Below, one piece after another: positions 1-36,843 of a stretch of 36,843 nt of DNA (positions are counted from its first letter, which is position 1; each line of letters opens with the position of its first letter). A program made the position numbers and the translations under genes. The notes beneath the pieces were generated by a model. The model searched no databases, was not told the DNA's origin, and worked only from the letters and a program-made list of their open reading frames with translations. The stretch lies in the NCBI GenBank assembly GCA_018830245.1, contig JAHJSW010000001.1, forward strand, positions 1 to 36,843, written 5' to 3'. Source of the stretch: Nanobdellota archaeon (GTDB lineage Archaea > Nanobdellota > Nanobdellia > Pacearchaeales > GW2011-AR1).

Positions 1-124
<124 letters not shown>

Positions 125-125
125 A

Positions 126-713
126 ATGCTCTCTCTTCCAATTACCCGAGAACAGGCAATTGAACTCCTGAAGAAATTCCCTCAAGAAGAGTATGACATG
201 ATTCATTATCTAGAAAGTGAGGCGATAATGCGCGGGCTGGCTGAAAAGTTTGGAGAAGATGCTGATTATTGGGGCATGCTAGGACTTCTACATGATGTAG
301 ACTGGGCAGAAACAAAAAAAAATATTCCAGAACATATTGAAGTAGCAAAAGAAATCTTAAAAGACGCTGGTTTTGACGAAAATTTTATTTCTGCTATTGT
401 TTCGCATGGCTATGGATATGAAGAAAAGCCAAAAGATCTTGATAAAAAAAGAACTAGAAAAATTGAACATGCGCTAGCTGCTGCTGAAACTGTAACAGGG
501 CTAGTTCATGCCTACGCCCTTATGCGAGGGAAAAAAATTTCAGATATGGATGCAAAAGGACTAAAGAAAAAATTCAAAGAGAAAAGTTTTGCCTCCAAAA
601 TACGAAGAGATATAATCAAAGAATGCGAGGACATTGGGCTGGAATTAGGAGAGTTTTTTGAGGTTGCAATTGATTCAATCAAAAAAATTGCAAAGAAGGT
701 TGGGTTAAAATAA
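126..713 (+). CDS. HD-domain (HDIG-like) metal-dependent phosphohydrolase
   Basis: LLHDVDWAE, H-E spacing and VSHGYG pattern of small HD hydrolases. Confidence 0.8.
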   Translation: MLSLPITREQAIELLKKFPQEEYDMIHYLESEAIMRGLAEKFGEDADYWGMLGLLHDVDWAETKKNIPEHIEVAKEILKDAGFDENFISAIVSHGYGYEEKPKDLDKKRTRKIEHALAAAETVTGLVHAYALMRGKKISDMDAKGLKKKFKEKSFASKIRRDIIKECEDIGLELGEFFEVAIDSIKKIAKKVGLK

Positions 714-759
714 AGAACAAAAAGGATATATTAATAAATGACATTAGATTATATTTTAA

Positions 760-951
760 ATGACCCTTAGCTTATATCGCGAATTTAGAGAGCTGCAAAA
801 AGAGGGACTAACAGATGGTGCTCCATATCTGGGAGTTCCAAGTGAGAGTGAGTTATTATTTGACGGAATATATGGAGAAATCCTTGCCCCTCTTAAAGAA
901 GATTCTTGGTTACATAGAGTTGGAAAAACACTTCTTGGTCTTTTGAATTGA
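760..951 (+). CDS. Small hypothetical protein, 63 aa
   Basis: Intact ORF between co-directional genes; TATA-like sequence just upstream. Confidence 0.5.
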   Translation: MTLSLYREFRELQKEGLTDGAPYLGVPSESELLFDGIYGEILAPLKEDSWLHRVGKTLLGLLN

Positions 952-957
952 AATAAA

Positions 958-1143
958 ATGGGCTTAATTATTAAAAGCAATATCAAAAAAGTTGTAAAAG
1001 AATTAGATAAAGAAAATTCTGTTTCAAGTGTGGCAGAAGAAGTTGGACGAGCTCTTGAAAGAAAAACAGAAGAAGTTTTAAGAGACGCTATTAAAAGAGC
1101 TAAAGAAAATGGGAGGAGAACTCTTCAGGCAAGAGATATATAA
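958..1143 (+). CDS. Archaeal histone (HMf family)
   Basis: 61 aa; IIKSNIKKVVKELD...VSSVAEEVGRALERKTEEVLRDAIKRAKENGRRTLQARDI histone fold. Confidence 0.88.
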   Translation: MGLIIKSNIKKVVKELDKENSVSSVAEEVGRALERKTEEVLRDAIKRAKENGRRTLQARDI

Positions 1144-1304
1144 TGGCAAGAACAAAATTTCCAATGTTAGCAGTTGTGTTATTGATATTTGGGATAGCGT
1201 GGTTGTTGAATGAGTTAAAAGTTTTTAACCTAGATCTTCCATGGGGACCAGTAATTATTATAATTATTGCTATTGGATTAATATTTAACAGATTTAGTAG
1301 ATAA
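1143..1304 (+). CDS. Small two-TM membrane protein, 53 aa
   Basis: Manual translation MARTKFPMLAVVLLIFGIAWLLNELKVFNLDLPWGPVIIIIIAIGLIFNRFSR*; overlaps histone stop (TAATG). Confidence 0.65.
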   Translation: MARTKFPMLAVVLLIFGIAWLLNELKVFNLDLPWGPVIIIIIAIGLIFNRFSR

Positions 1305-1314
1305 GAGGTTTTTA

Positions 1315-1752
1315 ATGAGAAAAGGTGGGAAAGAAAAAAATTCTATAAGAGGTAAAAAGAGTCGTGCAGCAGGAGCAAGATTTGAATTAAAAGTTAGGGG
1401 GAAATTGGAGTCTGATAGATGGGTGATAGATAAGTGGAGTAATAATGTTGATCTTGATGAGAAAAAATTAGTGAAGGCTCGTGCAAAATTCAACCCGTAT
1501 CGAAAAGTTCTTGGAATTGGAACAGGTTTCCCAGATTTTATAGGATTTAAATTAAAATCAAAAAAAACTTATGAAATAATCGGAATAGAAGTTAAAGCAA
1601 ATGGCTGGATTGATAAAGAAGAGAAAGAGAAATGCAAATTTTTATTAAATGAAAAAATCTTCAGCAAGATTCTTATTGCAAAAAAAGGAGTAAAAAGAGG
1701 GGAGATTGAGTTTATTGACTTTGAAAAAAAGTATAGAAATAAATTAAAATAG
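1315..1752 (+). CDS. PD-(D/E)XK-type nuclease-like protein
   Basis: GFPDFIGF...EIIGIEVKANGWIDKEEKEK resembles the D...ExK restriction-like core. Confidence 0.6.
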   Translation: MRKGGKEKNSIRGKKSRAAGARFELKVRGKLESDRWVIDKWSNNVDLDEKKLVKARAKFNPYRKVLGIGTGFPDFIGFKLKSKKTYEIIGIEVKANGWIDKEEKEKCKFLLNEKIFSKILIAKKGVKRGEIEFIDFEKKYRNKLK

Positions 1753-1770
1753 GTTTTTCATTATATTTTC

Positions 1771-2553
1771 ATGAAGAAAGTGCAAGTTTGGTTAAGTATG
1801 CTTTTACTTATTCTGATTTTTCCTTTTATATCTGCACTTTCTATAACAGAAGTAGAATCAAATCCAGAAGGAGAGGATTCTGGATTTGAATGGGTAGAGC
1901 TATATAGTGATAGTGAAATTAATTTATCAGGATACAAACTTGTAAATAATGATGGAGGAGAAGTAGAATTAAATGGAAGTTTTTCAAGATATTATGTTTA
2001 TACATTTGAAAAACAATGGTTAGATAATTCTGATGAAAAAGTTTTTTTGTATCATAATGATTCTTTGATTCAGGAAACATCTCTTTTTGAAGACTCCAAG
2101 AATAATGGATTTACCTGGCAATTATGCGATTCTTGGGAATTTAAAGAAGCGACAAAAAATTCTGAGAACATTTGTGAAAGTTCTTCTGAAGTTATTGAAA
2201 ATGAATCCTCTGCAGAAAGTTCTGAAAATTCAGGAGAAGAAGTAATTATTGATGAAAAAGATTCCTCTTCAGACAGTGAAACAATCATAAATTCAGAGAA
2301 TGATCAAGAAGAAACAAACAATGATAATAAACAAGAAACAGAATCTCCAGTGATTGTACTAAGTCCAAAAGATATAAATAATACTAATTATACAAATCTT
2401 CTAAGCAAATACAATTATCCCTTTTACGGGTTAATCGTTTTTTGTATGCTGATTATTATTTTACTGATAATAAAATATAGAAAAGGAAAAAACAAAAATG
2501 AATTCGAAGAAGGATATGGAAACCAAGGGGATACAAGCAGTAATAATAATTGA
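1771..2553 (+). CDS. Secreted lamin-tail-domain-like protein with C-terminal TM
   Basis: Signal peptide; ITEVESNPEGEDSGFEWVELYSDSEINLSGYKLVNNDGG is LTD-like; Ser/Glu-rich stalk then TM. Confidence 0.7.
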   Translation: MKKVQVWLSMLLLILIFPFISALSITEVESNPEGEDSGFEWVELYSDSEINLSGYKLVNNDGGEVELNGSFSRYYVYTFEKQWLDNSDEKVFLYHNDSLIQETSLFEDSKNNGFTWQLCDSWEFKEATKNSENICESSSEVIENESSAESSENSGEEVIIDEKDSSSDSETIINSENDQEETNNDNKQETESPVIVLSPKDINNTNYTNLLSKYNYPFYGLIVFCMLIIILLIIKYRKGKNKNEFEEGYGNQGDTSSNNN

Positions 2554-2947
2554 AGTAATTGGAAAACCCCCAGAACATCTGACTGAAACATTAAATGAAA
2601 TTATCAATAAAATCGATGCAGAAAAAGGGATAAATGTAACAGGAAAAAAAGTAAATGATCCTGTTTTAATGAAAAATCAGAAGAATTTTTACACAAACTT
2701 TGCAGAAGTAGAGGTAGAAGTGGATGAAATTTTGTATTTTGTAAAACTCTTGTTTAAATATATGCCTGCAAATGTTGAAATAATCTCTCCAGAATTAATC
2801 GCCCTTACAAACAATGGATGGAATGAAGTTCTGAATGAAATTACTAGAAGACTTCACGGATATGATGAGATAGCAAGAATTTTGCAAGTAGAAAAAGGAA
2901 TTTTAGAAAAAAAATTAAAAGAAGTTCTTGGGAAAAAGGAAAAATAA
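2516..2947 (+). CDS. Conserved hypothetical soluble protein
   Basis: Good ORF; internal ATG at 2516 (METKGIQ) preceded by GAAGGA fits better than 2498. Confidence 0.6.
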   Translation: METKGIQAVIIIEVIGKPPEHLTETLNEIINKIDAEKGINVTGKKVNDPVLMKNQKNFYTNFAEVEVEVDEILYFVKLLFKYMPANVEIISPELIALTNNGWNEVLNEITRRLHGYDEIARILQVEKGILEKKLKEVLGKKEK

Positions 2948-4249
2948 TTACTTTTTTCCTTTAGCAATACTTAATAAATTTACAGGTTTGTTTCCTGCTC
3001 TACTGTATTTTGTTTTAAAAAACCAGATTAATAAAACTATAACCGCTATAACAATTGTCCACCCAATTATTTTTCCAACTATCCCAGGTTCAGGAGATTC
3101 GCAAGTTCCTAAACAACAATTTCCGTCTTTTGAATGAACCGCCTCCTTGCTACATTTTTCATTAGTTCCGCATATCCCTCCACCTAATTCTTTGCATGTT
3201 TTAGAAATCTGTAGAGGAGAAGGAGGAACAGAATCATCCTCATCCAAAGAGATATAATCTTTTATAAAAGTTAAATAAATCGTCGTGTAAGAATAAATTC
3301 CTGAAGAATCTTTAGCTGAAATCTGCCCTTCAATTGTTTTTTCTGTATAACCTGGAGAGATTATTAATTCAATTCTAACACTTGAATTTTCTTCTAAAGT
3401 GTTGATTTTGTTCTCATAAAGAGTAATGTAGGGTTTTAATGAATCTGAGAGAGAGATTGTTATATTTTCTAAAGTTTCTTTTCCAGTGTTATAAACATAT
3501 ATTTTCCTATCAGTACTTGAATTAGTTGGAAGAGTAATATTCAGTTCAGGAGGTTCAATTTTAAAGCTTCTTTGTTCTTTTTCTTCAGATTCTGTGTAAA
3601 TATAAACAGGAATTTCGTATTTTAGAGAAGAGGTACTTAATTCAATTATTCTTAATGTTGAAGAAGTAATATTTACTAATTCAAAATCTATTTTTTTTAT
3701 CTCTCCAGACCTCAAGGAAACAGATGTATTTTCTCCTTCTAAACCACTATCTTCAAATAAAGAAGAGAAAAATCCTTCACTAGATTCTTCTGAAGAAACC
3801 TTTGAATTGACAATAATTTTTTCATCTTTTAAATTCTGAACTTCTATGTAAAAATCTCCTTCTGTTACGACAAATCCGGGATTAATTGAGAAATCAGCTG
3901 TTTCATTTGTTATTATAAATTCCTTAATAATATCTTCTTCACTGACTATGCTTCCTTTCATATATCTTAAATTTTTTAAAACAATTGAATAATTATTTAC
4001 TCCTTTATCAGACAGAGGAGCATAAATGTAAAATTCTTCATTTATCTGTGCAACACTTGGATTTATAGAAATTCTGACATGATCTCTATAAAAAAATATA
4101 TTTTCTTTAAGAATTGGTTCTAAAAAATAACCAGAAACTCTTGCAAGAAGAGTTTCTCCTTGTTTAAATTCATCTTTCATATCAAACTCTACTGCAGAAA
4201 CTATTTGTAATAAAAGTAAAATTAAGATAAATATCCCACTTTTTTTCAT
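2948..4249 (-). CDS. Secreted/membrane-anchored protein with beta-rich domains and a C-terminal Cys module
   Basis: Signal peptide; CKELGGGICGTNEKCSKEA..CCLGTCESPEPG then TM. Confidence 0.7.
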   Translation of the reverse strand: MKKSGIFILILLLLQIVSAVEFDMKDEFKQGETLLARVSGYFLEPILKENIFFYRDHVRISINPSVAQINEEFYIYAPLSDKGVNNYSIVLKNLRYMKGSIVSEEDIIKEFIITNETADFSINPGFVVTEGDFYIEVQNLKDEKIIVNSKVSSEESSEGFFSSLFEDSGLEGENTSVSLRSGEIKKIDFELVNITSSTLRIIELSTSSLKYEIPVYIYTESEEKEQRSFKIEPPELNITLPTNSSTDRKIYVYNTGKETLENITISLSDSLKPYITLYENKINTLEENSSVRIELIISPGYTEKTIEGQISAKDSSGIYSYTTIYLTFIKDYISLDEDDSVPPSPLQISKTCKELGGGICGTNEKCSKEAVHSKDGNCCLGTCESPEPGIVGKIIGWTIVIAVIVLLIWFFKTKYSRAGNKPVNLLSIAKGKK

Positions 4250-4293
4250 ATTTATTTAAGAAAAATCAGGTTAATAAATATTATTGAAACAAT

Positions 4294-4629
4294 TTAGATC
4301 TGTTCAGACATTTCAGAAGCTTGTGTAATAATGATTCTTACTAAGTCTCTGGCATTCTCTTCAGTTATTTCCGATGGTTCCCATGCTTGCTTTTTTGGAT
4401 TAACAAACCTTTTTCCTGCCTCACCATAAACAAAATCTTCTACCTTTCTTTGTTCGACTTTTAAATTACTTCCTTCCTCAAGAAATTTAACAACTTGCCA
4501 ACCAAGTTTTGATGCACATAAAAAATTTCCATAAGTCCCCCTTAATTCTGCACATTGAAAAATCCACTTACATTGAGTAGCTGGGAGTTCTTCATAACCA
4601 CAAGGGTTCAAATCATCTAAAGAGAGCAT
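4294..4629 (-). CDS. Hypothetical protein, 111 aa
   Basis: Intact ORF in a coding-oriented block; no family recognised. Confidence 0.55.
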   Translation of the reverse strand: MLSLDDLNPCGYEELPATQCKWIFQCAELRGTYGNFLCASKLGWQVVKFLEEGSNLKVEQRKVEDFVYGEAGKRFVNPKKQAWEPSEITEENARDLVRIIITQASEMSEQI

Positions 4630-4691
4630 ACGATTATTAGAGAAACTGCTTTAATAAAGATTGTCAATATAAAACATATATTTTAAAAGAA

Positions 4692-6476
4692 TTATTTCCC
4701 CATTTCTTTTAGTTTTTTTAGAACTTCATCAATCTCTCCTGATTTTTGAGGAGAATGCCTTACAGGTTTTCTTGAAGTTCCAGGAGGGAGAATTCTTCTT
4801 TGAAGAGGTCTTCTTTGATAAGGATATCCTGGAGGTCCTCTTGGAGGAAAACCTCTAGCAGGAATTTCTTTTTGAGCAGGAGTTTTAGTTTTTCTAAATT
4901 TAGATTTTACTATAATCCAGTATGGTTGAACTCTATCTCTAAAAACTATTGCGAGAATAACTAAAATAATAAGAATAAGTAATAACCAAATCCACCAGTA
5001 ACTTTTATCATTTACTTTTTCTACACAACAAGCATCTCCATAATCACAAGTATAAGAAAAAGATTCTTCTTCATCATCATTGCAAAAAGATCTACAAGCT
5101 CCGTTTCCAACTACTTCACAATTTGATACATCTGGTTCAGGTTCTCTACAAACACCACTGATACAACATATTTCTCCATAAACTAAATCAGACGCAGAGA
5201 TTGAATTTCCGCCATCACATCTTTCTTGAGAATTGCAAACACTTCCACCTAATTCTTGGCAAGTTTCTAGAGATTTTTTTGTGTCGCAACATTTAAAGGT
5301 TCCAGAACAATCATATTCTGGAAGAATTTCTCCTTCACAATTTATTTCTGACAAACAATAATATCCTGCATCTTCGCAATCATCTACAGAAGGAGAGGTA
5401 GATCCTGGGTCTTTAGAAAAAATAGAATAAAGAATAAAAGCAGTATTTCTGATATTCCCTTGCCAGCATCCGTCACTATCTTGAACTTCTAATAACCAAT
5501 TAATGGATTTTGTTTTTTCTGAAGGTTCTTCATATTTAAAAGGGTATAATGCTACAGAAGTATCATAAAATTTATCTCCTGATTCATCCCAGTATGTATC
5601 TTTTTGCTTTGATAGCAAATCTACTCTAAAATCAGTATATCCTGTAAGAGAGTATAAAAAAGCCTCTGGAAGAAATTTTAGATTTTCTTCAGTCATTGCG
5701 ACAAGATAAGGAAGATAAGGCGTGATATCATAATCTCTATGATCTAATATTAAAGCAGCCCATAAGCTTCCTTCATAATCGCAAGAGCCGGCAATTGAAA
5801 AGCACAAAGAAGTTACCTCTTCTGTTGTTGTTCCTTCTGCAGACGCAGAAGTTGTTTTTTCTGAAACATGAATTGTAGTGGAACCAGTTTTTTTAAATAA
5901 TAAACTAGTAAGAAATTGCTTATCACATGAAATTTTAAATTCTTTTTCATAGCAATCAGGAGAAACCTTTAACCACCAACCTCCTTCAGACAAAGTTAAG
6001 CAACTTCCTGCACCAGATGAAATTTTTTTGTCCTCATTTATACTTGTTGAATAAGAAGAACCATCATAAGTAATTGTGCAAATTGTTGCCTCTGGACTTT
6101 CAATTTGCAAAAACCATGAAAGTTCTGAAGGAATTTCTTTTTGCGCGAGGAGCCAATCCTCTGCTTTTGCAGAACCACCTAAAGCTAAAATTGCTTGAGC
6201 AGTTGTTTTTATATTGCACCCTGATTTTGGCCAACACTCTCCTCCTGCTGAATCAGAAACAACTTCATTTTTACACTCTTTTATTGTTAGTAAAGAAAAA
6301 ATCCTTTCTTCTGAGGAAATTGAAGAACATCTCTCGCTCACTTTTTCTCTTAAACAATCATATGCTAAATCTACTCCGGTTTTTTCAGCAGTAACATTTT
6401 CTGCTGCTAGAAAAAATGATGTATTATAAATTAACAAGATTATCAAAATACTAAATAACACTAACCTCTTTTTCAT
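4692..6476 (-). CDS. Surface protein: alpha-toroid-like domain plus three Cys-rich modules, TM and basic tail
   Basis: Signal peptide; toroid-like NIKTTAQAILALGG...SINWLLEVQDSDGCWQGNIRNTAFILYSIF; repeated C-x-x-LGG-x-x-C..CC modules; TM. Confidence 0.65.
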   Translation of the reverse strand: MKKRLVLFSILIILLIYNTSFFLAAENVTAEKTGVDLAYDCLREKVSERCSSISSEERIFSLLTIKECKNEVVSDSAGGECWPKSGCNIKTTAQAILALGGSAKAEDWLLAQKEIPSELSWFLQIESPEATICTITYDGSSYSTSINEDKKISSGAGSCLTLSEGGWWLKVSPDCYEKEFKISCDKQFLTSLLFKKTGSTTIHVSEKTTSASAEGTTTEEVTSLCFSIAGSCDYEGSLWAALILDHRDYDITPYLPYLVAMTEENLKFLPEAFLYSLTGYTDFRVDLLSKQKDTYWDESGDKFYDTSVALYPFKYEEPSEKTKSINWLLEVQDSDGCWQGNIRNTAFILYSIFSKDPGSTSPSVDDCEDAGYYCLSEINCEGEILPEYDCSGTFKCCDTKKSLETCQELGGSVCNSQERCDGGNSISASDLVYGEICCISGVCREPEPDVSNCEVVGNGACRSFCNDDEEESFSYTCDYGDACCVEKVNDKSYWWIWLLLILIILVILAIVFRDRVQPYWIIVKSKFRKTKTPAQKEIPARGFPPRGPPGYPYQRRPLQRRILPPGTSRKPVRHSPQKSGEIDEVLKKLKEMGK

Positions 6477-6487
6477 AAGTTAGTTAG

Positions 6488-7819
6488 TTAATTATTGTTT
6501 TTAAAATTATCTTTGCGATTTGTCTTCTTGCCTTTTTTATTTTCTTGCAAATTTTTTCTAATAACATAATTTACTGGATTTTTTACCAAATTGCAAAAAT
6601 TATCTGGAACACAAACACCGATCCCGTGATAGAATTCCTTGCAATTTGGAGGCATAATTGGCTTTCTTTTATAACTCCATAATAATTGAGATTTAATATA
6701 ACCTTTTTTTAAAGGAGGGTTATTTTTTTTATTCCAATCATCAATTTTTTTTTCTAATTCTTCCTTTTCCATCCCAATTGAACGAAATAAATTGATTAAA
6801 GCGAATAATGCTCTTTTCTTCCCATCAACAACACCATTTAAAATTTTTTTAATGCAAAAAGGGAAATTTTCATCTGAAAGATTATCTAATTTTATTGGTT
6901 TATAATTTGCATATTTTCCAGTGATTTTTTCCTCTGACTTCCCAGCTTTGATTTCATTGTCTTTATCCCAATCTAATGCCTGCATTAATAATTCAGAAGC
7001 TTCTCCCTCTACAGAATTTGGCATAAAATTTCTAATCTTTGCTTTTAAAGGATCTGCATCTTTTAATTCAAAATCTGGAAGTTCTTTTAAATCTAAAACA
7101 ACACTTGCTAGAGCTGTTTTTTCGTGCAAAGAATAAGGTGTTCTGAATAAATGTCTTGGAGAAACTAAAATAAGGTCAGGCATAACTTCTTGAGACGATT
7201 GGAAATCTTTTACATATTTATTTGGTCTTTCTAAATCACTTATTTTTTCAATTAGTTGCTTTTTTGTTTTCTGAATAATATACTTTATAATTATTCGAGG
7301 ATATTCTGGGAATCTCTCAGAAGTTTTTATTTCATTAATTTCTTTGGGAAAAGCTTTCCACGGAATAATAATGTGAAATCCTTTTGAACCTGAAAATTTT
7401 ATCCCTATGTTTTTTATTCCGTGAAATTTGAGAAAGTCCATTATAATTTTTGCAGAAATTTTTGAGTAATCAATATATTTACTATCAATATCAATCAGCA
7501 AATCCCACCCTTCTCTTAATTCATTTAACTGCTGCTCATTTAAATCAGTGGATAATTTTAAGGGGTCTTTCCATATTTCTTCAGAACAGTTAAGAGAGGT
7601 TGCTCCTTTTTTTGCTAACTCAAATACATCTCCAGGATATTGGAGTGAATCTGGTCTTTTTCCAAATCCTTCAAAATATAGTGGACAAACTTCACGATTT
7701 TTGCAAAATTCAAAAATTGCTTTTTGTACATCTGATCTAGAGTAGTAAAGTTCAGTAATTTTTCTAATTCTTTGCTCTTTAAAAGAAGGTGTTTTTTGTT
7801 CCATTAAAGAAATTGCCAA
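6488..7819 (-). CDS. priS: DNA primase, catalytic PriS-like domain fused to PriL-CTD-like Cys segment
   Basis: LLIDIDSKYIDYSK (DxD) and IKFSGSKGFHIIIPW (SGxxGFH); C-terminal MPPNCKEFYHGIGVCVPDNFC. Confidence 0.8.
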   Translation of the reverse strand: MAISLMEQKTPSFKEQRIRKITELYYSRSDVQKAIFEFCKNREVCPLYFEGFGKRPDSLQYPGDVFELAKKGATSLNCSEEIWKDPLKLSTDLNEQQLNELREGWDLLIDIDSKYIDYSKISAKIIMDFLKFHGIKNIGIKFSGSKGFHIIIPWKAFPKEINEIKTSERFPEYPRIIIKYIIQKTKKQLIEKISDLERPNKYVKDFQSSQEVMPDLILVSPRHLFRTPYSLHEKTALASVVLDLKELPDFELKDADPLKAKIRNFMPNSVEGEASELLMQALDWDKDNEIKAGKSEEKITGKYANYKPIKLDNLSDENFPFCIKKILNGVVDGKKRALFALINLFRSIGMEKEELEKKIDDWNKKNNPPLKKGYIKSQLLWSYKRKPIMPPNCKEFYHGIGVCVPDNFCNLVKNPVNYVIRKNLQENKKGKKTNRKDNFKNNN

Positions 7820-7889
7820 GCAAAGTTTAAATAAATACCTTATACTTAATTATAATAATACTTAAAAGATTACTAATACATTCGTAAAC

Positions 7890-8615
7890 ATGCTAGTTAA
7901 ATTAGAAACCCCCCTGCTTTTATCAAAAGCTGTAGAGATTATCTCAGAATTAGTAATAGATGCTAGGATAAAAGTCAATGATTATGGACTAAGTATTACT
8001 GCTATAGACCCGGCAAATGTTGCGATGGTAAGCTTTAAGCTCCCAAAAAGTGCTTTTTCTCAGTTTGAGACTGGAGAAGAAGTTTTAGGAGTAAACTTAG
8101 ATAATCTAAAGAGAATTTTAAAAAGATGTGGTGCAGGAAGTTCTCTCACTCTAGAAAAGAAAGATAATCTCCTGAATATACAAATTCAAGACAGGATTAA
8201 AAGAAATTTTAACCTTAGTTTAATTGATATAGATAGAGAAGAAAAAGATCTCCCTCTTTTAGATTATAGTTCAAAAGTAGAAATGAATTCTATTGATTTT
8301 ATTGCGTCTGTAGAAGATTGCGCAGTTGTTGCTGATGCGTGTTCATTTATCATCCAAGATGGAAAATTTATAATAGAAGCAAAAGGCCTAAATTCTGCAA
8401 TGTCTGAATTTTCAGGAGATGAAGCAGGAATTATGGCTGAAAACTGCAAGGCAAGATATAGCATAGAATACTTGCAAAAATTTGTAAAAGGAGCTAAACT
8501 TAATGATAAAATAATTCTTAATTTTGCAAATGACCATCCTCTAAAAGTAGGTATTCGGTCAGAACACATGGAATTAATATTTATTCTTGCGCCGAGAGTA
8601 GAGACAGAGGGTTAA
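7890..8615 (+). CDS. pcn: DNA polymerase sliding clamp (PCNA)
   Basis: Full-length PCNA pattern, e.g. ISELVIDARIKVNDYGLSITAIDPANVAMVSFKLP and C-terminal LIFILAPRVE. Confidence 0.95.
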   Translation: MLVKLETPLLLSKAVEIISELVIDARIKVNDYGLSITAIDPANVAMVSFKLPKSAFSQFETGEEVLGVNLDNLKRILKRCGAGSSLTLEKKDNLLNIQIQDRIKRNFNLSLIDIDREEKDLPLLDYSSKVEMNSIDFIASVEDCAVVADACSFIIQDGKFIIEAKGLNSAMSEFSGDEAGIMAENCKARYSIEYLQKFVKGAKLNDKIILNFANDHPLKVGIRSEHMELIFILAPRVETEG

Positions 8616-8697
8616 GAAAAGATTTATATATGTTCTAATAATATTAAGTAGTATAAAGTATATTAAATATATTTAGTAATACGAAATAATACTTCAA

Positions 8698-8835
8698 ATG
8701 AAAGAGAGGATTTCTGCAACAGTAGATAAAGAAACAATAGAAACAATAGAAAAAATTCTTAGAGAAGGGAGATACAGGAATAAATCTCATGTTATTGAAG
8801 ACGCAATTAAATTATTAAAAGAGAAACGAAAATGA
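8698..8835 (+). CDS. Ribbon-helix-helix (CopG-like) DNA-binding protein, 45 aa
   Basis: Manual translation MKERISATVDKETIETIEKILREGRYRNKSHVIEDAIKLLKEKRK*; stop overlaps the next start (ATGA). Confidence 0.75.
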   Translation: MKERISATVDKETIETIEKILREGRYRNKSHVIEDAIKLLKEKRK

Positions 8836-9593
8836 AAAAGAAGAGAGGGCAGGTGACGATTTTTATAATTTTAAGCATAGTTTTAATTGGAAGTTTAATT
8901 TTATTTTTTCTTGTAAGAGAGGGAATTGTTCCTCAATTTTGGGGAGGTGGAGAGATAAATCCAGATCTTTTTCTGCAAACTTGTTTAGAAGAAAAAATAG
9001 AGAGCACTATTGATATACTTTCTTCTCAGGGAGGATATATTGAAAATTCTTTATCAAAAGAATTTGACGGAAAAAATATTTCTTATTTATGCTACAACTC
9101 TCTTAATTATTATACCTGCATAAATCAGGAACCACTTCTGATTCAACATTTAAAAAACGAGATTAAGAAAGAAATTTCTGAGGAAGTAAAAAATTGTTTT
9201 AATGAGCTATCACTTAATTTAGAAAAAGAGGCTTATACTGTTGATGCAAAATATCATGATTTCGCCATAGATCTAGAATCTAAAAAAGTTATTGTAAAAA
9301 TAAATGGCGAAATGACTCTTACAAAAAATAGTGAGACCTTGAAACATGATGATTTTATTATTGTAGTCAAGAGTAGTTTTTATGATTTAGCGATAATTGC
9401 TCAGGAAATCATAAGCCAAGAATCAGAATTTTGTAATTTCAATTATCTTGGATATATGTTGCTTCATCCAGAAATAAGTATAGAATTAAATAATCTTGGA
9501 GACCAGACAAGTATTTACCATCTTCAACATAGAAAAACTGATGAAGATTTTTGGTTTGCTCTGAGAACTTGCGCACTTCCCGGAGGGATATAG
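8832..9593 (+). CDS. Pilin-like membrane protein (class III-type N-terminus), paralog 1
   Basis: MKKKRGQVTIFIILSIVLIGSLILFFLV; paralog of 13266..14069. Confidence 0.7.
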   Translation: MKKKRGQVTIFIILSIVLIGSLILFFLVREGIVPQFWGGGEINPDLFLQTCLEEKIESTIDILSSQGGYIENSLSKEFDGKNISYLCYNSLNYYTCINQEPLLIQHLKNEIKKEISEEVKNCFNELSLNLEKEAYTVDAKYHDFAIDLESKKVIVKINGEMTLTKNSETLKHDDFIIVVKSSFYDLAIIAQEIISQESEFCNFNYLGYMLLHPEISIELNNLGDQTSIYHLQHRKTDEDFWFALRTCALPGGI

Positions 9594-12500
9594 ATGAAAT
9601 CAAAAAATAGAAAAATAGCGATTGCAGAAATTTTAATATTAGTACTGGGAATTTTTTCATTTTCCTACTTATTATATCAGACTATGCCTCTTATTTCTGC
9701 ACAAGATATTTTAGGATGTTGTACTGAAACAAATACTGGAGCAAAATGCCAAGACCTAGTGCTGGGAAGTGATGAATGTAAAGAAGCTCTGCTTCCAAGT
9801 CAGTGCAAAGACACTTCAAATTGTAAACTTGGGTGTTGTATTGATGAAGAAGAGGGTTTGTGTTCTGAAAAATCTCCAAAAGACCTATGTACTTCTGATG
9901 GAGGAACTTGGAAAGACAATGAAGTATGCAATATTATTGAGTGCCAAAAAGGATGTTGTGTTTTAGGAACTCAGACAAATTATGTAACAGATGCTAGATG
10001 TGGGAAACTCGCAGGATTTTACGGGATTGAAAAAGATTTTCGACAACAAATAAAAACAGAATTAGAATGTGTTTTGCTGGCAGAATCCCAAGAACACGGA
10101 GCGTGTATATTGGGAGAAGATGTTTGCAAGTTTACTACTCAAGGAGATTGTGTAAATAAAGAAGGAGAGTTTCACAAAGATGTTTTATGTTCTAATCCTT
10201 ATCTAGAAACTTCTTGTGAACAGCAAGTTTCTGTAGGCTGTGTTGAAGGATTAGATGAAATTTACTGGTTTGACTCGTGTGGAAATAGAGAGAATATTTA
10301 TAATGCAGATAAAAATGTTTCTTGGAATAATGGAGAGTTATTACCAAAAGATCAGAGCTGCAATCCTACTTCTGCAAATATTGAGTCAGAAACTTGTGGG
10401 AACTGCAATTATTTTTTAGGGAGTAAGTGTGGTAGTTCTGAAGAGATAAAAATAAAGGATGGAAATTTTATTTGCCAGGATTTAAATTGTTATAATACTT
10501 ATGATGGAAGTGACAGAGTAAATGGAGAGAGCTGGTGCATATATGATGCTTCTATTGGAACAGGAACAGATGTTGTTGGAAGTCGACACTGGAAACATAT
10601 GTGTATTGACGGAAAAGAAGTTGTAGAACCGTGCGCAGATTATAGGCAGGAAATCTGTGCAGAAGAAATAGTAGAAATTTCAACTGATAAAAAAGTTAGT
10701 ATGTCTAATTGCATTATCAATGAATGGAGATCTTGTTTTTCATATAATGAACTATCAGCAGATAAAATGGTCAAGAAGTGCTCGGAAAATCAGCACTGTT
10801 ATTTAAAATCATTATGGCACCCTGGTGGAAAAGTTGCGCAAGGCCCAATTCAGACATGTCTTCCAGAATATCCTCCAGGACTTATATTTTGGGGAGATCA
10901 GAGTTCTGCTTCACAAATTTGCAGTCCAGCCTCACAAAATTTAGATGTTACTGCAGTTAAAGAATGTGGATTTTTAGGAATAAGTGAGGAGTGGGTATAT
11001 GTTGCAAATGATGTTGCAAGAACAGAAACCTGGTCCCAGATAATGAATAAGTGGTGCACTAATCTTGGAGATTGTGGTGCTTATGTTAATATTGAAGGAG
11101 AGGTTACAACAGGAGGATATAGCACAAGTGGGGTAGCTCGTGCTCTTTCTGCAAGTTACTTATCCCAGTTAGCAAGTTTTAATATTCCAAACCCTGATGC
11201 AAAAGGAAAAATTTCTGGAATAGTTCCTATTGAAGAAGAGGAAGATACTAGCTGGACTACTCTTATAGGATATGGTGTATTAGGTCAATGGCTTTATGAA
11301 GGAATTGCAGGATTAGATGTTTTTGCAGGTGCGGTAATGAATCCAATGGGGACCTGGAGTGAAGCAGGATTTCTTAATTTTATGACTCAACCATATTTTG
11401 CTGCGCCAGCAGCAATTGTTGCATCATATTTTGCAGGACAGATGATTGGACAGTTAATGGGGCTTGATGAGGCATCTGCTCAGCAAGTTGGAATTGCGGG
11501 TGCTATTGGGGCTATTGGCTCTGTTGCTTATACTTCTTTTTTTGGAGGTGGTTTTAACGCAGTAACTTTTGGAACAACATTTATGTGGGGAATTATTGTT
11601 GCTGTTGTTGTAGCAATCTGGATGCAATTAAAGGGATGTGGAGAACAGGCAAAATGGAAAGCAGGATTTACCTGCAGAGCGTGGGATCCTCCGTCAGGAG
11701 GAAAGGATTGTGAAAAATGTAATGAAGGTGAAAAAGATTCTGATGGAAATTTATTTCACGAATGCTCAGAATATAGATGTAAAAGTTTAGGTGCTGCTTG
11801 TGAATTTATTAATGCTGGAACAACAGACCCTAAATGTATCTGGAGTAGGCCAAATGATGCGGCTTCTCCAGTAATCAGTCCGTGGCAAGAAAGTTTATCA
11901 AAAGGGTATAATTTTGAGACAAGTGCTTCTTGCCCGTCAACATGCTCAAATAAAGTAATTAGAAATAATGAATCTGGTTGTTTAGAAGCATATAAATCAA
12001 TTACTTTTGGGATACAAACAGATGAATATGCTAAATGTAAATTTGATACTTCAAATAAACAATATGAAGATATGGTTAATTCATTTACAGGATTATATAC
12101 AGAAAATCATTCAACAGTAATTATGTCCCCAGGAATAATCACTCTTGAAGCAGAATTAGAAAGATTAAGAAAGCAATTTAAAAATGAGACAGGAGAGCCA
12201 CTTGGACAAGAGTATATTGATAATATTATAAATAAATCAATTGATGGAACATTAAGATTATATATAAAATGTAAAGATGTAAATGGAAATACAAATTCTG
12301 CTCCTTTGTTAGTTGAGATGTGCTTAGACCCTGAACCAGACACAACTCCTCCACATGTTGTTTCAATTAATCCAAATAATAATCGAAAAATAGCATACGG
12401 GTTAACAGAACAAGATATTTTAATGTATGTAAATGAACCTGCAGAGTGCAAATATTCTTCTACAGATAAAATTTATGATGAAATGGAAAATTCTTTTGAC

Positions 12501-13220
12501 TGCCAGACAGAATTAAGTGAAGGAACAATAAAAGGATGGTTATGTGCAACTAAACTTACAAATCTGCAAAATGAAAATTCTTACTATATCAGATGCAAAG
12601 ATAAACCATATAGTGTGGAACAAGAGAGAAATGCAAATTTAGAGAGTTATAATTATGTAATTTCTAAATCATTGAGTGAACTTTCAATTAATTCGATTTC
12701 TCCAGATGGAGATGTTGGAGGGGGATTTGAACCAATTTCAGTTAGTCTTGAAGTAAAAACCTCTGGAGGAGCAAATAATGGCGTCTCTATTTGTTATTAT
12801 AAATGGGGGAATAACTGGATTTCTTTTATGGAGACAGATTCAAAATCCCATAAACAACAATTAAGTTTAGGAAAAGGAAGTTATTCAGTAGAAATAAAAT
12901 GTGTTGATGAAGCAGAGAATGAAGCTTATGGAGAAACTAGTTTTCATTTAAACTTAGATACTTCTCCACCAAGTGTAGCGAGAGCATATAAAGAAGGGAA
13001 TAAATTAATTGTAATCACAGATGAAAAAGCAGAATGTTTTTATCATCCTAATAAATGTTATTTTGATATAGAAAATGCAACTTTAATGACCACTGTATTT
13101 TCAAGAGAGCATAGTGCAGAATGGATTACTGGACAAGTGTATCATATAAAATGCATAGATATTTGGGGGAATAAAGCTGACGGATGCAGTATGAAAATAT
13201 TTCCGAATTCATTAGTTTAA
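9594..13220 (+). CDS. Large Cys-rich surface/membrane protein, 1208 aa
   Basis: KIAIAEILILVLGIF N-terminus; repeated LGCC modules; central Gly/Ala-rich hydrophobic segments; Ig-like C-terminal half. Confidence 0.75.
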   Translation: MKSKNRKIAIAEILILVLGIFSFSYLLYQTMPLISAQDILGCCTETNTGAKCQDLVLGSDECKEALLPSQCKDTSNCKLGCCIDEEEGLCSEKSPKDLCTSDGGTWKDNEVCNIIECQKGCCVLGTQTNYVTDARCGKLAGFYGIEKDFRQQIKTELECVLLAESQEHGACILGEDVCKFTTQGDCVNKEGEFHKDVLCSNPYLETSCEQQVSVGCVEGLDEIYWFDSCGNRENIYNADKNVSWNNGELLPKDQSCNPTSANIESETCGNCNYFLGSKCGSSEEIKIKDGNFICQDLNCYNTYDGSDRVNGESWCIYDASIGTGTDVVGSRHWKHMCIDGKEVVEPCADYRQEICAEEIVEISTDKKVSMSNCIINEWRSCFSYNELSADKMVKKCSENQHCYLKSLWHPGGKVAQGPIQTCLPEYPPGLIFWGDQSSASQICSPASQNLDVTAVKECGFLGISEEWVYVANDVARTETWSQIMNKWCTNLGDCGAYVNIEGEVTTGGYSTSGVARALSASYLSQLASFNIPNPDAKGKISGIVPIEEEEDTSWTTLIGYGVLGQWLYEGIAGLDVFAGAVMNPMGTWSEAGFLNFMTQPYFAAPAAIVASYFAGQMIGQLMGLDEASAQQVGIAGAIGAIGSVAYTSFFGGGFNAVTFGTTFMWGIIVAVVVAIWMQLKGCGEQAKWKAGFTCRAWDPPSGGKDCEKCNEGEKDSDGNLFHECSEYRCKSLGAACEFINAGTTDPKCIWSRPNDAASPVISPWQESLSKGYNFETSASCPSTCSNKVIRNNESGCLEAYKSITFGIQTDEYAKCKFDTSNKQYEDMVNSFTGLYTENHSTVIMSPGIITLEAELERLRKQFKNETGEPLGQEYIDNIINKSIDGTLRLYIKCKDVNGNTNSAPLLVEMCLDPEPDTTPPHVVSINPNNNRKIAYGLTEQDILMYVNEPAECKYSSTDKIYDEMENSFDCQTELSEGTIKGWLCATKLTNLQNENSYYIRCKDKPYSVEQERNANLESYNYVISKSLSELSINSISPDGDVGGGFEPISVSLEVKTSGGANNGVSICYYKWGNNWISFMETDSKSHKQQLSLGKGSYSVEIKCVDEAENEAYGETSFHLNLDTSPPSVARAYKEGNKLIVITDEKAECFYHPNKCYFDIENATLMTTVFSREHSAEWITGQVYHIKCIDIWGNKADGCSMKIFPNSLV

Positions 13221-13265
13221 CAAAAATTTTTAAACAGAAATACCGTATAAAAAAAAGGAGACAAT

Positions 13266-14069
13266 ATGAAAAAAAGAGGTGAGGACGCGAATAATAGAAA
13301 AGGTCAGATTACAATTTTTATAATTCTTGCAATAGTTGTTGTAGTTCTTGGAATTGTTTTATACTTTTTTTATCCTAAAATAATCTCAAACTTTGGATTT
13401 GAATCAAATCCCTCATTATATATGGAGTCCTGCATTAAAGAAGACCTAACAAATACTGTTGAAAAAATATCTTCTCAGGGAGGAAGTTTAGAACCAGAAC
13501 ACTATATTATGTATCAAGGAAACAAAATAGAATATCTTTGTTATACTGAAGAATATTATACTACTTGCATAATGCAACAACCAATGTTAAAACAGCATAT
13601 TGAAAAAGAAGTTCAAGAAGCAATTAAAAGTAAGGTAAGTGAATGCTTTGATCTTTTAAAAGAAGATTATGAGAAAAAAGGATATTCTGTGAATTTAAAA
13701 AAAGGAGAGATTAGTATTGAACTCCTCCCTCAAAGAATTATTGCTTTGTTTAATTCTACATTGACTATTAAAAAAGAAGAATCTCAAAAATATGATTCAA
13801 TTAAAATTGTTTTAAATAATAATCTTTATGAGTTAGTGAGTATTGCCAATAGTATCTTAAACTGGGAGGCTCGTTACGGAGATTCTGAAACAACAACATA
13901 TATGGATTATTATCATGATCTAAAAGTTGAGAAAAAGAAACAATCAGAAGGCTCAACAATTTATATTTTAACAGATAGAACAAGTGAAAATAAATTTCAG
14001 TTTGCATCAAGGAGTGTTGCATGGCCTCCAGGATATGGAATTGATAAAGTTTATATTGAAAATGCGTAA
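13266..14069 (+). CDS. Pilin-like membrane protein, paralog 2
   Basis: NRKGQITIFIILAIVVVVLGIVLYFF; shares ISSQGGxxE, YLCY, QPxLxQHIxxE pattern with 8832..9593. Confidence 0.7.
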   Translation: MKKRGEDANNRKGQITIFIILAIVVVVLGIVLYFFYPKIISNFGFESNPSLYMESCIKEDLTNTVEKISSQGGSLEPEHYIMYQGNKIEYLCYTEEYYTTCIMQQPMLKQHIEKEVQEAIKSKVSECFDLLKEDYEKKGYSVNLKKGEISIELLPQRIIALFNSTLTIKKEESQKYDSIKIVLNNNLYELVSIANSILNWEARYGDSETTTYMDYYHDLKVEKKKQSEGSTIYILTDRTSENKFQFASRSVAWPPGYGIDKVYIENA

Positions 14070-15918
14070 AAAAAATATATTTATTTTAGGACTTGGAATT
14101 TTCTTACTAGGAGTTCTGCCATTTATTTCAGCAATAGAAATTTCTTATTGTTGTGAAAAAACAGTTGATGGTGCGTGGTGCCAGAATGCTCCTGAAGAAA
14201 GATGCGATGATGATTTTAGAAAAGTCCCTGCTTCTTGTGATGCTACTTCTTATTGTAAACTTGGATGTTGTTATGACAGTCAGGAAGGAACTTGCATGGA
14301 AAATACTCCTCAAAAAGTTTGTGATGGCCCTGAAGAAAACGACCCTCACGGAATTTGGTCTGGAGATAGTACTGAATGTGATATTCCCCAGTGTAGTTTA
14401 GGGTGTTGTTTAATTGGAGATCAGGCAGCGTTTGTAACACAAACTAGATGTAAAAGACTCTCTTCATTATATGGATTAGAAATTAATTTTAGAACAGATC
14501 TTTCTAATGAGGTTTTGTGCATCCAAAGTGCGACATCAGAAGTAAAAGGGGCTTGTGTTTTTGAGAAAGAGTATGAAAAAACTTGTAAATTTATCTCTAA
14601 AAGAGAATGTTTAGAAATGAGTTCTGGTAATGAGACAGGAGAGTTTCACGAAGGTTATTTATGTTCTGCTGAAAATCTAGGAACAAATTGCGGACCTACA
14701 GAAAAAACAGTTTGTGTTGAAGAGTATGATGAAGTTTATTTTGTTGATAGTTGTGGGAACTTAGCAAATATTTATGATGCGTCTAAAATAAAAAATAAAA
14801 ATTACTGGTCAAAAATTGTAGGAAAAGCAGAAAGTTGTGGATTTGGTCAGTCAAATGCAGATTCTTCTAGTTGTGGAAATTGTGATTATTATCTTGGAAG
14901 CAGTTGTAAGGCATATAAAGTTGGGCAGGATAAAGTTCGTCCAAGTTATGGGAATAATCTCTGCAGGGACTTAGGTTGTAAGTATGATGGAGAAGACTAT
15001 GAACACGGAGAGACTTGGTGTATTTATGAAAATCAGGTAGGAAAAGGAAGAGATGTTGTTGGAAGCAGACATATAAGAGCGATTTGTTATAATGGGGATG
15101 TTTTAACAGAACCTTGTGCAGATTTCAGACAGGAAATTTGTCTTCAAGAAGAAATAGAAACTACAAAAGGAGAGTTTTTTAGCTCAGCTTGTGTTGTTAA
15201 TCGATGGCAAGATTGTGTTGCTCAGACAAATAGAAAAAATTGTGAAAATATAGATAAAAGAGAGTGCACATGGCTAACTGACGGGGGTTTAATGTCGCAC
15301 CAGTCATATGAAGCAGAGGAAGGAGATTTAACAGATTCTAGTTCAGATAGTAGTCCAAGTTCATCAAGCAGTACTACAACTGCAGATACAACTACTAATT
15401 CAAATTCCACAATTACTGGAGGAGTGATTACTGGCGCATTTATTGGAGGGATTTTTGGAGGAAGTGATGATTCTGAGGAAGAGTATAGTGATGCTCCAAC
15501 AATAATTAAAGGTGCTTGTGTTCCAAGTTATCCTCCTGGTTTAGAATTTTGGTCAGATGGAGAGACCAGGCAGGTTTGTTCTCAGGCAGATTTTGTCTGT
15601 TATGTTGAATTTGCAAAAAAAGGCTATTTCTTTTCACATGAAGCAGAGTGTGTAAAAAATTGTGAGTGCTTGTCTAATTCATGGGTAGCAAAACAAAATA
15701 GAATTTGTAATGGTCTTGGGGATTGTGGTGCTTATGTTAATATAGAAAAGAAATTCACTTCAGGAGGAATGAGTGTAAAGAAAGGAACTGTTCCAAGTAA
15801 CTTTAGTGAAGGATTAATAGAAGGATTATACAAGGATTTATTTGTAGGAATCTTTGAGGATGTTTTTGAAGGAGTATTTGATATTGGAGATATTTTTGGA
15901 GGAGGTCTTGGGTTTTAG
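14062..15918 (+). CDS. Cys-rich surface protein, paralog of the N-terminal half of 9594..13220
   Basis: Start moved from 13984 to 14062 (MRKKNIFILGLGIFLLG signal); shared VVGSRH..ICYxGxxxxEPCADFRQEIC and GLGDCGAYVNIE. Confidence 0.75.
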   Translation: MRKKNIFILGLGIFLLGVLPFISAIEISYCCEKTVDGAWCQNAPEERCDDDFRKVPASCDATSYCKLGCCYDSQEGTCMENTPQKVCDGPEENDPHGIWSGDSTECDIPQCSLGCCLIGDQAAFVTQTRCKRLSSLYGLEINFRTDLSNEVLCIQSATSEVKGACVFEKEYEKTCKFISKRECLEMSSGNETGEFHEGYLCSAENLGTNCGPTEKTVCVEEYDEVYFVDSCGNLANIYDASKIKNKNYWSKIVGKAESCGFGQSNADSSSCGNCDYYLGSSCKAYKVGQDKVRPSYGNNLCRDLGCKYDGEDYEHGETWCIYENQVGKGRDVVGSRHIRAICYNGDVLTEPCADFRQEICLQEEIETTKGEFFSSACVVNRWQDCVAQTNRKNCENIDKRECTWLTDGGLMSHQSYEAEEGDLTDSSSDSSPSSSSSTTTADTTTNSNSTITGGVITGAFIGGIFGGSDDSEEEYSDAPTIIKGACVPSYPPGLEFWSDGETRQVCSQADFVCYVEFAKKGYFFSHEAECVKNCECLSNSWVAKQNRICNGLGDCGAYVNIEKKFTSGGMSVKKGTVPSNFSEGLIEGLYKDLFVGIFEDVFEGVFDIGDIFGGGLGF

Positions 15919-15975
15919 TGATACTACTTCATAGTAACATTTAAATATGATGGAAACAACAAAAAAATAAGGAAA

Positions 15976-16557
15976 ATGGGATTAAGACAAAAACTGATAG
16001 CAGGGGCAGGAGCATGTACATTAGCTGTAACTACGACTTTGTTGTCTGGATGCGGAAGTATGACCCAAAGAGAGAGAACTGAAATACTAGGACTCGCAGC
16101 ATTTGGACTTCCAGGATATGCTCTTGCAAGGTTATCTAATCAAGAGCAGGAAGAACAGCAAAGAAAACCTCAAAAACAAGAAGAACGTGCTTTTTTTACA
16201 TATGGGTTTGATAAAGACTTAAATGGAGATGGGATTTTAAGTCCAGATGAATTTTTTGAGATGGGGAAAAAAATATTTGACTTACGTACTGAAATGATGA
16301 GTGTAGGATTTTTTAAAGAAGATTATGAAGGACCTGTTCTTTTTAGAGCATTCACAAAATCAGGAAAAGAGATTGGAAGAAACATAAGAATAAATTCTAA
16401 AGGAAGATGCTTAGTTACATATACTGGTCCAGGAACAGAAGGGGATGATTTTATGGAGAAGATTAAAAAACAAGGTCCAGGAAAATACGATGTTACAGCT
16501 ACTATTCTAAAGAATGGAGAAACATATAAATTAGAATTAGAGATAACTAACAAATAA
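15976..16557 (+). CDS. Lipoprotein with EF-hand-like calcium-binding loop
   Basis: Lipobox-like TTTLLSGC; DKDLNGDGILSPDEF EF-hand loop. Confidence 0.7.
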   Translation: MGLRQKLIAGAGACTLAVTTTLLSGCGSMTQRERTEILGLAAFGLPGYALARLSNQEQEEQQRKPQKQEERAFFTYGFDKDLNGDGILSPDEFFEMGKKIFDLRTEMMSVGFFKEDYEGPVLFRAFTKSGKEIGRNIRINSKGRCLVTYTGPGTEGDDFMEKIKKQGPGKYDVTATILKNGETYKLELEITNK

Positions 16558-16560
16558 AAA

Positions 16561-18576
16561 ATGTACTTAAAAAAGAGGTTTGATAAAAGAGGTAAGATTG
16601 CAATTTTAGAGATATTTATTCTCTTGCTTGGAATTATCGCAATTTCTTATGCAATTGGAAGTGAGATTAAACTTATAAAAGCAAGAGCTAAGGTCCCCCC
16701 AGCTACAGAAAATCCTACTAAGAACCCTCCACTAGGAGATCTCTCTGGAGGAGCAGTTCAAAAAGGAGCGGGAGGAGCAGAAGCTGCTACAGGAACAGCA
16801 ACCACAATTATGAATGGGTTTTTATGGGCAACAATAATTATCACTGCGCTAAAAATGTTTGGGATTACTCTCGGAGATAGCAAGTATACTACAAAAGCAT
16901 TAAGAGCAGGGGCGTTCTGGGGAGTAATGTCATATTATATTACCGACGCTATTGACCCAACATGGGCTGCTGAAAAAGGATGGTGGGATGTTTCTCAAGG
17001 CGCATGGGTTGGAATAGGTGTTGGACTGCTTATTTTTGAAGCAACATATAAAAAAGTAAAAGTTATTCCTGTTACATTTAACTGTCTTCCGTGGGAAGCG
17101 CCGACAGGAGGAGGAGATTGTGAGAAATGCAACGAAAGAGAAGTATGCAGTGAGTATATGTGTAAAAGTTTGGGACAGGCATGTGAATTAATTAACAAAG
17201 GAACAGAAGAAGAAGCATGTGCATGGGTAAATCCTCATGATGTAACACCTCCAATAATTGAGACCTGGGAAGATGCATTACTTCCTGATTACAAATATTC
17301 TCCTGACAATACAATTTCTCCACCTGATAGAGGAGTAAAAGTAATAAACACTAAATCAACAACAGACTGTGCAAAAGCATTCACCCCACTTTCCTTTGGA
17401 ATCACTCTTGATGAACCAGGGAAATGTAAAATAGATTATATAAGAAAAGGCAGTTTTGATGAGATGGCTTATTTATTTGGAGAGAGTGGCACACTAAAAT
17501 ACGAACATACTCAGACAATGAGTCTTCCTGGACCAGAAGCATTTAAAGAAGAAAATATCACACTTCAAAATGATGGAGAGTATGAATTATATGTAAGATG
17601 CCAGGATGCAAATGGAAATTATAATACTGCGAATTTTGTATTTAGATATTGTGTAGAAAAAGGGCCTGATACAACCCCTCCTCTGATTGTTAACACAAAT
17701 TTACTGAACAATATGCCTATTGCATATAATCAAACTTCTCTTGAGATTGAAGTTTATGTAAATGAACCTGCAGAGTGTAAATGGAGTCATAGAGACCAAG
17801 ATTATGATAAGATGGAAGAACAGATGGTATGTTCTTCTAGTATATTTGAAATGAATGCGCAAATGCTTTATGAATGCTCAACAAAACTTACTGGAATAGT
17901 AAGTAAAGAAAAAAATTCATTTTACTTTAGATGCAAAGATAAACCAAGAGCGACAAGTGATAGAAATACTAACACAGAATCATATGTTTTTAATGTGCTT
18001 GGAACACAACCACTAGTAATAAGCACTGTAGAACCAAATAATACACTTGTAAAAGATTCTACAGAGTCGGTAAAAGTAACTATTAAAGTTGAAACAGCTG
18101 CAGGGCATGAAGATGGAAAATCAATCTGCTATTATAGTGAGACAGATGATGAGGAAGATTATATTATGTTTTATAAAACTCAGTCACATGTACACGCCCA
18201 AGAATTATGGTTATCTGAAGGAAGGTATGATTATTTTATAAAATGCGTTGATCTTGGAGGGAATTCAGATAAAAGAAGCATAAATTTTGATGTTGAATCA
18301 GATATCAGTGCTCCTTCTGTAGTAAGAGTTTATCATGAAGAATCATACTTAAAATTAATTACAAATGAAAAAGCAGAGTGTGTTTATGATACAATGAATT
18401 GTAATTATCAGTTTGATGACGGGACATCAATCTCAGTAATAAATGAGGTTAATCACTATACTGACTGGGATACTAAAAAAGAATTTTTTATAAAATGCCA
18501 AGACGAATATAGAAACCAACCTCTTCCAAACGAATGCAGTATAATTGTAAGACCATTAGAACTTGGGTTTCGATAG
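16561..18576 (+). CDS. Membrane/surface protein, paralog of the C-terminal half of 9594..13220
   Basis: RGKIAILEIFILLLGI N-terminus; shared CxxWxxPxGGxDCEKCNE, YVNEPAECK, YYxRCKDKP segments. Confidence 0.75.
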   Translation: MYLKKRFDKRGKIAILEIFILLLGIIAISYAIGSEIKLIKARAKVPPATENPTKNPPLGDLSGGAVQKGAGGAEAATGTATTIMNGFLWATIIITALKMFGITLGDSKYTTKALRAGAFWGVMSYYITDAIDPTWAAEKGWWDVSQGAWVGIGVGLLIFEATYKKVKVIPVTFNCLPWEAPTGGGDCEKCNEREVCSEYMCKSLGQACELINKGTEEEACAWVNPHDVTPPIIETWEDALLPDYKYSPDNTISPPDRGVKVINTKSTTDCAKAFTPLSFGITLDEPGKCKIDYIRKGSFDEMAYLFGESGTLKYEHTQTMSLPGPEAFKEENITLQNDGEYELYVRCQDANGNYNTANFVFRYCVEKGPDTTPPLIVNTNLLNNMPIAYNQTSLEIEVYVNEPAECKWSHRDQDYDKMEEQMVCSSSIFEMNAQMLYECSTKLTGIVSKEKNSFYFRCKDKPRATSDRNTNTESYVFNVLGTQPLVISTVEPNNTLVKDSTESVKVTIKVETAAGHEDGKSICYYSETDDEEDYIMFYKTQSHVHAQELWLSEGRYDYFIKCVDLGGNSDKRSINFDVESDISAPSVVRVYHEESYLKLITNEKAECVYDTMNCNYQFDDGTSISVINEVNHYTDWDTKKEFFIKCQDEYRNQPLPNECSIIVRPLELGFR

Positions 18577-18612
18577 AGGGAGATAGGGATAATAACTTTC
18601 TTTTTTGTTTCT

Positions 18613-18978
18613 TTATTTAACAAATTCAACATTTTTAAATTTCTCAAATTCCTTATCTCCAGTGAGAAAAAGAAGATTATTTTCTAATGCATAGGTATAA
18701 CCAATGCAATCTGCATAAGATAGATTCTTTTTTTTATTTTTAATTCTAAATTTTACTGCCTTTTTTAAGACCTTGTCATTAGCATTAATAACAAAATACC
18801 TAAATTTTTCATAGATTTCATCAGCAATTTTTTCTCCATACTCCCGTAAAGCAAACCAATAAATTTCGACTAAATTAAAAACAGTCATTGCAAAAGGTTC
18901 TTGAGAGTAACGAGCATACATAGGATTTCCATCAAGAAGTTCAATTACTGCATAGCTATCAAAGAAATATCCTACCAT
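18613..18978 (-). CDS. vapC: PIN-domain toxin (VapC-like)
   Basis: FFDSYAVIELLDG N-terminus, NLVEIYW, LSYADCIGYTYALENNLLFLTGDKEF. Confidence 0.85.
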   Translation of the reverse strand: MVGYFFDSYAVIELLDGNPMYARYSQEPFAMTVFNLVEIYWFALREYGEKIADEIYEKFRYFVINANDKVLKKAVKFRIKNKKKNLSYADCIGYTYALENNLLFLTGDKEFEKFKNVEFVK

Positions 18979-19184
18979 CCTTTTCTCATTTCGTCTTTTA
19001 TTTTTTGAGCCCTCTGCTTAGATTTGCGAGGAAACATTCCAAAAAAGTCTCTTGCAAGGAGATTTTTCTTAATTTCTATTGTAATTTCATGGTTTTCTTT
19101 AATTTTATGTGCCTCTACAAATATCTTAGGAAGAATAATTGCCAGTGAATTCCCCCATTTTCTTGGTCTTGTCTTTATTTCCAT
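18972..19184 (-). CDS. vapB: AbrB/SpoVT-type antitoxin (VapB-like)
   Basis: TRPRKWGNSLAIILPK; overlaps the PIN gene. Confidence 0.85.
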   Translation of the reverse strand: MEIKTRPRKWGNSLAIILPKIFVEAHKIKENHEITIEIKKNLLARDFFGMFPRKSKQRAQKIKDEMRKGW

Positions 19185-19209
19185 GATACATAATGATACT
19201 TTATGATAT
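19183..19209 (-). promoter_or_regulatory. Three 10-bp-phased direct repeats (operator candidate of vapBC)
   Basis: Plus strand ATGATAC-ATA-ATGATAC-TTT-ATGATAT at 19183, 19193, 19203; between TATA-like ATTTAAATA and the start codon. Confidence 0.6.
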
Positions 19210-19337
19210 TTAAATGTTTTGATTTTGCAATTTTAAGAAAACCCAAAATTTAGATGTAAAATAAATATGATAAATATTAGAGGAACACAACTTTTTCTTT
19301 TATAAAACCTTATAAATAATCTTTTTTTAATTCAAGT

Positions 19338-19835
19338 ATGAAAAAGAGTGGCCAGATGAAGTTATCTTTTGGTATGATTGTTTCAATTATTCTAATAATT
19401 ATATTTATTGCTTTTGCTTTTTTTGCTATTAAAAAATTTCTTGAAATTCAGGAAGCTGTAAAAATTGGAAAATTCAAAGATAATTTACAGGCAGATGTTG
19501 ATAAAATGTGGGGAGGTCAGCAGGGTTCTCAAGAAAAAGAATATTTTCTTCCAAAAAAAATACAGTATGTTTGTTTTGTAAATTATTTATCTTCAAAAAA
19601 AGGAGAGAACCAAGAATTATATAGTAAATTAAAACAAGTTTATTATGGTGAGGAAAATATGATTTTTTATCCTTTAGGATCTGCACAAAGTTTAGAAGCA
19701 GTAGAATTAAAACATTTAAACATGGAAAAAATAACTAGTGATGAAAACCCGTATTGTATTGCTCCTAAAAATGGAAAAGTTCAGATGAAGATACAAAAAA
19801 AATATGAAGAGGCACTTGTTGAAATAACTCGATAA
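19338..19835 (+). CDS. Pilin-like small membrane protein (class III-type N-terminus)
   Basis: MKKSGQMKLSFGMIVSIILIIIFIAFAFF. Confidence 0.65.
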   Translation: MKKSGQMKLSFGMIVSIILIIIFIAFAFFAIKKFLEIQEAVKIGKFKDNLQADVDKMWGGQQGSQEKEYFLPKKIQYVCFVNYLSSKKGENQELYSKLKQVYYGEENMIFYPLGSAQSLEAVELKHLNMEKITSDENPYCIAPKNGKVQMKIQKKYEEALVEITR

Positions 19836-19836
19836 A

Positions 19837-20763
19837 ATGTTAGAAAAAAAAGGTTATCTAGAACTCCCTTTTGCCTGGCTTTTTGCAATTGTTGCAGGAG
19901 CATTTATCTTATTTCTTGCAATTTTTTTCGCAACAAAACTAATCAATCTTGAACAAACCAGTATTGATGCTCAGACAGGAAAAGAGATTGGGATATTGCT
20001 TAATCCTCTTGAAACAAGTTTTGAGGCAGGGAAAACAACTTCATTTATAATGCCAGTTGATACAAGAATCTACAATAAATGCAATAATAAAGGAATTTTT
20101 GGGAGACAGATAATCCAAATCTCTCAAAAAAGTTTTAATAAATGGACAGAAACAGATTTAGAAGTTGGTTTCTCAAATAAATACATATTTTCAGAAAATT
20201 ATACAGAAGGGAAGAAATTTTATTTATTTTCCAAACCATTTGAATTCCCCTTTAAAATCTCTGATTTAATTTATATGACTTCTTCAAATAAAATTTACTG
20301 CTTTAAAGATCCTCCTTTAAACATAGAAGAGGAATTAGCTTCATTGAATCAAGGAAATATTAGAATAAATAATTGTTCAGGGGAAAGTATTAAGATTTGC
20401 TTTTCAGGAGGATCTGAATGTGAGGTAGATGTAAACTATGAATATAAATGGGTAATTAGAAATTCAGAAAAAGTATATTTTGAAAAAGATGCACTGATGT
20501 ATGCTGCGATTTTTTCAGATAAGAAAACTTATGAGTGCCAGTTAAAGAGATTAATGCAAAGAGTAAATCAATTAGCGCTATTATATCAGGATAAAGCAGA
20601 TTTTGTTTCAAAAGCAGGATGCGAATCAAATCTAAAACAAGATTTATTAATGTTAAGTAATTCAGCGTCTGATTTTGAAGATTCGTCAAACCTTGGAGTG
20701 CTTGCTATAAATGTTGAATCAATTAAAGACAAAAATAATTTTGCAGATTGTGAGTTATGGTAA
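19837..20763 (+). CDS. Pilin-like membrane protein (class III-type N-terminus)
   Basis: MLEKKGYLELPFAWLFAIVAGAFILFLAIFF. Confidence 0.65.
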   Translation: MLEKKGYLELPFAWLFAIVAGAFILFLAIFFATKLINLEQTSIDAQTGKEIGILLNPLETSFEAGKTTSFIMPVDTRIYNKCNNKGIFGRQIIQISQKSFNKWTETDLEVGFSNKYIFSENYTEGKKFYLFSKPFEFPFKISDLIYMTSSNKIYCFKDPPLNIEEELASLNQGNIRINNCSGESIKICFSGGSECEVDVNYEYKWVIRNSEKVYFEKDALMYAAIFSDKKTYECQLKRLMQRVNQLALLYQDKADFVSKAGCESNLKQDLLMLSNSASDFEDSSNLGVLAINVESIKDKNNFADCELW

Positions 20764-20764
20764 G

Positions 20765-21283
20765 ATGAAAAATAGAAAAGCACAACTAAAAATAAAGCAA
20801 ATGACATTTATGTTAATTGCTGTCACGCTATTTTTTGCACTAGTTGGAATGTTTGTCTTGGTTATTAAATTTTCAGATATACGAGAAGCTGCAACTGAAC
20901 TTGAAGAGAGGAATGCCATGTTACTTGTTTCAAAGCTTGCTAACTCCCCTGAATTTTCTTGTGGAGGAGCATTTGACACACCTCGGTTAAATTGCATAGA
21001 TGCTGATAAAGTAATGATTTTAAGGCAACACATAGAAAAATACAATGATTTTTGGGGGGTTTCGAATATAGAGATAAGAAAAATTTATCCTGCAGCAAAC
21101 TCTGAAATCTTGTGCACTCTTGAGAATTATCCTAATTGTAATATCATCAGATTACGTTCAAAAGAGATTATTGGAGCAGATTTATCAAATTTTATATCTT
21201 TATGCAGAAAAGAACCTTATGAAGGAGATTATTACAATAAATGTGAACTAGCCAGAATTATGGTGAGTTATGAAGAAAAATGA
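20765..21283 (+). CDS. Pilin-like small membrane protein (class III-type N-terminus)
   Basis: Start moved to 20765: MKNRKAQLKIKQMTFMLIAVTLFFALVGMFVLVIKF. Confidence 0.65.
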   Translation: MKNRKAQLKIKQMTFMLIAVTLFFALVGMFVLVIKFSDIREAATELEERNAMLLVSKLANSPEFSCGGAFDTPRLNCIDADKVMILRQHIEKYNDFWGVSNIEIRKIYPAANSEILCTLENYPNCNIIRLRSKEIIGADLSNFISLCRKEPYEGDYYNKCELARIMVSYEEK

Positions 21284-21768
21284 GAACAAAAAATAAAAAA
21301 GCACAAGAAGAAATGATTGGTTTTGCGCTAATAATAATCATAGTTGCGGTGATTTTATTAATTTTCTTGGGATTTTCCTTGCGAACTCATCAAAAAGAAC
21401 TTGTAGAGAGTTATGAAGTAGACAGCTTTATTCAATCTTTTTTACAATATACTAGTGATTGCGCAGAAGGTCATGAACCAAATTATGCTTCAATTCAAAA
21501 ACTTATTTTTTTATGCAATAGGAAAGAGAGGTGCACAGATGAAAGAGATAGTTGTGAAGTTTTGAACACTACATTAACTCAAATATTAGAAAAAAGCTGG
21601 GAAATTGTAGATAGACCTACTAAGGGATATGAACTAAATATTAGTTCAGGTAATAAAGATATTATTTTGATTAAAACAGGGAATTTTACTAGAAATTATA
21701 AAGGATCTCAACAAAATTTGATAATTGGGGGAAACCCTTCAGATATAATCTTTGTAGCTTATTATTAA
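21280..21768 (+). CDS. Pilin-like small membrane protein (class III-type N-terminus)
   Basis: MRTKNKKAQEEMIGFALIIIIVAVILLIFLGF; ATGA overlap with previous gene. Confidence 0.65.
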   Translation: MRTKNKKAQEEMIGFALIIIIVAVILLIFLGFSLRTHQKELVESYEVDSFIQSFLQYTSDCAEGHEPNYASIQKLIFLCNRKERCTDERDSCEVLNTTLTQILEKSWEIVDRPTKGYELNISSGNKDIILIKTGNFTRNYKGSQQNLIIGGNPSDIIFVAYY

Positions 21769-22133
21769 ACTTTTAAATGAATAGTAATAGTATCTACAAT
21801 AATCTCTGGTTTGTGCCGTATTCTATTCTTAGTTTTTTCCTCAATAAGTTCAATAAACCCAAATCTCTCTAAAAGCTTAATATCATCATTTACAGACTTA
21901 AATCCTCGATTTAATTTTTTCGCCAAATCATATATAGATTTTGGATTTTGAGTCTTAATTGTATGCAAAATACGTGCTTTTTCATTGCTTAAAAGCTGCC
22001 TCAAGGCCAAAACTCCAGAAAAATCATAGTCTTTTTTAGAGATTCCTGATTTTTTGAAAATAGAAAATGTTCCTTTTGATTCTTTAATTGTAATTTCTCG
22101 TGTCTTTTTCTTAACCATCTTGTTTTTATACAC
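21765..22133 (-). CDS. Winged-HTH transcriptional regulator
   Basis: NEKARILHTIKTQNPKSIYDLAKKLNRGFKSVNDDIKLLERFGFIEL. Confidence 0.75.
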   Translation of the reverse strand: MYKNKMVKKKTREITIKESKGTFSIFKKSGISKKDYDFSGVLALRQLLSNEKARILHTIKTQNPKSIYDLAKKLNRGFKSVNDDIKLLERFGFIELIEEKTKNRIRHKPEIIVDTITIHLKV

Positions 22134-22280
22134 AGAGTTTTATCATATAGAGATATAAAAATATATCTTTAATATATCTATTTTATTAATATATATGTTA
22201 TTTAATATTACCCTATATTAATAAACCTTTTGGAAAGATAATAAGTTTAGTAGTGTATTCCAATTTAGTAATAACACAAC

Positions 22281-22290
22281 ATTTATAAAC
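22281..22290 (+). promoter_or_regulatory. TATA-box candidate for the S-layer gene
   Basis: TTTATAAA in 'acaacatttataaacaaaacc', implying a leader of about 200 nt. Confidence 0.4.
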
Positions 22291-22374
22291 AAAACCATCA
22301 AAAATAGTGTTTTTAGTAAAGAGCGTTGAAGAAGAAACCGTAATCTTTTTAAACAAAATCGATTTTTGAGATAT

Positions 22375-22471
22375 ACCCGCAAGGGTTCTATAGGGAATTA
22401 AATCATGCTCGTCTCAATACAATGGTCTCCCCTATGACTATTAGATTGAGGAGGGAGTTGTCATAGACAAC
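22375..22471 (+). promoter_or_regulatory. Structured 5' leader of the S-layer mRNA (candidate)
   Basis: ACCC-GCAA-GGGT; ATAGGG/CCCTAT crossing CTCAAT/ATTGAG; GTTGTC-ATA-GACAAC. Confidence 0.45.
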
Positions 22472-22510
22472 AATTATCATACAAATGAAAGGAGGTTGAA
22501 AAGAAAAGAA

Positions 22511-24910
22511 ATGAAATTTAGTTTTAAAAAAATATCTGCTATAGCAACTAGTGCATTAATGTTAGGTATGAGTGCTGGTGTCGCTGTTGCAGCAAGCTAT
22601 CCAGAACCTTTTATTTCTGGAGGAAGTGCAAATGTAGCTATTGTTTATGGTACAGGGGCAGGGGTTTCTGCTCTAGATCTTGTTCAAGCCGGAAACATAC
22701 AGTCTAATTTGCAATCTAATCTTGGTTCAGCAGGAACTACTGTAACTAGTGGTTCTGTCACTGGAGGAGATAGTGTTAAATTCGAAAAATCTTCAACAAA
22801 ATTCCAATTAGGAAAGGGGATTACAGATATTATCTCAACTTCTATTACTGATGATAGTCCTGGAGAAGGACTTAAAGTTCTTTTAGCTGATGGGAAATAT
22901 GTGGATGATGATAATGACGAAAAAGACTATACTCAAAAGATTGATATGGCTAACTTAACATTAGGTATGTTTGATGATGATGACTATAAACCAGACACCC
23001 CTACAATTGGCTTTAGAGTTACTAGCGCATCTCAGGTATTAAATTATACCTTAGATTTTACTGATGAACCAGAGTGGGCAGACTTAACATCAACAAATAT
23101 TGAAATTATGGGAAAAACATATTTCATATTGAGTGTTACAGCAAACACAACAATAAATCTTCTTGACTCAGCAAATACTGCAACAGTATCAGAAGGTGAA
23201 ACCGCAAGTGTTACTGTAGAAGGAACAACCTATGAAGTTTCTATCCAGTATATTAGTTCTACAGAAGTAAAACTAACAATTAATGGAGAGAATACAAATA
23301 GTCTGCAAGAGTCGCATACTCAAAAATTGAAGAATGGGGCTTATGTTGGTATCAAAGACATTATGCATGATTCAAAAACAGGAAGTGTGAGTAGTGTAGA
23401 GTTTAGTATTGGAACAGGAAAATTAATTCTTAAGGATGCTACTGATGTTGAGATTAACGATGCATCTGTGTCTAATATGAAAACATATATTACTACAACA
23501 AGTTCGTCTACTCCTACAATTAGCAAAATTGTAATTGAATGGAAAGCAGATGATGAATTATTTATAGCGCCAGACAGTGAGGTTACAATGCCAGGGTTTG
23601 GAGCAGTAAAATTGTCCTTTAGTGGGATGTTATACCCTAAAGAAGAAGTAATTACTGTTAAAGGAGGAAGTACTACTTATGCCGTACTTGAAAATTTCCC
23701 TATGAAAGATGGTTCAGTAGATATAAACATTCTTTACGGAAATAGTAGTGATTGGACAGGAATTGGAAAAGATTCTACTCATCTACTAAGAACAGATGTT
23801 GATTCAGACATAACATTTGACAAAGACACTGATGAATATTTTGTAGCTTCTTTTAATGATGGAAGTAATGCAGAATCTTATTTAATGAGGGCTACTGATT
23901 TCGGGCAGATTGGAACTACTACTGCAAACAGAACTGATATTCAGTATCGGAAAGATGGTGTTTGGACAACAATAAAAGACGATGCTAAATTAGCAGATGT
24001 TGTCACAATCGGGAATGTCCAATTAACTATTGGAGCAATTAAGAGATCTGCAGAAAATACTGTTGTCCTTACAGCAGGAACAAGTTGTAACTTTCATACA
24101 GCTTATTCAAAAGAAGGCTTAGAAGTTTTCTTACCATATGCTGCTGATGCTGGACCAGCTACTGCTAGACCAGGTGCGCTTAACACAACTAATGTAACTC
24201 ATGGAGGAACTGCTACCACTTTTGACTTAATCTTTAGTGAAGAAGACAAAAATGGAAATATTGGTGATGGAGGAAACATTACTGCAGTTCTTGGATGGAA
24301 TTCTGCCACAACTAAAGAAGCTTATGTAAGCGATGTTGGAAACGAATCAGTTACATTTGCTGAAGATGGAGACAGCACTAAAAAATGGCTAAGTTATAAA
24401 TATGGTGCACTTGCTTCTAAATTGTTGTGGGATAAAACAGGAGACCAGTATGAACTCCAGATAACATATCATGGAGATGAATCATATGGAGAAGTTTACT
24501 TAACTGCTCCTCTTGCAACTGTTTCAGCAGGAACAACTTCAACAACTACTGCAACTCAACTTGGAGATGTATTAGTAAAAGATAGTGAAGTTAGCTCTGT
24601 AAGTTCAAAGAACTTAATTATTGTTGGTGGAAGCTGTATTAATTCAGCTGCTGCTAAAGTATTAGGTGGAACTTATTGTGGTGCAGGATTCACAGAAGCA
24701 ACTGGTGTCGGAGCAGGAGAATTCCTAATCCAGAGTGTAGGCGATGCTTATTCAACTGGAAAAATCGCATTAGTTGTTGCTGGTTATGAAGCTGCAGACA
24801 CTGTAAATGCTGCTACATATCTAAGAACTCAAACAGTTGACACAACTGCAGGTAAGAAATACAAAGGTACTTCATCTACTAGTGCAGAACTTGTTACAAC
24901 AACAGTGTAA
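22511..24910 (+). CDS. S-layer protein
   Basis: Signal peptide MKFSFKKISAIATSALMLGMSAGVAVAA then SGGSANVAIVYGTGAGVSALDLVQAGNI, as in methanogen/DPANN S-layer proteins; TTG at 22496 abuts the SD so ATG 22511 is preferred. Confidence 0.85.
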   Translation: MKFSFKKISAIATSALMLGMSAGVAVAASYPEPFISGGSANVAIVYGTGAGVSALDLVQAGNIQSNLQSNLGSAGTTVTSGSVTGGDSVKFEKSSTKFQLGKGITDIISTSITDDSPGEGLKVLLADGKYVDDDNDEKDYTQKIDMANLTLGMFDDDDYKPDTPTIGFRVTSASQVLNYTLDFTDEPEWADLTSTNIEIMGKTYFILSVTANTTINLLDSANTATVSEGETASVTVEGTTYEVSIQYISSTEVKLTINGENTNSLQESHTQKLKNGAYVGIKDIMHDSKTGSVSSVEFSIGTGKLILKDATDVEINDASVSNMKTYITTTSSSTPTISKIVIEWKADDELFIAPDSEVTMPGFGAVKLSFSGMLYPKEEVITVKGGSTTYAVLENFPMKDGSVDINILYGNSSDWTGIGKDSTHLLRTDVDSDITFDKDTDEYFVASFNDGSNAESYLMRATDFGQIGTTTANRTDIQYRKDGVWTTIKDDAKLADVVTIGNVQLTIGAIKRSAENTVVLTAGTSCNFHTAYSKEGLEVFLPYAADAGPATARPGALNTTNVTHGGTATTFDLIFSEEDKNGNIGDGGNITAVLGWNSATTKEAYVSDVGNESVTFAEDGDSTKKWLSYKYGALASKLLWDKTGDQYELQITYHGDESYGEVYLTAPLATVSAGTTSTTTATQLGDVLVKDSEVSSVSSKNLIIVGGSCINSAAAKVLGGTYCGAGFTEATGVGAGEFLIQSVGDAYSTGKIALVVAGYEAADTVNAATYLRTQTVDTTAGKKYKGTSSTSAELVTTTV

Positions 24911-24922
24911 GTCAAAAAAATA

Positions 24923-24952
24923 ATTTTTTATTTTTTCCTTTTTCTTTTTTTT
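24923..24952 (+). terminator. Poly-T archaeal terminator candidate after the S-layer gene
   Basis: 'ttttttattttttcctttttctttttttttt'-like T-tracts after the stop. Confidence 0.5.
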
Positions 24953-25056
24953 TAACTGATGGCTAGAGCTGTGCAAAAGCAAAGTTTTATATTAGGAAAA
25001 AAATTGTTTTTAAAATGAACCTCTGCGGACTGAAGTCCGCAGTTTCCAAATCATGT

Positions 25057-25497
25057 TCAACCAATGAGAGAGGGACCATGGTGTTCCTCTTGATGTAAAA
25101 CATAGGAGATAGTAAAGTCCAAATCAGTGAAACCAACTGAGGCTATGAACTTTCCTTTAGACCAAAGATGTCGTCGAGGATATCTTAATTTAGCTTTAGG
25201 GTGAAACCTAAAGAAAAGGTATGAGGAAGCTCCCTTAATAAGTTGGACAAGTTTGCTTGGATTAACACTAACCTTGGTTTTAACAACCATATGGACATGC
25301 TCAGGCATAACATTGATTGTTATTATCTTGATATTATGTTTGGTACAAGTTTGTCTTATACAAGCTTGGATTAAATTTTTATATTTAATCTTACTAAACA
25401 TCTTATACCTATACTTAGTACAAAACTGGATGTGCCAAAAAGCAATACCAACCGAGTGATTGTTTCGATCATAAAGTTTCATAAAACTTATGCTCAT
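25057..25497 (-). CDS. tnpA: IS200/IS605 family transposase TnpA (Y1 HUH)
   Basis: PEHVHMVV HUH motif, ISYVLHQ catalytic Tyr region; start at 25497 has GGAG at 6-nt spacing. Confidence 0.85.
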   Translation of the reverse strand: MSISFMKLYDRNNHSVGIAFWHIQFCTKYRYKMFSKIKYKNLIQACIRQTCTKHNIKIITINVMPEHVHMVVKTKVSVNPSKLVQLIKGASSYLFFRFHPKAKLRYPRRHLWSKGKFIASVGFTDLDFTISYVLHQEEHHGPSLIG

Positions 25498-25544
25498 GTT
25501 CAACTCCAGAATAAAGCTCACGCTAAATTCGTAATTTAGTTCAT

Positions 25545-25565
25545 AGAGCCTAGTATCTAGGCTCT
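25545..25565 (-). promoter_or_regulatory. tnpA leader hairpin (IS-A)
   Basis: AGAGCCTAG-ATA-CTAGGCTCT on the minus strand, 9-bp perfect stem. Confidence 0.6.
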
Positions 25566-25658
25566 TCATAATCATGAATCAAGAAATAAATAAATTTAGG
25601 AGAAGGAAGGGATGCAATTCCCCTACTAGCTAAAGCTAGTAGTATCCTTGCAACTTAA

Positions 25659-26219
25659 ATGAAAAAAATTACTGAAAAAAGAAAAAATGAGAAAAGAAAT
25701 CAGCTGATTCTAGGACTCATCTTAATAAGTGTTATGTTTTTGAGTGTTTTGGGATATGCTTTAAGGGAAGAAGAGGAGAGTGAGGAAGAAAAAGTTATTT
25801 ACAATAATTTTGAATTTGAAAAAAATAATGACTTCTGGTACTTAAGTGTAGAAAATTTTAATTTTGTTTTTAAGAATAATCCTTTTCAAATAGAAGAAAT
25901 TCCAGCTCAATTAAAAGGGCTGAATAATTACAAAGGAAAACCATTATATATTTATTCAGAAGAGGACGAAGCGAGTTCAGAAATCTATATAAATCTAAAC
26001 CAATTGATACAAAGAATGCAATTTGCTTGCCTAGAAAGTTTAGAAAATTGTGAGGAAAATTCTCCTACAAAAACCTGTGAAGATAATTTTATTATAATAA
26101 GAGTTAATAATAATACTCGAATTGTTCAGGAAGAAAATTGTGTATTTATACAAGGGAAAAAAGAAGAGATTGTAGGATTAGTTGATGAATTTTTATTTAA
26201 AATAATTGGAGTGAGATAA
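25659..26219 (+). CDS. Membrane-anchored hypothetical protein, paralog of the next gene
   Basis: N-terminal TM, extracytoplasmic domain, Cys pattern. Confidence 0.65.
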   Translation: MKKITEKRKNEKRNQLILGLILISVMFLSVLGYALREEEESEEEKVIYNNFEFEKNNDFWYLSVENFNFVFKNNPFQIEEIPAQLKGLNNYKGKPLYIYSEEDEASSEIYINLNQLIQRMQFACLESLENCEENSPTKTCEDNFIIIRVNNNTRIVQEENCVFIQGKKEEIVGLVDEFLFKIIGVR

Positions 26220-26221
26220 AA

Positions 26222-26938
26222 ATGAAAAAAGAGAGAAAAAAAGTTAAAGAAATTTTCAAGATAGAAAAAAAAGGTGAAGAAAAAATTAAAAAAACTTCTG
26301 GAATTGAAAGAGAGGAAAAAATTGATGCGAAAAAATTAAAAAAACAAATTCAAAAAGAAAACAAAATACTAAGAAACTTTCTTATCGTCATTGGAGCGAT
26401 AATTGTTTTTATTGCTTGTTTTTTCTTTATTTCATATCAAATAAGAAATTTTGAATACAAAGAAGTCAAATTTAAGATAGTAAAAGAAAAGAATTTAATA
26501 TTCTATAAAACTTCATTTCCTCTTTACTCTCAAGAAGGTGTGCATACAGCAGATTATAATTTTTTTATAAGAAACGACCCTAGAAAATTAGGAGAAGAAG
26601 TTCCTTTCAAAGGACAGTTATTTTTATTAGAAAATTTTGTAATTAATATGAGTGAAGAATTTCATTGTGAAGGAGATGGAATGATTGCAATAGCAAACAT
26701 GATAAAACCTCTAGAAGTTTTAGGAGCTAAAGTGATAAAAGATGAAAATGCTTCTTGCGATGTTTCAGGAAGATACATCTTCTTACAAATACAATCAGGA
26801 AATGAAACCGAAATAAAGCAAGTCGCCCCTTCTTGTTATAATCTATATGTTAAAGATTGCGAAATTTTAAAGGTGACAGAAAGATTAATGCTTGAAACAT
26901 TTATTGAATTTACAAAAGCTCAAGAAAAGTTAAATTAA
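26222..26938 (+). CDS. Membrane-anchored hypothetical protein with basic cytoplasmic N-terminus
   Basis: Lys-rich 50 aa, TM, extracytoplasmic domain. Confidence 0.65.
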
Positions 26939-27558
26939 TTTTTTCTTTTTTTTAGTAAGAGGTAAATTATTATAATAATTAAAGATAACAAAAGTAAAAG
27001 AAGTATGAGAATATTCTTGTTTCCATCTATCCACTCAGTGCTTCCTCCAAATAAATATCCTACATAAATGAGAATTACTGTCCAAATACCTGCCCCAAGA
27101 CAAGTATAAAAACAAAATTTAACGAAATTCATCCTCGAGAATCCAGCAGGAAGCGAGATTAACTGCCGAACTACTGGAATTAACCTTCCTATAAAAGTTG
27201 TTATCTCCCCGTGTTTTTGAAAATACTTGTCTGATTTTTGTAATTTTTCCTTGTTTATAAGAAAAAATTTCCCATATTTTGAAACTAATAAATCAACTGT
27301 TTTTCTTCCAAGATATAATGCTAAAAAAAAGTTAACTAATGCTCCGACTAAACTTCCGAGTAATCCTGACAAAAACACTAAAAAAAAGGACATCTCTCCT
27401 TTTGCGACTAGTGCTCCTGCAGGTATAAGCACGATTTCACTTGGGAAAGGGAAAAAAGAGCTTTCTACAGTCATCCCAATAAAAATTCCTATATATCCTG
27501 CCTCTTTTATGATTAACAATAAAGTACTTATCAATTGATGGAATAGTTCTAAAATCAT
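26935..27558 (-). CDS. DedA/VTT-family membrane protein
   Basis: [27 protein letters not shown] and [21 protein letters not shown]. Confidence 0.9.
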
Positions 27559-28094
27559 TTTCTTTTTAAAAGAGAATTTTTATATAAAAATTTTAAATCT
27601 GAATAAAAAGGGATATCTTTTATTTTAAAAATTTTGACTTGAGCAAACCAGATTATTACTACAAAAAGTGTGCTTCCAAAATACCAGAATAATTTATGAG
27701 TAATATCAAAAAAAGAAGAATTTGAGATAAACATCAGACTAAGTAGAAAAATTCTAATTAGATTAAGCACGAGGAAAGATAGAAAAGAAAGAACAATTAA
27801 TTTCAGACGTTTCTTAAGGTTAATTTTAGGGGTAGCTAAATTTAGTATCAAAAGGAGATAATAAGCTGCGCCTGCAATGCATGCTCCAACTATCTCAATA
27901 GGAAAACAGCTTGAAACAGTTATTAAATTTTCATTTAGATTAGCATCAAAAAAAAGATTTATCAAAAAATGAGAAGGGTAAAGAGTAAGAACATTAAATA
28001 AAGAATACAAAAGATTTAAACCAAAAAACCCTGTTAAGACCAGAAAAGAATATCTAAATAAAATGTCTAAAAATTCCCTGGATTTTTTCTTCAT
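27555..28094 (-). CDS. Exosortase/archaeosortase-family transpeptidase-like protein
   Basis: Multi-TM with ordered Cys ([13 protein letters not shown]), Arg ([10 protein letters not shown]) and His ([11 protein letters not shown]). Confidence 0.8.
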
Positions 28095-28104
28095 TATTCC
28101 CTAA

Positions 28105-28731
28105 GTGGAAATGTATTTAAATAATTTAATGTTATTGATTAAAATGAAAAAGAATAATCTAATAATTTTAACTCTTTTGCCTATTTTATTTGCATTAATA
28201 AGTTTTTACTATGATTCTAAGATTATTTACGGAGTATCTTTAATACAAAATAACTTTTTAAATTATTTTTTTATAGGAATTACTTATCTAAGTTCAAAGA
28301 TAATAATTTTCTTTTTACTGACTGGCCTTTTTTTACTTTATTCAGAAAAAAGAACGTGGATAATTCCATTATGGTTTTCTTTAGCATTATCAGTTTTAGT
28401 TAGTTTCTTATTAAAAATCACTGTGCAAAGATCAAGACCATATCAACAAGAGTTAATTTCAGCACTCTCTATGTTAAAAGAAAACAGTCATTTAATTTGG
28501 GATTTTTCATTTCCCTCATTTAGTGCAATGTTTGTTTTTTGTGCGATTCCTTTTATATCTAAAGAATTTCCGAGATTCAAATATATATGGATAATATTTG
28601 CAATTTTAGTTGCTTTTTCTAGAGTTTACCTTGGATTGCACTTCCTAAGTGATGTGATAATTGGTGGAACAATCGGATATTTGATTGGAATGATAATAGT
28701 AAGAAAAAGTTATAAGAGAAAACAAGATTAA
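28105..28731 (+). CDS. PAP2-superfamily membrane phosphatase-like protein
   Basis: KITVQRSRP and SRVYLGLHFLSDVIIGG; central motif degenerate (PSFS instead of PSGH). Confidence 0.85.
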   Translation: MEMYLNNLMLLIKMKKNNLIILTLLPILFALISFYYDSKIIYGVSLIQNNFLNYFFIGITYLSSKIIIFFLLTGLFLLYSEKRTWIIPLWFSLALSVLVSFLLKITVQRSRPYQQELISALSMLKENSHLIWDFSFPSFSAMFVFCAIPFISKEFPRFKYIWIIFAILVAFSRVYLGLHFLSDVIIGGTIGYLIGMIIVRKSYKRKQD

Positions 28732-28749
28732 AATTAAAACTTTTTAGTT

Positions 28750-30393
28750 TTATTTTCTTGCAATTTTTACAATAACAATAATGATAATTATTACTAGAAC
28801 TACATTGAATAATCCAATTCCCCATAACCAAGCATTATTTCCATCAAGAAGATTAGATAAGCTAAAACCCTCTTTTTCAATGAATACAGAAACTGATTGT
28901 GTCTTTACAATTTCTCCGGCTGTAAGAACTTCTATATCAAAAAGTTTATTTCCTTCTACATCTTCTTTAACATTAAGTGTCACTAAAATTTCTTTTGAAT
29001 CTCCTTTAGCCAGAGTAAAAGTGCTTTGGTCTACACTAGCAGAAGATGCCCAATTTGAATATCCTGTTGTCATAATAGTATAAGTTCCTGATTCTTTTCC
29101 AATATTTGTTACAGTAGCTCTTACAATCATCTCTTCTCCAGCTTTTCCTCCAGATTCTAAACTTGCAGAGATAGTTACATCTGAAACACTGCTACTACTG
29201 CCTAAACAGCTTCCTTCAATCTGAAGAGGAAGAGTAAATGAGGATTCGTCTTCATCATAATCATTTTCAAAAATATCATTATCTTCGTCATAAACCTCAA
29301 AAGTAAGGGGGTAGTATTTTTCTTCTGCATCTTCTGGAATTTCAATTAAAACATCAAATTTTTCCCGATCAAATGCATCAATATCTCCGATATTTATTCT
29401 CTCATTTATCCCAAGTGCTGTGTTGTAAATCATAACATAAACATCTTCTTGGTCATTATCTCCAATATTCCAAACATCTGCTGTTATCTGAAGATTTGTT
29501 CCACATGAAACTAATTCTGTGAAATCAATATTGTTTAAAATTACAAAATCTGATTCTTCATAAACAGTCACGATTCCAGAATCACTTGCACAGGCATCAT
29601 ATTCAGGGTTAGTATTATCCTCTTTGAACTCCCCTGTGGCTCTCACATAAAGAACCAAATCCCCATTTACCAAATCCTCTAAATCTTCATCAAGGTCATC
29701 ATCAACAATAAATGTAAAAATAATTGTTTCATCTTCTCCGTCCTTTAGGTCAATTTCTTTTTCTTCATCCACATCTATTGCCCATTCTCCTGTTTTTTTA
29801 TCATAAATTCCCCACTCTATAGAGATGTCTTTTATTTTCTGGTCATTGTTTTTATTGTCAATCTTAAGTTCAAGTTCAACTTCATCAAAAGGAAGCCATT
29901 CATAATCCTCTCCAAAACCAGATATAACTTTAATATGTCTAATTTCTAAATTTAAATCATTATTTAAATCAGTATATTCATTATCATCATAAGTACAGAA
30001 TTCTGTATTTTTTGTGAATGAAACAATTTGACTTCCACCCGTTGAAGCAGTTAAGTTAGTTTTATAATCTTCATAAAATTCAAAATTAAATCCTACTTGA
30101 ACATCATAATCAAAAGTAATTGGTTCAGCAGATGTTCCTCCAAAAGGGTGTGTCAATCCCGCAAAGGTTATTGTTTTTCCATTAGAATCTGTAATAGTTA
30201 TTGGATTAAAAGAAAAAACTACACTTTCTATATCAGTACTTGTTGCTGAAATATCAAAAGTTTGTGCACCTTCTGTTAAAAGTAATTGTGAAGGTGTTAC
30301 ACTATTAAATGTAACTGCTGCGCTAGCAAAACCAACTAAAAGAATTACTGCTAAAACACCCATACCCATCAAGTTGAATATTTTTGTTTTCAT
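28750..30393 (-). CDS. Surface protein with CARDB-like domains and C-terminal TM/basic tail
   Basis: Signal peptide; repeated beta domains; GNNAWLWGIGLFNVVLVIIIIIVIVKIARK tail. Confidence 0.7.
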   Translation of the reverse strand: MKTKIFNLMGMGVLAVILLVGFASAAVTFNSVTPSQLLLTEGAQTFDISATSTDIESVVFSFNPITITDSNGKTITFAGLTHPFGGTSAEPITFDYDVQVGFNFEFYEDYKTNLTASTGGSQIVSFTKNTEFCTYDDNEYTDLNNDLNLEIRHIKVISGFGEDYEWLPFDEVELELKIDNKNNDQKIKDISIEWGIYDKKTGEWAIDVDEEKEIDLKDGEDETIIFTFIVDDDLDEDLEDLVNGDLVLYVRATGEFKEDNTNPEYDACASDSGIVTVYEESDFVILNNIDFTELVSCGTNLQITADVWNIGDNDQEDVYVMIYNTALGINERINIGDIDAFDREKFDVLIEIPEDAEEKYYPLTFEVYDEDNDIFENDYDEDESSFTLPLQIEGSCLGSSSSVSDVTISASLESGGKAGEEMIVRATVTNIGKESGTYTIMTTGYSNWASSASVDQSTFTLAKGDSKEILVTLNVKEDVEGNKLFDIEVLTAGEIVKTQSVSVFIEKEGFSLSNLLDGNNAWLWGIGLFNVVLVIIIIIVIVKIARK

Positions 30394-30512
30394 TTTGTAA
30401 TCATTCCAGAGTTACTATGGTTTATAAACTTTTCTATATTATAAAATATATTAAAAAAAAGTAATTTCAAAAGGTTTATATATTTTTGAAAATTTAATTT
30501 ACTAACGATAAA

Positions 30513-30905
30513 ATGGTGATTAGATCAAAAGAAAATTCTCTTGGGGCGTGGGCTTTTTTAATAGGAGTTATTCTCGCAGTAGTTATTGGAATAAGCACTT
30601 CTTCTTTTTTGTCAATATCAAAAATTACTCAGTATAGCCCTCAAATTTATGCAATTCTTGTTATACTCGGAATTTTTGTTGGATTTTCAATTAATGTTAC
30701 TGGAAAAGATTCTCAAGCATTTTTAATTACAAGTGCTATTTTAGTAATTGTTAGCAAGTTTGGCATGGAAAGTGTTACTGGTTCATTAATAGGCATTGGA
30801 GTAGGAGATACAGTATCTTCAACATTTGCTGCTTTACTTGCATTGTTTGTTCCAGCAACAATAATTGTAGCACTAAAAACAGTTTTTTCTATGGCAAAGA
30901 TTTAA
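30513..30905 (+). CDS. Multi-TM hypothetical membrane protein
   Basis: 130-aa hydrophobic ORF. Confidence 0.65.
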   Translation: MVIRSKENSLGAWAFLIGVILAVVIGISTSSFLSISKITQYSPQIYAILVILGIFVGFSINVTGKDSQAFLITSAILVIVSKFGMESVTGSLIGIGVGDTVSSTFAALLALFVPATIIVALKTVFSMAKI

Positions 30906-31108
30906 TTATCAATAAAGGTGAATCTTGGTCCTTGATAGTCTTTTTTATTAATTTCTTCTAAGAAGTTTTTTAATGGTCTTGCCCAGACCTTGTTATTCTC
31001 TAAAGATTGATAAATAACAAGAGTTTCCCCTGTTTCAGTGTGAACTGCAGTATCAAGAACCTCATACACTCCTCCTTTAAAATGCCTATACTTGCCTTTT
31101 CTAATCAT
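30902..31108 (-). CDS. DUF1653-like protein
   Basis: KGKYRHFKGGVYEVLDTAVHTETGETLVIYQSLENNKVWARPLKNF. Confidence 0.8.
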   Translation of the reverse strand: MIRKGKYRHFKGGVYEVLDTAVHTETGETLVIYQSLENNKVWARPLKNFLEEINKKDYQGPRFTFIDN

Positions 31109-31724
31109 AATTTAACTTATCTATATTTATTATAGAAGCATCATTCATATCTAATCTAGGACAAGCAGTATTTATCCATGCTTTTAACCCAAAATTCTGA
31201 AATTCTTGATTATCTATATTATTACTAATAAATAGGTAAGCAGATTTATTTTTCAATTTTCTCTTTAAATCAATTGCTTTTTTTAGATTTTGTTGGCCAG
31301 GCTTTGTTGAGATGATAACTCCTATTTTTTCTGAATTTAAAAAATTTAAATAAGATGCCTTTTGTTTTTTTCCAAATTCTTGTATATTTTGATTTGAAAC
31401 TCTTTCTAAGGTGCTATTAATTATATATACAGGGATTTTTGTTTCATAATTCAGAGAAAGGGCGTGAAATTTTCCATCGCTTACTAAAAGAATTGCTTGG
31501 GTGTTTTTCGGCAAGTTTGGCTTACTACATCCTAAAACTTGCACTGTCTTTAAGATTCTATGATTTTTTTCAAGAATTTTTTTTAATCTCAAGGCAAAAT
31601 CTTTATACTGTATAGAGTAAGCAATAACAAGGTTTTTAGGGAGTTTTTCTAAGAAGATCTTTAGTTTAGATTCTGGAATATTCAATTTTGCTTTTGCAGG
31701 GATAAATATGGTTTTCATATCCAA
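31101..31724 (-). CDS. dph2: Diphthamide synthase Dph2-like protein, shortened
   Basis: VQVLGCSKPN, ISTKPGQ and WINTACPRLDMND Dph2 motifs; only 207 aa. Confidence 0.8.
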   Translation of the reverse strand: MDMKTIFIPAKAKLNIPESKLKIFLEKLPKNLVIAYSIQYKDFALRLKKILEKNHRILKTVQVLGCSKPNLPKNTQAILLVSDGKFHALSLNYETKIPVYIINSTLERVSNQNIQEFGKKQKASYLNFLNSEKIGVIISTKPGQQNLKKAIDLKRKLKNKSAYLFISNNIDNQEFQNFGLKAWINTACPRLDMNDASIINIDKLNYD

Positions 31725-31764
31725 AAATAGAATAAATTGATTATAAATATTTCCCCATACTTTT

Positions 31765-31944
31765 TTAATCTTTATCAGGAGGTATCTTTATTCCTAAACT
31801 TGGAATTTCAATTGTTCTTCCTTTCCTTTGATTGTTTTCTAAAATTAATGCTGCTAATCCCTCTACTACAAACTGAATTTGACTACCGAATGCTTTGGCT
31901 CTTTCTTCAGGATTGTAAGTCTCTTTTCTAGAAATGTAATCCAT
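31765..31944 (-). CDS. Small hypothetical protein downstream of SepF, 59 aa
   Basis: Manual translation MDYISRKETYNPEERAKAFGSQIQFVVEGLAALILENNQRKGRTIEIPSLGIKIPPDKD*. Confidence 0.6.
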   Translation of the reverse strand: MDYISRKETYNPEERAKAFGSQIQFVVEGLAALILENNQRKGRTIEIPSLGIKIPPDKD

Positions 31945-31947
31945 ATT

Positions 31948-32340
31948 TCACTCAAACCTATTGCTCTTTTTTGCTGGAGGTTGTGCAGTCTCTTTGTGAA
32001 TTTTTGCAAAAGAAGGAGTTACAATCACTATGTTTTCTCCAAACCCTGCAATGCTTCCTTCAAGGGCATCAGTAGTTTTCTTAATTTTTGAGATTGCTCT
32101 TTTTAATTCTATAGAATCTTTTTGTCTCAAAATTTTTATATCTATCACTGCAATAGTGTATCCTTCTCTTAAAGCACTAAGAATCTCGTTGGTATCCTCG
32201 TAGTGCTTTAAAACAAAAAGCCTTACAAGAACCTTGTTGTCTTTTTCCTCTTTTTCTAAATCAATTTCTAAATAATCCTCGTCAAATTCATCTCCTCTCG
32301 ATGAACCTGAAAACGCTCTTTTTATTTTATCGAAAACCAT
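31948..32340 (-). CDS. sepF: Cell division protein SepF
   Basis: N-terminal amphipathic MVFDKIKRAF; KVLVRLFVLKHYEDTNEILSALREGYTIAVIDIKIL..DALEGSIAGFGENIVIVTPS. Confidence 0.85.
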   Translation of the reverse strand: MVFDKIKRAFSGSSRGDEFDEDYLEIDLEKEEKDNKVLVRLFVLKHYEDTNEILSALREGYTIAVIDIKILRQKDSIELKRAISKIKKTTDALEGSIAGFGENIVIVTPSFAKIHKETAQPPAKKSNRFE

Positions 32341-32406
32341 AACTAAATTATATATGAGATATTTATAAAGATTTCGTAATTATTTTACATACTTTTTGTC
32401 TAAATC

Positions 32407-32739
32407 CTATTTTTTGCTCTTTTCTCTTTCTTTAAGAATTTCTTCTCTATTTGCCTCTAATTTTTCAGCCAGAGATTTCTCTTGTTTTTCAATAGTCTTC
32501 ATCCTAAGACCTAATATCTTTTCCTTGTTAGAAAGCTCTTCTTTTACCCCTAACTTATCTGTTTTAATCATTAACTGCCCGATAATTTTGAAAATTTCCT
32601 CTCCAGATTTCTCTATTTCTTCTAAAGCAGACTGGGTTTCAGACAATTCCATCTGAAAGGCTTGTTTTTGAAGAAGAATGTTTTGGAGGTTTTGCTCAAT
32701 CAACTGCATCTCTTGTATTTTTGTGTTCATATCTTTCAT
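32407..32739 (-). CDS. pfdB: Prefoldin subunit beta
   Basis: Two coiled coils flanking IFKIIGQLMIKTDK. Confidence 0.85.
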   Translation of the reverse strand: MKDMNTKIQEMQLIEQNLQNILLQKQAFQMELSETQSALEEIEKSGEEIFKIIGQLMIKTDKLGVKEELSNKEKILGLRMKTIEKQEKSLAEKLEANREEILKEREKSKK

Positions 32740-32750
32740 TTTAATTTATT

Positions 32751-32888
32751 TTATTCAGCTTTTATTTTTTTTACTTTTGTTCGCGGTTTAAAGAAAATCT
32801 TACTTCCACAAAAAGGGCAGACAAATCTTTTGTCCAACTCATTACTCTGAATCTTTTTTCCACATTTAAAACATTTATATGTTGTCAT
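32751..32888 (-). CDS. rpoP: RNA polymerase subunit P (Rpb12-like), 45 aa
   Basis: Manual translation MTTYKCFKCGKKIQSNELDKRFVCPFCGSKIFFKPRTKVKKIKAE*. Confidence 0.85.
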   Translation of the reverse strand: MTTYKCFKCGKKIQSNELDKRFVCPFCGSKIFFKPRTKVKKIKAE

Positions 32889-32922
32889 TTTGATAGTCTT
32901 ATAATAATCTTAAATACTAAGT

Positions 32923-33612
32923 TTATAAATTTATTTCTAAAGAGGCATATGTCAAAATTACCCCTAATCTTCTCATTCTTTCTATGTATCTTTCTATCCT
33001 TTCCTGTCTTGATAAAAACATATCTCGCAATATTTCTTTTTTTATCCCCGGCATTTGAAGTTCCAACATAAACCTATGAGGATAAGAATCGCCATGAGGC
33101 CCAGATATTTTCGTATGGAGTTCTGATTCTAACCTGGTTGTGATATCATACTTCCACACCCCTTTGCCATCATAAACTTCTGATTCTAATATCGTATTAG
33201 TATCTTCTTTTAATCTTCTCTTTAATTTTGCATGGGCAATAACATCAGCGAGGGATGGCGGATAAATAAAATTTTCGATAAGAATTTTTTTAGGATGTGG
33301 GTGCACCCATATTGCTTTTATTGAAGATGGGTGCCTTTTATTTAATAAAGTTATAATTTTCTCAACATCAAACTCTACCTCTTCTCTTCCCTCTGCAAAC
33401 CCTAGATCATAGCATTTGCCCTCTAAGCATATCCAAGCATCTTCTCTTTCTGCATTATTAGCTAAATTGTGAAATTGTTTCCTAGCTTCAGCATAAGAAA
33501 TATTATATACTGTTCCAGTTCCAGATCTAATTCTAATTTTATTATCAAAATCTAAATTAACACTTTGTAGGATTGCTAATCCTATTAGTAACGCGTATAA
33601 TGTTTTTTTCAT
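32923..33612 (-). CDS. Secreted hypothetical protein with JAMM/MPN-like HxHP...SxxD motif
   Basis: Signal peptide; IKAIWVHPHPKKILIENFIYPPSLADV. Confidence 0.6.
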   Translation of the reverse strand: MKKTLYALLIGLAILQSVNLDFDNKIRIRSGTGTVYNISYAEARKQFHNLANNAEREDAWICLEGKCYDLGFAEGREEVEFDVEKIITLLNKRHPSSIKAIWVHPHPKKILIENFIYPPSLADVIAHAKLKRRLKEDTNTILESEVYDGKGVWKYDITTRLESELHTKISGPHGDSYPHRFMLELQMPGIKKEILRDMFLSRQERIERYIERMRRLGVILTYASLEINL

Positions 33613-33708
33613 AACAAAAAGAGATCTTATCCTTATATATAAAATTATCTCAAACTTGCAAAAGAGACGGCTATAATTTGAATAATCTGCTCACTAAAAA
33701 TCAAAAAT

Positions 33709-33930
33709 TTATTTTTCTAAATAATATGTATTTGAAGCGAATTTCTTCTCGCATTTTGAACATTTCCAAATCCCTTTTGAAAGTCTTTTTACTCCGAGTT
33801 TTTTGCAAAAAGGGCATGTTTGTTTTATTCTCTGTTTTTTTTCTACATTAACTACTTTCATTCTGACTTTCTTCCCGTATCTTGCTCCAAATCTTCCTGC
33901 TGATTTTGTTTTTTTTGATTTTGTAGGCAT
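33709..33930 (-). CDS. rpl37ae: Ribosomal protein L37Ae
   Basis: GRFGARYGKKVRMKVVNVEKKQRIKQTCPFCKKLGVKRLSKGIWKCSKCEKKFA. Confidence 0.9.
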   Translation of the reverse strand: MPTKSKKTKSAGRFGARYGKKVRMKVVNVEKKQRIKQTCPFCKKLGVKRLSKGIWKCSKCEKKFASNTYYLEK

Positions 33931-33942
33931 TTTAAATTAAAA

Positions 33943-34015
33943 TGGGACTGCCCGGATTTGAACCGGGGTCGTCAGGTCCCAAACCTGAAAGGCTACCAAA
34001 CTACCCCACAGCCCC
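33943..34015 (-). tRNA. tRNA-Pro (anticodon TGG)
   Basis: GGGGCTG...CAGTCCC acceptor; TCAGG-TTTGGGA-CCTGA anticodon arm; GGTTCAAATCC T-arm; CCA not encoded. Confidence 0.93.
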
Positions 34016-34056
34016 TTAAATAAATGAGGGCCATAGGAATTTATAAAACTATTGAA

Positions 34057-34665
34057 TTATTTTTTATCTTTTTTCTCTTCTTTCTCTTCTTTAGCTTTTG
34101 TCTCTTGTTGAATTATTTTTTCTTGCTTGTTTTTTACTTCAGAAAAATATTTTTCTAATTCTTGTTTTTTTTCTGAAGAAGTTTCAGTGATTTCCCCTTT
34201 AATTTCTTTATCATATTTTCCTTCTTCTATCTCTAACTCAATCTCTTTCGCAGGTTTGTTTTCTATCAAAACCCCTAAACTTGAACATGTTCCAACGACT
34301 GTTTTTACTGCAGATTTTAAATCTTTACAAAAAAGATTAGGCAATTTTGTTCTTGCAACAGAGATTATTTGCTCGATAGAAGCATTAGCAACTTGTGCTT
34401 TTTTTTGTATTCCTGAACCTTTATCAATACCTAATTCTTTTTTTATTAATTCTGAAACCGGAGGAGAAAAAACTTGAATCTCAAATTCTTTTGTAGAAAC
34501 ATTTACTTCTAGTTCAACAGGAACTTTTAATCCTTTGAAATCTTTTGTTGCCTCATTTACTTTTTGAATAATCTTATTTGCATTAAGACCAAGAGGACCA
34601 ATTTTTTGACTCAAAGAAGGTCCTGGTTGCATATTCCCTCCTTCAACTAAAAGTTTAATCTGCAT
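34057..34665 (-). CDS. rpl11: Ribosomal protein L11 with charged C-terminal extension
   Basis: LVEGGNMQPGPSLSQKIGPLGLNANKIIQKVNEAT. Confidence 0.92.
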   Translation of the reverse strand: MQIKLLVEGGNMQPGPSLSQKIGPLGLNANKIIQKVNEATKDFKGLKVPVELEVNVSTKEFEIQVFSPPVSELIKKELGIDKGSGIQKKAQVANASIEQIISVARTKLPNLFCKDLKSAVKTVVGTCSSLGVLIENKPAKEIELEIEEGKYDKEIKGEITETSSEKKQELEKYFSEVKNKQEKIIQQETKAKEEKEEKKDKK

Positions 34666-34867
34666 TTTCCAACGCCCTCCTCAACTTAGATTTTTTTTCT
34701 ATTAATCTCTGAAGTTCTTTAGTAGGATACGCATAATGAAGAATTGCTGCTTCAGGATCAGTAGCTAATTGCCTTGCAAACCGAGGAGAAACTTTTGTTT
34801 TTTGATCTATTCTATAATTTATCATCTCCAATCTAACTCTCAAATAAAATTCTCTCAACTTATTCAT
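34655..34867 (-). CDS. Small hypothetical protein in the Spt5-L11 operon
   Basis: 70-aa ORF overlapping both neighbours. Confidence 0.65.
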   Translation of the reverse strand: MNKLREFYLRVRLEMINYRIDQKTKVSPRFARQLATDPEAAILHYAYPTKELQRLIEKKSKLRRALENAD

Positions 34868-35312
34868 TTTCTTCTTCCTCTCTCCTTATAACCTTAACAT
34901 TGTCTAATTTAATTGTAACAGGTAGTGGAACAACAGCTCCAAGTAAGCTTACTACAACTTCTTCTTTTTGTTTATCGATTCTTAAAACTTTTGCTTTTTC
35001 TTTTTTAAAAGGTTCTGAAATTATTTCTACTATATCTCCGTCTTTTATTGAAATCGCACTTATCGAAGGCTCAATCATATTTTTTATTTCTTCATATCCA
35101 ATTGTTTTTCCGATAATGCCTTTTACATATGGAAGATTAAATACAGCTTCTTCTGCTGATTCTCTATCCTCTGCTTCTAAAAGAATATATCCTCTTAATC
35201 CGTGAGGTCTTGAAACAGAAAATACTCTAAGTTCCTTTTTTTTGGCTCTATCAGCAACCATATCAACTGCTCTTTCTTCTTTGTTTGTTGTTACCTTTAT
35301 AATAAATATCAT
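34860..35312 (-). CDS. spt5: Transcription elongation factor Spt5 (NusG N-terminal + KOW)
   Basis: FIIKVTTNKEERAVDMVADRAKKKEL..HGLRGYILLEAEDRESAEEAV and KDGDIVEIISEPFKKEKAKVLRID. Confidence 0.9.
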   Translation of the reverse strand: MIFIIKVTTNKEERAVDMVADRAKKKELRVFSVSRPHGLRGYILLEAEDRESAEEAVFNLPYVKGIIGKTIGYEEIKNMIEPSISAISIKDGDIVEIISEPFKKEKAKVLRIDKQKEEVVVSLLGAVVPLPVTIKLDNVKVIRREEEENE

Positions 35313-35401
35313 TTTCTCTTGCTCTAGCTATTCTCTAATCTGTAATATAATTAAAGAATAATAATACTATTTAAAAATTGGGGTTTATAAAATTATCTGA
35401 A

Positions 35402-35587
35402 TTATTTAATAAACATCTTCATCGAGATTGAAATTAAAAACCCAAGAGCACCTAAGATAAGAATTCCGATTGCAGAAACTTTTGCAATGGTCTCGAATTC
35501 TTTTCGAGTAGGTTTTCTCAGTGCATGCCATACTCTCTTACATTTAACAATAAAAGATTTTGCAGGAGTTAATAATTTCTTTACCAT
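35402..35587 (-). CDS. secE: Preprotein translocase SecE/Sec61-gamma
   Basis: KCKRVWHALRKPTRKEFETIAKVSAIGILILGALGFLI. Confidence 0.88.
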   Translation of the reverse strand: MVKKLLTPAKSFIVKCKRVWHALRKPTRKEFETIAKVSAIGILILGALGFLISISMKMFIK

Positions 35588-35681
35588 GATATACTTAAAA
35601 ATGATTAGTTTTTAAGGTTTTGGAGAAGCTAGACGTTAGTAAAAAATCCTAAGTAAAACAAGATTTAATTTTTAAAAAACA

Positions 35682-35957
35682 TCAACAAAGTCCTCTCCTT
35701 AATTCGCGTTTTTTTTCCTCTTGAGGAAACCTTTTTTCTCTTGGTTCAAAATAACGAGGAGGAAAAGATTTTTGAATTGCTGGTTCTATAGAAGGAAGAA
35801 CCCGCACTCCTGAACCCTCATTTACTCCTCTCACGTATCCCCATGTGAAAAGCCCTGTTGCTAAAACAAGAAAAGATATTCCGATTGCAAACATCTCAAG
35901 CGCTGCATGAAGAACCCCATTGTAATCTTTTTTCATCTTAGAATAATTTTCTTTCAT
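35682..35957 (-). CDS. Small membrane protein
   Basis: ATG at 35957 (MKENYSK) preferred; the MDV extension lies in IS-B DNA. Confidence 0.6.
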   Translation of the reverse strand: MKENYSKMKKDYNGVLHAALEMFAIGISFLVLATGLFTWGYVRGVNEGSGVRVLPSIEPAIQKSFPPRYFEPREKRFPQEEKKRELRRGLC

Positions 35958-36044
35958 TACATCCACGGCGAGGATACCACTGCTTTAAAGCAGGGAGGAA
36001 TCGCCGTCCTCAAAATTTAATTCTTCCAAATGATTAGAAACAGA

Positions 36045-36063
36045 AGGTCTGGATACTAGACCT
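36045..36063 (+). promoter_or_regulatory. tnpA leader hairpin (IS-B)
   Basis: AGGTCTGG-ATA-CTAGACCT. Confidence 0.6.
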
Positions 36064-36122
36064 CCTGAATAAAACACAAAGTTAGCATGAGCTTTGTCTT
36101 CTGCTGACTTAGGAGATAAAAA

Positions 36123-36530
36123 ATGGATTTGAACTCGCGGAAGCACAGTTTCGGGCAAAATGCCTTCCACTTTGTCTGGAAAATTAAATATGCTAAAGAC
36201 CCTTTCAAATTTTACGGGTTGAAGATGGATTGCGAGTTTTTCTTGAGGCAAGTTGCTTACAGACGAGGATTCAAAATTTACGAACTCCACGTCGCTGTTG
36301 ACCATGTCCACTTGTTTGTTGAACTTCCTCCAACTGTGAGTGTTAGCATGGCTCTTCAGTTGTTTAAGGGCTACTCTGCCTTTAAACTTTTCAAAAAACA
36401 TCCTTGGTTGAGAAACCACTTTAGAAATGGACACTTCTGGAGCCCTGGAAAATTCTTCCGTAGCGTCGGCAACACAACCACCGAAGCTGTCCAGCACTAC
36501 ATTACTTCTTCTCAACCGTGGGTTTCTTAG
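36123..36530 (+). CDS. tnpA: IS200/IS605 family transposase TnpA (Y1 HUH)
   Basis: VDHVHLFVELPP HUH motif; AVQHYITSSQ Tyr region. Confidence 0.88.
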   Translation: MDLNSRKHSFGQNAFHFVWKIKYAKDPFKFYGLKMDCEFFLRQVAYRRGFKIYELHVAVDHVHLFVELPPTVSVSMALQLFKGYSAFKLFKKHPWLRNHFRNGHFWSPGKFFRSVGNTTTEAVQHYITSSQPWVS

Positions 36531-36751
36531 TTTTAACATTTTATTTGTTGATACCTCGCGCTTTAGCGCGGGGTTATTCATTTTTCTTCTCCTTTCAATT
36601 TTATTTTAACTAGTGATTAAGTAAGATTATTTACCTTTATTAATATAAAAACATTATGTTCTTTAAGGATATATGCCCTCCCCCTTTATTTTTTTATATA
36701 ATAAACAAGGTATAACGCTTTGTATGACAGTTACAGAGTATGAGTTAATTT

Positions 36752-36843
36752 TTAACATGGAGGCTCTGTTTGGTCAACTTCTCCAGTACAAAATACAGAT
36801 GGGTCTAAACCACAATCCTTTGCTAAAACATTAGAATCACACG
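36752..36843 (-). CDS. C-terminal end of a Cys-containing protein (partial)
   Basis: Minus frame reads CDSNVLAKDCGLDPSVFCTGEVDQTEPPC* to the window edge. Confidence 0.45.
   Translation of the reverse strand, partial: CDSNVLAKDCGLDPSVFCTGEVDQTEPPC

Follow-up and report, generated by a model that had tools for sequence, protein, structure and literature searches.

Two adjacent genes, A and B, form a tandemly duplicated module in the 36,843-nucleotide contig of a Nanobdellota archaeon that was analysed here (the window), and they lie in an unnamed surface cluster which is widely conserved in the class holding the Pacearchaeota and many related families. The two copies of the module are old. Phylogenetic analysis indicates that the fused B gene, as found in copy 1, is the ancestral form, and that the B gene of copy 2 underwent fission into separate genes for its N-terminal half (BN) and its C-terminal half (BC). 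We put the probability that the encoded proteins form a membrane-anchored, S-layer-associated adhesion complex at roughly 50%, a function which we infer from domain type and gene neighbours. Most archaea of this class have very small genomes and no cultured representatives, and they are presumed to live on other cells.

The duplicated module and its locus

Copy 1 consists of A1 (8832..9593, forward strand as are all genes of the module; 253 aa) and B1 (9594..13220; 1208 aa), and copy 2 of A2 (13266..14069; 267 aa), BN (14062..15918; 618 aa counted from its ATG) and BC (16561..18576; 671 aa); open frames were verified at all of these coordinates. The stop of A1 at 9593 directly abuts the start of B1 at 9594, and the stop of A2 at 14069 overlaps the ATG of BN at 14062. 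A1 and A2 were 33.7% identical over 249 aa (E 2e-49), which bears out the paralogy claimed in the original prediction. The proposed correspondence between the halves of B1 and the two genes of copy 2 likewise held when they were compared by BLAST; the N-terminal half of B1 significantly matched BN (40% over 406 aa, E 1e-84), with an extra segment at the LGDCGAYVNIE end (43% over 91 aa), and its C-terminal half matched BC (36% over 530 aa, E 2e-96). Every motif quoted in that prediction was present in both copies, and the two copies of the window showed no sign of recent conversion.

Forty loci of the window's order were read along with twenty further loci, nineteen of those from other orders. 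The genes follow one order: PCNA, A, B, A, B (or BN-BC), p1, p2, p3, p4, a winged-helix gene and an S-layer protein, with the winged-helix gene on the opposite strand within the window's order. The median gap between A and B was near 0 nt, and p1 to p4 were likewise adjacent, with near-zero gaps. In the window, PCNA (7890..8615, forward; PF00705/PF02747) lies ahead of A1; it was found in 26 of 41 loci of the order and 9 of 19 of other orders, and is a conserved upstream anchor of the locus, outside the surface module. Downstream of BC, and on the forward strand, are four genes of conserved synteny: p1 (19338..19835; 165 aa), p3 (20765..21283, from an internal ATG, MKNRKAQLKI) and p4 (21280..21768; 162 aa), each for a small prepilin-leader protein, that of p1 with a single transmembrane (TM) segment, and p2 (19837..20763; 308 aa), for a single-TM protein with a weaker leader match. 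These are followed by a gene for an HVO_A0114/MarR-type winged-helix protein (21765..22133, reverse; PF25212, E 4e-16), present in 14 of 41 loci, and by the S-layer gene (22496..24910, forward; PF05124, S_layer_C, E 1.1e-9, above the cut-off), which was seen in 14 of the order's 41 loci and in 10 of 19 from other orders, both lower bounds as many loci are incomplete.

A protein search recovered relatives of B1 in 75 of 96 related genomes, and 238 relatives were confirmed when named genomes were scanned, among the matches listed mostly from Candidatus Pacearchaeota or Nanoarchaeota. In a class-wide profile search, the B N-half was detected in 130 of 287 genomes (45%) and A in 217 (76%); in a phylum-level draw of more complete genomes, the B N-half was detected in 52 of 199. 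The survey thus found the layout conserved across the order and in other orders, and no named system emerged from it: Pfam, NCBIfam and PHROGs held no usable or functional match for A or B, and the literature searched yielded no paper describing the PCNA-A-B-A-B-p1-p4-S-layer locus, in agreement with the earlier statement that no named system has this layout.

Several other genes flank or interrupt the locus. Beside PCNA lies a primase gene (6488-7819, reverse), whose single product combines a small-subunit domain with a weak large-subunit stretch; next to it is the gene for a 594-aa Cys-rich membrane protein (4692-6476, reverse), which had no Pfam match and kept this place next to the primase in 15 of 41 loci. 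A PIN toxin (PF01850) and a MazE-type antitoxin (PF04014) are encoded between BC and p1 (18613-19184, reverse), and two IS200-like Y1 transposase genes (PF01797) occur, one beside the S-layer gene (25057-25575, reverse) and one at the contig end (36123-36530, forward).

Fission of the B gene in copy 2

The original prediction had described a fusion in copy 1; the module tree reverses the direction of that event. Separate trees of A, the N-half and the C-half were mutually consistent. In the joined tree (95 modules, 1204 columns), all 29 modules from other orders were fused and formed one clade (SH-aLRT 100), and the four sister-family modules were also fused. Within the window's order, 35 of 36 modules in the copy-1 clade, to which A1 belongs, were fused (support 94), whereas 23 of 26 modules in the copy-2 clade were split (support 98); the fused single modules L038 and L039 grouped with the copy-2 side (support 96). 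Since every module of other orders and sister families is fused and copy 2 is mostly split, copy 2 underwent fission, and fusion in copy 1 was ruled out by the outgroup state together with the tree.

Three copy-2 genes are fused (L049, L053 and L057), and a topology that groups all split copies in one clade, as a single origin would require, was rejected (AU test, p 5e-70); these two results together imply that the fused or split state switched at least three times, through repeated fission or re-fusion. The AU test likewise ruled out that first copies, and second copies, are orthologous across orders (p 3e-50), so that either the duplications were independent or the copies were homogenised by conversion. 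Conversion does occur: in L057, a tract of 225 bp that takes in the leader region and the DNA ahead of it is 98.7% identical between the two B genes (starts 5449 and 10336), a recent gene conversion between copies.

The leaders indicate which of the two products kept the old N-terminus. The N-terminus of BC is a copy of the B1 leader (44% over 45 aa, E 9e-6; BLAST). When scored against an HMM of the fused-B leader, 24 of 24 BC leaders exceeded 8 bits (median 26), compared with 7 of 35 BN leaders, 4 of 281 controls and none of 240 shuffled BC leaders; these scores show that BC, not BN, inherited the old leader, and with it the hydrophobic helices, ahead of a Cys-rich/Ig-like C-half. BN, a Cys-rich protein, has a short, predicted Sec-type signal peptide and no internal membrane segment, and a TM segment after residue 60 was absent in 34 of 35 BN proteins of the family. 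The simplest route to such a pair would be a tandem duplication of B in copy 2, followed by complementary loss.

An assembly or sequencing artefact could in principle produce a split gene, and one frameshift-like split, the lone one in copy 1, was seen elsewhere (L065); nothing in the window suggests it, BN and BC carry leaders of their own, a 193-aa gene lies between them, and the same split recurs in more than 20 other genomes, so that the synteny survey refutes this explanation and we give it practically no credence. The fused-plus-split two-copy layout was also found in some twenty other genera, and is thus neither chance nor assembly error. This lasting adjacency of BN and BC strengthens the earlier suggestion that the two halves act together.

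The gene between BN and BC in the window (15976..16557, forward; 193 aa) encodes a lipoprotein with the lipobox LSGC and an EF-hand-like loop, the Pfam match to the EF-hand being below threshold. The lipoprotein noted in the original prediction is real, and is one of a variable, fast-changing set inserted between BN and BC: among the loci of related genomes, scored with simple patterns so that p-values serve as a guide only, lipobox ORFs accounted for 12 of 76 ORFs in the BN-BC gap and 10 of 775 elsewhere (p 3e-8). Genes for MNT-HEPN nucleotidyltransferases, assigned by Pfam (PF01909, PF18765 and PF01934), made up 10 of 44 ORFs in the A2-BN gap and 5 of 76 in the BN-BC gap versus 5 of 775 elsewhere. 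MNT-HEPN toxin-antitoxin pairs were observed between A2, BN and BC in L035, L037, L043, L047, L052, L061 and L070, with a maximum of three pairs in one locus (L035).

Leaders of the A and p proteins and the predicted fold of A

A consists of a leader ([KR][GA]Q; KRGQVTIFII in A1), a single TM helix and an alpha/beta ectodomain. A [GA]Q motif ahead of the TM segment was found in 121 of 146 A proteins, 29 of 37 p1, 33 of 35 p3 and 31 of 34 p4 proteins, and in only 9 of 38 p2 proteins; it was rare among unassigned TM-leader ORFs of the same loci (1 of 154) and in B (2 of 63), BN (1 of 75) and BC (0 of 53). As judged from this motif, A, p1, p3 and p4 carry a specific leader of the predicted prepilin type (class III). 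The AlphaFold2 (AF2) model of A2 (pLDDT 92.9) placed a compact alpha/beta ectodomain behind the TM helix, for which Foldseek found nothing in the PDB at E<=1e-3; the 50 best-ranked entries included no pilin. A Foldseek comparison of A with viral models gave one match (E 2e-4, TM-score 0.21), which was rejected as a relative, and against PDB sequences A matched only gp120 at E>=0.35, spuriously. The modelled ectodomain thus has no pilin fold, and is a confidently predicted fold without a PDB match; the earlier description of these proteins as pilin-like holds for the leader and fails for the fold, and the leader could merely anchor A in the membrane. A distant A-type domain (E 1.6e-13) occurs in a 535-aa protein encoded elsewhere in the genome (G000:C22:17561-17914, L180).

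The leaders raise the possibility of a type IV pilus tip, in which p1-p4 would be pilus-priming minor pilins and B a large tip adhesin, carried like PilY1 in Pseudomonas and assembled by an ATPase/TadC set encoded elsewhere. Such a set exists; the genome has a prepilin peptidase (PF01478, G000:C28:23604-23957, E 2.5e-13) and, on another contig, a type IV pilus operon with its one strong type IV ATPase match, two TadC-like proteins and several pilins (L154, G000:C2:4000-19096); at 85% completeness, a second type IV set may exist. Prepilin-type leaders on A, p1, p3 and p4, and the position of four small single-TM proteins beside a large Cys-rich/Ig protein, also suit a pilus tip, and archaeal type IV pilus loci in which minor pilins, adhesins and S-layer proteins occur together have been described (Makarova 2016, PMC4858521). 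The present cluster resembles these in combining small prepilin-leader proteins, a large Cys-rich surface protein and an S-layer protein, but differs in that Pfam found no secretion ATPase or TadC platform among its ten proteins, nor was a prepilin peptidase found there, that A does not have a pilin fold, and that its large protein has internal membrane helices, which would be odd for a tip protein, and no DUF2341. By analogy, it is also like PilY1 with FimU-PilVWXE, in which a big putative adhesin is encoded with several small prepilin-leader proteins; unlike that system, the module is duplicated, and no sequence or Pfam relation was found, with no Pfam match in B1, BN or BC to the PilY C-terminal beta-propeller or DUF2341. 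Nor is PilY1 known to have membrane helices in its centre. We consider a pilus tip possible but rather unlikely.

Predicted topology of B and the proposed complex

B1 comprises a leader, a Cys-rich N-half (residues ~40-511), a linker (~545-690) with a disordered stretch and hydrophobic helices, and a Cys-rich/Ig-like C-half (692-1208). In its AF2 model (mean pLDDT 85), both halves scored ~90 and the linker low, the latter consisting of the disordered stretch and three low-confidence helices. Foldseek likened the C-half to Ig/FnIII stacks of adhesion receptors and to the Aureispira grappling-hook protein; these matches are to generic Ig stacks, and their TM-scores, taken over the full query, did not exceed 0.14. 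In the B consensus, the conserved cysteines of the Ig-like domains are even in number, which suggests disulfides and an outside location. The earlier reading of the module products as surface proteins is supported. For the C-half to lie outside, the linker would have to cross the membrane an even number of times, whereas the model has three helices; if all three crossed and the N-half were outside, the C-half would lie inside. The charge around the last linker helix favours neither orientation.

The original prediction had also proposed a secretion apparatus. This received no support, as ATPase, platform protein and peptidase are located elsewhere in the genome and not in the cluster. A new secretion or uptake apparatus, in which the hydrophobic helices of B would make up a channel kept in place by A and p1-p4, might draw on the Gly/Ala-rich character of these helices (small-xxx-small spacing 10.3 versus 7.9 per linker in shuffles) and on conservation across small-genome archaea, but the cluster has no energising ATPase, there are only three helices in a region of poor model confidence, and the one match of B to PDB sequences, to AopB in the helix stretch, was not significant (E 0.49); we regard a channel as very improbable. 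The predicted secretion complex of arCOG01314/arCOG02487 (PMC5898192) likewise has a conserved neighbourhood that includes membrane proteins and Ig-like/S-layer proteins, but its MoxR ATPase, vWA and DUF4350 components are absent from the Pfam matches of this cluster. A further possible counterpart is cls.004306/NEQ255, a DPANN-specific secreted protein beside a predicted S-layer protein, listed as unexplained in one survey (PMC6393860); like the present proteins it is DPANN-wide, secreted and beside S-layer-like genes and, judged by its description, cls.004306 may be the A family.

The proximity of the S-layer gene, which adjoins in 14/41 and 10/19 loci (lower bounds), and the Cys-rich Ig-like stacks would also fit a scaffold in which A and B serve to anchor the S-layer or set its spacing and take no part in cell-cell contact. 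Two paralogous modules with lineage-specific lipoproteins would suit a contact surface better, and copy 1 has diverged strongly (best identity 48% versus 66% for copy 2, window modules); both are soft arguments, and we judge a pure scaffold unlikely.

In the adhesion complex that we favour, A would be anchored by its prepilin-type leader and TM helix and expose its compact alpha/beta ectodomain; B, presumably translated directly after A, would be a large disulfide-rich surface protein that runs from the Cys-rich N-half through membrane-associated helices to stacked Ig-like domains. Together with A and p1-p4, B would reside within the cell membrane or upon it, either beneath the S-layer encoded by the neighbouring gene or passing through it, and the complex would act in adhesion or cell contact. 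Processing of the leaders by prepilin peptidase, the topology and complex formation are thus predicted features. In the Pacearchaeota family, the module was duplicated and the copy-2 B gene split; BC kept the ancestral leader and membrane helices, BN would be exported by Sec as a separate protein and dock non-covalently on BC or A2, and the split opened the gap where lipoproteins and toxin-antitoxin pairs gather.

A bolder and doubtful extension is a class-wide DPANN cell-contact machine, distinct from a type IV pilus, in which A would represent a new fold, B would connect a disulfide-rich ectodomain with a helix bundle that inserts into the membrane, and the duplication of the modules would supply a second contact surface open to recombination. 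If this were true, the split of B in copy 2 would leave BC in the membrane and make the N-half free for exchange or shedding.

Together these data describe a surface module that is real, of ancient origin and conserved widely, in which the gene fission is informative: the natural division into BN and BC provides two separate constructs for binding tests, and the fold of A, predicted with confidence yet unmatched in the PDB, offers structural work a concrete target. Among the surface loci of the class, this is one of those that are widely conserved, and it shows which proteins travel together.

Follow-up and report, generated by a model that had tools for sequence, protein, structure and literature searches.

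How does a transposon come to lie exactly at the start codon of a gene, and does such an element recognize genes at all? The question is raised by a locus of a Nanobdellota archaeon, in a window of 36,843 nucleotides (the whole stretch of DNA that was analyzed; contig JAHJSW010000001.1). A preliminary description of this sequence had reported an insertion element at 25015..25658 and proposed that its target, TTCAT, is the antisense of an ATGAA start and that other copies might be biased to start codons.

The Element and Its Boundaries

Anatomically, the element is an unremarkable IS200-type transposon, a member of the IS200/IS605 family with a start-codon-like target (Table 1). Its sole gene, on the minus strand, encodes a Y1/HUH TnpA that matches PF01797 (E = 5.5e-26) and the solved structures of ISHp608 TnpA (2a6m; E = 3.4e-10) and ISDra2 TnpA, the HxH and catalytic-tyrosine regions being aligned. 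Because tnpA is present without tnpB (the gene that characterizes the IS605/IS1341 subgroup), the element is assigned to the IS200 type. Subterminal imperfect palindromes (single-strand hairpins) are found at both ends; terminal inverted repeats are absent, and a search of the window with a minimum length of 40 bases returned no long inverted repeat. A second, distantly related Y1 transposase gene is located at 36123..36530 on the plus strand; its product matches PF01797 and is 31% identical to the first.

On the minus strand, the left end opens after ...TTTTTTCAT as /TTAAGTTGCAAGG and the right end closes with ...GCAGAGGTTCAT/ (here and below, a slash marks a junction or point of insertion). 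The 644 bp (25015..25658) are inserted 3′ of TTTCAT, precisely at the ATGAAA start of the gene at 25659..26219. Insertion 3′ of a fixed tetranucleotide, TCAT, which is not duplicated, is seen in all 19 left flanks of the copies described below and in the empty sites. A second TCAT is interpreted as the site of right-end cleavage: in each of the six right ends that are known, the right hairpin is followed by TTCAT or GTCAT.

Table 1. Features of the element and its host locus (positions in the window)
Feature	Position	Strand	Remarks
Whole IS200-type element, 644 bp	25015..25658	-	Left end 25658, right end 25015; boundary from orthologous empty sites and other copies
Target TTCAT, retained in left flank	25659..25663	-	Antisense of the host gene's ATGAA start
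Left-end hairpin GCAAGGATAC-stem-GGGGAATTGC	25614..25651	-	Putative guide bases AAGGA at 5′ foot; DNA folding z = -3.5
tnpA ORF, Y1/HUH single-strand transposase	25057..25575	-	Conserved part from ~25485-25497
Right-end hairpin CTGCGGACTTCAGTCCGCAG	25023..25042	-	z = -3.7
Right cleavage site TTCAT	25015..25019	-	Creates a second ATGAA, on the promoter side
27-codon ORF, opened by junction ATG on promoter side	25015..25098	+	Judged incidental
Promoter of host gene, AAAG + TTTTATA	24981..24991	+	Now separated from the gene by the element
Host gene, 186 aa	25659..26219	+	Conserved in most genomes of the order; no Pfam match

The Empty Site and the Host Promoter

Orthologs of the host gene occur in 72 of 92 related genomes. 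Excision of 25015..25658 yields ...GTTTTATATTAGGAAAAAAATTGTTTTTAAA/ATGAAAAAAATT, and in this joined sequence (25014 to 25659) TTTATA begins 29 bases before the ATG. Twenty-nine element-free orthologs were read upstream: a TATA-like hexamer is present in 28, at a median start of -27, and 26 begin with ATGA. Because these orthologs have the same promoter-to-ATG layout, the element boundary is real; the coordinates and flanks first given for it were correct, and the exact insertion at the start codon is borne out by both the window sequence and the empty sites. The TATA-like box, which had been placed about 25 bp before the ATG, exists but starts slightly further upstream.

The TATA-to-ATG spacing indicates that the window gene is probably leaderless, as had been proposed. 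Since TTTATA stands at -29 in the excised window, the element has separated, with single-base precision, what is probably a leaderless promoter from the ATG that it served; the reading frame of the gene is spared, and its promoter lies on the far side of the element. The right end supplies an ATG on that side too, in agreement with the preliminary description, which had also pointed to the 27-codon ORF opened there. The ORF exists, but it has no conserved meaning, because the same junction ORF has six codons in three other copies (L004, L063, and L172).

Other Copies

Copies were sought, with no requirement on the flanks, by the left-end motif GCAAGGA-stem-GGGAATTGC (GCAAGGA being the hairpin foot, by which a copy is defined), and were accepted if a hairpin stem lay between the motif halves. 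Nineteen were accepted, of which ten genomes contributed 16 and viral contigs the remaining three. TCAT ends the left flank in all 19, TTCAT in 16, and TTTCAT in 14, and GTCAT closes all five further right ends that are known, where the window copy has TTCAT; thus TTCAT, first named as target and right-end word, holds for most left flanks, but the shared core is TCAT and most right ends read GTCAT.

Among 18 scorable copies, with start codons taken from ORF calls rather than transcripts, 12 lie exactly at a start codon (the ORF being read away from the element), six lie between genes, and none interrupts a gene, so the recurrence anticipated for this family is found. The sample is small, several of the genomes are fragmented, and the G245 copies and some others are known by the left flank only; for the six copies in G245 no right end was found, the contigs breaking inside the element. 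All copies lie at different genes and were therefore counted as independent insertions. Besides the window gene, the start-codon positions include genes named from their N-terminal sequence as a methyltransferase (L004, in G007), transketolase C (L108, in G052), carbamate kinase (L110, in G245), two glycosyltransferases (L173 and L228), and methionyl-tRNA synthetase (L230); the others are L115 and L118 (both G245), L160, L172, and L063, where the ORF has just 43 codons. The intergenic copies are L064, L116, L117, L119, L140, and L229, and the wider context was viewed for five of them. No score was given to L154, in which a long ORF follows the ATG, because the contig breaks off within the element and this ORF is possibly the interior of an intein-bearing gene.

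Individual copies show further features. The closest (L004) has a TnpA 87% identical to that of the window and is probably dead, since an in-frame TAG lies inside tnpA. Another (L064/L075), located just upstream of a gene's TATA-like box, is without the right end, its match to the window element breaking off at an internal CTCTCAT, which would fit either the use of this internal TCAT in place of the right end or a deletion with its endpoint at that position. At the end of an IMG/VR viral contig, L140 has the same type of left-end hairpin and a TTTTCAT target, and it apparently carries tnpB; a protein search of viral contigs returned no close TnpA. In L110, L115, and L118 the outward left end carries GGAGGATG, then codons in frame with the host ATG, so that a translational fusion with the host gene is possible. 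Three G245 contig ends (C1, C8, and C11; L174, L181, and L184) bear a different repeated element, whose terminus, ...GCGAGGTTCTTGAT, resembles an IS200/IS605 right end with a TTGAT site like that of ISDra2.

Stop and Start Codons at the Junctions

ATGA is found at both junctions because the right end also finishes in TCAT, and the consequence is seen most clearly between two transketolase genes of G052. The copy there (L108) is a miniature element (MITE): it lacks tnpA, measures about 150 bp, and combines the same left end with a right end of IS200 type. At the same point the element-free genome G061 has an uninterrupted tktN-tktC junction, GCTGAA/ATGAGAAAAG, with a 4-base ATGA overlap: the last codons upstream are ...GAG CTG AAA TGA, and their ATGA also opens the downstream gene, ATG AGA. 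In G052 the upstream reading frame closes with ...GAA TTA AAA TGA, making use of the right end that the element brings, and ATG AGA still opens the downstream one. The upstream TGA and the downstream ATG thus both survive, and the two proteins remain undamaged.

The Start-Codon Excess

Null frequencies were taken from sampled stretches, about 515 kb of host DNA, under a single ORF-calling rule; here called starts account for 5.4% of TCAT sites, gene interiors for 85%, and intergenic DNA for 9%. Twelve of 18 copies at starts gives P = 8e-12 against all TCAT sites and P = 1e-7 against TTTCAT sites. That the coincidence arose by chance, TTCAT being merely abundant, is extremely unlikely: six of the 18 scorable copies do lie off starts, but starts make up 5-12% of TCAT to TTTCAT sites versus 12/18 of the copies (P below 1e-6), and genome-wide TTCAT abundance as the source is refuted.

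Starts account for a far larger share of the sites outside gene interiors: 37% for TCAT, 43% for TTCAT, and 50% for TTTCAT (P = 0.01, 0.03, and 0.11, respectively). Absence from gene interiors is general, since it holds also for 11 insertions that belong to other IS200 subfamilies of the same lineages, in none of which does an open frame of at least 60 codons cross the right boundary. These more distant TnpA subfamilies (30-55% identity) have different left ends, of AGAAATC type, and served only as a right-flank control, their targets not being fixable from sequence alone.

The target itself appears to extend beyond the point of insertion. In the empty site the bases after TCAT are TTTA in five of the six known right flanks, on which the extended target TCAT/TTTA rests (the window, L004, L063, L108, and L172; TTTT in L229), versus 1 of 11 in the other subfamilies (Fisher P = 0.005). 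This flank is not merely start-codon context, because just 38 of 232 start-codon TCAT sites have it (five of five, P = 1e-4). Its complement, TAAA/ATGA, occurs 80 times in the sampled DNA, 38 times at starts (47.5%; 73% of those outside genes), and with TCAT/TTTA as the null the start-codon excess is gone (P = 0.8). Because TAAA/ATGA lies so often at start codons, target sequence and purging suffice. The predicted bias is thus real relative to the genome-wide abundance of TCAT, TTCAT, and TTTCAT (P from about 1e-11 to 1e-7) but marginal or absent once gene interiors are set aside or TCAT/TTTA is used (P = 0.01 to 0.8), and the interpretation of the locus first offered is, as a whole, partly supported.

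The same figures bear on a mechanism in which TnpA, which requires DNA in single-stranded form, is drawn to leaderless starts, the template strand being single-stranded in the open promoter complex and TCAT at the ATG being hit preferentially. The window gene is probably leaderless, so TTCAT would lie on the template strand at the predicted transcription start, and starts are modestly over-represented among non-interior TCAT sites (P = 0.01). We consider this mechanism very unlikely, however, as the longer targets abolish the excess (TTTCAT, P = 0.11; TCAT/TTTA, P = 0.8), the L108 site is within an operon, at a stop-start overlap rather than a promoter, and single-stranded DNA for transposition of the IS200/IS605 family is already provided by replication forks (PMC6006769).

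Start-codon insertions might also be retained because they are useful, with expression of the downstream gene taken over by a promoter or translation signal that points outward from the left end. The targets include genes whose expression is required, that for methionyl-tRNA synthetase (L230) being an example, and the G245 left end reads outward as GGAGGATGGCAATT...GTA/ATGA, which contains an ATG in the same frame as the host start. Against this, the inserted left-end sequence of the window has no TATA-like box between -45 and -18 from the host ATG, and the outward ATG is not conserved, its frame stopping after five codons in the window; retention for usefulness is therefore unlikely.

Origin and Significance of the Pattern

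Our analysis favors, with good confidence, an IS200-type single-strand transposon with the target TCAT (usually TTTCAT/TTTA on the cut strand), whose accumulation at start codons follows from target and selection, with no special recognition of genes. TnpA would insert the element, in the form of a single-stranded circle, 3′ of TCAT, much as IS608 inserts after TTAC and ISDra2 after TTGAT. In these AT-rich archaeal hosts the complement of the target, (TAAA)ATGA, is largely a word of gene boundaries, that is, a start codon, often overlapping or sitting just past the stop codon of the gene upstream. Insertions within genes would be removed by selection, leaving surviving copies to accumulate at start codons, although avoidance of gene interiors could reflect site preference rather than purging. 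With the left TCAT staying in place and the right end adding another, the downstream ORF keeps its ATG and an overlapping upstream gene its TGA.

A short, evolvable target word can thus work as a safe-landing address: in AT-rich DPANN genomes TCAT/TTTA is rare and falls mostly at gene boundaries, and the element's second TCAT re-creates whichever stop and start codons are hit. The target of IS608 can be re-addressed by altering its guide bases (PMC5934647), and it can therefore be asked whether IS200 elements evolve targets that spare the host. The window locus is a testable natural case of the uncoupling of a promoter from its gene in leaderless archaea; were the open promoter complex the attractant after all, the element would represent single-strand transposition targeted to transcription initiation, homing on leaderless start codons.

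Comparison with Known Systems

In the open PMC text (a scope outside which ISfinder lies), no published description of a start-codon-targeting IS200/IS605 element was found. ISDra2 of Deinococcus radiodurans (IS200/IS605) resembles the window element in its Y1 TnpA, in insertion 3′ of a short word (TTGAT), and in a preference at the following base, which is strong in ISDra2 (TTGAT/G, about 90%; PMC5934647); in contrast, the window element is archaeal, lacks tnpB, and has a target, T(T)TCAT/TTTA, that coincides with start codons. With IS608 of Helicobacter pylori it shares TnpA homology, subterminal hairpins, and a target that is retained on the left without duplication. IS608 is cleaved at TTAC on the left and TCAA on the right, with guides AAAG and GAAT (PMC5934647), whereas both cleavage sites share TCAT here and the foot of the left-end hairpin is GCAAGGATAC. 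Finally, L108, at about 150 bp and without tnpA, is like the IS200-type MITEs that consist of two ends only, but differs in occupying an ATGA stop-start overlap with both codons preserved.

What the first reader, a model, noticed from the sequence alone, without database searches (positions are those of the whole stretch)
35950..36600. IS-B shows the same start-codon insertion and separates a Shine-Dalgarno from its gene
Removing 35958..36581 joins 'GAAAGGAGAAGAAAA' to 'ATGAAAGAAAATTATTCT' on the minus strand, restoring GGAG 7 nt before the ATG of 35682..35957. This independently supports the boundaries. Two divergent elements with the same placement and orientation suggest TTCAT-specific elements tend to land on ATGAA starts and rewire 5' ends.
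Basis: partly seen in the sequence, partly recalled or inferred. Interest (0 to 1): 0.75.

Follow-up and report, generated by a model that had tools for sequence, protein, structure and literature searches.

The report
Jumping element that lands on start codons

Summary
IS-B is a 624-bp IS200-group element (35958..36581): one Y1/HUH TnpA gene, subterminal hairpins, no target duplication. Its ends are fixed by 39 left and about 45 right ends of relatives. All 39 left junctions in the same archaeal family follow YCAT, and 28/39 make that CAT the ATG of an ORF of at least 60 aa (uL5, uL10, uL15, uL22, eL31, MetAP, TruB/Cbf5, NeuC). Ten of 13 junctions outside the family repeat this. The IS608 pairing rule explains the target: guide GATA pairs with TCAT, and one guide change (GGTA) goes with CCAT. 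The full target is YCAT|TTT, the complement of AAA|ATGR. Of such sites, 16% are starts genome-wide and 68% of those outside genes are, so target sequence plus loss of intragenic insertions accounts for the bias.

The Shine-Dalgarno part is not supported. Such motifs are not enriched before starts in this genome, where a TATA box about 28 nt before the ATG (leaderless type) is. The right flank is doubtful too: another contig puts ftsZ at an identical IS-B right end, and relatives have ftsZ just upstream of secE, so the native site is probably ftsZ-TAAA|ATG. "Rewiring" is untested.

The parts
35958..36581 (+). IS-B, whole IS200-group element
   Evidence: Ends fixed by alignment to relatives
35954..35957 (+). 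Target/left cleavage site TCAT, kept in the left flank; complement of the ATGA start of gene X
   Evidence: YCAT in 39/39 left flanks
35965..36007 (+). Left-end nested hairpin: outer stem 35965-35971/36001-36007, inner hairpin 35977-35995
   Evidence: DNA fold z -3.8; covariation in 14 sequences
35973..35976 (+). Left guide GATA, in the internal loop
   Evidence: Fits the IS608 pairing rule with TCAT; 37 TCAT/GATAC, 1 CCAT/GGTAC, 1 CCAT/GATAC
36123..36530 (+). tnpA, Y1 transposase, 135 aa, HVH at 61-63, Y126
   Evidence: PF01797 1.2e-26; PDB kin 2xm3, 2a6m
36550..36553 (+). Right guide GATA
   Evidence: Same pairing with the right cleavage site TCAT; pattern
36553..36574 (+). Right-end hairpin
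   Evidence: DNA fold z -4.6
36577..36581 (+). Right cleavage site TTCAT, carried by the element
   Evidence: Present also in a copy whose target is CCAT
35682..35957 (-). Gene X, 91 aa, orphan small protein upstream of secE; its ATG is the insertion site
   Evidence: no relatives found
36589..36592 (-).
36604..36609 (-). TTAAAA starting at -28 from the junction in the assembled right flank, the position of leaderless TATA boxes in this lineage
25015..25658 (-). IS-A, second distant IS200-type element, inserted at the ATG of 25659..26219

Best explanation
IS-B is an IS200-group element that transposes as single-stranded DNA. Shown by sequence: it inserts immediately 3' of YCAT, nearly always followed by TTT, on the template strand of a gene, so the target is the complement of AAA|ATGA or AAA|ATGG, the start-codon context of these AT-rich archaea. 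Inferred from the IS608 rule: GATA guides beside both hairpins pair with TCAT at the left flank, at the right end and in the target. Inferred: insertions inside genes are lost by selection; since 68% of the remaining AAATGR sites are start codons, most survivors sit at starts, largely at stop-start junctions inside operons. The right end carries TTCAT like the target, so an ATGA is rebuilt on both sides: the downstream gene keeps its ATG, and the upstream gene keeps its stop even where the two overlap as ATGA. What drives the downstream gene afterwards is not known.
For: Y1 transposase and PDB kin. Fixed ends in 39 left and about 45 right ends. YCAT in 39/39; +1 T 42/43, +2 T 41/43, +3 T 36/43. 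ORF of at least 60 aa from that ATG in 28/39, with 11 Pfam domains starting at profile position 1 to 5; 10/13 outside the family. Unoccupied uL5 and uL15 orthologues start at or next to the same ATG. Context-matched null: 15.6% of all AAATGR sites and 68% of those outside genes are starts; 28/39 fits the latter, p = 0.38. Guide and target change together in one copy. Left-end structure conserved by compensatory changes. Right flanks: 22/43 have the upstream gene ending at or near the ATG, and about 8 more have an ATGA overlap.
Against: One copy has CCAT with a GATA guide (mismatch). Three copies in one genome (G021) are not at starts. The gene caller for the null was a simple ORF caller, and short ORFs of 60 to 80 aa count as starts. 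+1 to +3 TTT was read mostly on right flanks whose left partner is on another contig. No biochemistry, reads or RNA data.
Confidence: 0.78

Rival explanations
1. Active start-codon or start-site targeting: the transposase prefers single-stranded DNA exposed at transcription or translation starts, beyond the YCAT|TTT sequence.
For: Starts are strongly over-represented against all YCAT sites (9e-27); in leaderless genes the ATG is the transcription start, and IS-A and the assembled IS-B site have a TATA box at -29/-28.
Against: Only 6/45 right flanks have a TATA box at -28, against about 60% of leader genes; most sites are operon-internal; the context-matched null for sites outside genes explains 28/39 (p = 0.38).
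Confidence: 0.12
2. One reading: IS-B separated a working Shine-Dalgarno from gene X and now decides that gene's 5' end.
For: GGAG lies 7 nt before the ATG once the element is removed from the assembled contig.
Against: No SD enrichment before starts in this genome; a C38 right end with ftsZ is the better syntenic partner of gene X; no RNA data.
Confidence: 0.15
3. The window contig is correct across IS-B (36582..36843 is the native upstream flank of gene X) and ftsZ has another, unassembled downstream gene.
For: The contig passes through a complete element; the right flank is unique in the genome and carries promoter-like TTAAAA at -28.
Against: Three right ends identical over 90-96 nt in this genome are a place where assemblers misjoin; ftsZ lies upstream of secE in 20/29 relatives.
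Confidence: 0.3

Closest known systems
IS608 (ISHp608), IS200/IS605 family, Helicobacter pylori
   Same: Y1/HUH TnpA, subterminal hairpins, insertion 3' of a tetranucleotide kept in the left flank, four-base guide 5' of each hairpin; the same pairing positions (g1:c2, g2:c1, g4:c4) fit TCAT/GATA (PMC5934647).
   Different: IS608 target is TTAC, its left and right cleavage sites differ (TTAC, TCAA), and it carries tnpB; here both sites are TCAT, there is no tnpB, and an outer stem encloses the left guide.
ISDra2, IS200/IS605 family, Deinococcus radiodurans
   Same: Single-strand Y1 transposition 3' of a fixed target, with a strong preference at +1 (TTGAT|G there, YCAT|T here) (PMC5934647, PMC2806898); homologous TnpA (2xm3, E 1.7e-13).
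   Different: Different target, carries tnpB; its target is not a start-codon context.
IS200 group (tnpA-only elements, e.g. Salmonella IS200)
   Same: One transposase gene, small size, hairpin ends.
   Different: From general knowledge, not compared here. No report of start-codon insertion by IS200/IS605 elements was found in the paper searches.

Membership tests
IS200/IS605 family | Single-domain HUH/Y1 transposase with catalytic Tyr | tested here: met
   PF01797 1.2e-26; HVH at 61-63 and Y126; aligned to solved Y1 transposases
IS200/IS605 family | Subterminal hairpins instead of terminal inverted repeats | tested here: met
   Both ends fold, z -3.8 and -4.6; covariation in the left end
IS200/IS605 family | Insertion 3' of a fixed short target, no target duplication | tested here: met
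   YCAT in 39/39 left flanks; the right-end TTCAT is element-borne (a CCAT-target copy ends TTCAT; G075 copies end TTTAT with TCAT targets)
IS200/IS605 family | Guide sequences pairing with the cleavage sites | tested here: met
   GATA/TCAT fits the IS608 positions; one compensatory change, one exception. Sequence test only
IS200/IS605 family | Transposition through a single-stranded circular intermediate | not testable with these tools
   Needs biochemistry
IS200 group | tnpA only, no tnpB | tested here: met
   624 bp with one conserved ORF; the 198-aa antisense ORF is cut to 12-16 aa in 5 of 9 copies

The most novel reading that the evidence does not exclude
A start-codon-docking element: besides the YCAT|TTT target, the left end itself supports expression of the gene it sits against (an outward promoter, or UAA-UG stop-start coupling from the invariant TACAT end), which is why insertions at the ATG of ribosomal protein genes survive. 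This would be a safe-site strategy of an IS200 lineage across the archaeal class.
Probability: 0.2. Interest if true: 0.75.

Novelty: new variant of a known kind. Interest (0 to 1): 0.55.

Why it matters
It gives a natural case where a four-base guide in a transposon, by matching the complement of the start codon, decides which sites survive in a compact genome. It predicts that insertion positions of IS200/IS605 elements can be read from their guides. It also raises a directly testable question: how essential genes, such as those for ribosomal proteins, are expressed with 0.6 kb of transposon inserted at their first base in archaea whose promoters are mostly of the leaderless type.

Tried and rejected
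Promoter-bubble targeting: rejected as the main cause, since only 6/45 right flanks have a TATA box at -28. Outward TATA box in the left hairpin loop (TTTAAA at -32): present in some copies, absent in G108, G075 and IS-A, and a few nt off the host position, so not claimed. Conserved antisense protein from the right-end ATG (35985..36581): rejected, 12-16 aa in 5 of 9 copies. Orthologous empty site of gene X: none found. TACAT-type pattern hits without YCAT and hairpin (L293, L295, L297, L300, L305) were dropped by eye. A regex search for the ends of more distant Y1 elements gave mostly spurious candidates and was used only for IS-A kin and L005. Papers: nothing found on start-codon insertion by IS200/IS605 elements.

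Full report
What is there. IS-B (35958..36581, 624 bp) holds one conserved gene, a 135-aa transposase on the + strand (36123..36530) that matches Pfam Y1_Tnp at 1.2e-26 and the solved transposases of ISDra2, IS608 and Sulfolobus elements. Both ends fold as single strands. In 14 distinct left ends of relatives the two nested stems keep 96.9% of their pairs, with 9 of 14 pairs changed on both sides in at least one sequence. This is an IS200-group member of the IS200/IS605 family. IS-A (25015..25658, minus strand) is a second, distant one (31% identical protein).

Boundaries. Alignment of IS-B to its relatives ends at positions 1 and 624 in nearly every copy with an intact end. A left-end pattern found 39 copies in 14 of 181 genomes of the same archaeal family, all starting TACAT after YCAT. 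A right-end pattern found 46 matches in 16 genomes, with the element ending at TTCAT in nearly all and TTTAT in G075. Sequence at the site alone leaves a 6-nt ambiguity (TTCATT at both ends). The right-end TTCAT belongs to the element: a copy inserted after CCAT still ends TTCAT, so it is not a target duplication.

Start codons. In 28 of the 39 left junctions the CAT is the ATG of an ORF of at least 60 aa reading away from the element. Pfam places 11 of these proteins with a domain starting at profile position 1 to 5: ABC transporters, UDP-GlcNAc 2-epimerase, methionine aminopeptidase-like M24 peptidase, TruB/Cbf5, uL10, ERCC4 nuclease, HD, uL22, eL31 and uL5; a uL15-type protein also matches. 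For uL5 and uL15, same-genus genomes without the element have the gene starting at or next to the same ATG. Outside the family, 13 further copies in other families of the class all follow TCAT, and 10 of them start an ORF of 95 aa or more. IS-A kin: 3 of 6 (IS-A itself, a 244-aa gene, a transketolase-like gene).

Why. The four bases before each hairpin are GATA. By the pairing reported for IS608 (A+16:T-3 and A+17:T-4; PMC5934647), GATA pairs with TCAT. One copy has GGTA with CCAT, the expected compensatory change; one has GATA with CCAT, an exception. Right flanks add +1 T 42/43, +2 T 41/43, +3 T 36/43. The target is therefore YCAT|TTT, which on the gene strand reads AAA|ATGR. In 15 stretches from these genomes (about 265 kb) with a simple gene caller, 5.6% of ATGR and 15.6% of AAATGR sites are gene starts; of those outside genes, 45.5% and 68% are. 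The observed 28/39 is far above the all-sites values (7e-15 for AAATGR) and matches the non-genic AAATGR value (p = 0.38). So the guide-defined target plus loss of intragenic insertions is enough; the selection step is inferred. Many right flanks show the upstream gene's stop at or near the junction (22/43), and about 8 more show an ATGA overlap in which the element's own TTCAT or TTTAT end supplies the stop.

The Shine-Dalgarno claim. The joined flanks as assembled do read GGAG-7 nt-ATG. But SD-like motifs before starts are no more frequent than in a control window for leader genes of this genome (11% against 11%), while a TATA-like box starts at -29..-27 in about 118 of 196 leader genes of this and related genomes, the mark of leaderless promoters. 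The joined flanks also carry TTAAAA at -28, and IS-A's carry TTTATA at -29. The flank itself is doubtful: the genome has three IS-B right ends identical over 90-96 nt (C21, C38, C31); at C38 the flank is the 3' end of ftsZ (...TTTTTTGAGTAAA|); and ftsZ lies just upstream of secE, with 0 to 2 small ORFs between, in 20 of 29 relatives, the place gene X occupies here. I think it more likely than not that the native site is ftsZ-TAAA|ATGAAAG and that the window's join to 36582..36843 is an assembly artefact. The right flank is not found elsewhere in the genome, and no orthologue of gene X was found, so this stays open.

Host. Named relatives are Candidatus Pacearchaeota and Nanoarchaeota metagenome assemblies.

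Not shown. Single-strand transposition, guide function, expression of the downstream gene and the selection step are inferred. No paper reporting start-codon insertion by IS200/IS605 elements was found in the open-access library; most subscription journals are not in it.

Noticed in passing
window 25015..25658: IS-A: own boundaries worked out; full-length transposase found once in the genome; inserted at the ATG of 25659..26219, with a TTTATA at -29 in the joined flanks.
   Followed up: partly
G000 contigs C7 (L063/L279), C31 (L273), C38 (L272): Further partial IS-B copies at contig ends in the same genome: a left end at the start of a UDP-GlcNAc 2-epimerase gene (C7), right ends after a gene end resembling a PIG-L deacetylase (C31, not tested) and after ftsZ (C38); contig breaks and possible misjoins at IS-B.
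   Followed up: partly
window and L161-L174: Sharp TATA-like peak starting at -29..-27 from ATG in leader genes and no SD enrichment in G000: the lineage looks predominantly leaderless. SD-like motifs are commoner at operon-internal starts in the related genomes (40% against 17%).
   Followed up: partly
window 35985..36581 (-): 198-aa antisense ORF through IS-B from the right-end ATG; long in 4 of 9 copies, 12-16 aa in the rest.
   Followed up: yes
window 9594..18576: Large cysteine-rich secreted-type proteins (9594..13220, 13984..15918, 16561..18576) sharing segments of 72-84% DNA identity.
   Followed up: no
window 22496..24910: S-layer protein (PF05124) directly upstream of IS-A.
   Followed up: no
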